From Maricaulis sp. (GTDB lineage: Bacteria; Pseudomonadota; Alphaproteobacteria; Caulobacterales; Maricaulaceae): 64,000 nt of DNA. Made by a program: the position numbers and the translations under genes. This document shows positions 1 through 64,000 of this stretch, piece after piece. Under the pieces are notes generated by a model that made no database searches, was not told where the DNA came from, and saw only the letters and a list, made by a program, of their open reading frames with translations. The DNA lies in the NCBI RefSeq assembly GCF_017642925.1, contig NZ_JAEPOL010000019.1, forward strand, positions 1 to 64,000, in the 5' to 3' direction. The first letter of the stretch is position 1. Each line of letters starts with the position of its first letter.

Positions 1-60
1 CTGCGCAGGCTTGCATCCGGGAAAAATGGGAGTGGGAAGAAAAAGATGCGCTGATGCTTC

Positions 61-79
61 CCCCGGATTTATTCCGGGG
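61..79. repeat. short perfect hairpin (REP-like palindrome)
   Basis: CCCCGGA (61-67) and TCCGGGG (73-79) form a perfect 7-bp stem with a five-base loop in the non-coding stretch beyond the end of rppH. No T-run follows on either strand, so it is not a convincing intrinsic terminator. Short palindromes of this kind are often dispersed in GC-rich alphaproteobacterial genomes. Nothing else was recognised in 1-172. Confidence 0.4.
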
Positions 80-172
80 TCTGGCGGCGTTTCAGATGCA
101 GGCTCAGCCGGGCCCCGGCGCGGAGGCCGGGGGAAGTGGAGGGGGAGAGGAAAAGAGAAAGTGCGGCGTGCG

Positions 173-679
173 TCAGCGCGACGGCACGGCGAACTTTGCG
201 AAGGCGGTGGCGACCTGTTCGTAGACGTCGCGTTTCCAGGGGATGATCAGGTCGGGGATTTCGTTGAGATTGCCCCAGCGCCAGGCGTCGAACTCGACCT
301 CGCCATGCTGTTCCAGGTCGATATCGGCGTCCGGACCGGCAAAACGCAGGGCGAACCAGCGCTGTTTCTGGCCGAGATGGCGTTTCTTGTGGAACTTCGG
401 ATCCTCGCGCACGTCGGGCGGATAGTCATAGGCCAGCCAGCCGGGAATCTCGCCGATGATGGAAACGCTGGCGGCGGGAATGCCGGTCTCTTCCTCCAGC
501 TCGCGCAGGGCGGCAGTTTCGGGCGCTTCGCCGGGATCGATCCCGCCTTGCGGCAATTGCCAGTTCCAGGGCGGCGGCGTGCCTTCGCGGCGGCCCAGCC
601 AGACCTGGCCGGCGGTATTGAAGAGGGCGATGCCGACATTGGCGCGGTGATGGGGCCAGATATCGTCCGCGCCGGTCAT
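173..679 (-). CDS. rppH: RNA pyrophosphohydrolase RppH (Nudix)
   Basis: A 168-residue Nudix hydrolase that in this family removes pyrophosphate from 5'-triphosphorylated mRNA to trigger decay. The Nudix box is complete at residues 45-66 (G, then E51, R59-E60-L61 and the EE pair before G66). The N-terminal RANVGIALFN and WQLPQGG segments and a length near the usual 155-170 residues fit RppH rather than a generic Nudix enzyme. The ATG overlaps the stop of the upstream deacetylase gene by one base (TGATG), which indicates translational coupling at the end of a long minus-strand block. Confidence 0.93.
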   Translation of the reverse strand: MTGADDIWPHHRANVGIALFNTAGQVWLGRREGTPPPWNWQLPQGGIDPGEAPETAALRELEEETGIPAASVSIIGEIPGWLAYDYPPDVREDPKFHKKRHLGQKQRWFALRFAGPDADIDLEQHGEVEFDAWRWGNLNEIPDLIIPWKRDVYEQVATAFAKFAVPSR

Positions 680-2016
680 CAGTGATGCCCGCTGGAGGCA
701 GCGGGGGCGTGATCCTCGGCGCTTGCCGTACGGCGCGGCGCGGCCGATGGCGGCGGGGTTTCGGGCTGCGACTCGGCGGCGAGCCGGGCTTCCAGGCGCC
801 GCCGCGCCATCACGGCAGACGGCGGAGCGAGCTGGTAGCCGCGCATGTCCAGATTGGCTGCCCAGTCGCGCAACTGCTCGACGGTGGCCGGATAGGCGAA
901 ACCGGTGCCCAGGGCGGCGCCGTTCTGGATCGCCAGGGCTTCGAGCGCGAGCAGGCGTTCATCGATCGAGGCCGGGCTGGGATCCTCGTCGAGAATACGG
1001 TCGGCGATGGCGTACTCGATATCGGTCGCATTGGCGGCGGCCTCGATCGTCGAGCGGCGTCCGGCGCCGTCATGCAGGAAGGCGACGCCGCGCTGTTCCA
1101 GCGTGCCGAAGACCTGGCGCAGGGCGTCCTGGGAGGCCGAGAAGCGGGCGCCGAGATAGTTCGTCACGCCGAAATAGCCGGTCGTGCGGCTGAGCAGCCA
1201 GGCGAGGCGGCGGCCATTTTCCTCGGCGGCTCCGTCGGCCAGCAGGGTGTGCGGACCGGGATCGTTGTTGGGATAGTCGAACGGCTCCATCGGCGCCTCG
1301 ATCAACACTTCATGACCGGCGGCGCGGGCCCGGTCGATCCAGGCCTGGAGGTTCTCTGTATAGGGCGCGAAGCTGAGCGCGACCTCGGGCGGCAGCTCGT
1401 CGATCGCGGCCTGGGTGACGGCGCGGTTCAGTCCCATGCCGCCGACGACGATGGCGATGGTCGGAGCGGCCGGGTCGCCGTGGAAGGGGCGGGCATAGGC
1501 GCGCGAGGGGCGCGTGCCGTCGGGACCGATCACGGGCAGCAGGCCGCCCGGGCCCGGCTCGGTCAGTCCGGCAATCGGCGCGGCGCGCAGGGCATCCGGA
1601 TTGGCCTGGCCGGACGACGCAGCGTGACGGGCCTCGGCATCGGCCGGATCGGATCCGGCCTGCGCGGACGGCGCGGCGTGGCCGGAGGCCGAAACGGCGT
1701 TCGGCGATCCATCGAAACCGTCCCGCACGCCCGCGAGGCTTGCATCGGCGTGGTCTTCCGGTTCCAGGAAGCGGATCGGCCGCTCGTCGGCGCCATGATC
1801 GCTGCGCAGGCCGTCATGACCGGCCTCGGCCGTCTGCTGCGGCAGGGTGACCGGCTCGAACCCGCCACGGGCGGCCGGCGGTGCCGTATTGGCCTCGCCG
1901 AACAGGGCGACACCGGCAATGACCAGCGAGAACAGACCGGCCGTCGCCAGTCCCGCGATCACGGGCGCGCGGATGGTCAGCAGCGGCTGGGCGTGGCGAA
2001 GAACGGCGGTCGTCAT
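679..2016 (-). CDS. divergent polysaccharide deacetylase family protein (YibQ/DUF610-like)
   Basis: The start chosen is the ATG at 2016 (445 residues), just before a hydrophobic segment (about residues 15-40) that would anchor or export the protein. A low-complexity acidic/Ala-rich linker follows to about residue 170. The conserved domain then starts at PTIAIVVGGMGLN and continues through the ALSFAPY, EAPMEPFDYP and TNYLGARF motifs of divergent polysaccharide deacetylases. In alphaproteobacteria this gene typically lies between ctpA and rppH, as here. A periplasmic cell-envelope role is inferred; the substrate is unknown. An upstream in-frame ATG at 2061 would only add non-conserved residues. 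Confidence 0.85.
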   Translation of the reverse strand: MTTAVLRHAQPLLTIRAPVIAGLATAGLFSLVIAGVALFGEANTAPPAARGGFEPVTLPQQTAEAGHDGLRSDHGADERPIRFLEPEDHADASLAGVRDGFDGSPNAVSASGHAAPSAQAGSDPADAEARHAASSGQANPDALRAAPIAGLTEPGPGGLLPVIGPDGTRPSRAYARPFHGDPAAPTIAIVVGGMGLNRAVTQAAIDELPPEVALSFAPYTENLQAWIDRARAAGHEVLIEAPMEPFDYPNNDPGPHTLLADGAAEENGRRLAWLLSRTTGYFGVTNYLGARFSASQDALRQVFGTLEQRGVAFLHDGAGRRSTIEAAANATDIEYAIADRILDEDPSPASIDERLLALEALAIQNGAALGTGFAYPATVEQLRDWAANLDMRGYQLAPPSAVMARRRLEARLAAESQPETPPPSAAPRRTASAEDHAPAASSGHH

Positions 2017-2096
2017 GGCAAAGGGCCTGTCAGGCAAATTCACAAGGGTCCGGCAAGGCACGGACGCATTCGCTGCCTATGTGATCGATTCGGCCG

Positions 2097-2135
2097 TAAA
2101 AAACGGTTAACGGCGCCCCCTTCCCGAAGGCGCCG
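2097..2135 (-). terminator. terminator-like hairpin after ctpA
   Basis: CGGCGCC (2111-2117) and GGCGCCG (2129-2135) form a 7-bp GC stem. Reading the minus strand, a run of six T lies about eight bases after the stem (complement of 2097-2102). The distance between stem and T-run is longer than ideal, so it may be only a partial terminator between ctpA and the deacetylase gene. Confidence 0.4.
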
Positions 2136-2168
2136 CCAACAATTTTGCCATGGCAGGCGGCTGAGCCG

Positions 2169-3479
2169 CTATTGCAGCGAGGCCTGCTGGCTTTCCATTG
2201 TGCCGCGCAGGATCTCCAGCGCCCGGTGGAGCTGATAGTCCTCGTCTTCCGACCATTCGGCCGGCGGCTGTTCGACGGAGGCGATATCGGTCTCGGCCCG
2301 GTGATCGCCATTCTCGTTTTCCAGCGCGCCCGGCAGGTCGGCCTCGGAGGCGATTTCCGGCACTTCGTGCTCTTCATCCTCTTCCAGCGCCCAGGCGGAA
2401 ATCTGGGTGTCCGGAATGATGCCGGTGGCCTGGATCGAGCGTCCCGCCGGCGTGTAATAGCGGCCCGTGGTGAGCCGCAGCGCACCGTCACGGCCGCCGC
2501 GCAGCGGGATGATGGTTTGCACGGACCCTTTGCCGAAACTGGTCATGCCGACGAGTTCGGCGCGTTCGCGGTCCTGCAGGGCGCCGGCGACGATTTCCGC
2601 CGCACTGGCCGAACCTTCATTGATCAGCACCACGATCGGTGCGCCGTTCAGCCGGTCGCCCGGGCGGGCATTATAGCGCTGGGTGTCGCGCGGATCGCGG
2701 GTGCGGGTGGAGACCACTTCGCCGCCGTCCAGGAAGACGTCGGTCACGCCGATCGCTTGGTCCAGCAGGCCGCCCGGATTGTAGCGCATGTCCAGGATCA
2801 GGCCCGGCAGCGGTGCGCCATATTCGTCCTCGAGCTCGGAGATGCCCTCCTGCACCATTTCTGTGGTGCGCTCGTTGAAGCCGGCGATGCGCATATAGGG
2901 CACGCCCTCTTCCAGGCGGGTCGCGACGGTGCGCAGCGGGATGGTGTCGCGCACCAGGGTGACGTCGAACGGGTCTTCGTCCTCGCGGGCGACGGTGATG
3001 GTGACCGGCTCGCCGACAGCGCCGCGCATCAGGGCGACCGCATCGTCGACCGAGATGCCGACAATGCTCTCGCCATCGACGGCGATGATCTTGTCATTGG
3101 TGCGCAGCCCGGCGCGTTCGGCCGGCGTGTCGGAGATCGGCGAGACGATGGTGATGAAATCGTCGCGGCGCGTCACTTCCATGCCCAGACCGCCATATTC
3201 ACCGCGGGTCGAGACGCGCAGGTCTTCGTAGCTGTCGGGATTGTGATAGGTCGAGTGCGGATCGAGCGATGTCAGCATGCCTTCGATGGCGGCCTCGATC
3301 AGCTGGGCCTGATCGGTGTCCGAGACATAGTCCGACTCCACCCGGCTGAGCACATCGCCGAAGAGTTCCAGCTGGCGGAAGGTTTCCGCACGATTGTCCT
3401 GGCTGCCCTCGGCCGAGACCGCGATGGCCACCGCGCCTACAGCGAAGGCAACCATCGAAGCGAAGACATTGATACGCAT
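2169..3479 (-). CDS. ctpA: S41 family carboxyl-terminal processing peptidase
   Basis: A periplasmic serine protease of the CtpA/Prc family with a Ser-Lys dyad. With the ATG at 3479 it has 436 residues and begins with an uncleaved or signal-type hydrophobic segment (NVFASMVAFAVGAVAIAVSA). A PDZ domain follows (GEYGGLGMEV to KIIAVDGESIVG), then the protease core with the nucleophile motif EGSASAAEIVAGAL and the lysine motif SFGKGSVQT. A GTG at 3542 is an alternative start but would overlap the envC stop and add non-conserved residues. It is downstream of envC, and pairing of this protease with a LytM-factor gene is common in alphaproteobacteria. Confidence 0.93.
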   Translation of the reverse strand: MRINVFASMVAFAVGAVAIAVSAEGSQDNRAETFRQLELFGDVLSRVESDYVSDTDQAQLIEAAIEGMLTSLDPHSTYHNPDSYEDLRVSTRGEYGGLGMEVTRRDDFITIVSPISDTPAERAGLRTNDKIIAVDGESIVGISVDDAVALMRGAVGEPVTITVAREDEDPFDVTLVRDTIPLRTVATRLEEGVPYMRIAGFNERTTEMVQEGISELEDEYGAPLPGLILDMRYNPGGLLDQAIGVTDVFLDGGEVVSTRTRDPRDTQRYNARPGDRLNGAPIVVLINEGSASAAEIVAGALQDRERAELVGMTSFGKGSVQTIIPLRGGRDGALRLTTGRYYTPAGRSIQATGIIPDTQISAWALEEDEEHEVPEIASEADLPGALENENGDHRAETDIASVEQPPAEWSEDEDYQLHRALEILRGTMESQQASLQ

Positions 3480-3523
3480 GCGAGCTCGCGTCCTTTGAGC
3501 GCGATAGTCCTGTGCTGGCGAGG

Positions 3524-4735
3524 TCACCGGCTCCGCAGCCACGGGGCCGGGTCGATCGCCACTCCGTCACGTCGCAGCTCCAGATACAAATCCGGTGCCG
3601 GTTGGGACTGGTCGGGCATTGCGCCGACGGGTTCGCCCGCCAGGACACTCTGACCCACGCTGGCATAGGTCACCGCCATGCCAGCCAGTACGATATAGTA
3701 GTCATCGCCGACATTGAGTATCAAGAGACCGCCGTATGTGTTGAACGGTCCCGCGAACTCCACACGGGCGTCGAAGGGCGAGATTACCTGCGCCCGCGGC
3801 CGGGTCCGAATGAAAATTCCTTCAGACGCTGTGCCATCGTCGCTCACCTGGCCGAAGCCGCGTTCGATCTCGCCGGCGGCGGGCGGGCGCAACCGGCCCC
3901 GCGCATCGGCAAAGCGCAGGGTTTCCAGCGGCGTCACGGGAACCCGGGCCGAGACCAGTTCACGCGGTGGCCGGATGCGCGGTTCGGGAACGGCGTCCTC
4001 GATCTCGCGCCGGCGCGGGCTGACCGTGGGAACCACCTCCGCCATGCGCGACAGCTCGCCGATCAGGCTGCGGATCGAGCGGGCGCGCTCGCCGGCCGAG
4101 CTCGAGGCTTCCAGCAGCGCCACCGCTTCATTGCGGCGCCGGGCTTCCAGCGCGCGGCGTTCGGCAATCAGGGCCTGCAGTTCCAGACGCTGGTCGGCCA
4201 GCGTATCCTCGGTCAGGGCAAGCGCGGTCTGCTCGCTTTCAATGTCCTCTCGGAGGGCGCGCAATTCCTCCAGCTGGACCGACAGCGCCGCAGCCCGGTC
4301 CTGCAGGGCGGGCGCCACCTCCGCCATCAGCGCCGCTGCGCGGGCAGCATCCGCCGCATCGTCGGGGGCCGCCAGCACGGCCGGCGGGGTCTGGCTCTCG
4401 ATGCGCTGGATCGCCGCCAGCAGGCCGATCAGGGCGTCCCGGTTCTCGCCGAGGCGGGCCAGAAGATCGGTCTCGCGGGCCTGTAGATCGTCGAGCGACG
4501 CCTGGGCTTCCAGCGCGGCCTGCTCGCTGGCCCCGACGCGCTGGCCCAGCTCGACCAGCTGGCGCTGCATCAGCGCGACTTCGGTGGCCAGTTCCTCGGC
4601 CTGTTGCTGCATGGCTTCCGCACGGGCGGCAGCTTCGCGCTCCTCTTCTTCCAGACGTGCAGCTTCTTCCGGATCCGGCGGGACATCGCCGGTCTGGGTC
4701 TGCATCAGGGCAAGGGCAGCAATGAAGCTCAGCAT
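3524..4735 (-). CDS. envC: murein hydrolase activator EnvC-like (coiled coil + degenerate LytM/M23)
   Basis: 403 residues with a short N-terminal hydrophobic segment, a long Glu/Ala/Arg-rich coiled coil (about residues 20-230) and a C-terminal LytM domain (about 290-400). The M23 zinc ligands appear to be lost. The stretch that normally reads like VYAHL is YIVLAGM, and the usual LHFE(L)R reads LYLELR. Such degenerate LytM proteins activate cell-wall amidases during division instead of cutting peptidoglycan. It sits between rlmH and ctpA, and ctpA is probably co-transcribed. Confidence 0.85.
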   Translation of the reverse strand: MLSFIAALALMQTQTGDVPPDPEEAARLEEEEREAAARAEAMQQQAEELATEVALMQRQLVELGQRVGASEQAALEAQASLDDLQARETDLLARLGENRDALIGLLAAIQRIESQTPPAVLAAPDDAADAARAAALMAEVAPALQDRAAALSVQLEELRALREDIESEQTALALTEDTLADQRLELQALIAERRALEARRRNEAVALLEASSSAGERARSIRSLIGELSRMAEVVPTVSPRRREIEDAVPEPRIRPPRELVSARVPVTPLETLRFADARGRLRPPAAGEIERGFGQVSDDGTASEGIFIRTRPRAQVISPFDARVEFAGPFNTYGGLLILNVGDDYYIVLAGMAVTYASVGQSVLAGEPVGAMPDQSQPAPDLYLELRRDGVAIDPAPWLRSR

Positions 4736-4765
4736 GATGCCGGACGCGGGTCAGGGGTCATCGGT

Positions 4766-5236
4766 TCAGTCGCGGTGATAGGGCGTCCCGGCCAGGATCG
4801 AGACGGCCCGGTAGATCTGTTCGGCCAGCATCACACGGACCAGCTTGTGCGGCCAGACGGCAGGTCCGAAAGCGAGCATCAGATCGGGTTGCGGCAATTG
4901 TGTGCGGTCATGACCGTCTGCACCGCCGATGCAGAACACGGCTTCGCGCACGCCTTCATCGCGCCAGCGGGCCAGCGTGCGGGCAAAATCGCGGGAGGTC
5001 ATGGCCTTGCCGCGCTCGTCCATCAGCACCAGCTTGCAGCCGGCGGGCAGGGCCGCGGCGAGCGCACGGCTTTCGTCGCCCGCCGAGGTCAGGGACCGGT
5101 TGTCGATTTCCTGTTCGCCAGCAGGACCCAGGCCGATCGCCCGCCCGGTCGCGCTCGCCCGCTCGATATAGGTATCGACGAGTTCGCGTTCGGGCCCGGC
5201 CTTCATGCGGCCGAGCGCTGCGATCGTGAGTTTCAC
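4766..5236 (-). CDS. rlmH: 23S rRNA (pseudouridine1915-N3)-methyltransferase RlmH
   Basis: 156 residues, the usual RlmH length. This SPOUT-class methyltransferase modifies pseudouridine 1915 in helix 69 of 23S rRNA using S-adenosylmethionine. The MKLTIAALGRMKAGPERELVDTYIERA start, the VLMDERGKAMTSRDFA core and the CIGGADGHD knot loop are diagnostic. The start codon is GTG (5236) and directly follows the rsfS stop with no spacer, so the two are almost certainly translated from one mRNA. Confidence 0.95.
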   Translation of the reverse strand: MKLTIAALGRMKAGPERELVDTYIERASATGRAIGLGPAGEQEIDNRSLTSAGDESRALAAALPAGCKLVLMDERGKAMTSRDFARTLARWRDEGVREAVFCIGGADGHDRTQLPQPDLMLAFGPAVWPHKLVRVMLAEQIYRAVSILAGTPYHRD

Positions 5237-5686
5237 CTACTGGGCCGTGGCTTCCGGCGATGCGGTGGCGTCGGGTTCGACGGACCACATCTTTTCCAGA
5301 TTGTAGAAGCTGCGCACTTCCGGCCGGAACAGGTGGACAATGACGTCGCCGGCATCGATCAGCACCCAGTCGCAGGTCTGCAGACCCTCGACCCGGGCCT
5401 TGCCCTGACCGTGCTCCTTGAGCTTGCGCACGAGGTGATCGGCCAGCGCGTTGACATGGCGCGCCGACCGCCCGGAGGCGACAATCATGATATCGGTGAC
5501 GGAAGATTTGCCACGCAGGTCGATAGCCACGACCTCTTCGGCCTTGTCGTCTTCCAGCGAGTCGAGAATGAGCGTCTCGAGTTCCTCGACATGCGCATCG
5601 TCGCCGGTGACGCGAACTGCAGCGGCCGTTTCTTGCTCTTTACGGCGCGATAATTCCGTAGACAGGGCTGGTGTCCTCTCTGACAT
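5237..5686 (-). CDS. rsfS: ribosome silencing factor RsfS
   Basis: 149 residues with the compact RsfS/Iojap domain (about residues 33-140). Visible motifs are KAEEVVAIDLRGKSSVTDIMIVASGRS, HVNALADHL and DWVLIDAGDVIVHLF. The family binds ribosomal protein L14 and blocks 50S-30S joining when nutrients are short. A roughly 30-residue N-terminal extension precedes the domain. It sits between nadD and rlmH as in many proteobacteria. Confidence 0.94.
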   Translation of the reverse strand: MSERTPALSTELSRRKEQETAAAVRVTGDDAHVEELETLILDSLEDDKAEEVVAIDLRGKSSVTDIMIVASGRSARHVNALADHLVRKLKEHGQGKARVEGLQTCDWVLIDAGDVIVHLFRPEVRSFYNLEKMWSVEPDATASPEATAQ

Positions 5687-5703
5687 CCAAAATAAACAGG
5701 GTC

Positions 5704-5709
5704 ATTATA
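5704..5709 (-). promoter_or_regulatory. possible -10 element upstream of rsfS
   Basis: The minus strand reads TATAAT here, 18 bases upstream of the rsfS ATG, in a locally AT-rich patch of an otherwise GC-rich block. No convincing -35 hexamer is seen at 16-18 bases, so this is only a weak candidate for an internal promoter driving rsfS-rlmH-envC. Confidence 0.3.
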
Positions 5710-5753
5710 TAGCACGCTTTGCCACCACATTCGAGACGCCAATCCGTGCTGAA

Positions 5754-6361
5754 TCAGGCCTTCCGCTTGCTCCGGTGCCGCAGCGCGGTGGAGGAGTGGG
5801 GATGATAGGGCTCGGTCAGATAGGTCCAGGCCGGCGCCGCGCAATCGGCAAGATGGCGGGCCTGGTCCTCATTGAGCCGGTCGCGGGCGTGGATCTGCAC
5901 GGCCGGTGACAGGCGGGCACGCACCGCATCGGTCGGACGGGACACGACGGCGATCGGATAGCTCGCGAAAATCTCGCGCCAATGACCCCAGCGGTGGATG
6001 CTGGACAGATTGTCGGCGCCCATGATCCAGACGAAGCGCACATCCGGATACCGGCGTTTCAGCGCGCGCATCAGGTCGACGGTGCGGTTGATCCCCAGCC
6101 GCGCCTCGATATCGCTGACCACCATGCGTGGTTCGTTGGCCAGCTCGGCAACGGCATCCATCCGGCGGGCGAGATCGCCGGCCTGGCGCCGCTTCAGCGG
6201 ATTCTGCGGCGAGACCAGCCACCAGACACGATGCAGGTTGAGGCGGCGCATGGCCGTGCGCGCCACATGTAGATGCCCGGCATGGGGCGGGTCGAACGTG
6301 CCGCCGAACAGGCCGACCCGCATGCCCGGGGCCAGGAGTTCGGACTTCAGCGGCGCAGAGG

Positions 6362-6365
<4 letters not shown>
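5754..6365 (-). CDS. nadD: nicotinate-nucleotide adenylyltransferase NadD
   Basis: The ATG at 6365 gives 203 residues, the normal NadD size, and overlaps the proB stop by four bases (ATGA). The protein has the nucleotidyltransferase signature GLFGGTFDPPHAGHL near the N-terminus, WWLVSPQNPLK, and FVWIMGADNLSSIHRW in the middle. It would form NaAD from NaMN and ATP in NAD synthesis. The C-terminal HSSTALRHR matches the end of the fold (usually SSTxIR). An in-frame upstream extension overlaps proB and is not conserved. Confidence 0.95.
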
Positions 6366-8547
<2,182 letters not shown>

Positions 8548-8612
8548 TCAGTTTGAACCGGATGTCCATATAGGAAAACCCGGCGAAGATCAGTGGCTTT
8601 GTGCGGCAACCG

Positions 8613-9140
8613 CTAGACCGCCGCCTCGCGCACCATGTTCAGACTGGTCGCCCTGGCCATGCGGGCCATGGCGAACAGGTGCTCCGCCTTGCCCGTATAG
8701 CCAAAGCCCAGTTTTTCCAGCACGCGGCCCGAAGCCGGGTTGTCGTCGTAGTGGCCGGCAATGAGGCGGGATGCGCCCAGCGTCTGCGTGCCCAGCTCGA
8801 CCAGGGCCTGACCGATCTCGGTGGCAAATCCTTGACCCCACCAGGGTCGGCCGATCCAGTAACCGATCTCCCAGTCGGCGTTCGGCGTACGCCGGAACAC
8901 GCCGCCGCCGCCGATGACGGCGCCTTCGTGCTCGACCGTGAGCGACTGATTGCCCTGCGGCGTCCAGGCCGCGCGGGTGATCAGCACCCACATCTCCGCG
9001 CCCAGCGAGGGGTAGGGGTGGGGAATGCGGGCGGTGTTCTTGGCCACATCATATTCACCGCAATAGCGAGATATGGCGGGGGCGTCGTCCAGCTCGGGCA
9101 ATCTGAGCAGACATCTGGCCGTTTCGATCCGGGGTCCCAT
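8613..9140 (-). CDS. GNAT family N-acetyltransferase (RimJ/RimL-like)
   Basis: 175 residues with a RimJ/RimL-type start ([22 protein letters not shown]), the acetyl-CoA binding segment [27 protein letters not shown] (RxxGQGxA-like) and the [18 protein letters not shown]-terminal motif. The substrate, either a ribosomal-protein N-terminus or a small amine, cannot be told from sequence. An acetyltransferase between rpmA and obgE is common in alphaproteobacteria, which supports it being a true operon member. Confidence 0.88.
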
Positions 9141-9161
9141 GGCCGGCGTCTCCGGGGGAAA

Positions 9162-9196
9162 GAAAAGGGGGAGGCGGTGGCCCGTCTCCCCTTTTC
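9162..9196 (-). terminator. terminator after rpmA
   Basis: A GAAAAGGGG...CCCCTTTTC type inverted repeat (about 9162-9173 against 9186-9196, one bulge) lies between the end of rpmA and the GNAT gene. On the minus strand the stem is followed by a pyrimidine run containing TTTTCTTT. It probably ends or attenuates the rplU-rpmA transcript before the GNAT-obgE genes. Confidence 0.55.
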
Positions 9197-9257
9197 GCGC
9201 GTCTGGCGCTTCCGGACCCCGCTTTACGCGGTCGGCCCGGCTATGTCCCGGACCGCC

Positions 9258-9527
9258 TTACTCGGCTGCGTCGGCAATCGGTTCAACCGATACGAAAGCC
9301 TTGCCGCCGGATTTCTTGGCGAACTTCACGCGGCCTTCGGTAAGGGCGAAAAGGGTGTGGTCCTTGCCCATGCCGACATTGGCACCCGGATTCACCTTGG
9401 TGCCGCGCTGGCGCACGATGATGTTGCCCGGAATGACCGTCTGGCCACCGAACTTCTTGACGCCAAGGCGCCGGCCTTCTGAGTCGCGACCGTTACGGGA
9501 CGAGCCGCCTGCCTTTTTGTGAGCCAT
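9258..9527 (-). CDS. rpmA: 50S ribosomal protein L27
   Basis: 89 residues, standard length, beginning [29 protein letters not shown], the invariant L27 N-terminus that reaches the peptidyl transferase centre. There is no Firmicutes-type N-terminal extension that would need cleavage. It follows rplU by about 20 bases and shares its promoter. Confidence 0.97.
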
Positions 9528-9547
9528 GGAATAGCCCTCCTATAACG

Positions 9548-10228
9548 TTACGCGAGCGACTTGGCCGCTTCGATCCAGTTGTTAGCTTCAGCCTTGGCCT
9601 TCAGACCGGAAACGGTCTCGTTCAGGCTGTCCAGGTCGGCTTCGGTCCACGCCGCGATCTGGGCGAAGGACGTCACGCCGGCTTCGTTGAGCTTCTTGGC
9701 GAAAGCCGGGCCGACACCGTCCAGCTGGGTCAGGTCGTCATTGCCGGCCTTGGCAGCCGCCTTCTTCGGAGCCGCCTTGGGCGCCTCGGTCTTGGCTTCA
9801 GCCTTCGGGGCCGCAGCTTTCTTAGGGGCAGCCTTGGCCTTCGGAGCGGCTTCGGCCTTGTCGGCCGTCTTCGGCGCAGCCGTGGTCGACTTCAGCTTCG
9901 TCTTGGCGGTTTCGCCCGGTGCCACGATTTCCGCGATGCGCACGAGGGAGCCCCACTGACGGTGGCCCTTGGTGCGGCGGTAGTTCTGGCGGCGGCGCTT
10001 CTTGAAGACGAGAACCTTGCGGGCGCGGTTGGTGTCCAGCAGCTCGCCGATCACCTGGGCACCGTCGACGAGCGGCGCACCGACCGTGACACCCTTGTCC
10101 GAGCCGAGCATCAGCACATCGCCCAGCGCCATCGTGTCGCCGGCAGCGCCGTCGATCTTCTCGATGCGAATTTCGTCTCCGGCGGCAACGCGGTACTGCT
10201 TACCGCCGGTCTTGATCACTGCAAACAT
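9548..10228 (-). CDS. rplU: 50S ribosomal protein L21 with C-terminal helix-hairpin-helix extension
   Basis: 226 residues, about twice the usual length of L21. Residues 1-103 are a normal L21 ([14 protein letters not shown] to [14 protein letters not shown]). An Ala/Lys/Pro-rich basic linker follows (about 108-165). Residues 166-226 form a helix-hairpin-helix-like domain ([39 protein letters not shown]). Such tails occur on L21 of some alphaproteobacteria. The tail could contact rRNA or nucleoid DNA, but this is inference. First gene of the rplU-rpmA operon. Confidence 0.93.
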
Positions 10229-10368
10229 GATCTCTCGATCCTTTTCTGCGACACGTCCGGCCCTTGTCTGGCGGGTCCGGCGGGTCCTTTTTCTTCACTC
10301 CGTATGCCCGGAGCGTTGTTCACTGTTTATGGGCCCGCACAGACGGGTCCGTACGAGCAGGAGCGGGC

Positions 10369-10396
10369 GTTATACGCATGCGAGGGCGAGAGTCAA
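10369..10396 (-). promoter_or_regulatory. strong sigma-70-type promoter for rplU-rpmA
   Basis: On the minus strand TTGACT (complement of 10391-10396) is followed after 16 bases by TATAAC (complement of 10369-10374). Both hexamers are near consensus. Transcription would start near 10362, leaving a leader of about 130 bases before the rplU ATG, fitting for a highly expressed ribosomal operon. Confidence 0.7.
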
Positions 10397-10444
10397 TCGC
10401 GCCCATGACGACCGCACGGTCGCCGAGCGATCCGGGCCGGAAGG

Positions 10445-10741
10445 TTAGCGGCCGGGGCCGCCGAAGTCGGAGGGGCGCACTGGGCTGCGGTCCGCGGCGC
10501 CGATGTGGTCGACGCCTTCCTGCGTGCGGCGTGCCTGATCGTCCCACTGGGCGTCGCTTGTGCAAACGCGCTCGAAGCGGCGAGTGCCTGTCACCTGGAT
10601 GCGGCGGCAGGTATATTCGGTGCCTTCTTCGGTAACGCCCTGATCGGCCACAGCGACATTGTCGTCGGAGGTCGTCGCGCAGGCGCTGAGAAGAACCAGT
10701 CCGGCCAGGCTAACGGTACCGGTCATCCATGCATGTTTCAT
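10445..10741 (-). CDS. small conserved lipoprotein, function unknown
   Basis: 98 residues from the ATG at 10741, which has a GGAAGGGA ribosome-binding site. A signal sequence ends in the lipobox LLSAC (Cys about residue 20), so the mature protein would be outer- or inner-membrane anchored. The mature part carries CRRIQVTGTRRFERVC, with two cysteines that could form a disulfide. No enzymatic motif is visible. Proteins with this CRR-x-R-x-C pattern are recurrent small lipoproteins in Caulobacterales-like genomes, by recollection only. Confidence 0.75.
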   Translation of the reverse strand: MKHAWMTGTVSLAGLVLLSACATTSDDNVAVADQGVTEEGTEYTCRRIQVTGTRRFERVCTSDAQWDDQARRTQEGVDHIGAADRSPVRPSDFGGPGR

Positions 10742-11041
10742 TGTCAGTATCCCTTCCATCTCGGGAGAACCGGGTCTGAAACCTGCTCTGATCCCCCAAT
10801 ACCATCGTCAGCCGAACAAATCCGGCCACGAAAACTGTAACCTGACAACCGCCTAGATTGCAACGTGGTGGAGCACGCCGCTGGACACGTCTGTGAGGTA
10901 TGCGAGGCTCAGACGGGCCAGCATTCCGATCGGAAAGCGTCCTTTTTGCCGGGGCGAGCCGCCGTTGCGGCGGCACTGGCATTTGCCAGCTCTCTCCTCT
11001 TGATTTTATCCCACCACTCAGTCACAACCCCGCATCCCCGC
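10742..11041. other. 300-base intergenic region before tRNA-Ser
   Basis: No credible coding frame. The left half would hold the promoter of the small lipoprotein gene (minus strand) and the right half the tRNA-Ser promoter. A TTGATT near 11000 is followed at 17 bases only by a poor -10, so no promoter is called. Confidence 0.4.
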
Positions 11042-11131
<90 letters not shown>

Positions 11132-11485
11132 GCTTTCCCTGTTTCCCACAGTTTGGAGTGACATGGTGCCGGGCTGAGCCCGGGCTGGTTCCTGCGGGCC
11201 GTGCTGCGCCTGATGGGCGCCGCGCGCAGATCTGCGTGAGCCGGGCGGAGAGCCGTCATTGCGGCCCCTGGTCCGCTCTCAAAGAATGACGGCTGCGCCG
11301 GCGTCTGCGCCGTGACGCGCGGATGTCGCGGCAGTGATCCTCGTCGCCTGAGACAACAAACGGCACCCATTGTCCGTATGGCGTTTCCAGTTGTCGTATG
11401 AAATTTGAACCGCGTGTATCTTTTTTTGTTGACACTGTTCAGCACGATTGCTCTCGTCGTTTGTATAAAGAACGGGAGGCAAGGA
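11132..11485 (+). other. 354-base leader/intergenic region before TonB receptor A
   Basis: No convincing gene. It contains TTGACA (11429-11434) and TATAAA (11464-11469), but 29 bases apart, too far for one sigma-70 promoter. An in-frame extension of the receptor into this region is ignored because a good Shine-Dalgarno (GGGAGGCAAGGA) directly precedes the ATG at 11486. Confidence 0.4.
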
Positions 11486-14400
11486 ATGTCGTTCAGGGGA
11501 ATCTTAAGGTCAGGAATCGCGCTGGGTGCGCTGGCAATCGGCGGCACTGCGCTCGCTCAGGACGCTACGCCGTCCCAGCAGGATGAGGATGTGATCGTCG
11601 TAACCGGCACCAATATCCAGGGGGCCCGGATCAACGAAGCACTGCCGGTGACGATTATCGGCGAAGCGGACATTGCCGCGATCGGCGGCGTGGATGGCGA
11701 GGATCTGATCCGCGCCCTGCCGGCCCAGGGCAGTGTGCAGTTCCGTACGGACAACAACACCACCAATAACAATGCGCGCGGTGACGTCGCGTCGATCAAT
11801 CTGCGCTCGATCGGTTCGAGCGGTACGCTGGTGCTGCTGAACGGCCGTCGCGTGGTCAATCACCCGTCGACCCAGGCCGAACTGTCGACCCCGGTCACGA
11901 CGACGAATGTGAACGCCTTGCCGGTTGCCGGCATTTCGCGCGTCGAAGTGCTCAACGACGGCGCTTCGGCCATCTACGGCACCGATGCTGTCGCCGGTGT
12001 GTTCAACACCATTCTCGACGATGATTATGAGGGGCTCTATGTCCGGGCGCGCCATCTGTTCGCGACCGGCAACGGCCTCGACGAGCAGACGCTGACCGTC
12101 AAGGCCGGCGATAACTTCAATGAGGGCCGCACCAATATCTCCATCTCGGCGGAATATTCGCGCCGCGACGGGCTTTTTGCGTCGGAAGTTCCGCTGGCGG
12201 CCAGCGAAGACCTGCGGCCCTTCCTCGTGGGAACGAGTTTTGAGGGCGATACGTCCTTCGATAACCGGGCGACCCAGTCTCCCTGGGGCCAGTGGACGCT
12301 CAACACGACGACCAGCAACCGGGTCCGCCAGAACGGCACAACGCTGACCTCGGCCGCGGGCGTCTTCCACTTCCAGCCGACCAGCTTTGCCGGTTGCCGC
12401 GCCGATACGGCCGGCGCTCTGTCGGTGCCAAACCTGTGTATCGACGATGGCAGTCTCGATCGCGATCTGCGGTATGACGGGGCCTATGAGCGTTCGATCA
12501 TTTCCGATCGCGACCGCTTCAACGGCTTCGCCTTCCTCAATCACGATCTGGACAATGGCGTGCGCCTGTATGCCGAGTTCGGCTACTACTATGCGGAAAC
12601 CCGTTCGACCAACGAGCCGCGCAACGGTATCGCGGCGACCGAAATCTCCGTGCCGGCGAATTACTATTACAACCCGTTCGGACCGGTCACTTTCTCGGAT
12701 GGCTCGATCAACCCGAACCGTCTGCCCGGCCTCACGAATGTTCCGGTCGAAGGCCTGCCCGTCTTCACCGATGGCGGCCGCTATCGCTTCGTCGATGTCG
12801 GCTTCCGGGACATTGTCGTGGTCAACACGCAGTGGCGTGCCCTTGGCGGTGCCCGCGGCGAGTTTTCCAATGGCTGGGACTGGGACAGCGCGCTGCTCTA
12901 TAACCGCGGCTATGCGGAAGACACGGCGAACAACTCGATTTCGCGGACCCTGTTCCAGCAGGCGCTCTTCAACGAAACGCCGAATGTCTACAACATCTTC
13001 AACGGTGGCGATCCCAACAACCCGTCGATCGGTGATGCAACGGCCAACTCCCGCGATCTGATCGAGCCCTTCCTGGTCGACGTCGTTCGCGAAAGCACGA
13101 CCGAGCTCGCCCTGATCGACTTCAAGGTGTCCAATGGCGACGTCTTCTCGCTTCCGGGCGGTGCGGTCGGCATCGCGGCCGGTGTCGAGGCACGCTATGA
13201 GGCCTATGACGAGAACCGGGATGACCGTCTCGACGGTACGATCACCTACACCGACATGGTGACCGGCGAAGTCAGCGAAACCGACATCTACGGCACCAGC
13301 CCGACCCCGGACTCCAGCGGTTCGCGCGACGTGCTCGGCGCCTTTATGGAAGCGTCCATCCCGCTCGTCAGCCCGGACATGAACATCCCGCTCGTCGACA
13401 CGTTCGACGTGCAGATCGCAGCCCGTATCGAGGACTATTCGGACTTCGGCAGCAGCGGCGTGAAGCCGCGTGTTGCGGCCGCCTGGCGTCCGTTCGAGGG
13501 TCTGATGTTCCGCGGTGCGTATTCCGAAGGCTTCCGCGCGCCGAACCTGATCGTCATCAATGAAGGTGTCGACCGGTCGAATGCCCGCGAAGACAGCTAT
13601 TTCTGCGAAGCCGGCGTGCGCAACGGCACCTTTGCCACCTACGCCGACTGTACCGGTTACTCGGTCGGCCGGACGGAGCGCCGCTCCGTGGCGGACGATA
13701 TCGGTCCGGAAGACGACACCAACATCACCTTCGGTGTGGTTCTGGAGCCGCGCGGGTTCACGGGCCCGATGAGCTTCCTGAACTCCCTGACGGTCACCGT
13801 CGACCGCTGGGAAATCGAGCGTGAAGGCGTGGTCGGCGTGTTCGGTGCCGAGAACCACATCAGCCTGGACTACCTGCTTCGTCTGCAGGGCTCGTCCAAT
13901 CCCAATGTCGTGCGGGACACGCCCAACCAGGATGAAATCGACTACTTCACCGCGGCCGGGCTTGATCCGGCGGGTGATATCCTCTTCATCCTGGATACCT
14001 ACGACAACAATGAGGAGATCGAGGTCGCGGGTATCGATTATGCGCTCTACTACGATCTCGAGGATACGCGGTACGGCGACTTCAATGTGAAGATCAACGC
14101 CTCCTATCTCGACACCTACTTCATTGCCCTGTCGCCGGGTGCCCAGCAGATCCGGGACGCCGTGGACAGCGGTCTGATTGCCGACGAGATCACCGTCTCC
14201 CAGGAAGGCGACATCATCATGCAGGACGGCCAGCCGGAATGGCGGGTCGGTGCCAGCCTGACCTGGTCGCATCCGAACGGTCTCGGGGCGGGTATCCGTG
14301 CCGACTACACGAGCGAGTTCATCGATACCGGCGCGGGTCTCAACCCGGACGGCGATCCGTTCATCGTTGAAGCCTGGACCCAGACCAACGCCTATGTGGA

Positions 14401-14569
14401 GTACGAGTTCGACCGCCAGGGTCCGCTCGACAATCTTCGCATCCGCGTCGGCGCCAACAATATCTTCGATGAAGATCCGCCGCTTGCCGACGAGACCAAT
14501 GGTTATGATGCCGCCTATCACAGCATCCGTGGCCGCCAGGTCTATTTCGACATCCGCAAGGTGTTCTAG
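11486..14569 (+). CDS. TonB-dependent receptor A (large, Caulobacter-type)
   Basis: 1027 residues from ATG 11486. A signal peptide ends near ALAQ. It is followed by DEDVIVVTGTNIQGARINEALPVTIIGE, the start of the plug domain, with LRSIGSSGTLVLLNGRRVVNHPS and VEVLNDGASAIYGTDAVAGVFN. A 22-strand-type barrel ends in a C-terminal aromatic residue (YFDIRKVF). It is a close paralogue of receptor D at 38870: both share the RxNGTxLTSxxGxxHxQPxSxxGC segment and the VFSLPGG/LFQLPAGG and SSPTPDSSG motifs. The ligand is unknown; a peptide or large organic nutrient is likely. Confidence 0.88.
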   Translation: MSFRGILRSGIALGALAIGGTALAQDATPSQQDEDVIVVTGTNIQGARINEALPVTIIGEADIAAIGGVDGEDLIRALPAQGSVQFRTDNNTTNNNARGDVASINLRSIGSSGTLVLLNGRRVVNHPSTQAELSTPVTTTNVNALPVAGISRVEVLNDGASAIYGTDAVAGVFNTILDDDYEGLYVRARHLFATGNGLDEQTLTVKAGDNFNEGRTNISISAEYSRRDGLFASEVPLAASEDLRPFLVGTSFEGDTSFDNRATQSPWGQWTLNTTTSNRVRQNGTTLTSAAGVFHFQPTSFAGCRADTAGALSVPNLCIDDGSLDRDLRYDGAYERSIISDRDRFNGFAFLNHDLDNGVRLYAEFGYYYAETRSTNEPRNGIAATEISVPANYYYNPFGPVTFSDGSINPNRLPGLTNVPVEGLPVFTDGGRYRFVDVGFRDIVVVNTQWRALGGARGEFSNGWDWDSALLYNRGYAEDTANNSISRTLFQQALFNETPNVYNIFNGGDPNNPSIGDATANSRDLIEPFLVDVVRESTTELALIDFKVSNGDVFSLPGGAVGIAAGVEARYEAYDENRDDRLDGTITYTDMVTGEVSETDIYGTSPTPDSSGSRDVLGAFMEASIPLVSPDMNIPLVDTFDVQIAARIEDYSDFGSSGVKPRVAAAWRPFEGLMFRGAYSEGFRAPNLIVINEGVDRSNAREDSYFCEAGVRNGTFATYADCTGYSVGRTERRSVADDIGPEDDTNITFGVVLEPRGFTGPMSFLNSLTVTVDRWEIEREGVVGVFGAENHISLDYLLRLQGSSNPNVVRDTPNQDEIDYFTAAGLDPAGDILFILDTYDNNEEIEVAGIDYALYYDLEDTRYGDFNVKINASYLDTYFIALSPGAQQIRDAVDSGLIADEITVSQEGDIIMQDGQPEWRVGASLTWSHPNGLGAGIRADYTSEFIDTGAGLNPDGDPFIVEAWTQTNAYVEYEFDRQGPLDNLRIRVGANNIFDEDPPLADETNGYDAAYHSIRGRQVYFDIRKVF

Positions 14570-14572
14570 GCA

Positions 14573-14617
14573 GACAGGCGACGAGAGTGCCGTCACGCAC
14601 GGCACTCTCGTCCTGTC
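14573..14617. terminator. bidirectional terminator-like hairpin between receptor A and nnrS
   Basis: A perfect 14-bp stem (14580-14593 with 14599-14612, loop CACGC) is extended by GACAG/CTGTC (573-577 with 613-617) past a small bulge. It lies exactly between two convergent genes. There is no T-run, so it may act by Rho-independent pausing or by protecting mRNA 3' ends. Confidence 0.6.
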
Positions 14618-14651
14618 TACCGGTCGCAGGAATTATCTGCAGGGCGATACC

Positions 14652-15878
14652 TTACCGGCTTCGCGTCCAAAGCATGCTGCCGTAACGGATCGCGAACAGG
14701 GCGAAGGCGCCGCTCCACAGGGCGGCGGCTATGCCCAGGGCCGGGTACTGGAGCGTGCCGAGCAGGATCGGTGCGAACGTGCGCACAACCGCACCGGCGA
14801 TAACCAGAAGATAGATCAGGCTGGTCCATCCGTCGGCGGTCCGCGCGCGGCCGGTATGGCCAAGACTGGCGCGGGTCATCACAGCGAGCGTCATCGTGCC
14901 CATGGCGCCGGCCGTCAGCGCGTGCAGCGCAGCGGAAGCCGGCACGATCGCCGGCAGCAGGGCGCTCAGCCCCATCAGCAAAAGCGCGACCGGTACCCAG
15001 GCGTAGCCGGCATGGAGGACGAGGACGAGCGGCTCGGCCCCCGTCCGCCAGCCCTTCCAGCGCGCCAGCCGGAGCGTGTGCAGTGCGCCGGCAGCCAGCA
15101 GCAGGGCGCCGGAGAACCAGTCCTGCGGGGCCAGGATCCAGGCCAGGAGCCCGAGACCGGCGAAGATGAGCGTCGCCCCGTCGAACCGGTCCATCGGTGC
15201 GGGCAGGCTGTCGCCGCGGCCGGTCTGTACCAGCCAGTTGCGGGTAAAGCTCGGCACGATCCGGCCACCGATCAGCGCGATCAGAAGGGTGATGACGGCA
15301 ATCGCGATGCCCTGGGCCGGGCGCCAGCCGGAACCGGTTGCCAGGGCCAGGTGGAAGCCGGCATTCGCGAGAGCGAAAAGCGTCGCCAGCACGCAGACCG
15401 GCAGATTGCGCGTATTGCCCCCCGTGACGACTTCGCGGGCCAGGACCGCGGCGAGCACGATCAGGAAAGTACTGTCGATCACGGCCGCAATCGGGCCCAG
15501 CGCATCATAGGCGAGCATGGCGGCCCGGCCGGCGGCCCACAGGCCGAACAATGTGATCAGGGGCAGCCCCCGCACGGGCAGCCGCCCGGTCCAGTTGGGC
15601 ACGGCGGTCAGCAGGAAGCCGGCGACGATGGCACCAATGAAGCCGAACAGCATTTCATGGACATGCCAGGCCAGCGCCGGCGCCGCGCCGATCACGGCGT
15701 TGCCGGACAGATAGCTCCAGATCCACAGGGGGGCAGCGAGGGCGCCCCAGATCGCGCCGAACAGGAAGAAGGGGCGGAACCCGAAACTGAACAGAGCGGG
15801 GCCCGCATACTCGCGGCGGGCACTGATTGGATCCTGCGGCATGGCGCGTCGGAGGGCGGATTTATCAATGCTGGGCAC
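14652..15878 (-). CDS. nnrS: NnrS family heme-copper membrane protein (NO stress)
   Basis: 408 residues with about 12 hydrophobic segments. The family start LFSFGFRPFFLFGAIW, the HVHEMLFGFIGAIVAGFLLTAVPNWTG motif and the MTRASLGHTGR motif identify NnrS, a heme- and copper-binding inner-membrane protein that helps cells tolerate nitric oxide. The start chosen is GTG 15878, with a GAGG ribosome-binding site, overlapping the nrdG end by 14 bases; ATG 15842 is the alternative. Co-transcription with nrdD-nrdG and nearness to norB and nirK fit a role in denitrification. Confidence 0.9.
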   Translation of the reverse strand: MPSIDKSALRRAMPQDPISARREYAGPALFSFGFRPFFLFGAIWGALAAPLWIWSYLSGNAVIGAAPALAWHVHEMLFGFIGAIVAGFLLTAVPNWTGRLPVRGLPLITLFGLWAAGRAAMLAYDALGPIAAVIDSTFLIVLAAVLAREVVTGGNTRNLPVCVLATLFALANAGFHLALATGSGWRPAQGIAIAVITLLIALIGGRIVPSFTRNWLVQTGRGDSLPAPMDRFDGATLIFAGLGLLAWILAPQDWFSGALLLAAGALHTLRLARWKGWRTGAEPLVLVLHAGYAWVPVALLLMGLSALLPAIVPASAALHALTAGAMGTMTLAVMTRASLGHTGRARTADGWTSLIYLLVIAGAVVRTFAPILLGTLQYPALGIAAALWSGAFALFAIRYGSMLWTRSR

Positions 15879-16563
15879 GGTGAACCTCGAAATCTTGGAA
15901 TTGGGCGCCCAGCTCGGCCATCAGGGCCGTATCGTCGAGCGCGGTCTTTCCCGGCCAGGCCACGCGGTCCGGGGTTCTGCACTCTTGGAGCACAAAGCGC
16001 GACACCCCGATTTGATCCAGCGCAAATGCGATGGATCTGAGGGCGGCGGCATCGAGCCTTTCCGGCCAGACCGTGGTGCGGACTTCATAGGGCACGCCCG
16101 AGGCGGCGAGGATTTCCAGCGACCGCAATGCCTTGGCTCCGGCCGGCGCGACGCCGGTGACGCCGGCATAGTCGGCGAACGGGGCCTTCACGTCGAAGCC
16201 GACCCAGTCCAGCCGGGGCAGGAGGGCCTGCAGCAGGCCAGGCGCGGTGCCGGCCGTGTGCAGCGCCACGGCCAGTCCCATTGCACGAACGCGGTCGACC
16301 GCGTCCGCCAGCGCCGCCTGTGCCAGGGGTTCGCCGCCGGAGAAGACAACGCCGTCGATAAAGCCGTGCCGCGCCTCGATCGCCGACAGCACCGCCTCGA
16401 AATCCAGCATGCGTTCGGCCGTGGCCGGGATGAGATCCGGATTATGGCAATAGCCGCAGGCCAGCGGACAGCCCTGGCAGAAGACCACGGCAGCGAGGTG
16501 ACCGGGGAAGTCGACCGTGGAGAACGGTTCGACTCCCCCGACGCGGAGCGGTCGGTTCGCCAT
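15865..16563 (-). CDS. nrdG: anaerobic ribonucleotide reductase activating protein (radical SAM)
   Basis: 232 residues. The radical SAM cluster motif is CPLACGYC (CX3CX2C), preceded by another Cys (CQGC). VVFSGGEPL follows, the SAM-binding GGE motif. It would install the glycyl radical on NrdD by reductive cleavage of S-adenosylmethionine. It starts one base after the nrdD stop. The N-terminal VGGVEPFSTVDFPGHLAAVVFCQGCP matches the NrdG subtype that accompanies NrdD lacking the E. coli-type C-terminus. Confidence 0.93.
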   Translation of the reverse strand: MANRPLRVGGVEPFSTVDFPGHLAAVVFCQGCPLACGYCHNPDLIPATAERMLDFEAVLSAIEARHGFIDGVVFSGGEPLAQAALADAVDRVRAMGLAVALHTAGTAPGLLQALLPRLDWVGFDVKAPFADYAGVTGVAPAGAKALRSLEILAASGVPYEVRTTVWPERLDAAALRSIAFALDQIGVSRFVLQECRTPDRVAWPGKTALDDTALMAELGAQFQDFEVHRAQH

Positions 16564-16564
16564 G

Positions 16565-18457
16565 TCAGGCGGCGGTCAGGCGGGCCCGCCGCTCCTCGAA
16601 ATGCGTGCGCTCCTCGTGTTCGCCGCGCTTGCCCGGATTGAAGGCGGCGACCGGCCGGTGATAGCCCATCACCCGGGTCCAGACCTCGCAGGGCTGCCGG
16701 TCTTCCTCGGCGAGCACGCTTCCCTCCGGCAGCGCGGCTTGTTTCTCGGCATCGCATTTGGGGCAGTGATGATGCTCGCCGGCCAGATAGCCGTGGGTCG
16801 GACAGATCGAGAAGGTTGGCGTGATGGTGATGTAGGGCAGGCGGAAATTCGACAGCGAGCGCTGCACCAGGCGGCGGCAGGCCTCGGCCGAGGAAATCCG
16901 CTCGCTCATATAGAGATGGAGCACGGTGCCGCCGGTATACTTCGTCTGCATCTCGTCCTGGCGGGAAAGCGCCTCGAACGGATCGTCGGTGAAACCGACC
17001 GGCAGCTGCGAGGAATTGGTGTAGTAGGGATTGGCGTCGGTGCCCGCTTGCAGGATGCCGGGGAAGCGTTTGCGGTCTTCCTTGGCGAAGCGGTAGGTCG
17101 TGCCTTCCGCCGGCGTGGCTTCCAGATTGTACATGTGACCGGTGGCGTCCTGGAATTCCAGCATGCGCGCGCGGACATGGTCGAGCAGGTCCAGCACCAT
17201 GGATGCGCCGTTCTCGGTCGTGATGTCGTCCGTGTCGCCGGTGAAATTGCGCACCATCTCGTTCAGCCCGTTCACGCCCAGCGTCGAGAAGTGATTGCGC
17301 AGCGTGCCCAGATAGCGCTTGGTGTAGGGGAAGAGCCCCTTGTCCATCAGCGCCTGCACGTATTCACGCTTGATCTCCAGGCTGTCGCGGCCCAGGTCCA
17401 GCAACCGGTCGAGTTCGGCAATCAACCCGTCCCAGTCGCCTTGGAAACGATGGCCCAGCCGGGCGCAATTCACCGTCACCACGCCGATCGATCCGGTCTG
17501 CTCGGCCGAGCCGAACAGGCCGTTACCGCGCTTGAGGAGCTCGCGCAGATCCAGCTGGAGGCGGCAGCACATCGAGCGCACCTGGCCCGGCTTCATGTCG
17601 GAATTGATGAAGTTCTGGAAGTAGGGCAGGCCGTATTTCGCCGTCATCGCAAACAGGGCCTGGGCATTCTCGCTTTCCCAGGGGAAGTCCTCGGTGATGT
17701 TGTAGGTGGGGATGGGGAAGGTGAAGACGCGGCCCTTGGCGTCGCCGGCCGTCATCACGTCGATGAAGGCGCGGTTGATCAGGTCCATCTCGGCCTGCAG
17801 ATCGCCATAAGTGAAATCGGCTTCCTCGCCGCCGATCAGCGGTGTCTGCTCGCGCAGGTCTTCCGGGCAGACCCAGTCGAAGGTGAGATTGGTGAAGGGG
17901 GTCTGCGTGCCCCACCGCGAGGGCACGTTCAGCGAGTGGACGAATTCCTGCAGGCCCTGGCGCACGGCGTCATAGTCCAGGCCGTCGACGCGCACGAAGG
18001 GCGCCATATAGGTGTCGAAGGAGGAGAAGGCCTGGGCGCCGGCCCATTCGTTCTGCAGGGCGCCGAGAAAGTTCACGGCCTGGCCGAGGGCGACGCTGAA
18101 ATGCTTGGGCGGTCCGGCTTCGGCCTTTTCGGAGACGCCGTTGAGGCCTTCGTTGAGCAGCGTGCGCAGCGACCAGCCGGAGCAATAGCCCGACAGCATG
18201 TCGAGATCGTGGACGTGGATGTCGGCCTCGCGGTGCGCCCGGCCGATGGCGGCGGGATAGACCTGGTCGAGCCAGTAATTGGCGATCACCTTGCCGGAGA
18301 CGTTGAGGATCATGCCGCCCAGGGAATAGCCCTGATTGGCATTGGCCTTGATGCGCCAGTCGGCGCCGCCGAGATATTCCTCGACGGCATGGGCCACATC
18401 GATCTGGGTGCCGCGGACAGCCGGTTCGCCGTCCTGGGTCGGGGTTGAGTCGAGCAT
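16565..18457 (-). CDS. nrdD: class III (anaerobic) ribonucleoside-triphosphate reductase
   Basis: 630 residues. It starts directly in the catalytic domain (NANQGYSLGGMILNVSGKV, HREADIHVHDLDML) and lacks the N-terminal ATP-cone seen in E. coli NrdD. The C-terminus has the zinc-binding CPTHGYL...CPKC site and the glycyl-radical motif TRVMGYHRP with radical Gly598, in place of the common RVCGY. It makes dNTPs from NTPs without oxygen. First gene of nrdD-nrdG-nnrS, behind two NrdR boxes. Confidence 0.95.
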   Translation of the reverse strand: MLDSTPTQDGEPAVRGTQIDVAHAVEEYLGGADWRIKANANQGYSLGGMILNVSGKVIANYWLDQVYPAAIGRAHREADIHVHDLDMLSGYCSGWSLRTLLNEGLNGVSEKAEAGPPKHFSVALGQAVNFLGALQNEWAGAQAFSSFDTYMAPFVRVDGLDYDAVRQGLQEFVHSLNVPSRWGTQTPFTNLTFDWVCPEDLREQTPLIGGEEADFTYGDLQAEMDLINRAFIDVMTAGDAKGRVFTFPIPTYNITEDFPWESENAQALFAMTAKYGLPYFQNFINSDMKPGQVRSMCCRLQLDLRELLKRGNGLFGSAEQTGSIGVVTVNCARLGHRFQGDWDGLIAELDRLLDLGRDSLEIKREYVQALMDKGLFPYTKRYLGTLRNHFSTLGVNGLNEMVRNFTGDTDDITTENGASMVLDLLDHVRARMLEFQDATGHMYNLEATPAEGTTYRFAKEDRKRFPGILQAGTDANPYYTNSSQLPVGFTDDPFEALSRQDEMQTKYTGGTVLHLYMSERISSAEACRRLVQRSLSNFRLPYITITPTFSICPTHGYLAGEHHHCPKCDAEKQAALPEGSVLAEEDRQPCEVWTRVMGYHRPVAAFNPGKRGEHEERTHFEERRARLTAA

Positions 18458-18474
18458 CGGAAACTCCCTTCGCG

Positions 18475-18521
18475 AATCAATATTTGGTGTTTGCGATGGA
18501 ATTGAGCTCTATATGTAGTAT
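18475..18521 (-). promoter_or_regulatory. tandem NrdR boxes upstream of nrdD
   Basis: AATCAATATTTGGTGT (18475-18490) and GCTCTATATGTAGTAT (18506-18521) both fit the NrdR-box pattern acaCwAtATaTwGtgt at most core positions. They are spaced 31 bases start to start, the three-helical-turn spacing known for paired NrdR boxes. They lie 18-64 bases upstream of the nrdD ATG, where NrdR would repress when dATP is high. nrdR itself is not in this window. Confidence 0.78.
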
Positions 18522-18576
18522 TTCGTCGAACTGACAGATGGTCGCAGGGACGCCCTGTCGCACCCGGGGGCTGCCC

Positions 18577-18613
18577 AAAAAAAACGCCCCCGGCCAGAGG
18601 GAGGCCGGGGGCG
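18577..18613 (-). terminator. intrinsic terminator of norB
   Basis: CGCCCCCGGCC (18585-18595) and GGCCGGGGGCG (18603-18613) form an 11-bp perfect stem with a seven-base loop. On the minus strand it is directly followed by eight T (complement of 18577-18584). A textbook Rho-independent terminator separating norB from nrdD. Confidence 0.92.
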
Positions 18614-18662
18614 GATGGAACTGCCGGAGCTTCTGGGGAGGCCCCGGCAGCCGGTTGGCGTG

Positions 18663-20945
18663 TTATTCCGCCGGTGTTGCCACCGGTGCGGGTTCCTCGC
18701 GCTGGCCGCGGAAGCCGGCCCAGACCAGGCGGGCCGCAAAGGCCGCCAGGACGAAGGCGCCGGCGCTGAAGACGATGTCTCCGGGCACCCGCATCCAGAC
18801 GAGGAAATGGATGATCTCCTGCTGCAGGAACTCGGCCGAGCGGGCGTACCAGAGCCCTTCGGTGATCGAGGCATAGGCCTGCAGCCCGCCGACCGGGAAG
18901 AGGCTCATGAAGACCATCATCGCCAGGCCCCCGTTGAGGAGCCAGAACGACCAGGCGAGCATCTTGTCCGACCAGGCCTGCTTCGCGAACAGTCCGCGGA
19001 AGCAGAACAGCATCAGGCCGATACCCAGGAGGCCGTAGACGCCGAACAGGGCGGCGTGGCCGTGCGTGGCGGTCAGGTTGAGACCCTGCACATAGTACAG
19101 CGAGATCGGCGGATTGATCAGGAAGCCCAGCAGGCCTGCGCCTACGAGGTTCCAGAAGCACACGCCGACGAAGAAGTAGAGGGGCCATTTATAGTTCTGG
19201 ACCCACTTGGCCGCCTTCGTCATGCGATAGTTCTCCAGCGCCTCGTGACCGATCAGGGCCAGCGGCACCACTTCCAGCGCCGAGAAGACGGCACCCACGG
19301 CGATGACCGAAGTGGTCGCACCGGTGAAGTAGAGGTGGTGGAGCGTGCCCAGCACGCCGCCGGTCAGGAAGATGATCGTTGCGAACAGCACGCCATGATT
19401 GGCGGTGCGGGCGCGCACGAGGCCCAGCTTGACCAGCAGGAGCGCGATCGCGGCCGTTGCGAAGACCTCGAAGAAGCCTTCCACCCACAGGTGGACAACC
19501 CACCAGCGCCAGTACTCGATCATCGACAGGTGGGTGTGCTTGCCCCAGGTCAGGCCGGCGCCATAGAACAGGCCGATGGCGATGGTCGACAGGAAGAGGA
19601 TCACCGTCAGCGGACGGCCCTCGCCCGGCTGTTTCAGGGCCGGCCAGAGGGCGCGGCCGACAAGCGACAGCCAGATCATGAGGCCCGCGAACAGCAGCAG
19701 CTGCCAGAAGCGGCCCAGATCGACATATTCCCAGCCCTGGTGTCCGAACCAGAAATTCATGTCCAGATCGAAGACCTGCTGCACGCCGAGCCATTCGCCG
19801 GCCATGGAGCCGACCACGACGATCAGCAGGGCGACGTAGAGCACGTTGACGCCCAGCGCCTGGAATTTCGGCTCCTTGCCGCCCAGAACGGGCGCCAGAT
19901 AGAGGCCGGTGGCGAGCCAGGCGGTCGCGATCCAGAAGATCGCCAGCTGGGTGTGCCAGGTGCGGGTGACGGCGTAGGGGATGATGTCGGAGATCGGGAT
20001 GCCGTAGAAGTCATGGCCTTCCACCGCATAGTGGGCGGTAACCGCACCGAGGAATATCTGCGCCAGGAAGAGGGCGATGACGGTCCAGAAATACTTCCGG
20101 GTCGCCTTCATCGAGGCTGTCGGCTTGAGACCCGTGAAGGGATCTTCCTTCGGCGGGACCGGTGCTTCTTCTTCCTTGCGGCCGGCATGCCACCAGACCA
20201 GCGCGGCGATGCCCGCGATCAGCAGGATCACCGACGCGATGGACCACATGATGTTCGGGCCGGACGGCGCATTGCCGACCAGCGGTTCGTGCGGCCAGTT
20301 ATTCGTGTAGGTGACCTCTTCGTCCGGACGCTGTGTCGTGGTCGCCCAGGCCGCCCAGAAGAAGAAGGCCGTCATGGCTTCCCGGCGCGCAGGATCCGGG
20401 ATCGCATTGTTCGCGATCGCATAGTCTTCACGCAGGCCTTCCAGGGCGTGCGCATCGCCGAACAGATCGACATAGTGACGCGACACCATGGCGATGGCCG
20501 CGGCGCGGTCGTCGCTGATCGTGATATGGCCGGTCGTGGGATCGTAGGTGTTCTCGCGCTGCGCGGCTTGCAGGCGCGTCTGCAGGCGTGCCTGGTCTTC
20601 TGCCGCCAGTGCGCCATAGGCCCGGCCGTACTCGGCCTCGGCCCAGCCATCCAGGATCACGAGGGATTCCCGGTGCAGCCAGTCGGCCGACCAGTCCGGT
20701 GCGAGATAACCGCCATGGCCCCAGATCGAGCCGACCTGCTGGCCGCCCATGGACTGGTAGACCTGACGGCCGGTCTGGATATCGTCGCGGGTAAATACGG
20801 TTTCACCCGACCGCGTAACAACGGCGGACGGGACGGGCGGGGCCTGGCGGTGGATCTCGTTGCCCAGCAGGCCAAGCCAGCTGAACGACACGATCAGTAT
20901 CAACGCCAGGATCGCCCACATCTTTCTCATGGAGCGCTCCTGCAT
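18663..20945 (-). CDS. norB: quinol-dependent nitric oxide reductase (qNOR, NorB/NorZ type)
   Basis: 760 residues from ATG 20945 (GGGAGA ribosome-binding site). The N-terminal extension (about 40-240) is the periplasmic cytochrome-c-like region of single-subunit qNOR, with no CXXCH. The heme-copper core has TWHTQLAIFWIATAWLATGLYL, VEGFFEVFATA, LHHLYFTG and LTATHGHAALFGVYG, carrying the expected heme and Fe-B histidines. It reduces NO to N2O with electrons from quinol, so no norC is needed. Its leader has a TTGCG-N4-CGCAA box. No partner norC/D/Q is nearby. Confidence 0.95.
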   Translation of the reverse strand: MQERSMRKMWAILALILIVSFSWLGLLGNEIHRQAPPVPSAVVTRSGETVFTRDDIQTGRQVYQSMGGQQVGSIWGHGGYLAPDWSADWLHRESLVILDGWAEAEYGRAYGALAAEDQARLQTRLQAAQRENTYDPTTGHITISDDRAAAIAMVSRHYVDLFGDAHALEGLREDYAIANNAIPDPARREAMTAFFFWAAWATTTQRPDEEVTYTNNWPHEPLVGNAPSGPNIMWSIASVILLIAGIAALVWWHAGRKEEEAPVPPKEDPFTGLKPTASMKATRKYFWTVIALFLAQIFLGAVTAHYAVEGHDFYGIPISDIIPYAVTRTWHTQLAIFWIATAWLATGLYLAPVLGGKEPKFQALGVNVLYVALLIVVVGSMAGEWLGVQQVFDLDMNFWFGHQGWEYVDLGRFWQLLLFAGLMIWLSLVGRALWPALKQPGEGRPLTVILFLSTIAIGLFYGAGLTWGKHTHLSMIEYWRWWVVHLWVEGFFEVFATAAIALLLVKLGLVRARTANHGVLFATIIFLTGGVLGTLHHLYFTGATTSVIAVGAVFSALEVVPLALIGHEALENYRMTKAAKWVQNYKWPLYFFVGVCFWNLVGAGLLGFLINPPISLYYVQGLNLTATHGHAALFGVYGLLGIGLMLFCFRGLFAKQAWSDKMLAWSFWLLNGGLAMMVFMSLFPVGGLQAYASITEGLWYARSAEFLQQEIIHFLVWMRVPGDIVFSAGAFVLAAFAARLVWAGFRGQREEPAPVATPAE

Positions 20946-20977
20946 GGTTTTCTCCCTCGGCTTGAGCGTAAGGCCGC

Positions 20978-20996
20978 GCTCCCGCCTTCCGGGAGC
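20978..20996 (-). repeat. leader hairpin before norB
   Basis: GCTCCCG (20978-20984) and CGGGAGC (20990-20996) form a perfect 7-bp stem with a five-base loop, 33 bases upstream of the norB ATG and downstream of the regulator box. It probably lies in the 5' untranslated region and may protect the mRNA or affect translation. Confidence 0.4.
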
Positions 20997-21036
20997 GATG
21001 ATGCGACCTCGATAGCCGAAAGGATCCGGGCGCGAT

Positions 21037-21050
21037 TTGCGCTCGCGCAA
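21037..21050 (-). promoter_or_regulatory. Crp/Fnr-family box upstream of norB
   Basis: TTGCGCTCGCGCAA is a perfect TTGCG-N4-CGCAA inverted repeat, 92 bases upstream of the norB ATG, just past the end of hemN. It matches the general TTG-N8-CAA pattern of the FNR/FixK/Dnr family. The same half-site occurs in several other promoters of this window. Confidence 0.75.
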
Positions 21051-21067
21051 TTTGCGGGAATCTCCCG

Positions 21068-22405
21068 TCAGACGGCGACGGCGTGGCGCGCGGTCGACGT
21101 CGGCAGATAGGCGTCGAACGCTGCTGCGACGCTGCGCACCAGCGGCCGGTAGTCGGGATTCATCGCCAGCCGGTTGCCCTGGCGCGAGAGGATGCCGGCG
21201 TGTTCGAACGCCGACAGGTCGGGCATGTCGAACGCGGTACCAGCTGCCGCCGCGATCGCATCGACATCCACATCGAGATGGCACATCAGGCGTTCGATGA
21301 TGGCCCGGCGCAGCCGGTCGTCCGCTGTCAGCGCGTAGCCGCGGGCGACAGGCAGATCGCCGGCCTCGACGCGTCTTTCCCACTCGTGATTGTTCGTTGT
21401 GTTCTGGGTATAGCCCTGCGGCATCCAGCTGATCGCCGAGGCGCCCATGCCGATGATCGCCGTGGCGGCATCAGTGGTGTAGCCCTGGAAATTGCGGTGC
21501 AGGTTTCCGGTCTCCAGCGCGATCGCCATCGGATCGGTGCGATAGGCGAAATGGTCCAGCCCGATCTGCACATGTCCGCCCCGCGTCAGGGTCTCGGCGA
21601 TGGCGTCGGCCTGGGCGAGACGCTCGGCCGCGCCCGGCAGCGCCTCGTCGCGGATCATCTTCTGGTGCGGTTTCATGTGCGGCACGTGCGCGTAACCGAA
21701 GACCGAGAATCGGTCCGGCGCAAACTCCAGCGCCGTTTCAGCGCTGGCCACACAGTTTTCGACCGTCTGAAACGGCAGGCCGTAGAGCAGGTCGAAATTG
21801 AGCCCCTCAACGCCGCCCGTCCGCAGCAGGTTCACACAGGCCTCGATGCAGTCCCGGTCCTGCACCCGGTTGACCGCCCGTTGCACCTCTTCGTCGAAGG
21901 TCTGCACACCGAGGCTGGCCCGGTTGACGCCGGTCTCGCCAAAGGCCGCGGCCATTTCCGGCGAGAAGATGCGGGGATCGACCTCGACCGCCACTTCCGC
22001 ATCGCCCAGCACATCGAAACGGTGACGCAGCCGGTCCATCAGCGCGGTAAAATACGGCGCGGGCAGGTAGGTCGGACTGCCCCCGCCCCAGTGGATATGG
22101 CTGACTTTCAGCCGCCCGGGGGTTCGGTTGGCGATCGTGTCGATCTCCTTGAGCAGAACCTCGGCATAGGCCTCGACCGGCGCCAGCCGCCGGGTCGCCT
22201 TGGTGTGACAACCGCAATACCAGCACATGGTCCGGCAGAAGGGGATGTGCAGGTAGAGCGAGACCGGCATGGCCGGGTCGAGCTCGCCCAGCCAGCGGGC
22301 AAAGCTGACGGCACCGATATCGGGCGTGAAGTGGGGCGCAGTCGGATAGCTGGTGTAGCGTGGTATCCGCTCGCCGGCGTATTTCAGGATCGTGTCGGTT
22401 CTCAT
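21068..22405 (-). CDS. hemN: oxygen-independent coproporphyrinogen III oxidase
   Basis: 445 residues from ATG 22405. The YTSYPTAPHF start, the radical SAM motif CRTMCWYCGC (CX3CX2C), HIHWGGGSPTYL and GLDHFA identify true HemN rather than HemW. It decarboxylates coproporphyrinogen III to protoporphyrinogen IX without oxygen, needed for heme under denitrifying conditions. It reads toward norB and is divergent from the Dnr/NnrR-like gene. A box at 22440 lies 35 bases upstream. Confidence 0.95.
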   Translation of the reverse strand: MRTDTILKYAGERIPRYTSYPTAPHFTPDIGAVSFARWLGELDPAMPVSLYLHIPFCRTMCWYCGCHTKATRRLAPVEAYAEVLLKEIDTIANRTPGRLKVSHIHWGGGSPTYLPAPYFTALMDRLRHRFDVLGDAEVAVEVDPRIFSPEMAAAFGETGVNRASLGVQTFDEEVQRAVNRVQDRDCIEACVNLLRTGGVEGLNFDLLYGLPFQTVENCVASAETALEFAPDRFSVFGYAHVPHMKPHQKMIRDEALPGAAERLAQADAIAETLTRGGHVQIGLDHFAYRTDPMAIALETGNLHRNFQGYTTDAATAIIGMGASAISWMPQGYTQNTTNNHEWERRVEAGDLPVARGYALTADDRLRRAIIERLMCHLDVDVDAIAAAAGTAFDMPDLSAFEHAGILSRQGNRLAMNPDYRPLVRSVAAAFDAYLPTSTARHAVAV

Positions 22406-22439
22406 GCGTGCTGGATAGCCGTTTGGCGCCGGGCGCGAT

Positions 22440-22453
22440 TTGAGGTAACGCAA
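22440..22453. promoter_or_regulatory. Crp/Fnr-family box between hemN and regulator gene
   Basis: TTGAGGTAACGCAA has a TTGAG left half and a CGCAA right half, the latter shared with the norB box. It is in the 72-base divergent region, 35 bases from hemN and 25 from the regulator ATG. It is placed to activate hemN and to block or autoregulate the regulator gene. Confidence 0.65.
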
Positions 22454-22477
22454 ACCGTCTGCACACGGGGCCGCATC

Positions 22478-23176
22478 ATGGACAAGACTGCCAGGATCGC
22501 CATTGTCGAACGCGCCAAACTGTTTGCCGGCCTGCCGCCGGAAACACTGTCGGAGGCGGCCGAGACCGCCCAGGTGCGTGTGGTCGACAAGGGCGATGTC
22601 GTCTTCCGGCAGGGGGACGAAGCCGGTCACCATTTCATTGTTGCCTGGGGGCGGTTGCGGCTGGATCAGACGACGCCCGACGGCAAGAATATCGTGCTGC
22701 GCTTCATGGGGCCGGGCGATCTCGTCGGCTCGGTCGCTGTTTGGCGCAAGGTGCCCTATCCGGCCACGCCGCTCGCGGTCGAGGAGACGCGGCTGCTGGT
22801 CTGGAGCGATGCGCGGATGATGGAGCTCATGCAGGCGCATCCGCCTCTCGCGATGAAGGCCATGAACATGATGGGCGGGCGGATCGAGGAATTGCAGGAA
22901 CGCCTGCAACAGGTCGCCACCCAGCAGGTCGAGCGGCGGATCGCGGCGACCATTCTCAAGATCGCCGGCCAGTCGGGCCGCAAGACCGAGGCCGGTGTGG
23001 AGATACCCTTCGCCCTGTCGCGCCAGGATCTCGCCGAGATGACGGGCACCACATTGCATACGGTCAGCCGGACCCTGTCCGGATGGATCGATGAAGGCAT
23101 TCTCGAAGGGCGCCGGTCCAGCCACTTGGTGATTTGCCGGCCGCACCGCCTGGTGGAGATTTCCGAGCAGGCCTGA
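22478..23176 (+). CDS. Crp/Fnr-family regulator, Dnr/NnrR-like
   Basis: 232 residues from ATG 22478. A cyclic-nucleotide-binding-like fold (about 12-125), a long dimer helix (125-155) and a winged HTH (about 175-225) are visible. There is no N-terminal Cys cluster, so it is not an iron-sulfur FNR. The recognition helix reads TTLHTVSRTLSGW: His194 occupies the place of the conserved Glu, with Ser197-Arg198 kept. That matches NnrR/Dnr-type NO-responsive regulators rather than FNR, and fits the TTGCG half-sites found here. Confidence 0.88.
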   Translation: MDKTARIAIVERAKLFAGLPPETLSEAAETAQVRVVDKGDVVFRQGDEAGHHFIVAWGRLRLDQTTPDGKNIVLRFMGPGDLVGSVAVWRKVPYPATPLAVEETRLLVWSDARMMELMQAHPPLAMKAMNMMGGRIEELQERLQQVATQQVERRIAATILKIAGQSGRKTEAGVEIPFALSRQDLAEMTGTTLHTVSRTLSGWIDEGILEGRRSSHLVICRPHRLVEISEQA

Positions 23177-23193
23177 GACAGATTTCCCGTGAT

Positions 23194-23207
23194 TTGCGGC
23201 GTGACAA
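23194..23207 (+). promoter_or_regulatory. Crp/Fnr-family box upstream of DUF1858 gene
   Basis: TTGCGGCGTGACAA has a perfect TTGCG left half and a weaker GACAA right half. It lies 54 bases upstream of the DUF1858 ATG, in an 84-base gap. Same TTG-N8-CAA spacing as the norB, nirK and hemN boxes. Confidence 0.6.
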
Positions 23208-23260
23208 ATCGCCTCCCGGCATGGCGGCCATACTGCGGCCGTGCCTGGAAGGAGATTGCC

Positions 23261-23485
23261 ATGACAGATCGGATCGAAACCATGGTCGTCGGCGAGCTGA
23301 TGACCCAGTGGCCGGACGCGGTTCCCGTCTTCATCCGTCACCGCATGGCCTGTCCGGGATGTGTCATGGCGCCCTTCATGACCGTCCGCGAGGCGGCCCA
23401 CGAATACGGACTCGATCCCGAGGCCCTTGCCGGAGAGCTGGCGCAGGCGATCGGCGCCGGTGAGAGGCCGCATGCTGCCAGCTAA
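23261..23485 (+). CDS. DUF1858 domain protein (putative redox disulfide protein)
   Basis: 74 residues from ATG 23261, preceded by AAGGAGATT. Nearly the whole protein is the DUF1858 domain: VGELMTQWPDAVPVFIRHRMACPGCVMAPFMTVREAAHEYGLD. The CPGC pair is the candidate redox or metal site. These small proteins are often found beside anaerobic or NO-detoxification genes and have been associated with hybrid-cluster-protein partners. It lies between the Dnr/NnrR-like regulator and fixL, with a matching box upstream. The exact role is unknown. Confidence 0.8.
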   Translation: MTDRIETMVVGELMTQWPDAVPVFIRHRMACPGCVMAPFMTVREAAHEYGLDPEALAGELAQAIGAGERPHAAS

Positions 23486-23607
23486 TATGGTATTATTTAC
23501 CTGAATTTACGAGAGAATATGGCCATTCTCGCGGCGATTGACTTGCAAGTGCGGACGCGTTGGCGCAGTCTGGCGTGCCGGACACGCTCGGCAGGATTTC
23601 TCGCGCC

Positions 23608-24714
23608 ATGGCAGAAAAGACCTTTGCGGAAGGCCAGCTTGAAGCGCTGATCCACACCGCGGTCGACGGGATTCTCTGTATCGACCGTGGGGGACATGTC
23701 AGCCTCTACAATCCTGCATGTGAGCGCATTTTCGGCTGGACGGCGGACGAGGTGCTTGGCCGGAATGTCTCGATGCTGATGCCACCGCGCTATGCCGAGC
23801 GGCATGACGGCTTCATCACCAATTATCTCACCACCGGAACGCCGCGAATTATCGGCATCGGCCGCGAGGTCGAAGGCTTGCGCAAGGATGGCAGCGAGTT
23901 CCCGATGGACCTCTCTGTCGGGGAGTTCGAGACCGGCGGGGAAAGCTGTTTTGTCGGCATTGTCCGTGATCTCTCCCAGCGTGTTGCAGCCGAACGGCGT
24001 CTGCGCGATCTGCAGGCCCAGCTGACGCATATGGGTCGGGTCGGAGCTGTGGCGGAGATGGGCTCGGCACTCGCGCATGAGCTCAACCAGCCATTGACGG
24101 CCATCTCGCTTTTCCTGACAGCATCGGAACGGTCGCTCGAGGCCGATCCCGCGAAGGCGCGGGAATTGTTCGCCCGGGCCCAGGACGAGGCCTTGCGCGC
24201 CGGCGAGATCGTGCGCCGCATCCGCCAGATGGTCGAACCCGGCGATGATGAACGCCGGGAGGTGCGGCTTGCCGAGATCGTCGTCGATGCCGCGGAACTG
24301 TGCAGTGTCGTTGATGATGGCGGCCGGGCGCGGGTCGATCTGTCCGGTGTTGACGAGACGCTGGAAGTTTTCGCCGATCCGACCCAGATCCGCCAGGTCC
24401 TGGTCAATCTGGTCAAGAATGCGATCGACGCGACGTACGGTCAGGATGCACCTCTCATCCGGGTCCGCGTGTCGACGGGTGATGACGGCATGGCCGCGAT
24501 CGAGGTCGAGGATAACGGGCCTGGCATCGCCCACGATCTCGCCCCCAACCTGTTTTCCCCCTTTGTGACAAGCAAGAAGGACGGGCTGGGGATCGGCCTG
24601 TCCATCTGCCGGACGATCGCTGAATCGCATGGCGGCAGCCTCGAACTCGTCGATCCGGCGCGCCAGGACCGTCTGTCCGGCGCCTGCTTCCGTCTCAACC
24701 TTCCCATGGAGTAG
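23608..24714 (+). CDS. fixL: oxygen-sensing PAS-heme histidine kinase FixL-like
   Basis: 368 residues from ATG 23608; a TTG at 23560 would add 16. There is no transmembrane segment. The heme-PAS domain (about 10-125) contains ERHDGFITNYLTTGTPRIIGIGR. In this, His66 and Arg86 keep the exact 20-residue spacing of the heme-ligand His and oxygen-contacting Arg of Bradyrhizobium FixL (H200, R220). The kinase core follows with ALAHELNQPL (phospho-His157), NLVKNAIDA, DNGPGI and GLGIGLSIC. It should autophosphorylate when oxygen leaves the heme and pass phosphate to FixJ, encoded 4 bases downstream. Confidence 0.9.
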   Translation: MAEKTFAEGQLEALIHTAVDGILCIDRGGHVSLYNPACERIFGWTADEVLGRNVSMLMPPRYAERHDGFITNYLTTGTPRIIGIGREVEGLRKDGSEFPMDLSVGEFETGGESCFVGIVRDLSQRVAAERRLRDLQAQLTHMGRVGAVAEMGSALAHELNQPLTAISLFLTASERSLEADPAKARELFARAQDEALRAGEIVRRIRQMVEPGDDERREVRLAEIVVDAAELCSVVDDGGRARVDLSGVDETLEVFADPTQIRQVLVNLVKNAIDATYGQDAPLIRVRVSTGDDGMAAIEVEDNGPGIAHDLAPNLFSPFVTSKKDGLGIGLSICRTIAESHGGSLELVDPARQDRLSGACFRLNLPME

Positions 24715-24718
24715 CCGT

Positions 24719-25297
24719 ATGCCCGCAGGCGAAATCTCGATCGCCATCACCGATGATGACGATGCCGTCCGCGAAGGACTGGCGGCGGTGCTCGATGGTC
24801 CCGGCCGCCGCCTGACGCTGCATGCGCACGGTCTGTCCTTTATCGAGCAGGTCGGCGATGCGCCGCCCGACATCGCTTTCCTCGATCTGAAAATGCCCCA
24901 GCTCTCCGGTCTCGACGTACTGCGCCGGCTGGCCCCGGTCTCCTTTCCGGTGATCATGATCAGCGCGCACGGCGATATCGCAACGGCGGTCGAGGCGATC
25001 CGGCTCGGAGCGCACGATTTTGTCGAGAAGCCCTTCAAGCCCGCTTCGATCGAGGCGGCGATGGCGCACGCGCTGGACGCCGGACGTCGGCCGTCCGGAG
25101 ATGCGGACGCTCTGATGTCGGCCCTGACGGATCGCGAGCGCGACATTGCAGATGCGCTCAATCGGGGGCTGACAAACAAGGAAGTCGCGCGCGAGCTGGA
25201 TATCAGTCCGCGCACGGTCGAGATCCATCGCGCACGTGTCTTCGCCAAGCTCAGTGTGCGCAATGTGGCCGAGCTCGTGCGTCTGATGTCGCGCTGA
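24719..25297 (+). CDS. fixJ: response regulator FixJ-like
   Basis: 192 residues from ATG 24719. The receiver domain (1-120) has the acidic pocket TDDDDAV, phospho-acceptor Asp56 (FLDLKMP), MISAHGD and EKPFKP. A LuxR/NarL-type HTH (about 130-190) carries LTDRERDIADALNRGLTNKEVARELDISPRTVEIHRARV. Partner of the adjacent FixL. Phospho-FixJ would activate fixK-like genes; the nearest is at 25826. Confidence 0.9.
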   Translation: MPAGEISIAITDDDDAVREGLAAVLDGPGRRLTLHAHGLSFIEQVGDAPPDIAFLDLKMPQLSGLDVLRRLAPVSFPVIMISAHGDIATAVEAIRLGAHDFVEKPFKPASIEAAMAHALDAGRRPSGDADALMSALTDRERDIADALNRGLTNKEVARELDISPRTVEIHRARVFAKLSVRNVAELVRLMSR

Positions 25298-25307
25298 CCG
25301 CGAGCGA

Positions 25308-25321
25308 TTGATTTCGCGCAA
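25308..25321 (+). promoter_or_regulatory. Crp/Fnr-family box upstream of receiver gene
   Basis: TTGATTTCGCGCAA combines the classic FNR left half TTGAT with the CGCAA right half. It lies 39 bases upstream of the receiver gene ATG, right after fixJ. It places that gene under FixK/Dnr-type control, the same logic as fixT in rhizobia and Caulobacter. Confidence 0.65.
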
Positions 25322-25359
25322 AGCACGCGAAGTGTCTTCGCGATAGAGCCTGTCGGGTC

Positions 25360-25734
25360 ATGACCCCGCTGGCCATCATACTTGTCGAAGCCGATCCGTC
25401 AGTGCGCGAGGCCTTTCAGGCATTCGCGCAGGCGCTGGGCTTTGTGCTCACGGTTTTCGAGACCGTTGACGCGGCCATTGCCGGCGCGAGACCGCTCGGA
25501 ACCGACATCCTTATTGCCGATCTTTCCGCCGATGCGGATATCCGCCGTCTGTTGGCCTGGTCGGGCGCGCTGGGCACCCGTCCGGCAACCATCCTTCTGA
25601 CACACCAATCCCCGGCAATGCTTGAGCGCCGGCTCGCTGAAGCGCGGGACATCAAGGTTCTGCGCAAGCCGGTCGCGGCGGCCGAAATCCTGGACGCCCT
25701 GAAGGCCGTCACGGACACTCGGGGCCGGGCATAG
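25360..25734 (+). CDS. single-domain response regulator (FixT-like candidate)
   Basis: 124 residues forming only a receiver domain. The acidic pocket (Glu10, Asp12), candidate phospho-acceptor Asp54 (IADLSAD), Thr81 and Lys103 (LRKPV) are all present, so it could be phosphorylated. There is no output domain. The gene lies between fixJ and a fixK-like gene behind an FNR/FixK-type box. That is the setting of FixT, a stand-alone receiver that inhibits FixL as negative feedback. It has no cysteine, unlike the cluster-bearing Caulobacter FixT as I recall it. Function is inferred from context. Confidence 0.75.
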   Translation: MTPLAIILVEADPSVREAFQAFAQALGFVLTVFETVDAAIAGARPLGTDILIADLSADADIRRLLAWSGALGTRPATILLTHQSPAMLERRLAEARDIKVLRKPVAAAEILDALKAVTDTRGRA

Positions 25735-25825
25735 GGAAAATCCCGTACGCGGTGATGCGAATTTTTTCGCGGCGGCCGGTCTGACAAACAAGGGCTCACG
25801 AACGCACCACGCCGGAGCCCGAACC

Positions 25826-26392
25826 ATGATCCAGGAAACCCGCCGCACACTGGCCAGCCACACGCCGGTCTATTTCGCCGGTGACCGCGCCACCGACCTT
25901 GTCCGGGTCGAGCGCGGTGTCGTGATGGTGTTCAACCTGTTCGAGGATGGCCGCCGCCAGATCGTCGACTTCGTCACGGCGGGCGAACTCCTCCATTTCC
26001 AGTTCGACGGTGAGCTCGATCACTATGCCGAGGCGATCACCGAGGTCGAACTGGTTTCGGCGCCGAGTGATGCCGCCCTGTCGGACCCGGCCTGGGCCGA
26101 ATACGTTTTCCAGCAGATGCGCGGACGGCTCGACCGCGATCGCCGTCATGTCACCCTGCTGGCCCAGAAGTCGGCAGCGGAACGCCTGGCGGAATTCCTG
26201 ATCATCGTGTCGGACCGGCTGTCCACCCCGATCGGCGATATCGAACTGCCGATGACCCGGCAGGAAATCGCCGACTATACCGGCCTGACCATCGAGACGG
26301 TTTCGCGCCTGTTTTCCCGCTGGATGCGCGAACGCCGCCTGGTTGTCACCGGCAAGCGAACCTACCGCATCGAAGGCGCTCTGGCCGCCTGA
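25826..26392 (+). CDS. FixK/FNR-like transcription regulator
   Basis: 188 residues, short for the family: the N-terminal sensor beta-roll is trimmed and has no cysteines. The HTH ELPMTRQEIADYTGLTIETVSRLFSRW has the canonical E-x-x-S-R recognition residues (Glu157, Ser160, Arg161), which read TTGAT/TTGAC half-sites. This and its place after fixL-fixJ argue for a FixK that needs no ligand. It is directly upstream of nirK. No clear TTG-N8-CAA box is seen in front, which agrees with control by FixJ rather than FixK. Confidence 0.85.
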   Translation: MIQETRRTLASHTPVYFAGDRATDLVRVERGVVMVFNLFEDGRRQIVDFVTAGELLHFQFDGELDHYAEAITEVELVSAPSDAALSDPAWAEYVFQQMRGRLDRDRRHVTLLAQKSAAERLAEFLIIVSDRLSTPIGDIELPMTRQEIADYTGLTIETVSRLFSRWMRERRLVVTGKRTYRIEGALAA

Positions 26393-26430
26393 CCTTTCTC
26401 CCCAGTCCGGGTGCGGAATTCCCGTTTCTT

Positions 26431-26444
26431 TTGTTCAAGCGCAA
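26431..26444 (+). promoter_or_regulatory. Crp/Fnr-family box upstream of nirK
   Basis: TTGTTCAAGCGCAA, with the CGCAA right half shared with the norB box, is 66 bases upstream of the nirK ATG. The position suits activation of the nirK-pseudoazurin-TonB operon. Confidence 0.65.
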
Positions 26445-26509
26445 GTCGCGAACCGCCCGGACCTTCTAAACCCCGATCATCACAACGCTGCTCAAACGGA
26501 GTGCAAGAC

Positions 26510-27559
26510 ATGAAAACCCGCAGCCTGAAAAACATCCTTGTCGCCGGCACCGCGACCGCACTGGTGGCCGCTGCGGCGGCTTTCATCCTCCAGCCGCTGG
26601 CCTACGGCCAGGACGATGCGGCTCCGGTCGCCAATATCGTCCGCGACCCGCACGAAGTGCCGGCGCCGATCACGGCCCGCGAGCCGCAGCGCCACCTGGT
26701 GGAACTGGAAACGGTGGAACTGGAAGGCCAGCTGGCCGACGGCTCGACCTACACCTACTGGACCTTCAACCATCAGGTCCCCGGACCGATGATCCGCGTC
26801 CGCGTCGGTGACACGGTGGAAGTCCGCCTGACCAATCACGAAGACAGCCTGATGCCGCACAATGTGGACTTCCACGCGGTAACGGGCCCCGGCGGCGGCG
26901 CTCCCGCGACGCTGGCCGGTCCGGGCGAGACCCGCTCTTTCGTCTTCCAGGCGCTTAACCCCGGCGTCTACGTCTATCACTGCGCGACGCCGATGGTCGC
27001 CAGCCACATTGCCAACGGCATGTACGGCCTGATCGTCGTCGAGCCGGAAGACGGCCTGCCGGAAGTCGATCGCGAATTCTACGTCATGCAGGGCGAGATC
27101 TACACGGAAGAGGAGTTCGGTACGCCGGGCCACCTGACCGAAAGCATCGACAAGCTGCTCGACGAAGAGCCGGAATACTACGTCTTCAACGGCGCGGCCG
27201 GCGCCCTGCGGGACAATCCGCTGCAGGCCCGGGTCGGCGAGACCGTCCGCATCTTCTTCGGTGTCGGCGGTCCCAACAAGACGTCGTCCTTCCACGTGAT
27301 CGGCGAGATCTTTGACGAGATCTATCCCTTCGGTTCCTTCACCTCGGAGACCATCAGCGACGTACAGACCGTGACGGTCGCACCGGGTGGTGCCGTCGCC
27401 GTCGACTTCGCACTGGAAGTGCCGGGTAATTACATCCTGGTCGACCACGCCCTGTCGCGCGTCGAACGCGGCCTGGCCGGCATCCTCCACGTCGAAGGAC
27501 CGGAAAACCCGGAAATCTTCGAGCCGCTCAGCGGCGTCTCTGAAGACTCGGGCCACTAG
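26510..27559 (+). CDS. nirK: copper-containing nitrite reductase NirK
   Basis: 349 residues with a signal or anchor segment (about 8-33). Two cupredoxin domains follow. Type-1 copper ligands are His117, Cys158, His166 and Met171 (YVYHCATPMVASHIANGM). Type-2 ligands are His122 and His157, with a third His in ILVDHAL, and the catalytic Asp is Asp120 in MPHNVDFH. SFHVIGEIFD supplies the second active-site His. It reduces nitrite to NO in the periplasm. First gene of nirK-pseudoazurin-TonB receptor, behind an FNR-type box. Confidence 0.97.
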   Translation: MKTRSLKNILVAGTATALVAAAAAFILQPLAYGQDDAAPVANIVRDPHEVPAPITAREPQRHLVELETVELEGQLADGSTYTYWTFNHQVPGPMIRVRVGDTVEVRLTNHEDSLMPHNVDFHAVTGPGGGAPATLAGPGETRSFVFQALNPGVYVYHCATPMVASHIANGMYGLIVVEPEDGLPEVDREFYVMQGEIYTEEEFGTPGHLTESIDKLLDEEPEYYVFNGAAGALRDNPLQARVGETVRIFFGVGGPNKTSSFHVIGEIFDEIYPFGSFTSETISDVQTVTVAPGGAVAVDFALEVPGNYILVDHALSRVERGLAGILHVEGPENPEIFEPLSGVSEDSGH

Positions 27560-27572
27560 GCCCGATCTCGAA

Positions 27573-27611
27573 GAAGCGGGGCGGGCCTCCCTCCCCATGC
27601 CGCCCCGCTTC
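27573..27611 (+). repeat. intercistronic hairpin nirK/pseudoazurin
   Basis: GAAGCGGGGCGG (27573-27584) and CCGCCCCGCTTC (27600-27611) form a perfect 12-bp stem without a following T-run. It is probably an attenuating or mRNA-stabilising element that lets nirK be expressed above the downstream genes. Confidence 0.6.
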
Positions 27612-27646
27612 ATCACCTTGTCCCAAACCAAGAAGGCCTGACCCCA

Positions 27647-28099
27647 ATGAAACGCGCTTTCCTCCCCCTCGCCGCCGCCATCTTCGCCGCCGCCCTGCCG
27701 GCCGGTACCGCGCTGGCGGAAGACCATGAAATCCTGATGCTCAACCGCGGTGCCGACGGCCAGTCGATGGTTTTCGAACCGGCCTATCTGGAAGTCGCCC
27801 CGGGCGACACGGTGACCTTCGTCGCCACGGACCGGGCCCACAATGCCGAGACCATCCCCGGCATGGTGCCCGAAGGCGGTGAAACCTTCCGCGGCCGCAT
27901 GAACGAAGACGTCTCCGTCACCTTCACGGCCGAAGGTGTCTATGGCGTGAAATGCCTGCCGCACTACGGTCTGGGCATGGTGGCCCTGATCAAGGTCGGC
28001 GAAGGCGATGCCCCGAACCTGGACGCGGCTGCCGGCGTGCGCCAGCCGGGCCGTGCCCGCCAGCGCATGGAAGCCCTCTTCCAGCAGATCGACGACTGA
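27647..28099 (+). CDS. pseudoazurin (blue copper electron carrier)
   Basis: 150 residues with a signal peptide ending at ALA (about residue 24). The type-1 copper site is complete: His65 (AHNAET), Cys103, His106 and Met111 (CLPHYGLGM). MLNRGADGQSMVFEPAYLEVAPGDTVTF is the pseudoazurin N-terminal signature. It would carry electrons to NirK, encoded just upstream. The C-terminal Arg/Ala-rich tail (LDAAAGVRQPGRARQRMEAL) is usual for the family. Confidence 0.93.
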   Translation: MKRAFLPLAAAIFAAALPAGTALAEDHEILMLNRGADGQSMVFEPAYLEVAPGDTVTFVATDRAHNAETIPGMVPEGGETFRGRMNEDVSVTFTAEGVYGVKCLPHYGLGMVALIKVGEGDAPNLDAAAGVRQPGRARQRMEALFQQIDD

Positions 28100-28192
28100 T
28101 CTTCAGCGGGCGGCGGCGCGTCCTCTCTCCCTCTCTTGCGCTGCCGTCCGCACCCTCCCCCTCCCTGACCCCTTCACCGCGTGGAGACCCCC

Positions 28193-30325
28193 ATGTCACG
28201 CAAATCGCTCTATCTCGCCAGCGCGTCCCTCGCAGCGGCGATCGCCCTGGCAAGTGCCGCCAGCGCGTCCGAACACGTCAATCAACGCCCCGAAGAACCG
28301 GCGGCGCCCGCTGTCCAGGACGTCATCGTGGTCACCGGTTTCCGGATCACCACGAACGTGACCATCGAAGAGCATGTTTCCCCGGAACAGGCACCCTTGC
28401 TGGGACCTGATGCCGCCGGTCTCGTGGCGCGCCTGCCCGGCGCGGCGCTTGTGGACAATGGTTCGATCTCCGGCCAGGTGCAGTATCGCGGCCTGTTCGG
28501 CTCGCGTGCGCCGGTCGCGATCGACGGCGCCGCGGTGATGTCCGGCGGTCCCAACCTGATGGACCCGCCGCTTCACTATGCGCCGATGCCGCTGGTCGAG
28601 CGCATCGAGGTCGATCGTGGTGTGGCCGCGGTCAGCCGCGGGCCCGGCATGGGCGGCGGCATGAATGTCATCCTCAAGGGTGTCGACTTCGCGTCCGGTC
28701 ATGAGATCGAGTATGAAGCCGAGACCATGGCCTCCGTGCGCAGTGTCGACGGATCCTACGCCGTGGGCGGCGTGGCGGGCGGCGCCAGCGAAGGCCGGCG
28801 CTTCCAGCTTCTGTTCTCGCGCGAAGAGGGCGGCGATATCGCCTTCTCCGGCGGCGATATTCCCAACAGCCATCACGAGCGCACGGTCTATGGCCTGGGT
28901 GGCGGGCTGGCGAGCGGCGATCATGCCGTGTCGCTGGACTATCGCCGGCTCGACACGGGGCCGACGGGCAATGCGGCGCTGGCGATGGATATCGAGCATG
29001 TCGAAACCGATGTTGCGCGCCTGGCCTATGAAGGCATGGCCGGCGACATCACCATCGACGCCGCCATCGGCTGGACCGATGTCAGCCATGGCATGGACAA
29101 TTTCTCCCAGCGTCCCAATCCCGATCCGATGCGGCACCGCTATACGGTGGCAACGGCCAATACGGTTTCTGCCGAGCTGTCCCTCGGATTTGAGGCTCTG
29201 GGCGGCGATCTGGAACTGGGGATCGACCGGGAAGAGGCCGAACACGATGTCCTGATCTCCAATCCGAACAATGCCGCCTTCTTCCTCGGCTCGCTGCCGG
29301 ACATCTCCATCGAACGCACCGGCGCCTACGCCCAGTGGGAAGGTGTGATCCTGTCGCTGGAAAGCGAGCTGGGTATCCGCGCCGACTGGCATTCCGACGA
29401 TGCCGGCCTTGCCCGTACGGGTGGTGCGGTTCCGGCGGGTGCGCAAATGCTGGCCGGCATGTTCAACATGGCCGATCGCGCGCATGACGACACGACGGTC
29501 GATGCGGTGGCGCGCTTCTGGCGGCACACGGACGGCCCGCTGACCTGGCGTCTCACCCTGGCCCACAAGACGCGGATGCCGTCCTATGTCGAGCGCTATG
29601 CCTGGCTGCCCACGGGCGCCAGCGGCGGCCTGGCCGACGGCAATACCTATGTCGGTGACCTGCATCTCGAGCCCGAGACGGCCGACAGTATCGAGGCCGG
29701 TTTCGACTGGCGCGGCGAGAGCGGTTATCTCCGCCCGACCGTCTTCTACCGCCGGGTCGACGATTTCATCCAGGGCGTTGCCTATGACGCCACGCCGGGC
29801 GTGATCGATACCCCGGTGGAAATGGTCTCGATGATGAATGGCGATGCCACGCCGCTGCGCTTTGCCAATGTCGACGCGGAGTTCTTCGGTGTGGATGCCG
29901 ATTTCGGCTGGCAGCTGTCCCGCGACTGGCGCATCGACGGTGTGGCCTCCCTGGTCAGGGGCGACCGCCGTGATATCGACGAGCCGCTCTACCGGATGGC
30001 GCCGGCGCGTCTCCTGCTCGACCTGACCTATGAGCAGGCGGACTGGAGCGTGTCGCTGGAGAGCCAGTTCGTGGCCGAGCAGGATCGCGTTTCAGCCACC
30101 AATTCGGAGCAGGCGACCGACGGCTATGCGGTCTTCGGCGCCAATCTCGACTGGTATGCCCGGGACAATGTCCTCGTCACGCTGGGTATCGAGAACCTGT
30201 TCGACGAGACCTATGAGAGACACCTGTCCGGCTATAATCGCGTCGCCGGTGGTGACGTGGCCGTGGGTGACCGCCTGCCAGGTCAGGGGCGCGGCGCCTA
30301 CGCCCGGATCAGCGCGGCCTTCTGA
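28193..30325 (+). CDS. TonB-dependent receptor B, probable copper receptor (OprC/NosA-like)
   Basis: 710 residues from ATG 28193 (GGAG at good spacing; a GTG at 28181 is also possible). Signal peptide to about residue 26. The plug contains VQYRGLFGSRAPVAIDGAAVMSGGPNLMDPPLHYA and ends VDRGVAAVSRGPGMGGGMN. The PNxMDPP element and the barrel segment MVSMMNGDATPLRFANVDAEFFGVDADF resemble OprC/NosA copper receptors. The Cys that precedes PNxM in OprC is Gly here. Its place behind two copper enzymes suggests copper import for NirK and pseudoazurin. Confidence 0.82.
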   Translation: MSRKSLYLASASLAAAIALASAASASEHVNQRPEEPAAPAVQDVIVVTGFRITTNVTIEEHVSPEQAPLLGPDAAGLVARLPGAALVDNGSISGQVQYRGLFGSRAPVAIDGAAVMSGGPNLMDPPLHYAPMPLVERIEVDRGVAAVSRGPGMGGGMNVILKGVDFASGHEIEYEAETMASVRSVDGSYAVGGVAGGASEGRRFQLLFSREEGGDIAFSGGDIPNSHHERTVYGLGGGLASGDHAVSLDYRRLDTGPTGNAALAMDIEHVETDVARLAYEGMAGDITIDAAIGWTDVSHGMDNFSQRPNPDPMRHRYTVATANTVSAELSLGFEALGGDLELGIDREEAEHDVLISNPNNAAFFLGSLPDISIERTGAYAQWEGVILSLESELGIRADWHSDDAGLARTGGAVPAGAQMLAGMFNMADRAHDDTTVDAVARFWRHTDGPLTWRLTLAHKTRMPSYVERYAWLPTGASGGLADGNTYVGDLHLEPETADSIEAGFDWRGESGYLRPTVFYRRVDDFIQGVAYDATPGVIDTPVEMVSMMNGDATPLRFANVDAEFFGVDADFGWQLSRDWRIDGVASLVRGDRRDIDEPLYRMAPARLLLDLTYEQADWSVSLESQFVAEQDRVSATNSEQATDGYAVFGANLDWYARDNVLVTLGIENLFDETYERHLSGYNRVAGGDVAVGDRLPGQGRGAYARISAAF

Positions 30326-30348
30326 CCGCGCAGTCCGGGACACTGGAA

Positions 30349-30385
30349 GGGCCGCGATGCGGGACATCGCGGCCCTTTTTCTTTT
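30349..30385 (+). terminator. intrinsic terminator of nirK operon
   Basis: GGGCCGCGATG (30349-30359) and CATCGCGGCCC (30365-30375) form an 11-bp perfect stem followed by TTTTTCTTTT. A strong Rho-independent terminator ending nirK-pseudoazurin-receptor B. Confidence 0.93.
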
Positions 30386-30395
30386 GCGGCGAACC

Positions 30396-32159
30396 TCAAT
30401 CGAGCGTGGACAGCGCCTGCCGTATCGTGGCGGCGAATTGCGGCACCATCGCGTCGCGTATGGCGTCGCTCGCCCAGTAGGGGTTCATGAAGACACAGCG
30501 GATCAGTACCAGCCGGGCCTCGTCCGCTTCGCCGTCGAACCTTGCAATGTGGCGGGCGATCTGGCTGCGGTGATTGACGCTGCCGAGTGTCGTCGTGGTG
30601 ACAACAAAGTCACCGGCTTCGCACAAGGCCTCGTAGAGAGCCCGGGTCCGGCGATTGGCCGCGCTCAGTGCTTCACCGGGTGCGCCGAGCGAGAAGCAGA
30701 CGATATTGGCATCGACCGGTTCAAGCACATGCACGCCGTCGAGATCGCCCAGCACTTCGCTGCGGAAAACATAGCCCGACCGGATCATGCCGGCCAGCAG
30801 GGCGCCGAAACGGTCGGGCGCAAAGCCGATCGTGCGGCCGGTCAGCCAGACCGCTGTCGCTCCGGCTGCCGAGCGCGACCCTTCCAGTGTCGATGTCCAC
30901 GGATCGTCGGAGATCTGCGGCCGCTCCAGATAGGGCGCGTCGAAAACCGAGACCGTGTAGTGGTCGGCATCGCGGGCCAGGAAGGCGCCGCAGGCATAGG
31001 GCACAAAGCCCAGCTTGTGAGGGTCGATGGTCACCGAATGCGCGCGTGAAACCGCTTTCAGCGCGGCAATTGTCGCGGGCTGGAGGACGGTTTCATGCGG
31101 ACCGTCCGGAATGGTGCACAGGAAACCGCCATAGGCGGCATCGACATGGTGCCAGATCCGCCAGCCGCGCTCGGTCCGCCACTGATCCAGCCGGTCGGCG
31201 ATGCGGTCGATCGGATCGATCTCGCCGGTCTCGGTGGTGCCCGCGACCGAAACGACAGCCAGCACCGGCCGGGCCGCAGCTTCCGCCTGGTTCACCCGGC
31301 GTTCCAGATCGGCGAGGTCGAAGCGCCCCTCATCGTCCAGGCCGATTTCCCAGAACGCCTCTTCGCCCAGCCCGAACACATTGGCGGCCTTGCGCCAGGA
31401 GAAATGCTTGCTGGCGGGAACCAGCACGACGGGGCCGAGATAGTCGTGCCCGGCGGCCCTGGAGAGGCGGCGGAACACGTCGGCCGGATTACCCGCGACC
31501 GCACTGCAATTGCGCAGCGCATCGGGGTCCGGTGCGTGCTGTTTCACGAGGCCGGCATAGCGCGTCCAGCCCATGTGGGCGGCCTCGAATACGTTGAGGG
31601 GGGCGCCGGTGGTCTCCGCGATCCACAGGGCCAGAGACAGCCAGTGATCGAGCCGGTAGCGGGCCCGCCAGACCCCTTCGAAATTCGCTACGGTGCCGCC
31701 GGAGGTGAAATGCCCCCGGGCCGCGGCCGGGTCATAGCCGATCATCTCCGCCAGCATGCCGATGGCTTCGGCTTCGATGACGGTGCCGACGCGCGAGACT
31801 TCCTTGGATGTGTTGTTCGGATTGTGCAGCAGGGCGGTCAGCTGGCCGAACAGGGCCGGCAGGGTGAGCTCCGACACCATGTGACCGGCATAGCGCGGCG
31901 AGTAGGTCGCCGTTTCCCGCCGCATCAGTGTCTTGAGCGTATCGAGCTCCTGGCTCAACCGTTCGCGTTCGGCAAGAAAGTCGGCGGACAGGCGGTCGTC
32001 CCGGCTGATCGCGGCAGGATCGCCGGTGCGGTCGCTTTTGCGCCAGTCGAACCAGTCATCGAGAATGGCCTGGAATTCGGCCCGGACCCAGGCCTCATTC
32101 TCCGACTTGGGGCCCGGGAAGTAGGCCTTTGCGCCCACGGCGTCGTCGCGTGAAGTCAT
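30396..32159 (-). CDS. PLP-dependent decarboxylase (group II)
   Basis: 587 residues from ATG 32159 with AAGGA upstream. It is a fold-type-I pyridoxal-phosphate enzyme with HVDAAYGGF (Asp that binds the PLP nitrogen) and TIDPHKLGFVPYACGAFL (Schiff-base Lys), plus the N-terminal SPRYAGHMVSELTLPALFGQL of the glutamate/tyrosine/DOPA decarboxylase superfamily. It is longer than glutamate decarboxylase GadB, and the substrate cannot be assigned. The divergent promoter region shared with the porin gene holds two FNR-type boxes, suggesting low-oxygen expression. Confidence 0.88.
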   Translation of the reverse strand: MTSRDDAVGAKAYFPGPKSENEAWVRAEFQAILDDWFDWRKSDRTGDPAAISRDDRLSADFLAERERLSQELDTLKTLMRRETATYSPRYAGHMVSELTLPALFGQLTALLHNPNNTSKEVSRVGTVIEAEAIGMLAEMIGYDPAAARGHFTSGGTVANFEGVWRARYRLDHWLSLALWIAETTGAPLNVFEAAHMGWTRYAGLVKQHAPDPDALRNCSAVAGNPADVFRRLSRAAGHDYLGPVVLVPASKHFSWRKAANVFGLGEEAFWEIGLDDEGRFDLADLERRVNQAEAAARPVLAVVSVAGTTETGEIDPIDRIADRLDQWRTERGWRIWHHVDAAYGGFLCTIPDGPHETVLQPATIAALKAVSRAHSVTIDPHKLGFVPYACGAFLARDADHYTVSVFDAPYLERPQISDDPWTSTLEGSRSAAGATAVWLTGRTIGFAPDRFGALLAGMIRSGYVFRSEVLGDLDGVHVLEPVDANIVCFSLGAPGEALSAANRRTRALYEALCEAGDFVVTTTTLGSVNHRSQIARHIARFDGEADEARLVLIRCVFMNPYWASDAIRDAMVPQFAATIRQALSTLD

Positions 32160-32220
32160 GGATTGTCCTTTTTCCGGCGGTGCAGGCTGCGCTTTTTCGC
32201 ACGGCCGGACATCCGGCCTT

Positions 32221-32234
32221 TTGACGCAGGTCAA
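32221..32234. promoter_or_regulatory. FNR/FixK-type box, decarboxylase-porin region
   Basis: TTGACGCAGGTCAA is a perfect TTGAC-N4-GTCAA inverted repeat, close to the FNR/FixK consensus. It is 62 bases upstream of the decarboxylase and 95 upstream of the porin gene. It fits the E-x-x-S-R FixK-like regulator better than the His-type one. Confidence 0.72.
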
Positions 32235-32256
32235 ACCAGGGCTTTGCGCCGCTCGC

Positions 32257-32270
32257 TTGCGCTGGCGCAA
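32257..32270. promoter_or_regulatory. Dnr-type box upstream of porin
   Basis: TTGCGCTGGCGCAA is a perfect TTGCG-N4-CGCAA inverted repeat with the same half-sites as the norB box. It is 59 bases upstream of the porin ATG and 23 bases from the preceding box. Confidence 0.72.
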
Positions 32271-32328
32271 GTGGGCGGGGCGGCAACGGGCCTATCGAGG
32301 ACAGGTCACAATCCCGGGAGTTCCCATC

Positions 32329-33513
32329 ATGAAAGCCCTGCTTCTTGCCACCGCCGCGCTCGCCGGTCTGGCGATGGCGCCGGCATCCGCCCTCGCAGAC
32401 GACGGACTGGCCGACAACCTCATTCTCAACATGCGCCTGCGCTATGAAAACGTCGACCAGGACGGTCTGGCCGAGACCGCTTCTGCTTTGACCCTGCGCA
32501 CCCGTTTCGGTTTCGAGACACCGCGCCGGAACGGGTTTTCCGTTCTGCTGGAAGGAGAAAACACGACGCATCTGATCGACGACTTCGCCGATACCATCAC
32601 CCTGAATCCCGGTTATCCGGTCGTCGCCGATCCGGAAGTCACCGAGCTGAACCGGGCGCAGATTTCCTGGCGCGGCGAAACCGGTGCCGGCGTCACGCTG
32701 GGGCGGCAATGGTTCGTGCTGGGCGATCAGCGTTTTGCGGGGCCGGTCGGCTTCCGTCAGAACAGCCAGTCTGTCGATGCCGTACGGATCACCAGCGGCG
32801 ACACCTGGCCGGTGACGCTGGACTACACCTATATCGATCGCGTGCATCGCATCTTCGGCGACGACCACCCGCTGGGCGAGCTGGACAGCGCCTCTCACGC
32901 CGGCGAAGCGCGCGTGGATACACCGCTGGGCGAGGTCGCGGCCTTCGCGCTTCTGCTCGATTTCGACAACGCACCGGCCCTGTCCTCGCAGACGCTGGGG
33001 CTGCGCCTGACCGGCACACACGAGGCGATCGCCTACCGGTTCGAACTGGCCAATCAGTCCGACTATGGTGCCAGTACCGGAGATTTCGATCTGACCTATC
33101 TGCGGGCCGAGGCGGACTACCGGTCCGGAAACCTCTCCGTCGGTGGCGGGATCGAGGTGCTGGGCGGCGACGGGGTGCAGGGCTTCCAGACGCCGCTCGC
33201 CACGCTGCACAAATTCCAGGGTGCGGCGGATGTCTTCCTGTCGACCCCGGCAGACGGGTTGCGCGATCTTTACGTGCGCGGCAGCTGGCGCTTCCCGGAT
33301 GCCACGCCGGGACCGGTCAGCCTGGGCCTTGCCTGGCATGACTTCGCGTCCGATGACGGCGATATCGATTATGGCTCCGAAATCGACTTCGTGGCCGGTC
33401 TGGCACTGACCGGGCGCTTGTCGGCAGAAGCGAAGGCCGCAGTCTTCGACGGCGATGCGGGCGGGCCGGCAGACCGGACCAAGATCTGGTTGAGCCTGGT
33501 CTTTGACTATTGA
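32329..33513 (+). CDS. outer-membrane beta-barrel porin (alginate-export/OprB-like fold)
   Basis: 394 residues from ATG 32329 (GGGAG ribosome-binding site). A signal peptide ends at ALA (about 23). The rest is a beta-barrel: alternating strands, RLRYENVDQDGL and LTLRTRFGFETP near the start, and a terminal aromatic in VFDY. RQWFVLGDQRFAGPVGFRQNSQSVDAV matches the alginate-export family segment also seen in some anion or nitrite-related porins. The cargo is unknown. Two FNR-type boxes precede it, so it may serve anaerobic solute uptake, perhaps nitrite or nitrate; this is inference. Confidence 0.82.
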   Translation: MKALLLATAALAGLAMAPASALADDGLADNLILNMRLRYENVDQDGLAETASALTLRTRFGFETPRRNGFSVLLEGENTTHLIDDFADTITLNPGYPVVADPEVTELNRAQISWRGETGAGVTLGRQWFVLGDQRFAGPVGFRQNSQSVDAVRITSGDTWPVTLDYTYIDRVHRIFGDDHPLGELDSASHAGEARVDTPLGEVAAFALLLDFDNAPALSSQTLGLRLTGTHEAIAYRFELANQSDYGASTGDFDLTYLRAEADYRSGNLSVGGGIEVLGGDGVQGFQTPLATLHKFQGAADVFLSTPADGLRDLYVRGSWRFPDATPGPVSLGLAWHDFASDDGDIDYGSEIDFVAGLALTGRLSAEAKAAVFDGDAGGPADRTKIWLSLVFDY

Positions 33514-33550
33514 TCGCGCCGGAAGGGCCGTCACTGCGGCTCGATCTTGG

Positions 33551-34276
33551 TCAGGGGGCCGGCCTGTCTGGCGATGCCGGCAGAGCCTCGATCCCCTGAC
33601 CGAAGACCTCGCACATCCGTTCCAGGATTGTTGCGGCATCGGCGGAGTTGCACAGTCCGCCGGAGAGATGATCGATGCGGCCGGTCTGGGCCAGCGACAG
33701 CGTGATGGCGCCGGACATCATGTGGTAGAACCAGTAGAGATCGGCCAGCGAGCAGTCCGGCCGCACCTCCCGCAACAATTCCACGAAACGCTGGGTCACG
33801 GCGTCGAAGGGGGAGGCATCATGGCCGATCTCGGCGGGGATCGGGGCGCTGTTGAGGCGGGCGATGAGCGCACCGTAGTGACGATGGCCGGGTGTTCCGT
33901 CGAGGATGAAACTGAAAGTCGGTTCCAGATAGGCGCGCACCAGGCCGGGGCCGGTCATCTTGCCGGCCTGTTCGCGGGCATAGGCGTCCAGTGACGCGGT
34001 CCGGCGGGCATTCACCATGTCGGCGCGGCGTTCGAGAACAGCGTCGATGACACCGGCCTTGGTGCCGAAATAATAGTGGATCAGAGCGGTATCGACGCCC
34101 GACTCGGTCGCGATCTGGCGCATCGACACAGCTTCGAAACCGGCTTCGGCGAAGAGCGCTTCTGCGGCGTCCAGAATCCGTTCGCGCGATTCCTCGCGCC
34201 GGTCGGCCTGGCGCCGTCGCCGTCGGGCCGGACCCGCGGTGCCTGTGTCCGGTTTTGCGATCATGCTCTTGCTCAT
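33551..34276 (-). CDS. TetR family repressor
   Basis: 241 residues from ATG 34276 (GGAAGG upstream). A basic N-terminal stretch is followed by the TetR HTH: RERILDAAEALFAEAGFEAVSMRQIATESGVDTALIHYYFGTKAGVIDAV. The all-helical C-terminal ligand domain has no recognisable subfamily signature. It is divergent from TonB receptor C, with an 18-base palindrome between them, so local control of that receptor is likely. The ligand is probably the receptor's cargo or a breakdown product. Confidence 0.9.
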   Translation of the reverse strand: MSKSMIAKPDTGTAGPARRRRRQADRREESRERILDAAEALFAEAGFEAVSMRQIATESGVDTALIHYYFGTKAGVIDAVLERRADMVNARRTASLDAYAREQAGKMTGPGLVRAYLEPTFSFILDGTPGHRHYGALIARLNSAPIPAEIGHDASPFDAVTQRFVELLREVRPDCSLADLYWFYHMMSGAITLSLAQTGRIDHLSGGLCNSADAATILERMCEVFGQGIEALPASPDRPAP

Positions 34277-34336
34277 GGCCTTCCGTCTTGCACCGTTTTT
34301 CCTGCTCCGCCAAGGCGCAAGCATGCATTTCAAGAA

Positions 34337-34354
34337 ATTTATTGACCAATAAAT
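34337..34354. promoter_or_regulatory. palindromic operator, probable TetR site
   Basis: ATTTATTGACCAATAAAT: 8-bp arms, perfect inverted repeat around a two-base centre, in an AT-rich patch of the 152-base divergent region. It is 61 bases from the TetR ATG and 75 from the receptor ATG. Size and position fit a TetR dimer operator controlling both genes. Confidence 0.7.
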
Positions 34355-34428
34355 AAATATATTGAGTATGTCGTCCGAACCGGTGCCAACGTGCCGGCAA
34401 GCGCAAAAATGCGCCGAGGGAGGAGAGC

Positions 34429-36765
34429 ATGAACAAGGGGACCGGCTCGCGCCTGCGGGCCTATTTGATGTCGTGTGCAGCAATGGCAGGATTGCTGACG
34501 ACCGCAGCGGCAAACGCCCAGGACAGCGCGCCGGCCGGCGACGGTGAGCGCGCCGTCGATACCATCGTCGTCACGGCCCGCCGCCGTGAGGAAAGCCTGA
34601 TCGATGTGCCGGTGGCGATGACGGTGCAGAGCGCCGAGGCGCTCGACCTGTCCGGCGCAACGGACATCACCGCGCTCCAGCGCAACACGCCCAATCTGAC
34701 GCTTCAGGTCGCACGGGCGACGAATTCCACGCTCACGGCTTTCATCCGCGGCATCGGCCAGCAGGATCCGCTGTGGGGGTTCGAGCCGGGGATCGGTCTT
34801 TATATCGACGATGTCTATGTTGCCCGGCCGCAGGGCGCGATCCTCGACATTCTCGATATCGAGCGCGTCGAGGTCCTGCGCGGTCCGCAGGGCACGCTCT
34901 ACGGCCGCAACACGATCGGCGGGGCGATCAAGTTCGTCACGGCGCGGCTGGACGACCAGCCGACCTTCTCCGTGCGGACCAATCTGGGCGAATACAATCA
35001 GCGCGACCTGATCGTCTCGGGCTCCGCACCGTTGTCTGACGGGTTGCGCGTGGGCGGTGCGCTGGGGGTCTACCGGCGCGACGGCTATGGCACCAATCTG
35101 TGGAACGGTGCCGATATCGGGAACCGGGAAAGCTTTTCCGCGCGCCTCACCGTCGAGTTCGAACCGGCACCGGACTGGTTCTTCCGCCTCACGGCCGACC
35201 GGCTGGACGACGACAGCAATGCCAATCCCGGCCATCGCGAACTGCCCGTCCCCGCCGCCTTCGGCGCGCCGCCCATCACGACGCCTTTCGGGATCAACGT
35301 GCCGGCCGGCGCTTTCCCGGTGACCGACGATGTCTATGACAGCTGGGCGGGCGTGGACGAAACCAATGAAGTGATCAACCAGGGCGTCTCGCTGACCGGC
35401 GAGTGGACGATCAGCGATCATCTCACCTTCAAGACCGTGACGGCCTGGCGGGATGGCGAAACTCATGGCGAGGGCATTGATTTCGACGGCACGCCGGCGC
35501 CGATCCTCGACGTGCTCGCGCCCGAGACCGTTTATGACGACGACCAGTTCTCGCAGGAATTCCAGCTCCTGTTCGATCATGACCGCTGGCGCGGCGTGGC
35601 AGGCGTCTACTATCTCGATGCCTATGCCAGCGGCGGTTATGACACGGTGCTGGGTATCGGGGCGGCCGCCATTCCCGGTTCGCCGACGCCCAACTTCACC
35701 CAGGGCACGAGCGGGCATGTCGATACCACGTCGCTTGCGGTGTTCGGCGAGTTCGACTTCGATCTCGCAGACCGCTGGACGCTGACGCTCGGCGGGCGCT
35801 GGACGCGCGACGAGAAGACCGGCCGCGTGTTCAAGGCGAATTATCTGGGTCTGGGATCGCCGGTCTCCGGCACGCCCAACACGCCGATCCAGATTCTCAC
35901 CGACTACACGGCCGAGCGCACGTTCGAGGAGTTCACGCCGCGTATCGGGCTGAGCTATCGCATCAGCGATACGCTGAACGCCTATGTCAGCTATGGCCGG
36001 GGCTTCAAGTCCGGCGGGTTCGACATGCGCGGCGATGCAGCGGCAACGCCGGCGACGATGGACGGCTATGATCCGGAAACCGTCGACTCGCTGGAGATCG
36101 GCCTGAAGGGCTATCTGTTCGACGACCGGGTGCGGTTCTCGGCAGCGATCTTCAACGCCTCCTATGACGGCCAGCAGGTCACCAGCCAGCAGGTCAACAC
36201 GGTGGGCACCGGCCTGGTGAGCTTCATCGACAATGTCGGTTCCTCGACCATTCGCGGCGCCGAACTGGAAGCGCAGGCCCGGCTGGGCGGCGGGTTCAGT
36301 CTCAATCTGGCGCTGGGCTATGTCGACGCCGAATTCGACGAGTATCTGGCCTATGTGCCCAACGGATCGCCGCCGCCGGCCTACGTGCTCGCCGACGTCT
36401 CCGACGCACGCCAGTTCCAGAACACGCCGGACTGGAACGGATCGCTGGCGCTCAGTCACCATTCCGACGACGTGATCGGCGGCATGCTCGATCTGCGCGC
36501 GGCGGTGTCCTGGCGCGGCGACAGCTCGATGTTCGAGACGCCCGCACCGGAGATCGACCAGGAGGCCTACTCGCTCGTCGATGCCAGTGCGGTCTGGACG
36601 TCCGGCTCAGGCCGCTGGCGGGCCGGGCTGCATGCCCGCAACCTCACCGACGAGCGCTATCGCACGGGCGGCTACTACTTCCCCGGCCTGGGCTATGGCG
36701 ACAGCATCATCGGCTTTTACGGACCGCCCCGCACGGTCTTTGCCTCGCTGGAATATCGCTACTGA
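34429..36765 (+). CDS. TonB-dependent receptor C (siderophore/vitamin-type plug)
   Basis: 778 residues from ATG 34429 with GGGAGGAGAG upstream. Signal peptide ends near ANAQ. The plug has DTIVVTARRREESLIDVPVAMTVQSAE, FIRGIGQQDP and VEVLRGPQGTLYGRNTIGGAIKFVT. The barrel ends in VFASLEYRY. It belongs to the large family of receptors widespread in sphingomonads and Caulobacterales. The substrate is unknown. A TetR gene diverges from it and an alpha/beta hydrolase follows, suggesting uptake then hydrolysis of an ester or lactone. Confidence 0.9.
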   Translation: MNKGTGSRLRAYLMSCAAMAGLLTTAAANAQDSAPAGDGERAVDTIVVTARRREESLIDVPVAMTVQSAEALDLSGATDITALQRNTPNLTLQVARATNSTLTAFIRGIGQQDPLWGFEPGIGLYIDDVYVARPQGAILDILDIERVEVLRGPQGTLYGRNTIGGAIKFVTARLDDQPTFSVRTNLGEYNQRDLIVSGSAPLSDGLRVGGALGVYRRDGYGTNLWNGADIGNRESFSARLTVEFEPAPDWFFRLTADRLDDDSNANPGHRELPVPAAFGAPPITTPFGINVPAGAFPVTDDVYDSWAGVDETNEVINQGVSLTGEWTISDHLTFKTVTAWRDGETHGEGIDFDGTPAPILDVLAPETVYDDDQFSQEFQLLFDHDRWRGVAGVYYLDAYASGGYDTVLGIGAAAIPGSPTPNFTQGTSGHVDTTSLAVFGEFDFDLADRWTLTLGGRWTRDEKTGRVFKANYLGLGSPVSGTPNTPIQILTDYTAERTFEEFTPRIGLSYRISDTLNAYVSYGRGFKSGGFDMRGDAAATPATMDGYDPETVDSLEIGLKGYLFDDRVRFSAAIFNASYDGQQVTSQQVNTVGTGLVSFIDNVGSSTIRGAELEAQARLGGGFSLNLALGYVDAEFDEYLAYVPNGSPPPAYVLADVSDARQFQNTPDWNGSLALSHHSDDVIGGMLDLRAAVSWRGDSSMFETPAPEIDQEAYSLVDASAVWTSGSGRWRAGLHARNLTDERYRTGGYYFPGLGYGDSIIGFYGPPRTVFASLEYRY

Positions 36766-36773
36766 CCCCGCAA

Positions 36774-36808
36774 GGACCGGCCGCCGACGCCAACCCGGCG
36801 GCCGGTCC
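36774..36808 (+). repeat. intercistronic hairpin receptor C/hydrolase
   Basis: GGACCGGCCGCC (36774-36785) and GGCGGCCGGTCC (36797-36808) form a perfect 12-bp stem with an 11-base loop and no T-run. Similar in kind to the hairpins after receptors A and E and after nirK. Confidence 0.6.
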
Positions 36809-36824
36809 CGCTACAGGACTGATC

Positions 36825-37700
36825 ATGACCTCACAAACAGAACCGGCCGGGATCCGCTGGACCTCTGCGGACGGGCTCGACCTGTTCGCGCGCGACTACG
36901 GTCCCGCCGATGCGGCCGGTATTCCGGTGATCTGCATTCCCGGCCTCACCCGCAACAGTCTGGACTATGAAGACGTGGCGCCCTGGCTGGCGGCGCGGGG
37001 CCGTCGGACGCTGGCGGTCGATCTGCGCGGGCGGGGCCGGTCGGCATCCGGTGACCCGGCGCGCTACCGGCTGCCGGTCTATGCCGCCGATGTCGTTGCG
37101 CTGGCCGACAGTCTGGGGCTCCAACGGTTTTACATTCTGGGCACGTCGCTGGGGGGCATGGTAGCGATGCAGATGGCCCGGACGCATCTGCACCGGCTGG
37201 CCGGCGCGGTGCTCAACGATATCGGTCCGACGATCGAGAAGGCCGGAATCGCCCGGATTTCCGGATATGCGTCGAGCGCTCCGGCCGTGACTGACTGGGA
37301 CGGCGCCGTCGCCTATGCGCGGCACATCGCGGGCGATGTCTTTCCGCACTACACGGATACCGACTGGCAGCGCTTTGCTGCCCGCATGTATATCGAGACG
37401 CCCGAGGGTAGGTTGCAGCCGACCTACGATCCTGCCGTGGCCGCTCAGGCCCCGTCCTGGCTGATGCCGCTGGCGCGCTTCGTCATGTGGCGTAATTTCC
37501 GCCGCCTGGCGCGCCATCGCCCGGCGCTGGTTCTGCGCGGCGAGCATTCCGATATCCTGTCGCGCAAAACAGTCGCCCGGATGGCAGCCTGCTCGTCCTC
37601 GGTGAGTGTGCGGGAAGTTCCCGGGGCAGCCCACACGCCCGACCTGTCCGAACCGGACAGCCGGACCGCGCTGGCGGGCTTCTTCGACGCCGTCGAATAG
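36825..37700 (+). CDS. alpha/beta hydrolase
   Basis: 291 residues. The oxyanion segment VICIPGLTRNSLDYE, nucleophile elbow GTSLGG and the C-terminal GAAHTPDL (catalytic His) identify an alpha/beta-hydrolase of the haloperoxidase/enol-lactonase type. No signal peptide, so cytoplasmic. It lies 59 bases after receptor C. Likely substrate: an ester, lactone or thioester brought in by that system. It could also be a dehalogenase-like enzyme; the substrate cannot be read from sequence. Confidence 0.87.
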   Translation: MTSQTEPAGIRWTSADGLDLFARDYGPADAAGIPVICIPGLTRNSLDYEDVAPWLAARGRRTLAVDLRGRGRSASGDPARYRLPVYAADVVALADSLGLQRFYILGTSLGGMVAMQMARTHLHRLAGAVLNDIGPTIEKAGIARISGYASSAPAVTDWDGAVAYARHIAGDVFPHYTDTDWQRFAARMYIETPEGRLQPTYDPAVAAQAPSWLMPLARFVMWRNFRRLARHRPALVLRGEHSDILSRKTVARMAACSSSVSVREVPGAAHTPDLSEPDSRTALAGFFDAVE

Positions 37701-37780
37701 ATCGATCTGCATGCGGCGGACTTGTCCGGCCCGCAAAAGCCCGGTCCTATTGGCGCCTGCCAATCTCCGGGACCGTCATC

Positions 37781-38701
37781 GTGCTACGCCTGCGCCACAT
37801 CGAAATTTTCCATGCCGTCTACCGTTGCGGGTCGATCAGCGCCGCCGCGCGCGAGCTGAATGTCTCCCAGCCCTCGGTCAGCAAGGTGCTGCGCCACGCC
37901 GAAGACCAGCTGGGCTATCCGCTGTTCGAACGCGGCCGGTCGGGCCTGATCCCGACGGCGGCGGCGCACGAGCTGTTCGACAAGGCCAAGGACGTCTATG
38001 GCGATGTCCGGGCGCTCAACCAGCTGGCCAAGAATATCCGCGAGCGCCGGGGCGGGCATATCCGCCTGGGCGTGCTGCCCTCGCTGGGACTGAGCATCGT
38101 GCCCGAGGCGATCGCGGCCTATCGCAAGGTCCAGCCGGAGGTCAGCTTCGAGATCAATACGCTGCATTCCAGCGAGATCGCCGAGGCCTTGTTCCAGCAG
38201 GGATGCGACATTGCCATCGGATACGGGGCGCCGATGAATGCGCGGCTGGTCACCCAGGAGCTTGGCCGCAGCGAGTTGCTGCTGGTGGCCCGGCACGATC
38301 AGTTCGCCGGACGCGACAGCGTTTCCCTGGCCGATCTGGACGGGGTGGAATTCATCGGCCTGCGCGACAGCGGGCCTTGCGGGGACCTGTTCAGCGACCA
38401 GCTGTCGCGGGCCGGCGTGACCTTGCGCGAAGTGGTGACGGCGCGCACCTACTATGTCGCGATGTCGCTCGTGCGGCACGGTGTCGGCGTGGCCGTGATC
38501 GACAGCTTTACCGCGGCGTTCAACGAGGATCCCGATATCCGTCTGTTGCGCTTCCAGGACCCGGTCCGTTACTCGGTCAACGCCGTCACGGCGGACTCCG
38601 TCGACACGGGCACGGGCGAACGGACAAACCAGGCGGAACTGGTTGACGGCTTCCTCGATGTGCTGCGCGCGGTGATTTCGCGAACTCACTCAGTGCACTG
38701 A
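37781..38701 (+). CDS. LysR family transcription regulator
   Basis: 306 residues from a GTG start. The N-terminal winged HTH reads LRHIEIFHAVYRCGSISAAARELNVSQPSVSKVLRHAEDQLGYPLFERG. The periplasmic-binding-like effector domain follows from about residue 92 (GHIRLGVLPSLGLSIVPEAI). It precedes, in the same direction, TonB receptor D and the D-amino-acid genes, so it may regulate them. The stop codon lies within the palindrome CTCAGTGCACTGAG (38689-38702). Confidence 0.9.
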   Translation: MLRLRHIEIFHAVYRCGSISAAARELNVSQPSVSKVLRHAEDQLGYPLFERGRSGLIPTAAAHELFDKAKDVYGDVRALNQLAKNIRERRGGHIRLGVLPSLGLSIVPEAIAAYRKVQPEVSFEINTLHSSEIAEALFQQGCDIAIGYGAPMNARLVTQELGRSELLLVARHDQFAGRDSVSLADLDGVEFIGLRDSGPCGDLFSDQLSRAGVTLREVVTARTYYVAMSLVRHGVGVAVIDSFTAAFNEDPDIRLLRFQDPVRYSVNAVTADSVDTGTGERTNQAELVDGFLDVLRAVISRTHSVH

Positions 38702-38869
38702 GCGCCCGGACGCACGCATTGCGGGCATAACCTTCGTCTATAGCCGCACAAAAACTGACTACGGCTGCGCGCCTTCACGGGCGCGACATAATCTGAAAGC
38801 CTTTGCGATCAGGGCGCTGCCTCGTCACAGGGACGAGCGGGTCGGCGCCGTCATGCAGGGGAGATTGCT

Positions 38870-41800
38870 ATGACCGTCGGGCGGGTTTCCAAACTCATTT
38901 TGCTCAGTTCAACCATTCTGTTTTCGCAAGTGGCGAATGCCCAGGAGGCCGAGGCTCCGCCGCAGGACGATGACGAAACCGAAGTGATTGTCGTCACCGG
39001 TTCCAACATTGCCGGCACGCCGATCACCGGCGCGCTGCCGGTCACCGTCATCGGCTCGGACGATCTCGATGCGATCGGCGCCTCGTCGATGGACGAGCTT
39101 TTCCGCTCCATCCCGCAAGCCGGCGATGTGGCCTTCCAGGAAGGCCGCACGGCCGGCGGCGTCAATGACGCACGCGGCGATGTGGCCTCGGTCGATCTGC
39201 GTTCGCTCGGTTCGGGCAATACGCTGGTTCTGCTGAACGGGCGCCGCCTGGTTCTGCACCCGGGCTATCAGACCGAAAACCTGGTGCCGGTCACGACGGT
39301 GAACGTGAACTCCATCCCCAATAACGGCGTCCGCCGGGTCGAAGTGCTGCGCGACGGCGCTGCCGCGATCTACGGCACGGATGCTGTGGGCGGCGTGGTG
39401 AACACGATCCTGCGCGACAATTTCGACGGTCTGACCGCCGAGATCGAATATGGCGGGTCAGAGGGCACCTCGCTGCGCGAGCTTGAGGGCAGCATCGCCT
39501 TCGGCCGTGACTTCAACAATGGCCAGTCCAACCTGTCGATCTTCGTCGACTATATGGACCGCGCCGGCATGCCGGCCTCCGATCGTGATTATGCGGCCAG
39601 CTATGATGCGCGCGACCAGGTGATCGGCACGCCGTTCGAGGACGATACCGATTTCGACAACCGGTCGACCAATTCGCCCTTCGGCGAATTCCAGACCTGG
39701 GATTACACGGCAACCATCCGGCAGAACGGTACGGCGCTGACCTCGTCGGGCGACTACTGGCACATCCAGCCGGACAGCGTGACCGGCTGTCTGGCCGATC
39801 TGGGCGCCGGGCTGTGCATCGACAACAGCACGCAGAATTCCACCTCGGACCGCGTCTATCGCTACAATTCCAACTTCGACCGCTGGATCTATGGCGACAA
39901 TGAGCGGTTCAACGCCTTTTCCTTCTTCAACCATGATTTCGGCAACGGGCTGGAATTCTTCGCCGAGGCCGGGCTCTACCTGTCCGACTACATGACCCAT
40001 CGCGAGCAGGCTTCGCCGCTCAGCGCCGCCGACATCATCGTCCCGGCCAGCAATTACTGGAATCCCTTCGGTCCGGTGACCTTCTCGGACGGCAGTGTCA
40101 ATCCGAACCGTCTGCCCGGTCTGAACATTCCGGATGCGGGCGTGGCCAATATCATCAATGACTACCGCTTCGTCGATGCCGGACCGCGTGTCATCAATGT
40201 CGACAATACCAGCTACCGCCTGCTGGCGGGCCTGCGCGGCTCGTTCGGCGCCTGGGACTGGGAGTCGGCGATGCTGTGGTCCGAGGCGACCACGGAAGAC
40301 CGCACCAACCGCATCTCCAACACGCTGCTCCAGGAGTCGCTCGCACTGGAAACGCCGGATGCCTACAACCCGTTCAACGGCGGCAATCTGGTCGACTTCT
40401 CCAATGGTGACAGCACGCCCAACCCGCAATCCACGATCGACAGCTTCATGGTCGACGTGACGCGGGAAAACTCCACCGAGCTGGGCCTGTGGGACTTCAA
40501 GACCTCGCGTCCGGACCTGTTCCAGCTGCCGGCGGGCGGTGTCGGTGTCGCGCTGGGGGTCGAGCTGCGGCACGAGGCCTTCGAGGACGATCGCGACGAT
40601 CGCCTCGACGGCACGATCACCTTCACCAATCCGATCAGCGGCGACTTTTTCGGATCCGACGTGCTCGGCTCCAGCCCGACGCCGGACTCCTCCGGCGACC
40701 GTTCGGTGTTCTCCTCCTACGCCGAACTCTCGGTGCCGCTGGTCAGCCGCGACATGAACATCCCGCTGATGCAGGCCATCGATGTCCAGCTGGCAGCGCG
40801 CTACGAGAACTATTCCGATGTCGGTGACGTGCTGAAGCCGAAGGCGGCGATCGGTTGGGAAGTGACCGACTGGCTGATGCTGCGCGGCTCCTACTCGGAA
40901 GGCTTCCGGGCACCGAACCTGCCGCAGATCCACGAGCGCGGCGTGGAACGGTCCAACACGCGCCTCGACTACATCTTCTGCGAGGCCGACCTGCGCGCCG
41001 GCCGTATCGCCAATGTGGACGAATGCTTGCGTTCGCAGTCGACGGTCAGTGTGCGCGAAGGGTCCAGCACGCTGGAGCCGGAAACCAATACCACCTACAG
41101 CTATGGTTTCGTCTTCCAGCCGCAGCTCTGGGATCGCCGCTTCGGCGATCTGACTGTCACGGTCGACTACTGGAATATCCAGCAGGAAAACGTCATCGGC
41201 ATTTTTGGCGACGACAACCATCTCGCCTATGACTACCTGCTGCGCACCCAGGGCTCCTTCAACCCGGCGGTGATCCGCGAAGCGCCCAGCGCCGACGATA
41301 TCGCCGACTTTGCCGGAACCGGTCTCGACGCGGTCGGCGAGGTGATCGAGGTGCAGGACACTTATCAGAACCTCCTGCCGCGGCAGATCGAAGGCGTCGA
41401 CGTCACCGTCCTCTACGATATCGACGACACGCCGCTCGGTGACTTCCGTGTCTCCGTCACGGCGGCCCATCTGATCACGTTCGACCAGGAGCCGTCGCCG
41501 GAAGCCCAGGCGATCATCGATGCCCAGGATGCCGGCGAGATCTTCAGCGGTTTCGTGGTCGACGGTGCGGCGGGGCTGCTGCGCCAGGACGGCAATCCGG
41601 AATGGCGGGCAACGACCTCGATCACCTGGCGCAACGGCAATTGGGGCGCCGGCCTGTTCGGCCGCTATACCAGTTCCGTGCTGGACACCGGGGCGACGCT
41701 CGGTGACGGTACCCAGTTCGAGGTCGACGAGTGGTATTACGGCAATGTCTATGTCCAGTACACGTTCGACCGCGAAGACGTGCTGGACAATACCCGGGTC

Positions 41801-41926
41801 CGGGTCGGCGCGCGCAACTTCACCAATGAGGCGCCGCCGCTGGCCGACAGCACGTTCAACTATCTGGGAACGCTGCACTCGGCGCGGGGACGTTTCCTCT
41901 ACGCCTCGGTCCGCAAGTCCTTCTAG
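38870..41926 (+). CDS. TonB-dependent receptor D (paralogue of receptor A)
   Basis: 1018 residues from ATG 38870 with GGGAGA upstream. Signal peptide ends at NAQ. The plug reads TEVIVVTGSNIAGTPITGALPVTVIGSDDLDAIG and VDLRSLGSGNTLVLLNGRRLVLHPG. Barrel motifs WNPFGPVTFSDGSVNPNRLPGL and SSPTPDSSG recur almost unchanged in receptor A at 11486. The C-terminus is LYASVRKSF. Its stop is 10 bases from the D-aminoacylase gene, which it is co-transcribed with. Cargo is probably a peptide or N-acylated amino-acid compound. Confidence 0.9.
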   Translation: MTVGRVSKLILLSSTILFSQVANAQEAEAPPQDDDETEVIVVTGSNIAGTPITGALPVTVIGSDDLDAIGASSMDELFRSIPQAGDVAFQEGRTAGGVNDARGDVASVDLRSLGSGNTLVLLNGRRLVLHPGYQTENLVPVTTVNVNSIPNNGVRRVEVLRDGAAAIYGTDAVGGVVNTILRDNFDGLTAEIEYGGSEGTSLRELEGSIAFGRDFNNGQSNLSIFVDYMDRAGMPASDRDYAASYDARDQVIGTPFEDDTDFDNRSTNSPFGEFQTWDYTATIRQNGTALTSSGDYWHIQPDSVTGCLADLGAGLCIDNSTQNSTSDRVYRYNSNFDRWIYGDNERFNAFSFFNHDFGNGLEFFAEAGLYLSDYMTHREQASPLSAADIIVPASNYWNPFGPVTFSDGSVNPNRLPGLNIPDAGVANIINDYRFVDAGPRVINVDNTSYRLLAGLRGSFGAWDWESAMLWSEATTEDRTNRISNTLLQESLALETPDAYNPFNGGNLVDFSNGDSTPNPQSTIDSFMVDVTRENSTELGLWDFKTSRPDLFQLPAGGVGVALGVELRHEAFEDDRDDRLDGTITFTNPISGDFFGSDVLGSSPTPDSSGDRSVFSSYAELSVPLVSRDMNIPLMQAIDVQLAARYENYSDVGDVLKPKAAIGWEVTDWLMLRGSYSEGFRAPNLPQIHERGVERSNTRLDYIFCEADLRAGRIANVDECLRSQSTVSVREGSSTLEPETNTTYSYGFVFQPQLWDRRFGDLTVTVDYWNIQQENVIGIFGDDNHLAYDYLLRTQGSFNPAVIREAPSADDIADFAGTGLDAVGEVIEVQDTYQNLLPRQIEGVDVTVLYDIDDTPLGDFRVSVTAAHLITFDQEPSPEAQAIIDAQDAGEIFSGFVVDGAAGLLRQDGNPEWRATTSITWRNGNWGAGLFGRYTSSVLDTGATLGDGTQFEVDEWYYGNVYVQYTFDREDVLDNTRVRVGARNFTNEAPPLADSTFNYLGTLHSARGRFLYASVRKSF

Positions 41927-41936
41927 GGCAGGAACC

Positions 41937-43538
41937 ATGCTTGCAAAGACGCTTCAGGCGGCCGGTGCTCTTGCACTGGCCGTCCTGGCCCCGGCTGCTC
42001 CGGCCGCGGCAATGCAGATGCTTGCCTTCACGGGCGGGACCGTTGTCGACGGAACCGGCGCGCCCGGCCGGACGGCGGATGTCGTCACAGAAGACGGCCG
42101 GATCGTATTTGTCGGCGCGCTGGATGAAAGCGGGCTGACGCCCGACCGGGTCATCGCGGTAGAGGGGCTGGTCGTCGCGCCGGGCTTCATCGACCCACAC
42201 ACGCACGCGCTGGCGGATCTGGCGGCCGATGACGCCGAACGCCGCCGCAGCGACAATATTCTCTTCCAGGGCGTGACCACGGTGGTCGTCGGCAATGATG
42301 GCGGCGGCGAGCCGGCCGTTGGCAGCCTGGCCGAGGACCTGCAGGCGCTGGGCATCGGTCCCAATGCCGGCTTTCTGGTCGGTCTGGGGCCGATCCGGAC
42401 CGCCGTGATCGGCGAAGACAACCGCACCGCAACCGCCGAAGAGCTTGCCCGCATGGAAACCATGCTGGCGGGTGGAATGTGCGAGGGCGCCATCGGCTTT
42501 TCCACCGGGCTTCACTACACCCCGCAGAATTTCGCGCCGCTGGACGAAGTGGTGGCGCTGGCCACCGTCGCCGCCGCGCGCGGCGGTCTCTATGACAGCC
42601 ACATTCGCGACGAGAGCAGCTATTCCCAGGGTCTGCTGGCCTCGATCGACGAGGCGATCACGGTCGGCGAACGCTCCGGCGCGCCGGTCCATATCGCCCA
42701 TATCAAGGCGCTCGGTCCCGATGTCTGGGGTCAGAGCCAAGCCGTGATCGCGAGGGTCGAGGCGGCGCGTGCAAACGGTTTGCGTGTCACGGCCGACCAG
42801 TACCCCTGGCGTGCCTCGGGCACGCGGCTGGCCAATGCGCTGGTGCCGCGCTGGGCGCTGGATGGCGGCCGCGAGGGGCTGCTGGCCCGGCTGGACGATC
42901 CGCAGGTCCGGCCGCGCCTGGTGGCCGAAATGCACGACAATTTGCGCCGCCGTGCAGGGGCCGATGCCCTGCTGCTCACGCGGCCATTGCGCGGGGCCGA
43001 CCCGGCACTGGGCGGTCACACGCTGGCGGCCATCGCCGAACAGCGCGGCGAGGACGCAATCGAAACCGCCATCGCCATCATCCGCTCCGGCGGCTACCGC
43101 GTTGCGTCCTTCGTCATGGACGGGGCCGATATCGAAGCCTTCGCCGGTCAGGACTGGGTGACGACGGCGTCGGACGGATCGACCGGGCACCCGCGCCGCT
43201 TTGCGACCTTTCCCAAGGCCTATCGCGATCTCGTCGTGGACGGCGGGATGATGCCGCTGGAACGCTTTGTGTGGCGCAGCACCGGCCTCACCGCCGATAC
43301 GTTCGGCTTCACCGGGCGCGGCTATCTGCGCGAAGGCCTTGTCGCCGACATCGTGGTCTTCGACCCGCACACATTCGCCCCGCGCGCCGGCTATGCCGCG
43401 CCGGAGGAATTGTCCGAAGGCGTGCGCTATCTGCTCGTCAACGGCGTGCTGGCCATCGAGAATGGCGCGACCACCGGCGCGCTGGCCGGCCAGCCGGTCC
43501 TGCGCGACACCAGCCATATCGATCTGTGCGAGGAATAG
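41937..43538 (+). CDS. N-acyl-D-amino-acid deacylase family amidohydrolase
   Basis: 533 residues from ATG 41937 with a signal peptide (to about residue 25), so probably periplasmic. Metal ligands His88/His90 (GFIDPHTH) and the GIGFSTGLHYTP, YDSHIRDESS, PVHIAHIKALG and ASDGSTGHPR motifs match D-aminoacylases. In known D-aminoacylases a metal-binding Cys follows VVVGN; here it is Asp121 (VVVGNDGGG). Thus the site may use a different bridging ligand or another substrate. Releases D-amino acids from N-acyl or peptide forms; first enzyme of the cluster. Confidence 0.83.
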   Translation: MLAKTLQAAGALALAVLAPAAPAAAMQMLAFTGGTVVDGTGAPGRTADVVTEDGRIVFVGALDESGLTPDRVIAVEGLVVAPGFIDPHTHALADLAADDAERRRSDNILFQGVTTVVVGNDGGGEPAVGSLAEDLQALGIGPNAGFLVGLGPIRTAVIGEDNRTATAEELARMETMLAGGMCEGAIGFSTGLHYTPQNFAPLDEVVALATVAAARGGLYDSHIRDESSYSQGLLASIDEAITVGERSGAPVHIAHIKALGPDVWGQSQAVIARVEAARANGLRVTADQYPWRASGTRLANALVPRWALDGGREGLLARLDDPQVRPRLVAEMHDNLRRRAGADALLLTRPLRGADPALGGHTLAAIAEQRGEDAIETAIAIIRSGGYRVASFVMDGADIEAFAGQDWVTTASDGSTGHPRRFATFPKAYRDLVVDGGMMPLERFVWRSTGLTADTFGFTGRGYLREGLVADIVVFDPHTFAPRAGYAAPEELSEGVRYLLVNGVLAIENGATTGALAGQPVLRDTSHIDLCEE

Positions 43539-43541
43539 CTC

Positions 43542-44783
43542 TTGTCTTTCTGGTTCAATATCGTCCTCTGGAAACGCATTCTCCTGGCCCTCGCGCTCGG
43601 CGCTGTGGCCGGCTATTTCGCCGGTGATGCTGTCGAACATCTGCGCTGGGTGGGCGATCTCTTCATCCGCCTGATCCGGATGCTGATCATCCCGCTGGTC
43701 TTCGTCACCCTGGTCTCGGGCGTGACGGCGATGAGCGATCCCAAACGGCTCGGTTCGATCGGCGGCAAGGCGATCGCGCTCTATCTCGCGACGACATTGT
43801 TCGCGATCCTGCTCGGTCTGGCGCTGGCTGCCGGGCTGCGGCCGGGTGACGGGATCGACCTGTCCGGGGCGACGCCGCAGGAATTGTCCGAGCCGATGGG
43901 GCTGACCGAACGCCTGCTGGCGATCGTGCCGGAAAACCCCTTCGCCGCCTTCGCCCAGGGCGACCTTCTGGCCGTGATCTTCTTCGCGCTGATGACCGGC
44001 ACCGGCATCCTGATCGGCGGCGAGAAGACGAAAGCGCTCAAATCCGCCTTCGACGCCGGTGCCGAGACCATGCTGAACGTCACCGGCATCGTCATGGAAT
44101 TCGCGCCCTTCGGCGTCTTCGCCCTGGTCGCCTGGGTGATGGGCACGAGCGGGCTCAGCGCCTTTGCCAATCTCTTCGTCCTGGCCGTGACCGTGGTGGC
44201 AGGCTGCCTCCTGCACATCGTCATCACGCACGCGCTGTTCGTGAAATTCCTCGCGCGCCTGCCGGTCATTCCCTTCCTGGGCGGGGTGCGCGAGGCCCAG
44301 CTGGTCGCCTTCTCGACCTCGTCGAGCTCGGCGACCCTGCCCTCGACCCTGTCGGCAGCCGAGCACAATCTGGGCATCAAGCCTGCCGTCGCCTCGTCCA
44401 TCCTGCCGCTGGGCGCGACCGTGAACATGGACGGTACCGCGCTCTACGTCGCCATCGTCGCTGTCTTCGCGGCCCAGGCTTTCGGTATTCCGCTGGAACT
44501 GCAGGACTATCTGCTGATCGCGCTGACCACCACGCTCGTGTCGATCGGTACGGCTTCGGTGCCCTCTGCCTCGCTCTTCCTGATCGCGGCCGTGCTGCAG
44601 ACGATCGGCATGACGCCGGAGCAGATCGCTCTCGTGGTCGGCTTCATCCTGCCCTTCGACCGGATTCTCGACATGACCCGCACCGTCACCAACGTCACCG
44701 GCGACCTCTGTGTCGCCACTGTCGTCGGCCGCTGGGAGGGCGAGATCGACGAAGAGGTCTACCGGGCCAAGCCGGTCGAATAA
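43542..44783 (+). CDS. dicarboxylate/amino acid:cation symporter (DAACS/GltP)
   Basis: 413 residues from a TTG start three bases after the deacylase stop. About eight membrane helices. The serine-rich re-entrant loop FSTSSSSATLPSTL and the NMDGTALY motif of the glutamate/aspartate transporter fold are present. It imports acidic or neutral amino acids with H+ or Na+. Its place between a D-aminoacylase and gamma-glutamyltransferase suggests it brings the released amino acid (for example glutamate) into the cytoplasm. Confidence 0.93.
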   Translation: MSFWFNIVLWKRILLALALGAVAGYFAGDAVEHLRWVGDLFIRLIRMLIIPLVFVTLVSGVTAMSDPKRLGSIGGKAIALYLATTLFAILLGLALAAGLRPGDGIDLSGATPQELSEPMGLTERLLAIVPENPFAAFAQGDLLAVIFFALMTGTGILIGGEKTKALKSAFDAGAETMLNVTGIVMEFAPFGVFALVAWVMGTSGLSAFANLFVLAVTVVAGCLLHIVITHALFVKFLARLPVIPFLGGVREAQLVAFSTSSSSATLPSTLSAAEHNLGIKPAVASSILPLGATVNMDGTALYVAIVAVFAAQAFGIPLELQDYLLIALTTTLVSIGTASVPSASLFLIAAVLQTIGMTPEQIALVVGFILPFDRILDMTRTVTNVTGDLCVATVVGRWEGEIDEEVYRAKPVE

Positions 44784-44821
44784 CCGCGTACCCAATCCGA
44801 CAATCCAGGGGACAAACCGCC

Positions 44822-46588
44822 ATGATGCCGTTTCTTCGTACGCTCTGCACCGCCACCCTGTGTGCCGCGACGCTCCTTCCGGCCGCGACCGGTCCGGCAG
44901 CGGCCCAGTCCTCGCTGCTCGACTATGGCAGCATCGTCCATCCGGTCGTCGACGAGGACGGAATGGTGGTCAGCCAGAACGAGATCGCCAGCCGTGTCGG
45001 TGCGGAAATCCTCGCGGCCGGCGGCAATGCTGTCGACGCGGCCATCGCCACCGGTTTCGCGCTCGCCGTCACCCTGCCGCGCGCCGGCAATCTGGGCGGC
45101 AGCGGCTACATGCTGGTCTACATCGCCGAGGAAGACCGGGTCCTGGCCCTCGACTACCGCTCGGCCGCACCGGCCGCCGCAACCGTCGAGATGTTTCTCG
45201 ACCGCCGCGGGCGGATCAATGATGAGGCCAATTACGGTCATCGCGCCGCCGCCGTCCCGGGAACTGTCGCCGGCTTCGCTGCGGTGCACGAACGGTACGG
45301 GGTGTTACCCTGGGCGGACCTTATTGCACCCGCTATGTCACTCGCACGGGACGGTATTGTCGTCTCAAGGGATCTCTCCGAAGCCCTGCAATGGGGCGAG
45401 CGCCGCCTGTCGAGTTCCGATGCCGCCCGGTCCGCCTTCTTCCATGCCGATGGCAGTCCCTACCGGTTCGGCGAGCGGCTGGTTCAGCCCGACCTCGCCT
45501 GGACGCTGCAGCGGCTTATGACGGCAGGCCCGCGCGATTTCTACGAAGGCGAGATTGCCCAACGGATTGTCGCGGACATGGAGCGCAATGGCGGGCTGAT
45601 CTCGATGGAGGATCTTGCGGCGTATGAAGCGCAATGGCGTGAACCGATCCGCACGACCTATCGCGGCCATGACGTCGTGACCATGCCGCCGTCGAGCTCG
45701 GGCGGGATCGCCCTGCTCCAGATGCTCAACATGCTGGAACATTTCAATCTCTCGGCGATGGGTGCAAACAGCGCCGCGACCCTGCACACCCTGTCGGAAG
45801 TGATGCAGCTCGCCTATGCCGACCGCACGCAATATCTCGGCGATCCGGACTATGTGCAGGTGCCGGTCGAGACGCTGATTTCCAAGGCCTATGCAGAGGA
45901 ACGCGTCAGCCACGTCTCACGCACGTCGGCATCGCCGGCCAGCGCCGTCTCGCCGGGTGATCCGCTCGCCTTCGAGAGCCCGGATACGACGCATTTCTCG
46001 GTCGCTGACTCCGCGGGCAATGTTGTCTCCAACACCTATACGCTGGGCTCGTCCTTCGGGTCGGGCGCTCTTGTCGAGGGCGCCGGTTTCCTGCTGGACA
46101 ACCAGATGAAGAATTTCGCCCTGCGCTCGCATCTCAATGATGTGCGCGGGATGCAGTCGAATGTCGCGAACCGGCTGGAGCCGGGCAAGCGCATGACGTC
46201 CAGCATGACACCCACCATCGTGTTCCGCGATGGCGAGCCCTATCTCGTTGTCGGAACGCCGGGCGGCTCCACCATCATCAATACGGTGCTGCAGGTGATC
46301 CTGAACGTGATCGACCACGACATGAATATTGCCGAGGCCGTGCAGGCGCCGCGTATTCACCAGAACTGGTATCCCGATGAGCTGGAAGTGGAGCCCGGCC
46401 TGTCGATCGACACGCTGCGCCTGCTGGGCAGCCTGGGCCATGAGATCGAGTTCTCCGACACGATCGGCAGCGCCCAGTGCATCCGCATTGCGGACGGCGT
46501 GTTCGAGGGCGCGGCAGATCCGCGGCGTCCCGACGCCCGGGCGGCCGGGGTCAGAAATGTCGGCACCCTGCCAGGCTATCGCTGGTAG
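44822..46588 (+). CDS. ggt: gamma-glutamyltransferase
   Basis: 588 residues with a signal peptide (to about residue 29), so periplasmic. The self-cleaving precursor site is Thr389 in PDTTHFSVAD, the nucleophile of the mature small subunit. Substrate-binding motifs AGNLGGSGYM, RAAAVPGTVAGF, PPSSSGGIALLQMLN and SSMTPTIVF are present. It cleaves gamma-glutamyl amides such as glutathione or poly-gamma-glutamate. Together with the upstream deacylase and symporter it would release glutamate or gamma-glutamyl acceptors for uptake. Confidence 0.94.
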   Translation: MMPFLRTLCTATLCAATLLPAATGPAAAQSSLLDYGSIVHPVVDEDGMVVSQNEIASRVGAEILAAGGNAVDAAIATGFALAVTLPRAGNLGGSGYMLVYIAEEDRVLALDYRSAAPAAATVEMFLDRRGRINDEANYGHRAAAVPGTVAGFAAVHERYGVLPWADLIAPAMSLARDGIVVSRDLSEALQWGERRLSSSDAARSAFFHADGSPYRFGERLVQPDLAWTLQRLMTAGPRDFYEGEIAQRIVADMERNGGLISMEDLAAYEAQWREPIRTTYRGHDVVTMPPSSSGGIALLQMLNMLEHFNLSAMGANSAATLHTLSEVMQLAYADRTQYLGDPDYVQVPVETLISKAYAEERVSHVSRTSASPASAVSPGDPLAFESPDTTHFSVADSAGNVVSNTYTLGSSFGSGALVEGAGFLLDNQMKNFALRSHLNDVRGMQSNVANRLEPGKRMTSSMTPTIVFRDGEPYLVVGTPGGSTIINTVLQVILNVIDHDMNIAEAVQAPRIHQNWYPDELEVEPGLSIDTLRLLGSLGHEIEFSDTIGSAQCIRIADGVFEGAADPRRPDARAAGVRNVGTLPGYRW

Positions 46589-46615
46589 GGCGCCGACAGG
46601 CGGGAGGGTCGGGGA

Positions 46616-46972
46616 TCAGCCCTTGTGGGCGATGGCTTCGATCTCGATCAGCGCGTCGCCGGCCAGCAGGCCGGACACCACCGTCGAACGGGTCGGGAAG
46701 GGTTCGGCGAAACGCGCGCGATAAACGGCGTTGAACTCACCCGCCAGCGCGGCATCGGTCAGCCAGACGGTGGTCTTCACGACATCGTTCAGCGTCATGC
46801 CGTGCCGGGCGAGAACCGCGGCCAGATTGTCGATGGCCCGGCTTGCCTGTTCGGTCATCCCGCCGGCGACCATTTTACCGTCATCGCCGCGCGGCAGCTG
46901 GCCGGATATGAACAGCAGGCCCGCCGCTTCGCGTGTGGGGCTAAGGGGTGGCGGCAAGGGTTTTGACGTCAT
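46616..46972 (-). CDS. RidA family enamine/imine deaminase
   Basis: 118 residues from ATG 46972, overlapping the end of the dehydrogenase gene by 32 bases. The RidA core LLFISGQLPRGDDGKMVAGGMTEQASRAIDNLAAVLARHGMTLNDVVKTTVWLTD and the C-terminal RSTVVSGLLAGDALIEIEAIA carry the Arg and Glu that hydrolyse 2-imino acids. Coupled to an FAD amino-acid dehydrogenase, which makes imino acids, this is a logical pair. Confidence 0.9.
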   Translation of the reverse strand: MTSKPLPPPLSPTREAAGLLFISGQLPRGDDGKMVAGGMTEQASRAIDNLAAVLARHGMTLNDVVKTTVWLTDAALAGEFNAVYRARFAEPFPTRSTVVSGLLAGDALIEIEAIAHKG

Positions 46973-48218
46973 GAGGGGCGTGTCCTTCTGATACCGGGTC
47001 GAAATCGGGTGCAATCTGGCGGGCCAGCCGCTCGCCGGACCCCATCGCCAGGGTCCAGCCCAGCATGCCGTGCCCGACATTGTAGGCGAGCGCCGGGCCG
47101 GCCTGTCCGATGCAGGGCAATGAGTTTGGCGTCATCGGCCGCAACCCGGCCCAGAAGCTCGAAGCGTCATCAAAGGCGGCAGCCTGCGGCAGCGAGGCCC
47201 TTGCGTGCTGTAGCAGCGTGTTGAGCCGGGCCGGGTCCGGATCGGCCGAACGCCAGCCGAGATCGGCCAGTCCCGCGACGCGGATGCGGCCGTCCAGCCG
47301 GGTAAAGACAAGCCGCCGGGTCGTATCTGTCAGGCTGACCGTCGGCGCGGCCTCACCGGGCGGGGCGGTCAGCGAGTAGCCTTTCATCGGCATGACCGGG
47401 ATCGAGACGCCGAAGGGGCGCAGCAGGCGGCGCGCATCGGCACCGGCGCACACGACGGCCATGTCGGCCTTCACAGCCTGGCCGTCGGTGCACAGCAGCG
47501 CCTGGCTCGATGCCGTGCTGACCTCGCTGACGGTGGCGTCGAAGATCACCCGCACACCGTAGCGCGCCTGCAGCAGCTCGAGCATGTTGCTGGAAAAGCG
47601 GAAGGAGTCGCCGACCGCTTCATCCGGCGTGTAGATGATGCCGACCGGCCGGTCCGGCGCTGCGTCGAGCGCCGGTTCGATCGCGCGGGCCTCGTCATAG
47701 GTCAGGGCCTGCTGGGCCGCCGGTCCGACATTCTTCATTCCCATCACGCGGCGCGCCGCGGCAAAGGCGGTTTCGGTGTGATAGAGGTGCATCTTGCCGC
47801 GCACCGCATAGCCGAAATCAAGATCGTGTGTGGCCAGCAGGCTGGCCATCTGCAGCCGGGACTCCAGTCCCAGCTCGAGGGCTGCGAGCGTGTTGCGCTT
47901 GAACCGCCCGGCGGTGCAGTTGCGCAGAAAGGCCAGCAGCCAGCGCAGATAGTCCGGGTCGAGGCTCAAGCGCATGCGGAAGGCTTCGCTGCGGCCGAGA
48001 AGCAGGCCGGGCATGTCGCGGAACAGGCGCGGATTGGCGAGGGCGTCCGTGTAGAGATAGCTCAGCTGAGCCCCGTTCGCGTAGGACGCGCCGCGACCGG
48101 CGGATTCGCGACCGTCGATCACGGTGACATCCAGCCCGCGCCTGGCCAGGGCATAGGCGGTCGCCACACCGACCACGCCGGCACCGATAATGGCCACGGA
48201 TTTCAGCGTGCGCGTCAT
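46941..48218 (-). CDS. FAD-dependent D-amino-acid dehydrogenase (DadA-like)
   Basis: 425 residues. The N-terminal Rossmann motif VAIIGAGVVGVATAYALARRG, GASYANGAQLSY (typical of DadA), VVCAGADARRLL and the C-terminal GLRPMTPNSLPCIGQ...YNVGHGMLGWTLA are all DadA-family features. It oxidises D-amino acids to keto acids and ammonia via an imine and passes electrons to quinones. It faces the D-aminoacylase/symporter/ggt operon; with RidA it probably completes breakdown of the amino acids they supply. Confidence 0.9.
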   Translation of the reverse strand: MTRTLKSVAIIGAGVVGVATAYALARRGLDVTVIDGRESAGRGASYANGAQLSYLYTDALANPRLFRDMPGLLLGRSEAFRMRLSLDPDYLRWLLAFLRNCTAGRFKRNTLAALELGLESRLQMASLLATHDLDFGYAVRGKMHLYHTETAFAAARRVMGMKNVGPAAQQALTYDEARAIEPALDAAPDRPVGIIYTPDEAVGDSFRFSSNMLELLQARYGVRVIFDATVSEVSTASSQALLCTDGQAVKADMAVVCAGADARRLLRPFGVSIPVMPMKGYSLTAPPGEAAPTVSLTDTTRRLVFTRLDGRIRVAGLADLGWRSADPDPARLNTLLQHARASLPQAAAFDDASSFWAGLRPMTPNSLPCIGQAGPALAYNVGHGMLGWTLAMGSGERLARQIAPDFDPVSEGHAPHDVKTLAATP

Positions 48219-48435
48219 GCCGTGTTCGGTCCCGCTTGTCGTGTGCGGGCAGGGGCCGGTCCGGGTGGCCGGCTGTCAGGACATGAGCGCGCGTGCATGG
48301 TTCTTTCCGGCACGGGGTTGAAGCATATCCTGACCATAGAAAGTGCGCCGTGTCTTCGGCCACTTCATATTCGGGCAGGGGCCATAACGCCGGTGCATAC
48401 CCCCGCTGACGCGCCTGCTCAGACCTGTCCGGAGG

Positions 48436-48807
48436 CTAGTGCCGGTGTGCCGGGCGGCCGGCCGCGGTAATCCAGGCGGCGCCGTGCGACAGGGCCAGGC
48501 CGCTGGCGCCAATCACCGTGATGACGCGTTCGGTCAGTTCGGAAATCCCGGCCAGCGCGCCGAAGAAGAGCAGCGCAAGTCCCGTGATCGCAAGGCCACG
48601 CAGGGCGATGCCGCGCATCCCGCCCGGCCAGCGCCGCATGGCGTTGAGACTGACCAGAAGCGCCAGGCCCGCCAGGGCGAGGTGGATACGCTCATCCTCC
48701 ATCCAGACCAGCGCCGGACCCAGCGAAATGAGGAAGGGCAGGGCCAGACAGTGCACAAGGCAAAGGCCTGAAAGGGCGATCCCGACGGCGTCCTGGCTAC
48801 GGCGCAT
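48436..48807 (-). CDS. MerC domain-containing membrane protein
   Basis: 123 residues, four predicted membrane segments. The MerC start GIALSGLCLVHCLALPFLI carries the paired cysteines (CLVHC) that bind soft metals. Not part of a mer operon: it diverges from a zinc-uptake operon across one Zur-like box. Such MerC homologues have been linked to zinc starvation regulons, so a zinc-related role is more likely here than mercury transport. The tail ends in PAHRH. Confidence 0.82.
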   Translation of the reverse strand: MRRSQDAVGIALSGLCLVHCLALPFLISLGPALVWMEDERIHLALAGLALLVSLNAMRRWPGGMRGIALRGLAITGLALLFFGALAGISELTERVITVIGASGLALSHGAAWITAAGRPAHRH

Positions 48808-48859
48808 GTATTTCCCTCCCGGGTGACAAAAAAGACATGAGTGGACCCCTTGAGCACGC

Positions 48860-48882
48860 GATATGTTACATAATAACGTATC
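48860..48882. promoter_or_regulatory. Zur box between merC-like gene and zinc operon
   Basis: A 23-base imperfect palindrome: GATATGTTA (48860-48868) against TAACGTATC (48874-48882), eight of nine arm pairs matching, with core GTTA-N5-TAAC. This fits Zur boxes of proteobacteria. It is 53 bases upstream of merC-like and 47 upstream of the DUF2796 gene, and would repress both when zinc is ample. Confidence 0.75.
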
Positions 48883-48929
48883 CTCGAGCGATCAACGGCG
48901 CTCGTCGCGAATTCGCAGGGAGATGTGCA

Positions 48930-49499
48930 GTGGGACCGAATATTCTGGTGCTTGCCGGCGCCGTAATGGCCTCGTCAGGGCTACATACGGGTGACACAGG
49001 TGCTACACAGACGGCACATGAAGATCACGATGCGCATCATGGTCACGCGGATCATGACGGGCATGAGGAACACGAAGCGCATGTCCACGGTGTCGGCCAT
49101 CTGGGCGTCGCCGTCGAAACGGATGGACGGGTCGAGGCCGAGTTCGAGACGCCGGGCTATAATCTGTTCGGTTTCGAGCGCGAGCCGCGCGATGCGGACG
49201 AGGCGCGTCTCGTCAGCGAGGCCCGGTCCAGCCTCCTGGCCGAGGGCGTGGTGCTGCGGCTCGACCGCGATGCGGGCTGTGCCTTTCTGGGCGGCGAGAT
49301 CGCCGATACCGGCTATCAAGACATCCGGGTGACCTACCGGTTCGAGTGCGCGCAACCGCAGCGTCTGCGCCGGATCGGTACGGGCCTTTTCGAGATGTTC
49401 GAACGGTTCGAGACGATAGAGGCGGTGCTGGTGTCGCCGGACCGGCAGGCCGGTTTCGATCTGACGCCGGCATCTCCGGACCATCGTCTGGCACCATGA
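48930..49499 (+). CDS. His-rich zinc uptake protein, DUF2796 (ZrgA-like)
   Basis: 189 residues from GTG 48930 (GGGAGA upstream). After a short N-terminal hydrophobic stretch comes a His/Asp-rich cluster (about residues 28-53, HEDHDAHHGHADHDGHEEHEAHVHG), a metal-binding stretch. The DUF2796 domain follows (GVGHLGVAVETDGRVEAEFETPGYNLFGFEREPR; C at DAGCAFLGGE). Periplasmic zinc capture for the ABC transporter encoded next is likely. It overlaps the ATPase gene by ATGA. Confidence 0.86.
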   Translation: MGPNILVLAGAVMASSGLHTGDTGATQTAHEDHDAHHGHADHDGHEEHEAHVHGVGHLGVAVETDGRVEAEFETPGYNLFGFEREPRDADEARLVSEARSSLLAEGVVLRLDRDAGCAFLGGEIADTGYQDIRVTYRFECAQPQRLRRIGTGLFEMFERFETIEAVLVSPDRQAGFDLTPASPDHRLAP

Positions 49500-50197
49500 C
49501 GGTCCCGGCTGTCCGTATCCGCGACCTGGTTTTCGCCTGGCCGGGCGGGCCGTCGGTGCTGGAGATCGACCGGTTCGAGATGGCCGCGGGAGAGGCGGTT
49601 TTCCTCGCCGGGGCTTCGGGCAGCGGCAAGAGCACGCTGCTCGGTCTGATCGCCGGGATCACGCCCTGCCGAGAGGGCGAGATTTGCGTCCTGGGCACGC
49701 GCATGGACCCGGATCGTCCCGCCCGGCGCGATGCCCTGCGCGCGGCGCAGCTGGGCATCGTCTTCCAGCTGTTCAATCTCGTGCCCTATCTCAGCCCGCT
49801 GGAGAATGTCCTTTTGCCGCTGCGCTTTTCGGCGGCGAGGGCTGCGCGGTTGAAGCAGGACGGGACGGATCCGCACACCGAGGCGCACCGTCTGCTCGAC
49901 GCGCTGGGGCTGGATGCCGGCAGCCTGACCCGCCGGGTCACGGCGTTGAGCGTGGGACAGCAGCAGCGTGTGGCGGCAGCCCGGGCGCTGATCGGCCGGC
50001 CGGGTCTGGTCATTGCGGACGAGCCGACTTCGGCGCTTGACCAGGATGCCCGCGACGCCTTCCTCTCCCTGCTGACCGCGGAGTGCCGCAAGTCCGGCGC
50101 GGCGCTGCTGTTCGTCAGTCATGACCGCACCCTGGCGGACCGCTTCGACCGGCAGATCGAACTGGCGGAGATCAATCGCGCGAGGCAGGCGGCATGA
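49496..50197 (+). CDS. ABC transporter ATPase (zinc operon, LolD/MacB-like)
   Basis: 233 residues from ATG 49496. Walker A GASGSGKST, Q-loop in FQLFNLVPYL, signature LSVGQQQR (in place of LSGGQQQR), Walker B LVIADEPTSALD and the switch His in SHD are present. This is the FtsX-partner subtype of ABC ATPase. It pairs with the permease that starts inside its stop codon (ATGA). Confidence 0.92.
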   Translation: MTVPAVRIRDLVFAWPGGPSVLEIDRFEMAAGEAVFLAGASGSGKSTLLGLIAGITPCREGEICVLGTRMDPDRPARRDALRAAQLGIVFQLFNLVPYLSPLENVLLPLRFSAARAARLKQDGTDPHTEAHRLLDALGLDAGSLTRRVTALSVGQQQRVAAARALIGRPGLVIADEPTSALDQDARDAFLSLLTAECRKSGAALLFVSHDRTLADRFDRQIELAEINRARQAA

Positions 50198-51453
50198 GCG
50201 CGTCCCTCCTGACCCTGGCCTGGAAAAGCCTGGCCAATCGCGGCGTCTCGGTGGCGCTGACGATCCTGTCCATCGTGCTCGCGGTGATGCTGTTTCTGGG
50301 GGTGGAGAAGATCCGCACCGGTGTGCGGGCGAGCTTCGATTCCACCATTTCCGACACCGATCTGATTGTCGGTGCGCGCGGCGGGGCGATCAATCTCCTG
50401 CTCTATTCGGTCTTCCGCCTGGGCGACCCGACCGCGAATATCGGCTGGGATACCTATCAGCTGATTGCCTCGGCGCCGGATGTCGAGTGGACCGTTCCCA
50501 TTTCGCTGGGCGACAGTCATCGCGGCTACCGGGTCGTGGGCACGACACAGGCCTATTTCGAGCACTACCGTTATGGCCGCAGCCAGCCGCTGGCGCTGGC
50601 CGACGGCCGGGTCTTCGACGGAACCCATGAAGTGGTGCTGGGCGCGGAAGTGGCCCGCCAGCTCGACTATGGCCTGGGCGGGTTTATCCGGCTGTCGCAC
50701 GGGATCGGCGATGTCAGCTTTGCCGAGCATTCAGGCCATGATTTCGAGATTGTCGGCATTCTCGCGCCGACGGGTACGCCCGTGGACCGGTCTGTCCATG
50801 TCTCGCTGGAGAGTATCGAGGCAATCCATGTCGGCTGGGAGAGTGGCGCGCCACCGTCCGGGGGCGCTGTGCACGAAACGTCTGACCCCGATACGCTCGA
50901 GCCCGACAGCATCACGGCGATCCTGGTCGGGGTGAACTCGCCGATCCGGGTGCTGGGCCTGCAAAGGCAGATCAACACCTATCAGGGCGAGGCGCTGAGC
51001 GCGATCATGCCGGGCGTGGCGCTGTCGCAGCTCTGGCAGGTGATCGGGGCCGGCGAGACGGCGTTCAAGGCGATCTCGCTGCTGGTTGTCGTGGTCGGCA
51101 TGACCGGCATCCTCACCGCCCTGTCGGCCGGGCTCAACGAACGCCGCCGCGAGATGGCGGTGTTGCGGGCGACCGGTGCGCGGCCGCGCGATATCTTTGC
51201 CCTGCTGATCCTGGAAGCCGCGTCGCTGGCGGCCGCCGGTGCCGTGATCGGCATTCTCCTGGCGCAGATCGGCTTTGCCATCATCGCCCGTGGTGTTGCC
51301 ACACGCTACGGCCTCGACCTGGCCGGCGGGCCGGGCCTGACCGAAATCCTTGTCCTCGGGGCCGTCACCCTGGCCGGCGCGCTGCTGGGCGCATGGCCGG
51401 CCTGGCGGGCACAGCGCAATGCGCTGGCCGACGGCCTGTCCATCCGTTTGTGA
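50194..51453 (+). CDS. FtsX-like ABC permease (zinc operon)
   Basis: 419 residues: one N-terminal helix (about 15-35), a large periplasmic domain (about 40-285), then three helices near the C-terminus (LLVVVVGMTGILTALSAG, LLILEAASLAAAGAVIGILLAQIG, ILVLGAVTLAGALLGAW). RRREMAVLRATGARPRDIFALLILE is the FtsX/MacB C-terminal signature. It is mechanistically a periplasm-acting pump rather than a classical importer, which is unusual for zinc uptake. Co-transcribed with DUF2796, ATPase and DUF3299 genes. Confidence 0.9.
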   Translation: MSASLLTLAWKSLANRGVSVALTILSIVLAVMLFLGVEKIRTGVRASFDSTISDTDLIVGARGGAINLLLYSVFRLGDPTANIGWDTYQLIASAPDVEWTVPISLGDSHRGYRVVGTTQAYFEHYRYGRSQPLALADGRVFDGTHEVVLGAEVARQLDYGLGGFIRLSHGIGDVSFAEHSGHDFEIVGILAPTGTPVDRSVHVSLESIEAIHVGWESGAPPSGGAVHETSDPDTLEPDSITAILVGVNSPIRVLGLQRQINTYQGEALSAIMPGVALSQLWQVIGAGETAFKAISLLVVVVGMTGILTALSAGLNERRREMAVLRATGARPRDIFALLILEAASLAAAGAVIGILLAQIGFAIIARGVATRYGLDLAGGPGLTEILVLGAVTLAGALLGAWPAWRAQRNALADGLSIRL

Positions 51454-51461
51454 GGTCCATC

Positions 51462-52175
51462 ATGTCTTCGATCCGCATCTACCTGCTTCCCGTTCTTCTG
51501 CTCGCCGCCTGCGGTGCCAGTCCCAGCGGTGCCGACCCCTCGCCCGGCACCGAAGCCGCGGCGGCGGGCAGTTCCCGGGCGGTGGAAGCCGTGCAGCCGG
51601 AGCCGCAGGACGAAGAGGCCGAGGAGCCTGCCGCCGGGCCTGGCGCGCAATCCGCCGCCGAGGCGGACGACGAAGCGCCGCTGCGGGCAACACCGCCGCC
51701 GCCCGGTCCCGACTTTCCGCCGCCGGACGAGAATGGCGTCATCACCATCAACTGGGACGATCTCCTGCCTGAGGGCGAGCTGGAGCGGATCGAGCAGCTC
51801 TACAACTCGGCCTATGCGACGATGGAGATCAATCATTTCGGCGGCCAGATGCAGCAGATCGGCACGTTCAATGTCGAGCCGGCGCTGATCGGCCAGACGG
51901 TGCGCATGCCCGGCTTCATCCTGCCGCTGGACTATCAGCCCGGTGGCGCGATCGACGAGTTTCTGCTGGTGCCCTATTTCGGCGCCTGCATTCACACCCC
52001 GCCGCCGCCGCCCAACCAGATCGTCTATGTCACGCTGGACGAACCGCTGCGGGTCGAGCGCTTGTGGGATCCGGTCTGGGTGACGGGCGAGCTGTCCTCG
52101 GACCGGCACATGAACGGGCTGGGCGACGCAGCCTACACAATGCGCCTGATCAGTCACGAGCCCTATCGGGACTAA
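51462..52175 (+). CDS. DUF3299 lipoprotein (zinc operon)
   Basis: 237 residues from ATG 51462 (GAGG upstream). Lipobox LLAACG, so lipid-anchored, then an Ala/Glu/Pro-rich linker to about residue 90. The DUF3299 domain has ITINWDDLLPEGE, GFILPLDYQPGGAIDEFLLVPYFGACIHTPPPPPNQIVYV and VWVTGEL. The CIHTPPPPPNQ segment with Cys and His may be metal-related. DUF3299 plus DUF2796, ATPase and permease is the make-up of the Vibrio zrg-type zinc system as I recall it. Confidence 0.86.
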   Translation: MSSIRIYLLPVLLLAACGASPSGADPSPGTEAAAAGSSRAVEAVQPEPQDEEAEEPAAGPGAQSAAEADDEAPLRATPPPPGPDFPPPDENGVITINWDDLLPEGELERIEQLYNSAYATMEINHFGGQMQQIGTFNVEPALIGQTVRMPGFILPLDYQPGGAIDEFLLVPYFGACIHTPPPPPNQIVYVTLDEPLRVERLWDPVWVTGELSSDRHMNGLGDAAYTMRLISHEPYRD

Positions 52176-52186
52176 TCCACGGCGCC

Positions 52187-53146
52187 TCAATCCGCGCTGG
52201 AGAAGACGCCGCGGCGGGTGAATTCGGCTTCCAGCCAGGCTTCGTCCTCGAAGGGCGGGATCATCTCGCGTGCGGGTCTCAGACCGGCGGCGTGGGCGAG
52301 GGCGGCGACGCGGCCCTGGCCGTTGAACAGTGTGTCGGGCAGCATATCCGCAATCGGGTCGGCATAGGCGGTTTGCGCCGGCACGATCTGCCAGCCCGCC
52401 TCGCGCAGGGCCGCCGCGAGATCGTCGATGAAGAGTGCGGCCAGATCGTTTTCGTGCAGCAGCAGGACGTGGGCCGGAGACCGGTCCAGCGTCTCGCGGG
52501 CCAGCGTGTCGTAGAAATCGATGCCTTCGAGCAGGATATCGATATAGGCCTGACGCAGCGCGTCCATGTCGACCTCGCGCCCGGCCGCGATGGCACGCTG
52601 GACCAGCGCATCCATGTACCAGTCGTAATTGTCGACAGTGACATAGCCGTTGCGCAGGCCGCGTTCGGCGAGCCCGTGGCGCAGGGCGTCGCGGCCCTCG
52701 ACGGTGCGGCCTTCATCGAGGAAGGGAAAGCGGAAATAGGGGGTGTGACCCGGCAGGTCTTCCAAAAGACGGGTGGTGCGGTCGAGATCGGCCAGATAGT
52801 CACCGGGTTCGCTCTGCCACAGCCAGGTATGGGAATAGGAGTGGTTCGCCAGGCTGTGACCGGCGGCGGCATAGGCCTGCAGCCGGTCCAGCCCGTCCTC
52901 ACGGGCTTCGGCATTGCGGCCGGCCACGAAGATCATCGCTCCGTCGACATCGGCCCGGTCCAGCGCCTCGATCAGCGCGCGGGTCCGTCCGGAACCGGTG
53001 AAGAAGGCGCCGTCGCCGCGGGGGGCGTCGTCGAAGGTGAGCGCGATCGTGCCGCGCGTTGCGGCGGGCGCGGTCTGGGCGTCCGCGGGTGCGGAACCGG
53101 TCGAGGCGGCAAGGAGTGTCAGGGGCACAAGGTAACGCAGAAACAT
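52187..53146 (-). CDS. polysaccharide deacetylase (NodB) family protein
   Basis: 319 residues from ATG 53146 with a signal peptide (to about ADAQ). The NodB domain has the metal-binding TFDDAP (Asp-Asp) near residue 38 and HSYSH, plus FRFPFLDEG. It deacetylates a carbohydrate or amide in the periplasm. The C-terminal half (HVLLLHENDLAALFIDDLAAAL) contains the second active-site His. Only 11 bases separate its stop from that of the convergent DUF3299 gene. Confidence 0.9.
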   Translation of the reverse strand: MFLRYLVPLTLLAASTGSAPADAQTAPAATRGTIALTFDDAPRGDGAFFTGSGRTRALIEALDRADVDGAMIFVAGRNAEAREDGLDRLQAYAAAGHSLANHSYSHTWLWQSEPGDYLADLDRTTRLLEDLPGHTPYFRFPFLDEGRTVEGRDALRHGLAERGLRNGYVTVDNYDWYMDALVQRAIAAGREVDMDALRQAYIDILLEGIDFYDTLARETLDRSPAHVLLLHENDLAALFIDDLAAALREAGWQIVPAQTAYADPIADMLPDTLFNGQGRVAALAHAAGLRPAREMIPPFEDEAWLEAEFTRRGVFSSAD

Positions 53147-53183
53147 GATGTTCGGTCCGGTTGGCTGGATAGAGGGTTCGCGA

Positions 53184-54605
53184 TCAGCGCAGGCCGACTT
53201 CGCCGCGCACGGTTTCGGCGAGACTGGCGGGATCATAGGCCAGACCGTCGCGGATTACGTATTCGAGTGTGCGGATGGCGGCCGGGTCGGCTGTGAGGTC
53301 GCCGTTCAGGATCAGGAGATCGGCCCGGTAACCGGCCTGCACCAGACCCCGGTCTTCGCCCAGGCCGAGTTCGACGGCGCCGTTATGGGTCATGATCTGC
53401 ACGGTTTCGGGGACGGAGAAGCCGGCTTCCACAAGCAGTTCCAGATTCCGCTGATCGCCATAACCGGCGACGATGTGGCGGCCATTGTCCGGACCGGCGA
53501 CAAGCCGGCCGCCGGCTTCGGCAAAGCGGCGCTCGAATGCGAGGATGCTGTCGAAAAGCGCCGGTGTGAAACGGGTCGTGTCGCGGCGTTCGGCAAGCGC
53601 GGTCTGGCGGGCGTCATAGGCGGCGCGCTCGACCGGCGACAGCATCTCCAGCGCGCGCGGTTCGCCCTGCGGCCGATGGGCGAAATGGGACTCGATGATG
53701 GCCAGTGTGGAGGTCAGCGTCACGTCATGGGCGACGAGCGTGTCGATCACGGCCGAGACCGCAGGGCCGTCAATGTCGGCCTCGGTCAGGGATGACAGGG
53801 TGGAGACGCATTCGCCCGCAGGCTTGTCCTCGACCAGGTCCGACATGGAAATCAGGCCGTGCTCGATCCGGTCGATTCCCATCTCGGCCGCCTCACTGAA
53901 AGTCAAAGAGCACAGATGCCCGGTCACGGTCAGGCCGTGGGTGTGCGCCTGGTCGATGATCGCGGCTGCGATCGGCGGCGTGACGTGGCGGTAGAGCTTG
54001 AACCCGGCGACCCCGGCGGAGGCCCAGTAGTCGACGAAGTCGCGGGCGGCCTGCGGCGTGGCCGGGCGCGGCATCACCCAATTGCCCTCGGGCCCCGTCA
54101 CATAGGGCGCGGCGATGCGCATGTCCGGACCCGGACCGAGCCCGCGTGCAACCGCTCCGGCCATGTTCAGCTCGGCCATGGGAGCAGCGCTGCCGGCGGA
54201 GAACAGGGTCGTCACACCGCCGGCGAGGTAGAGATGCGGCGCGGCAAAATGGCTGACGGGCACACCCGGGTGGTGCAGGTGATTGTGCAGGCCGACAATG
54301 CCCGGCATTGCCGTCCGGCCGTCGAGCGCCACCACGTCGAACCCGTCCGGGATCGTCACGCCGCCACGATCCCCGACGGCCAGGATGCGGCCATCCTCGA
54401 TCAGGATGGTCTGGTCCTGGCGCGCCGGGGCGCCGGACCCGTCGATCAGCTGCAGACCGGTCAGGGCCAGACGCGGAGCGTCGATCCGCACATGGCGCAT
54501 CACCGAATCCGACAGGCTTTCGGGAGGCTGGGCGGTGCCGGCTGCACTCACCGCGAGGCTGGCCAGGCCGGCGGTCAGTGTCGCCGTGATGGCGCGACAG
54601 AACAT
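53184..54605 (-). CDS. secreted amidohydrolase (imidazolonepropionase-like)
   Basis: 473 residues with a signal peptide (to about GTAQ). The metal-dependent hydrolase fold shows LTGLQLIDGSGAPA, the metal pair GLHNHLHHPG, KLYRHVT, TVTGHLCSL, GIDRIEHG and the second-metal Asp in AGPDNGRHIV. Substrate unknown; probably a periplasmic cyclic amide or peptide-like compound. It is 38 bases upstream of the deacetylase, same strand. A GCTACGA/TCGTAGC inverted repeat lies just upstream. Confidence 0.88.
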   Translation of the reverse strand: MFCRAITATLTAGLASLAVSAAGTAQPPESLSDSVMRHVRIDAPRLALTGLQLIDGSGAPARQDQTILIEDGRILAVGDRGGVTIPDGFDVVALDGRTAMPGIVGLHNHLHHPGVPVSHFAAPHLYLAGGVTTLFSAGSAAPMAELNMAGAVARGLGPGPDMRIAAPYVTGPEGNWVMPRPATPQAARDFVDYWASAGVAGFKLYRHVTPPIAAAIIDQAHTHGLTVTGHLCSLTFSEAAEMGIDRIEHGLISMSDLVEDKPAGECVSTLSSLTEADIDGPAVSAVIDTLVAHDVTLTSTLAIIESHFAHRPQGEPRALEMLSPVERAAYDARQTALAERRDTTRFTPALFDSILAFERRFAEAGGRLVAGPDNGRHIVAGYGDQRNLELLVEAGFSVPETVQIMTHNGAVELGLGEDRGLVQAGYRADLLILNGDLTADPAAIRTLEYVIRDGLAYDPASLAETVRGEVGLR

Positions 54606-54620
54606 GAGGAAACTCCGGTT

Positions 54621-54654
54621 GCTACGATTCTAGCGATAGTGTTACATTCGTAGC
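54621..54654. promoter_or_regulatory. inverted repeat upstream of amidohydrolase
   Basis: GCTACGA (54621-54627) and TCGTAGC (54648-54654), perfect 7-bp arms separated by 20 bases, 16 bases upstream of the amidohydrolase ATG. It could be an operator for a dimeric or tetrameric regulator. No regulator gene is adjacent. Confidence 0.35.
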
Positions 54655-54689
54655 GTTTCTGGCAACCCGCCTCTGCAGACCGCGGTCCG

Positions 54690-56177
54690 TTACTGGCCGG
54701 GCAGCGTGCCCTCCGCGGCGCGCTGGCGGACATTGTCGAGCAACGCATCCAGGCCGGCCCGGTCATGCAGCCGGCCATCGGCGATCACGGCCGCGATGGC
54801 TTGCGTGTTTCCGATCGCGTCCAGCGGGTTCGCGTCCAGCAGGACAAGGTCGGCCTCGGCCCCGGCCTGGACGATGCCCAGCGTGCCGTCGCGGCCGAGA
54901 TACCGGGCCGGCGTCGCGGTCGCGGCGCGCAGCGCGTCCATCGGGCTCAGCCCGGCCTCGACCAGGCGGGCCAGTTCCTCATGGGCGCTGATGCCGGGAA
55001 TGATCATCGTGTCATTGGCATCAGTGCCCACCATCACCGCGACGCCTTCCTCATGCGCCAGCGCCGTGACCTGCAGTCCCAGGGCGTAGAAGCGGGCATA
55101 GTGATCGCGGACTTCGGCAGGTTCGGCGGCGGTGCGATCGAGATCGGCGTCCCAGTGCTGGCGCTGGAAACCGGGGATGTAGGCCAGCGCCGGATGGTCG
55201 CGATAGGCCGGGTCGCCGGCGCGCACATCCATCTCGCGCGTGCCGTGGGTGGGGACGTAATAGGTGCCGTTGGCCGCCAGTTCGCGCATCAGGGCGCGGC
55301 AGGTTTCCGCGTCGAAGCTGGCCACGGTGCGCGAAAGCCGTTCCGCATCGTCCGGCCATTGCGCCGTCTCATCGCCGCCGACCACGCCGCGGATGCGGGA
55401 GCGGTATTCGGCGCCGAAACCGCTGCAATCGGTGACGATGTCCTTGGCGTGCTCAAGCGTGCGCTGGCCGGCGGCCGAGGCTTCGGCGGCGGACAGCACG
55501 AGCGGGATATGGCCGGACACTTCCAGGCCGAGCTCGCCCGCCCGCGCCATCAGCCCTTCATAGGCGGCCGGGAAGATGGCGTGGTACATTTTCACCAGAT
55601 CGACGCCGCGCGCATCGAGATAATCGGCGAGGGCCCGGCCCTGCTCTTCCGTTTGCGGCATGAACATCGGATCGGCGTCCGGCGGCAGATGGCCGGTGCG
55701 GTCGCTCTGCACAAAGGCGCTCGACAGGCGCACCAGGTCCGGTCCGGCCAGCTCTCCGGCATCGATGCGGGCATTGTAGGTCACCAGATCGTCCCGGCAC
55801 AGGAAGGGCGGGGTCTGCGGCTCCCAGCAATCGCCGGCCATGTCGCGCACCGAGGTGATGCCATGGGCGAGGAAGAGGGCGAGGCTGGTCTCGGTCACCG
55901 GCGCGACATTCGTGTGCACATGCATGTCCATCAGGCCGGGGATGAGGAAACGGCCCCGGCCGTCTATGGCCCGGACGCCCTCGGGAGCTGCCGCCCGGGC
56001 GGCGGGTTCGACCGCGGCAATCAGGCCGCCGGACAGGGTGACCGTCATGTCCGGCCGGACCGTGCGGCTGGCGGGATCGATCACGGTCACATGGGTGATC
56101 TGCAGCGCGTCCTGGGCGTGTGCCGCGGTGGACAGGCACAGCGCGAGGGTCGCGGCGGCGAGGCGGGATGGCGTCAT
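54690..56177 (-). CDS. secreted amidohydrolase (imidazolonepropionase-like)
   Basis: 495 residues from ATG 56177 (GGAG upstream) with a signal peptide (to about HAQ). DMHVHTNV gives the HxH metal pair, with VKMYHAI, VSGHIPL, RTLEHAKDIVTD and VGTDANDTMI. The domain after HxH includes two Cys pairs (GDCWEPQTPPFLCRDD). Related to but clearly distinct from the amidohydrolase at 53184. Separate transcription unit from that gene by 84 bases. Substrate unknown. Confidence 0.88.
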   Translation of the reverse strand: MTPSRLAAATLALCLSTAAHAQDALQITHVTVIDPASRTVRPDMTVTLSGGLIAAVEPAARAAAPEGVRAIDGRGRFLIPGLMDMHVHTNVAPVTETSLALFLAHGITSVRDMAGDCWEPQTPPFLCRDDLVTYNARIDAGELAGPDLVRLSSAFVQSDRTGHLPPDADPMFMPQTEEQGRALADYLDARGVDLVKMYHAIFPAAYEGLMARAGELGLEVSGHIPLVLSAAEASAAGQRTLEHAKDIVTDCSGFGAEYRSRIRGVVGGDETAQWPDDAERLSRTVASFDAETCRALMRELAANGTYYVPTHGTREMDVRAGDPAYRDHPALAYIPGFQRQHWDADLDRTAAEPAEVRDHYARFYALGLQVTALAHEEGVAVMVGTDANDTMIIPGISAHEELARLVEAGLSPMDALRAATATPARYLGRDGTLGIVQAGAEADLVLLDANPLDAIGNTQAIAAVIADGRLHDRAGLDALLDNVRQRAAEGTLPGQ

Positions 56178-56343
56178 GGGCAAGGGCTCCTTGGCGTTTT
56201 CAGGCTGCGGAAATCGCAGCGGGTCTGAGCCCTTGGATGCGGGCATCGCCCGATCCGGATGACGCTGAAAAAAGATCGCCTGCCCGTCATCCGTGGCAGC
56301 ATGTGCCTGCATCAAAGCGCAAACAGGCAGGCTGGAGGTCGCC

Positions 56344-56721
56344 GTGGAAGACGATATCGTCGCCAAACTCATCCCGATCCTGGTGGTGGCATTCCTGGCC
56401 GCCATCCCGATCAGCGCGCAGTTCTTTGCCTACCGCAAACGCAAGGCGGATCTCGCCACGATCCGGTTGCTCGTCGAGCGCTGCGAGACCGTCGACCAGG
56501 CCGCGCTGGCGCAGATCGCCGGCGGGACGCGGCGGCGTTTCCGCGACCTGCGGCGCGGGCTGATCCTGCTGGCGCTGGTCCTGCCCGGTCTTGTGCTGGC
56601 CTTCCTGATGGAGAGCCTGCGGGCCCAGCTCTTCGTGCTGGCGATTGCCGGCCTGCCCTTCACGCTGGGACTGGTGCATCTGGCTTTTCACTTCTTGCTG
56701 GCCGGCCGGGACGAGCCCTAG
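56344..56721 (+). CDS. small membrane protein, unknown
   Basis: 125 residues from GTG 56344 with GGAGG upstream. One N-terminal helix (LIPILVVAFLAAIPISAQFFAY), a basic/amphipathic middle with an ERCETVDQAALAQIAGG segment, and two more hydrophobic segments (LILLALVLPGLVLAFLM, LFVLAIAGLPFTLGLVHLAFHFLLAG). Six bases before the ECF sigma gene, so co-transcribed. No zinc-type anti-sigma (HXXXCXXC) motif is present, yet it could be a membrane anti-sigma or sensor. Confidence 0.72.
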   Translation: MEDDIVAKLIPILVVAFLAAIPISAQFFAYRKRKADLATIRLLVERCETVDQAALAQIAGGTRRRFRDLRRGLILLALVLPGLVLAFLMESLRAQLFVLAIAGLPFTLGLVHLAFHFLLAGRDEP

Positions 56722-56727
56722 CGGCCG

Positions 56728-57300
56728 ATGACCCGCCGGACGCTCCGTCAGATCAGCGACAGCAAGCTGATCCCGCTGTGCCAGGCAGCAGGGGATGCTG
56801 ATGCGTTCGAAGAACTGGTGCGCCGGCACCAGGCGGCCCTGACCGATTTTCTCACCGCCTCGATCCGTCACCGGCAGGATGCCGAGGACCTCGCCCAGTC
56901 GGCGCTGATCAAGGCCTTCATCCATATCCGCCGCTATGACGGCCGGTCGGCTTTCCGCACCTGGTTGTTCGCCATCGGCTATCGCGAGCTGTTGATGCTG
57001 GCCCGGCGGCAGCGCTCGCACCGGCGCATTCTCGACCGGTTGCGCGGCGAGGTGCGGCCGGTGGTGACCGGCGATCCGGACTGGCCGATCGATGTGCGGT
57101 CTGCGCTGGACGCGCTCGCGCCGGAAGAACGCGATGTTGCGATCCTGTGCGAGATCGGCGGGCTGACGCATGTCGAGGCATCCCGGGCGCTCAAAGTGCC
57201 GCTGGGGACGCTGAAGTCACGGGTCAAACGCGCAAAGGAGCGGCTGGCAGCGCGGCTTGCCCCGCAAGACGAGGAGGACAGACATGAGCCGTCTGACTGA
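56728..57300 (+). CDS. ECF RNA polymerase sigma factor
   Basis: 190 residues. Region 2 spans about 28-95 (FEELVRRHQAALTDFLTASIRHRQDAEDLAQSALIKAFIHIRRYDGRSAFRTWLFAIGYRE) and region 4 about 125-175 (ALDALAPEERDVAILCEIGGLTHVEASRALKVPLGTLKSRVKRAKERL). It is flanked by two small membrane proteins in one operon, which may regulate it. The C-terminal end is acidic/charged (EEDRHEPSD). Target genes cannot be predicted. Confidence 0.9.
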   Translation: MTRRTLRQISDSKLIPLCQAAGDADAFEELVRRHQAALTDFLTASIRHRQDAEDLAQSALIKAFIHIRRYDGRSAFRTWLFAIGYRELLMLARRQRSHRRILDRLRGEVRPVVTGDPDWPIDVRSALDALAPEERDVAILCEIGGLTHVEASRALKVPLGTLKSRVKRAKERLAARLAPQDEEDRHEPSD

Positions 57301-57526
57301 CCGGGGCCGGCGGCGGGCCGCGATACTGTCGATCCGGCTGCGGCTGGTGCGTCACGGCCGGTCGATCGTGTCGACGCTGATCCTGCTGGCCTGGCTGGCC
57401 GGCCTCGGCTTCGCCCTGCCGGTCGTTGCCGATTTTGCCGAACAGGACACGCCGGGCTTCGGCCTGGTCGTGCTGTACATCGCCCTGTCCGCCCTGGCGC
57501 TGGCCTGGTGCGAAAGCGAGGGCTAG
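57284..57526 (+). CDS. small membrane protein overlapping the sigma gene
   Basis: 80 residues from ATG 57284 (GAGGAGGACAGAC upstream), overlapping the sigma gene by 17 bases in another frame. Strongly basic N-terminus (RGRRRAAILSIRLRLVRHGR) and two hydrophobic segments (STLILLAWLAGLGFALPVVA, GFGLVVLYIALSALALAWC). No known family. Tight coupling to the sigma factor suggests a role in sigma activity. Confidence 0.7.
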   Translation: MSRLTDRGRRRAAILSIRLRLVRHGRSIVSTLILLAWLAGLGFALPVVADFAEQDTPGFGLVVLYIALSALALAWCESEG

Positions 57527-57589
57527 TCAGCGACCCGGCTGTACCGTCAAGCATTGTTGCGACGCAGCAAACAAAGTCGAAAAAAGAAA

Positions 57590-57607
57590 TTGCTACCGGT
57601 GTCATTA
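57590..57607 (+). promoter_or_regulatory. LacI-type operator, distal copy
   Basis: ATTGCTACCGGTGTCATT (57590-57607), an imperfect palindrome centred on ACCGGT with a CATT right arm. 100 bases upstream of an almost identical copy. Centred 183 bases before receptor E. Confidence 0.65.
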
Positions 57608-57689
57608 TTATGCAGCATGCGGCTCATCCATGCTGGACGCCCGGTCTTCTGTGTTCACCTCCTTTGGTGCTGGATCGTCGGGTCGAGAA

Positions 57690-57707
57690 ATGCTACCGGT
57701 GTCATTG
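57690..57707 (+). promoter_or_regulatory. LacI-type operator, proximal copy
   Basis: AATGCTACCGGTGTCATT (57690-57707) fits AATG-N2-ACCGGT-N2-CATT, a symmetric site of LacI-family sugar repressors. It is 75 bases upstream of the receptor E ATG. 15 consecutive bases are shared with the distal copy at exact 100-base spacing, so looping repression is plausible. Confidence 0.7.
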
Positions 57708-57781
57708 CCGGATTTCGCCAGCCAGCCATGGCGGGAACACGAAAGCGGACCGGAAAACCGGCCGCATGCGGGGAGGAAATT

Positions 57782-60553
57782 ATGAGACACTTCAACAAGC
57801 CGACGGCCAAGCTGCGTCTGCTCGCCGGTTGCGCGCCGGCCGGCCTCGTTCTGGCAGCCGCGCTGGGCGGAATGGCTGCGGCGCAGGACAGTGCCGAAAC
57901 GTCGACCAATGACGTCATCACCGTCACCGGTTACCGGCAATCGCTGGCTGCGGCCCTCGATGTGAAACGCGACTCGTCGGGCGTCGTCGATGCAATCGTT
58001 GCCGAAGACATTGCCGCATTCCCGGACCTGAACCTGGCCGAATCCATCCAGCGCATCCCCGGCATCTCGATCAACCGGGTGGCCGGCGAGGGCCGCCAGA
58101 TCACGGTGCGCGGTCTGGGCGCCGACTTCACGCGGGTCCGCATCAACGGCATGGAAGCGCTGTCGACCACGGGCGGCTCGGATGCGTCCGGCGGCTCAAA
58201 TCGCGGTCGCGGCTTCGACTTCAACACGTTCGCGTCCGACCTCTTCAACGAGATCCGCGTCACCAAGACGACGTCCGCGTCGATGGATGAAGGTTCGCTG
58301 GGGGCAACGGTCGACCTGCGCACGGCGCGCGCCCTGGACTATGATCCGGGCCTGACCGCCGCCGTGTCCGCGCAGATGGGCTATAACAGCCTCTCCGAGG
58401 AAACCAGCCCGCGCTTTGCCGGCCTCCTGTCCTGGACGAATGACGACCGGAGCTTCGGCGTCAACCTGTCGCTGGCCTATACGGACCGCACGATCATCGA
58501 GGAAGGCTTCTCGACCGTGCGCTGGCAGGACGGCAATTTCCGTTCGGTCGACGGCCAGGCCTGTCCGGCCGGTCCGGGATGTTCGGACATCGACACCAAT
58601 TCGCTGGTCTATCACCCGCGCATCCCGCGCTATGGCCGGCTGACGAACGAGCAGGAACGCCTCGGCATTACCGGCGGCCTGCAATTCCGTCCGAGCGAGC
58701 GCACGACGATCTCGCTGGACGCCCTCTACTCCCGCTTCGATGCGACCCGGGTGGAGAACTTCCTGGAAGTCTTCTTCCGCAGCCAGGAAGGTGTGATCGA
58801 CGTCCGCGACTACACGATCGACGCCAGCCGCAACATCATGGACTCGGGCACGTTCGATATCAGCGGGAATGCCAATGGCACCCATCCGATCCGTTCGGAA
58901 GGCCGCTATGACGAGCTGACCACAGACTTCACCCAGTTCACCCTGGATGTGGAACACGACTTCACGGATCGCCTGCGCGGCCAGTTCATCGCCGGCACGG
59001 TGGAATCGGAGTTCGACAATCCGGTCCAGACCACGATCCTGTTCGACGCGATCGGGGATGTGACGGGCTATTCCTACGACTTCCGCAACAGCCACAACAC
59101 GCCGGCCATCGACTTCGGCTCGCTGGATGTGACCGACCCGTCGCAATTCCAGTTCACCGAAGTGCGCGACCGGCCGCAATCGGTCACCAACTCCTTCGAC
59201 ACGATTTCCGGCTCGCTGGAATACGACGTCAATGACAACTGGTCGGTGTCCGGCGGGATCTCGTTCAAGCAATATGACTTCGAGACCCGGGAAGCGCGGC
59301 GCGAGAACACCAATGGCTCGGTGGTCTGCAACCTGCCGGGCGTGAACTGTCCGGTTGGCGCGACCGGCCTGCCGATCACGTCGGACCTCTACACCGTCCT
59401 GACCGGCTTCGGCAGCGGTCTGGGCATGCCGGGCGGCAATGATACCGCCTGGATCATCCCGAATATCCAGGCTGCTGCGGCGGCTGCCGGCATCTACTCG
59501 ATCCCGGGCTCCGTCCAGGCCGGCAACCAGCGCTCGGTCAGCGAGGAAGATCTCGGCGGCTTCATCCAGGCCGACTTCCAGACCATGCTCGGCTCGATCC
59601 CGGTGCGCGGCGACATCGGCGTACGCTATGTCGAGACGACCACGTCGGCGACGGGTCTGGTGAGCGGCACGGAAGTCACCGTCGAACGCAGCTATGAAGA
59701 CACGCTGCCGTCACTGAACATTGCCTTCGACATGACCGACGAATTCGTCATCCGCCTCGGCGCCGCCAAGGTGATGGCCCGTCCGTCGCTGGGCAATCTG
59801 ACGCCGGGCGGCAGCCTGGACAGCTTCAACGGCCCGCCCTTCCGCTACAATGCGGGCAATCCGGGTCTCGATCCCTATCGCGCCAACACTTATGACGCCT
59901 CCTTCGAATGGTATTTCGCGGAAGAGGCCCTGTTCGCGGTCAGCGTCTTCTACAAGGATGTGAGCAGCTTCTTCACATCCTCGCAGTCGGTGGAAGTGCC
60001 CTACAGCCAGTCCGGCCTGCCCGCCAACCTGCCGCCGGCCTCCAGCCCGCTCTACAACCTGATCCAGGGGGGCGGGGATCCGCTGGTCGAGATCAGCCAG
60101 GTCTCGAATGGCGGCGATGCCAGCGTGCAGGGTTTCGAAGTGGCCTATCAGCAGCCCTTCACCTTCCTGCCGGAGCCGTTCCACAATTTCGGCTTCCAGG
60201 GCAATTACACCTATGTGGACAGCGACGAGATCAACGGCTTCTCGCCGAACGCCTACAACGCCACCCTCTATTACGAGGATGAGCGCCTGTCGGCCCGGAT
60301 CTCGGCGGCCTATCGCGATGCCTATGTGACCCGCGATGCCAATTCGGCGGGCCGCGACGAGCGGGGTGTCGACTCCAGCTTCAACCTGGATTTCGCCTCC
60401 TCCTACCAGCTCAACGAAATGATCGATCTGACCTTCGAGGCGATCAATCTGACCGACGAGTTCGAGCAGCAGCTCTTCGACGCGGGTGATCTGGTGGATG
60501 TCTATCACCACACCGGCACGGAATATCTCTTTGGTATCCGGGCCCGCTTCTAG
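57782..60553 (+). CDS. TonB-dependent receptor E (Xanthomonas-Caulobacter type)
   Basis: 923 residues from ATG 57782 with GGGGAGGAAATT upstream. Signal peptide to about AAAQ. The plug: DVITVTGYRQSLAAALDVKRDSSGVVDAIVAEDIAAFPDLNLAESIQRIPGISINR and ITVRGLGADFTRVRINGMEA, the hallmark of the receptor family used for plant and algal oligosaccharides. The barrel ends in YLFGIRARF. LacI-type operators precede it, and two esterases and a 2-keto-3-deoxygluconate kinase are nearby. Cargo is probably a uronate-containing oligosaccharide. Confidence 0.92.
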   Translation: MRHFNKPTAKLRLLAGCAPAGLVLAAALGGMAAAQDSAETSTNDVITVTGYRQSLAAALDVKRDSSGVVDAIVAEDIAAFPDLNLAESIQRIPGISINRVAGEGRQITVRGLGADFTRVRINGMEALSTTGGSDASGGSNRGRGFDFNTFASDLFNEIRVTKTTSASMDEGSLGATVDLRTARALDYDPGLTAAVSAQMGYNSLSEETSPRFAGLLSWTNDDRSFGVNLSLAYTDRTIIEEGFSTVRWQDGNFRSVDGQACPAGPGCSDIDTNSLVYHPRIPRYGRLTNEQERLGITGGLQFRPSERTTISLDALYSRFDATRVENFLEVFFRSQEGVIDVRDYTIDASRNIMDSGTFDISGNANGTHPIRSEGRYDELTTDFTQFTLDVEHDFTDRLRGQFIAGTVESEFDNPVQTTILFDAIGDVTGYSYDFRNSHNTPAIDFGSLDVTDPSQFQFTEVRDRPQSVTNSFDTISGSLEYDVNDNWSVSGGISFKQYDFETREARRENTNGSVVCNLPGVNCPVGATGLPITSDLYTVLTGFGSGLGMPGGNDTAWIIPNIQAAAAAAGIYSIPGSVQAGNQRSVSEEDLGGFIQADFQTMLGSIPVRGDIGVRYVETTTSATGLVSGTEVTVERSYEDTLPSLNIAFDMTDEFVIRLGAAKVMARPSLGNLTPGGSLDSFNGPPFRYNAGNPGLDPYRANTYDASFEWYFAEEALFAVSVFYKDVSSFFTSSQSVEVPYSQSGLPANLPPASSPLYNLIQGGGDPLVEISQVSNGGDASVQGFEVAYQQPFTFLPEPFHNFGFQGNYTYVDSDEINGFSPNAYNATLYYEDERLSARISAAYRDAYVTRDANSAGRDERGVDSSFNLDFASSYQLNEMIDLTFEAINLTDEFEQQLFDAGDLVDVYHHTGTEYLFGIRARF

Positions 60554-60580
60554 ACGGTCTCACCTCCCGGACGCCTGACT

Positions 60581-60608
60581 GGGCCCGGCCGGTTCTCCGG
60601 CCGGGCCC
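60581..60608 (+). repeat. intercistronic hairpin receptor E/hydrolase
   Basis: GGGCCCGGCCGG (60581-60592) and CCGGCCGGGCCC (60597-60608), perfect 12-bp stem with a TTCT loop. A weak T-rich stretch (TATTTT) follows at some distance. It probably dampens transcription into the hydrolase gene. Confidence 0.65.
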
Positions 60609-60630
60609 ATGTATTTTCAGCGAGGCTTGC

Positions 60631-61671
60631 ATGATGATTTCGCGCTGTCCCCCGCCGGCCGGTCCCCTGGCCGCGACGATCCGAACCGCGGCGGCGATCC
60701 GTGTCATGATCTGCGGCCTGCTGGCCTGTCTCGCTCTCCCCCTGGCTGCCACAGCCCAGCATCGTGAGCCGGACAGTGTCATTGCGCTCTGGCCCGATGG
60801 TGCCGTGCCGGGCTCGCAGACACTCGACGGCCGGCTGGAGGAGGTCATCGTCGAGCGCAGCGAAGATCCCGGCACGATCCGCGACCGCTATGTCGCGGGC
60901 ATCACCCGGCCGCGCCTGCTTGTCTTCCGTCCGGAAACGCCCAACGGGACGGCCCTGCTGATGTTGCCCGGCGGCGGCTATCAGCGCGTGGTGCTGGACA
61001 AGGAAGGGATCGAGAGCGCCGAGCGCTTCAACGCCGCAGGGATCACGGTGTTCATCCTCATTTACCGGCTGCCGGCCGAGGGTCATGAAAACGGCGCGGA
61101 TGTACCCCTGCAGGATACCCAGCGCGCGATGCGCCTGATCCGGGCGATGGCGGAGGATTACGATATCGATCCCGGGCGCACCGGCGTCATCGGCTTCTCC
61201 GCCGGCGGCCATCTGGCAGGCTCCATCGCCACCCGTTTCGATGCAGAGGTCTATCCCGCGCACGACAGTGCCGACACGCTTGGCGCCCGTCCCGATTTCG
61301 CCGCGCTGATCTATCCCGTCACCCGCATGGAAGGCCCGGCCATCCATGAAGGTTCGCGCGACCGTCTCATCGGTGCCTATCCGGCTCCTGAAATGGTGGC
61401 GGTTCACGATATCGCCGCGGCGGCCCGGGCCGATGCCCCGCCGCTCTTCCTGCTGCATGCTGCGGATGACACATCGGTGCCCGTCGCCAATTCGCTCGAC
61501 GTCTTCGATGCCTTCACCGCACAGGGCGTGCCGGTGGACATGCATGTTTTTTCCGAAGGCGGGCACGGTTTCGGCATCCGTTATACCGAAGGCCTGCCGG
61601 TCGCTGTCTGGCCAGATCTCGTGATCGGCTGGATGGAAGGTGGCGGTTTCCTGCCGGAGATGCCGGACTAG
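60631..61671 (+). CDS. alpha/beta hydrolase (acetyl/feruloyl esterase-like, BD-FAE type)
   Basis: 346 residues with a signal or anchor segment (about 18-42). The oxyanion loop ALLMLPGGGYQRV, nucleophile elbow GFSAGGHLAG, Asp in HAADDTSVP and His in EGGHGFG form a full Ser-Asp-His triad of the BD-FAE/esterase type. It probably removes acetyl or similar groups from the oligosaccharide taken up by receptor E. Its TAG overlaps the opposing stop codon (CTAG, 61668-61671). Confidence 0.87.
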   Translation: MMISRCPPPAGPLAATIRTAAAIRVMICGLLACLALPLAATAQHREPDSVIALWPDGAVPGSQTLDGRLEEVIVERSEDPGTIRDRYVAGITRPRLLVFRPETPNGTALLMLPGGGYQRVVLDKEGIESAERFNAAGITVFILIYRLPAEGHENGADVPLQDTQRAMRLIRAMAEDYDIDPGRTGVIGFSAGGHLAGSIATRFDAEVYPAHDSADTLGARPDFAALIYPVTRMEGPAIHEGSRDRLIGAYPAPEMVAVHDIAAAARADAPPLFLLHAADDTSVPVANSLDVFDAFTAQGVPVDMHVFSEGGHGFGIRYTEGLPVAVWPDLVIGWMEGGGFLPEMPD

Positions 61672-63235
61672 GTGCCCGGCTGCACGTAGGGCACGCTGGC
61701 AAACAATTCCCGCTCGGCGCCGCGCGGGTCGTTCTCCATCCGCGGCGGCCAGTCCAGCACGAGGGTTTCCCGGTGCTCCATCGTGTAGGGCTGCCATTGC
61801 GGCAGGGCGGCATGATTGGGATCGCCCGTGCGGGCCAGGGCGATCAGGGCCTCGCTGAGCAGGGCCGCCATGTTGCGCGCCGTCTGTGAGTTGCCGGTCA
61901 GGCTGTCCGGCACGGCGGTATTGTCGAAGGCCAGCGGGATATCGAATGTGTGGGGCGCGTGCGGATTGCCCCAGTCGAGCTGGTAGACGAAGGCGGGCGC
62001 GCCGGCCTTTGCGCGCTCCTCGGCCTCGATGACGGCAGCCCGCCAGGAGCGCGCCGCCGTCGTGGCGGCATAGAAGATCTCTTCCGGCGAGCGCTGCGGG
62101 TAGAGCTCGCGATAACGCGCCACCACGGTTTCCGGCCGGATATCGACCCGCATATTGGGGATCAGCAGCGCGGGCAGATCGTCCCAGCCGATATTCTCGT
62201 ATTGCGGCCCGCGCAGAAAGGCGTGGGTCTCGTCATGCGTATTGCCGATGATCATCGGGATGTGCAGCGACTGCGGCGCGGCGGTCGGATAGAAGGGGTG
62301 ACGCGGCATCACCAGATCGTCCTTCACCGGACCGAAATAGACCGAGCCATAGGGCAGGACGGGGTCCGCCGTTTCCAGCGCGTCGACCAGGGCCCCCGCC
62401 GGCAGGTCGGCGGCGCGATGGGCGCTGTCATCGTCCAGGCCCAGGGCTGCCAGGAAGGCGCGGGCGCGTTCGGTGGCATTGGCGGGACCCGAGGCGGTGA
62501 CCTGCTGGCCGCTCATCGTGGCGGCGCTGTGGAACAGGCCCTCGGCGGCGGGTGTCGCCATCAGGCTGGCGATCTTGCCGCCGCCGCCCGACTGGCCGAA
62601 CACCATCACACGGTCCGGATCGCCGCCGAACTGGCGGGCATTCTCGCGCACCCATTCCAGAGCCAGGACAAGATCCAGCTGGCCGCAATTGCCCGAGGCG
62701 GCGAAAGCCTCGCCGGCGAGGCGCCGCAGATAGAGATATCCGAAAGCGTTGAGACGGTGGTTGACGGTGACGACCACAACATCGCCGCGCTGGCAAAGGC
62801 GGGTGCCGTCATACAGCGGGTGCGAGCCGGATCCGTTGGAATAGGCGCCGCCGTGGAAATACACCATGACGGGCCGGTTGCCGCAATCGGCGAGGCCGGG
62901 CGTCCAGACATTGAGAAACAGGCAGTCTTCCGCCGTCTCCGGCTGGCTGCTGCGCTGCGGGCTGGCAGGGCCGTATTCCGTGGCGCCGATCGCATCCTGC
63001 CAGGGCTCGGGCCGAACCGGCGGGCGGAAGCGGGCGCGGCCGGTGTCGGCGCCGTAGCGGATGCCCAGAAAGCGGTTGATGCCGTCCGAGCGCATGCCGC
63101 GCACCGGCCCGTTGCTGGTGCGGGCCACCGGATCGCCCGGCTGGGCGCGAACGGCGGCGGACGGGAGGATGGCCGCCGCCGTCGCTGCGGCGCCGCCCAG
63201 AAAGGTCCGGCGCCGGATGGGGGGAAGGTCTTGTG

Positions 63236-63239
<4 letters not shown>
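61668..63239 (-). CDS. carboxylesterase family protein (type B), Tat-exported
   Basis: 523 residues. The N-terminal RRRTFLGGAAATAAAILPSAAVRAQ is a twin-arginine signal, so it would be folded before export. The carboxylesterase type-B core: EDCLFLNVWTP, FHGGAY (oxyanion), FGQSGGGGKIA (nucleophile Ser in GxSxG-like motif), then Asp/Glu and a C-terminal His in DWGNPHAPHTFDIPLAF. It starts inside the kdgK stop codon (ATGA) and is convergent with the hydrolase at 60631. Likely deesterifies methyl or acetyl esters of polysaccharide. Confidence 0.9.

Positions 63240-64000
<761 letters not shown>

Follow-up and report, generated by a model that had tools for sequence, protein, structure and literature searches.

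Clustered TTG-N8-CAA boxes predict an NnrR-type regulon, with a PLP decarboxylase as a conserved member, in a denitrification island of Maricaulis sp.

A denitrification island of Maricaulis sp. carries a series of TTG-N8-CAA boxes in front of its genes, which raises the question of whether these boxes define a low-oxygen/NO regulon, by which regulator they would be read and which genes belong to it. The window (the whole 64,000-nucleotide stretch that was analysed) contains 11 such sequences by pattern scan, including all seven that a preliminary description had placed between positions 21037 and 32270. As that description held, six of the seven contain a TTGCG or CGCAA half-site (the CG class), the exception at 32221 being TTGAC/GTCAA (the AC/GT class), and three are perfect inverted repeats with arms extending beyond TTG/CAA, at 21037 (6 bp), 32257 (6 bp) and 32221 (5 bp). 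One additional TTG-N8-CAA in this interval, at 27618, has poor symmetry. With gene starts assigned by hand from open reading frames and Pfam/NCBIfam matches, all seven boxes are intergenic. A crude codon-based gene finder placed the box at 22440 inside an over-extended hemN frame, which was overruled because the Pfam-supported nnrR starts at 22478 and hemN starts at 22405. Automatic coding/intergenic callers, which take upstream-most starts and lost nnrR to the hemN frame, were excluded from counts of promoter sites elsewhere in the genome. Core promoters were not assigned, since one sigma-70-like match was found against 2.0 in shuffled sequence.

TTG-N8-CAA is a short pattern, and the seven sites could be a selected coincidence. 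The count in the window alone is unremarkable (11 against a shuffle mean of 6.29, s.d. 2.45, with 11 or more in 6 of 100 shuffles), the 3.61-Mb genome shows no overall excess, with 207 occurrences compared with 235 of the reversed control pattern, and CG-class sites outside the island equal the control pattern in number. The boxes are, however, tightly clustered: the 11.2-kb interval holds 8 TTG-N8-CAA sequences (27618 included) against 0.64 expected (Poisson 4e-7, or 5e-6 for the seven sites only, both before correction for roughly 320 windows), and 6 of the CG class against 0.17 expected (Poisson 3e-8), given 54 distinct CG-class places genome-wide (59 listed rows, five palindromes having been counted twice). 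A matrix trained on 25 sites from five relatives, with zero sites from this genome, ranked the seven boxes and an eighth at 16012 as the eight best positions in the window, with scores from 25.1 to 13.1, the next position scoring 12.0. A whole-genome model search, in which 150 of 2256 first-look candidates were scored, returned four places at E ≤ 10 (E 0.47–2.7), three of them within the window, at 21035, 32257 and 16010. Box placement is also kept in related genomes, and this footprinting already largely refutes coincidence. On clustering, matrix rank and footprinting together, chance was rejected as exceedingly improbable, and the earlier view that the placement is hard to attribute to it stands.

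At the left of the interval, on the reverse strand, a single-subunit nitric oxide reductase gene of norB/norZ type (18663..20930; PF22085, PF00115) is preceded by the box at 21037..21050 (TTGCGC-TC-GCGCAA), and a box lies no further than 250 bp away in 9 of the 10 norB homologues that were counted. Behind norB on the same strand follow nrdD, encoding an anaerobic ribonucleotide reductase (16565..18457; PF13597, E = 2e-181), an nrdG-like radical SAM activase gene (15865..16563; PF04055, PF13353) and nnrS (14652..15842, start codon uncertain, up to 15884), identified by PF05940 (E = 2.6e-113) and by tblastn with a relative's NnrS. A single norB-nrdD-nrdG-nnrS operon driven by the box at 21037 is unlikely, because a strong terminator-like hairpin on the reverse strand (18585..18613; 11 G-C pairs and then a run of T, a consensus match only) would part norB from nrdD, and because no box lies within 250 bp of the nrdD start in any of 5 genomes. 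The eighth box (16012..16025) lies inside nrdG, about 130–170 bp before nnrS, and has the window's best matrix score, 25.1; neither it nor nnrS featured in the preliminary description. An equivalent TTG-N8-CAA occupies the same place in nrdG of the related genomes G017, G030 and G032, a conservation that may be coding-driven, because the box overlaps the conserved peptide IAFAL-x-Q.

The gene hemN, for an oxygen-independent coproporphyrinogen III oxidase (21068..22405, reverse strand; TIGR00538, 420.9 bits against a cut-off of 324.95), is separated from the gene for an NnrR-type Crp/Fnr regulator, nnrR (22478..23176, forward strand; PF00027, PF13545), by the box at 22440..22453, found by the pattern scan and by the relatives' matrix, as were those before DUF1858 and nirK. 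A box lies within 250 bp of hemN in 4 of 9 genomes and of nnrR in 8 of 14. The regulator has Crp/Fnr architecture without the FNR cysteine cluster, its one cysteine being near the C terminus, and its recognition helix reads TTLHTVSR (H-SR); LHT(V/A)SR is found in each of the 13 NnrR orthologues with at least 37% identity. An alignment made by eye to FNR/CRP puts His, rather than Glu, at CRP position 181; we take His to be the residue of the reference NnrR proteins. No family named NnrR is among the 11 NCBIfam matches. Beyond nnrR, the box at 23194..23207 precedes a gene for a DUF1858/TIGR03980 redox-disulfide protein (23261..23485, forward strand; 67 bits, cut-off 44.95), as a box does in 7 of 7 genomes.

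Downstream on the forward strand lie genes for a FixL-like PAS histidine kinase (23608..24714; PF00989, PF00512, PF02518), a FixJ-like response regulator (24719..25297; PF00072, PF00196; best NCBIfam match FixJ, 167.5 bits, below the cut-off of 255), a stand-alone receiver domain (25360..25734; PF00072, 24.3 bits, below the cut-off of 30.2) and a second Crp/Fnr regulator (25826..26392; PF13545). The latter combines the helix TIETVSR (E-SR) with linkage to the FixJ-like gene, as expected of a FixK-type protein, and is called FixK-like only, its NF050806 score of 85.6 bits falling below the FixK equivalog cut-off of 300; E-SR occurs in both FixK-type proteins of this genome, the other being encoded on contig 1. 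The box between the fixJ-like and receiver genes (25308..25321) is the weakest of the seven (score 13.1) and has a TTG-N8-CAA equivalent at the same place in G017, and boxes within 250 bp were found for fixJ and for fixK in 0 of 6 genomes each. By comparison, nirK, for a copper nitrite reductase (26510..27559; TIGR02376, 332 bits, cut-off 296.3), is preceded by a box in 11 of 11 genomes, here at 26431..26444. It is followed, also on the forward strand, by genes for a pseudoazurin-like cupredoxin (27647..28099; PF00127) and a copper-receptor-like TonB-dependent receptor (28193..30325; PF00593; TIGR01778, 156 bits, below the cut-off of 472).

The right end of the island is formed by two divergent genes that the preliminary description counted as unexpected members: a group II PLP-dependent amino-acid decarboxylase (30396..32159, reverse strand; PF00282, 112.5 bits, cut-off 27) and an outer-membrane porin (32329..33513, forward strand). 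The gap between them holds two boxes, one of the AC/GT (FixK) class (32221..32234, from the pattern scan) and one of the CG (NnrR) class (32257..32270, from the pattern scan, matrix and model search), and two boxes are likewise present in G017, G030 and G032. The porin, which has no Pfam/NCBIfam match, is predicted to have 18 strands (AlphaFold pLDDT 73.9, pTM 0.71), and Foldseek aligns the model with MOMP, AlgE and Occ/OprD barrels (best E 1.3e-10, TM 0.5–0.6, r.m.s.d. 7–9 Å). The two genes might merely share the gap, the boxes serving one of them only: both boxes lie within a single divergent gap, and, of 10 genomes, 4 have a box within 250 bp of the porin and six do not; in five of these six the porin instead follows nirK. 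For the decarboxylase, by contrast, 8 of the 9 genomes counted show a box, and in two of them, G042 and G671, the gene does not diverge from the porin. Service of one gene only appears doubtful. Membership of the decarboxylase is thus upheld by conservation in relatives and that of the porin more weakly.

By sequence, the decarboxylase's nearest solved relatives are 5hsi and 6ebn. Over the greater part of its length it resembles (E 4e-55) the Lactobacillus brevis tyrosine decarboxylase 5hsi, with which, going by the portions of PMC4904194 drawn on here, it has the DPHK lysine and HVDAAYGG motifs in common. The lysine motif, D379-P-H-K382, is invariant in eight aligned sequences. A full assignment as tyrosine decarboxylase was rejected, TIGR03811 giving 207.3 bits against a cut-off of 905.3. 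PLP enzymes of this kind require an α-amino acid. A role as a UbiD alternative in ubiquinone synthesis, an idea drawn from part of PMC12423496, was therefore rejected on chemistry. Among 58 decarboxylase orthologues tested, a CG-class box precedes 10 of the 15 that adjoin nirK/nor and 0 of the 43 others, 8 of which have an FNR/FixK-class box.

The boxes fall into two classes by sequence, CG for the NnrR type and AC/GT for the FixK type, which the preliminary description had not separated; mixed boxes, TTGAT...GCAA, occur at 25308 and 16012. It had treated the CG half-sites as a peculiarity, but they match the alphaproteobacterial NnrR motif ctTTGcgnnnncgCAAag, i.e. TTGcg-N4-cgCAA, as given in the main text of PMC1274295. 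The predicted regulons presented there share with the island the motif and nir, nor, nnrS and hemN, and include in Brucella nosA, an outer-membrane copper receptor gene likened here to the copper-receptor-like gene; the words decarboxylase, porin and DUF1858 are absent from that main text, whereas the island has all three. The same text describes the residue at CRP position 181 and base A6 of the motif as covarying. Correspondingly, the regulator at 22478 has a non-Glu residue at this position and A6 is lost from the boxes, C being the commonest base in place of A. TTGcg-N4-cgCAA boxes, as of an NnrR regulon, precede nirK and norB; the nnrS box, inside nrdG, is ambiguous.

The H-SR helix and the CG boxes thus occur together, and the boxes are very probably sites of Crp/Fnr-family activators that define an NnrR-type regulon local to the island. 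We infer binding, the direction of regulation and NO and oxygen as the signals: the H-SR regulator most likely binds the TTGCG-N4-CGCAA class in the presence of NO and would activate norB, hemN, its own gene, DUF1858, nirK, the decarboxylase and the porin, and probably nnrS. The E-SR FixK-type regulator, fed by the adjacent FixL/FixJ-like pair, would add a low-oxygen input through AC/AT-type half-sites, at 32221 and in the AT half of 25308. Against such a regulon stand the absence of a box within 250 bp of nnrR in 6 of 14 genomes, of hemN in 5 of 9 and of the porin in the six noted above, the weakness of 25308, and the decarboxylase of G507, which has an AT-type box despite a nearby H-SR nnrR.

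In an alternative that follows the argument made for Bradyrhizobium, a FixK-type protein (25826 or that of contig 1) would mainly read the CG boxes, low oxygen would be the direct signal and the action of NnrR would be confined to norB. PMC6710368, as far as its text was drawn on, reports no defined NnrR binding consensus in B. diazoefficiens, norCBQD as the only known direct NnrR target, and acceptance of TTGA/C-N6-T/GCAA by FixK2, which in vitro activates nnrR and nnrS directly, so FixK could read CG boxes here too, and several boxes are mixed, as at 25308 and 16012. CG boxes are kept, however, in G030, G032, G687 and G503, which have nnrR but no clear adjoining fixL/J/K in the stretches examined, qualified by other Crp/Fnr homologues elsewhere in G030 and G032, and they precede none of the decarboxylases away from nirK/nor. 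The island of Marinicauda pacifica has nnrR and lacks a clear neighbouring fixK. Reading mainly by FixK is accordingly on the unlikely side. The FixLJ-FixK locus of contig 1 has TTGAC-N4-GTCAA boxes near fixJ-fixK, and the 14-mer at 32221 recurs identically at position 267875 of that contig, about 7 kb from fixK; its neighbours tested are HSP20, CBS, PCMT and PhaC-type genes, in contrast to the denitrification genes of the island.

The NnrR-type scheme is already known from other denitrifying bacteria. In B. diazoefficiens, according to the main text of PMC6710368, nnrR, DUF1858, hemN2 and nirK likewise have CG half-site TTG-N8-CAA boxes and appear among the genes that are lower when nnrR is mutated, a FixLJ-FixK2-NnrR cascade operates and porin-family genes stand in the same table. 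Differences are norCBQD in place of the single-subunit NO reductase, a fixLJ-fixK-like set lying directly inside the Maricaulis island, and the decarboxylase, a word absent from that main text. The low-oxygen/NO interpretation was therefore mostly right, borne out by clustering, the relatives' matrix and footprinting, but not new, its members having partly been reported; DUF1858 in particular is not unexpected, because with such a box it is already listed as nnrR-dependent in Bradyrhizobium.

What is new is the PLP decarboxylase as a predicted conserved member of a box-defined regulon in several related genera. Searches of the open-licence PMC literature yielded no paper linking such a decarboxylase to NnrR or denitrification. 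In three of the papers listed, the single mention of a decarboxylase is of another enzyme: haem HemE in PMC12883736, pyruvate decarboxylase, within a reference, in PMC4070659 and carboxymuconolactone decarboxylase in PMC4417242; a further one, PMC8014003, has 14 mentions of the word. The orthologues have nnrS as a neighbour at 20 of 60 loci, and some also adjoin genes of oxygen-independent quinone, haem or deoxynucleotide synthesis. All 10 CG rows of the decarboxylase tree fall in one 17-row clade (support 100/98), whose other 7 rows have no class, and the 7 FNR rows are placed outside it; the contrast in boxes follows the tree and may thus reflect one or two events rather than many. A speculative reading, which we consider improbable as a whole, is that the enzyme belongs to an alphaproteobacterial low-oxygen kit of oxygen-independent biosynthesis, supplying an amine (or β-amino acid) made in air by an oxygen-dependent route, by analogy with HemN, NrdD/NrdJ and UbiTUV, which replace oxygen-dependent haem, deoxynucleotide and ubiquinone steps; its box would ancestrally have been of FNR/FixK type and shifted to NnrR in the Maricaulis/Marinicauda and Brevundimonas lineage on joining the nirK-nor island.

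The regulon would add marine bacteria of the Maricaulis type to those in which the scheme is known, with clean, conserved boxes for experiments. By position and promoter box, the decarboxylase is repeatedly tied to NO handling and to oxygen-independent quinone, haem and deoxynucleotide synthesis, which suggests a missing step in anaerobic metabolism.

The cluster carries NnrR-type boxes that recur before the same genes in relatives. With names from Pfam and NCBIfam matches and hand-set starts, its genes comprise nnrS, nrdG, nrdD, norB and hemN, in positional order on the minus strand; nnrR (22478), DUF1858, fixL-like, fixJ-like, receiver, fixK-like (25826), nirK, pseudoazurin and TonB receptor genes on the plus strand; and a minus-strand PLP decarboxylase gene (30396–32159) divergent from a plus-strand porin gene. 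A pattern search of the window recovered all seven TTG-N8-CAA sites claimed in the preliminary description: upstream of norB (21037), in the hemN–nnrR gap (22440), upstream of DUF1858 (23194), in the gap between the fixJ-like and receiver genes (25308), upstream of nirK (26431) and in the decarboxylase–porin gap (32221 and 32257). Re-inspection bore out the half-site types and three perfect inverted repeats, and all seven boxes, described as lying in front of genes, are intergenic once starts are set by hand.

The argument that such placement is hard to explain by chance is borne out by local density. The window contains 11 matches against a shuffle mean of 6.29 (at least 11 in 6 of 100 shuffles), and the genome (3.61 Mb, 35 contigs) has 207 places against 235 for the reversed control, which makes the pattern weak evidence when taken alone. 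Local density is well above expectation, with 8 boxes, among them the poor site 27618, against 0.64 expected in 11.2 kb, and 6 of the CG class (TTGCG/CGCAA half-sites) against 0.17. Genome-wide, CG-class candidates occupy 54 distinct places, 46 outside the window (59 rows, compared with 47 for the control).

A symmetric 20-bp matrix, excluding the present genome, was built from 25 sites picked by hand among those before orthologous genes of five relatives (G017, G030, G032, G687 and G503; omitting 9088 and 1194 of G017, 7674 of G030, and 7942 and 14672 of G687). It ranked the seven boxes and a site at 16012 as the top eight among all window positions, and eight positions scored at least 12, against 1.2 per 64 kb under a first-order Markov null. 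A whole-genome model from the same 25 sites, with 150 of 2,256 first-look candidates scored, gave at least four places at E ≤ 10, three inside the window and one at position 100506 of contig C21, with weak E-values of 0.47–2.7.

The highest-scoring box, 16012, lies inside nrdG, just before nnrS (14652–15842), the last gene of an nrdD-nrdG-nnrS string; the codon stretch that the box occupies is conserved across four genomes, and nnrS is a classic NnrR target. The gap upstream of nrdD (18458–18585) is A+T-rich in appearance and without TTG-N8-CAA, and nrdD is likely to be under some other anaerobic control.

A scan of the species-genome collection gave the Maricaulis MAG BWSM_1 and Marinicauda species as the nearest named relatives. 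Conservation was counted over the stretches analysed from 14 genomes with an nnrR homologue, the present one included, as TTG-N8-CAA no more than 250 bp from the start inferred for each homologue passing set identity and coverage limits; among those falling below them were, for example, the nirK of G547 (33%) and contig-edge or stretch-edge pieces of G030 norB and G058 decarboxylase. Boxes precede nirK in 11 of 11 genomes, DUF1858 in 7 of 7, norB in 9 of 10, the decarboxylase gene in 8 of 9, nnrR in 8 of 14, pseudoazurin in 7 of 12 (the present genome's match being the poor site 27618), hemN in 4 of 9 and the porin gene in 4 of 10; the internal controls nrdD (0/5), fixJ (0/6) and fixK (0/6) had none within that distance. 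In the present genome, G017, G030, G032 and G687, the nirK box sits at −79/−80 and the DUF1858 box at −64 to −68. Marinicauda pacifica (G687, locus L177, 14139–14620) carries a tandem pair of DUF1858 genes, both with TTG-N8-CAA directly upstream.

The recognition helix LHT(V/A)SR occurs in all 13 orthologues of the 22478 regulator (37–81% identity) and is absent from five weaker homologues (26–30%), in a comparison of 20 submitted loci, one without a row; the contig 1 FixK has IETVSR and the second window regulator TIETVSR. Rodionov and colleagues (PMC1274295) give the NnrR motif as ctTTGcgnnnncgCAAag and report that CRP position 181 covaries with half-site base A6, a rule that the apparent joint loss of Glu and the half-site A fits. 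TTGAC-N4-GTCAA sites and near variants cluster, among the matches listed, around fixJ and fixK at 267–293 kb of contig 1, and the 14-mer of box 32221 has a letter-for-letter copy there at 267875; with this second class of box shared, the decarboxylase/porin promoter looks to be under predicted double control. That low-oxygen-looking locus (L084, L085), with several TTGAC-N4-GTCAA boxes, also holds genes for HSP20, CBS, PhaC and cold-shock/S30AE proteins, and a PCMT fused to an erythromycin-esterase-like domain. Against a clean split, the Bradyrhizobium account in PMC6710368 describes the NnrR consensus as still undefined, FixK2 as accepting A or C at the half-site position and directly activating nnrR and nnrS, and norCBQD as the only known direct NnrR target.

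Table 1 of that paper, in which the box search used the FixK2 box, lists nnrR (TTGCGCTATCGCAA), a DUF1858 gene (TTGCGCTCCAACAA), hemN2 (TTGCGCGAGCGCAA) and nirK (TTGTTGCAGCGCAA), each of them lower when nnrR is mutated; porin-family genes appear in the same table. Because this listed set largely equals that of the window, the Maricaulis regulon is another case of an already known NnrR-type scheme.

The porin gave no match in Pfam and NCBIfam profile searches. Its model (pLDDT 73.9, from nine sequences) has 18 strands after a low-confidence N-terminal helix, and Foldseek ranked MOMP, AlgE and Occ/OprD barrels highest (best E 1.3e-10, TM 0.5–0.6, rmsd 7–9 Å), making 'porin' a fair name for the predicted barrel. 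Homologues at E ≤ 1e-30 occur in 138 of 299 order-level genomes, so presence alone says little; in the nnrR genomes compared, the gene is often near nirK or the decarboxylase gene, and in G687 the best match, among those listed, is on another contig.

The decarboxylase belongs to the group II PLP decarboxylases (PF00282), with 5hsi and 6ebn as nearest solved sequences, and misses the NCBIfam tyrosine-decarboxylase cut-off by far. In the order-level sample, orthologues (E ≤ 1e-100) occur in 20 of 299 genomes and nnrR homologues (E ≤ 1e-30; two, in G056 and G683, without the H-SR helix) in 15. Both occur in nine (Fisher 1.5e-8, uncorrected for relatedness), always less than 12 kb apart; 11 of the 20 lack nnrR and 6 of the 15 lack the decarboxylase. 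A class-level sample had the decarboxylase, at the same E ≤ 1e-100, in 6 of 385 genomes, the present one included. In G032, decarboxylase and porin genes have two equal-scoring copies at opposite ends of one contig (C1:22843 and C1:3419508), probably an overlap of the circular assembly.

A pattern-based scan of 84,980 species genomes found 64 decarboxylase loci. Within 7 kb of the 60 surveyed (four below 40% identity left out), which are not independent, many being close Brevundimonas or Robiginitomaculum, and whose recurrent neighbours are named in part from one representative each, we found NnrS at 20 (median distance 571 bp), HemN at 18, NirK, NO reductase and DUF454 at 12 each, class II ribonucleotide reductase at 11, UbiT at 9, UbiU and UbiV at 8 each, UbiM and a chorismate-mutase-like protein at 6 each and NrdD at 5. 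Robiginitomaculum loci have different neighbours. In Brevundimonas-type loci (L193, L220, L190, L186 and others) the decarboxylase gene is followed by ubiT, ubiU, ubiV and the chorismate-mutase-like gene, whose best NCBIfam match, isochorismate lyase, is below cut-off.

Boxes within 200 bp were counted at 58 loci, after dropping two without upstream DNA and the four below 40% identity. Of 15 decarboxylases beside nirK or nor (above 60% identity; with partial flanks at some loci, linkage may be missed), 10 have a CG-class box, none an FNR-class box and five neither; none of the other 43 has a CG-class box and eight of them have TTGA(C/T)-N4-(A/G)TCAA, against 0.019 CG-class and 0.009 FNR-class boxes expected per promoter. 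An exception outside this set is the G507 decarboxylase gene, which has TTGATTTGCATCAA, adjoins nrdD and nrdG and is separated from an H-SR nnrR by about 5 kb. In a 57-row tree all ten CG rows fall within one 17-row clade (support 100/98), made up of sequences from Maricaulis/Marinicauda and from Caulobacteraceae, the latter mostly Brevundimonas, and the seven FNR rows fall outside it. Our reading is that the decarboxylase is a low-oxygen gene that was brought under NnrR once or twice.
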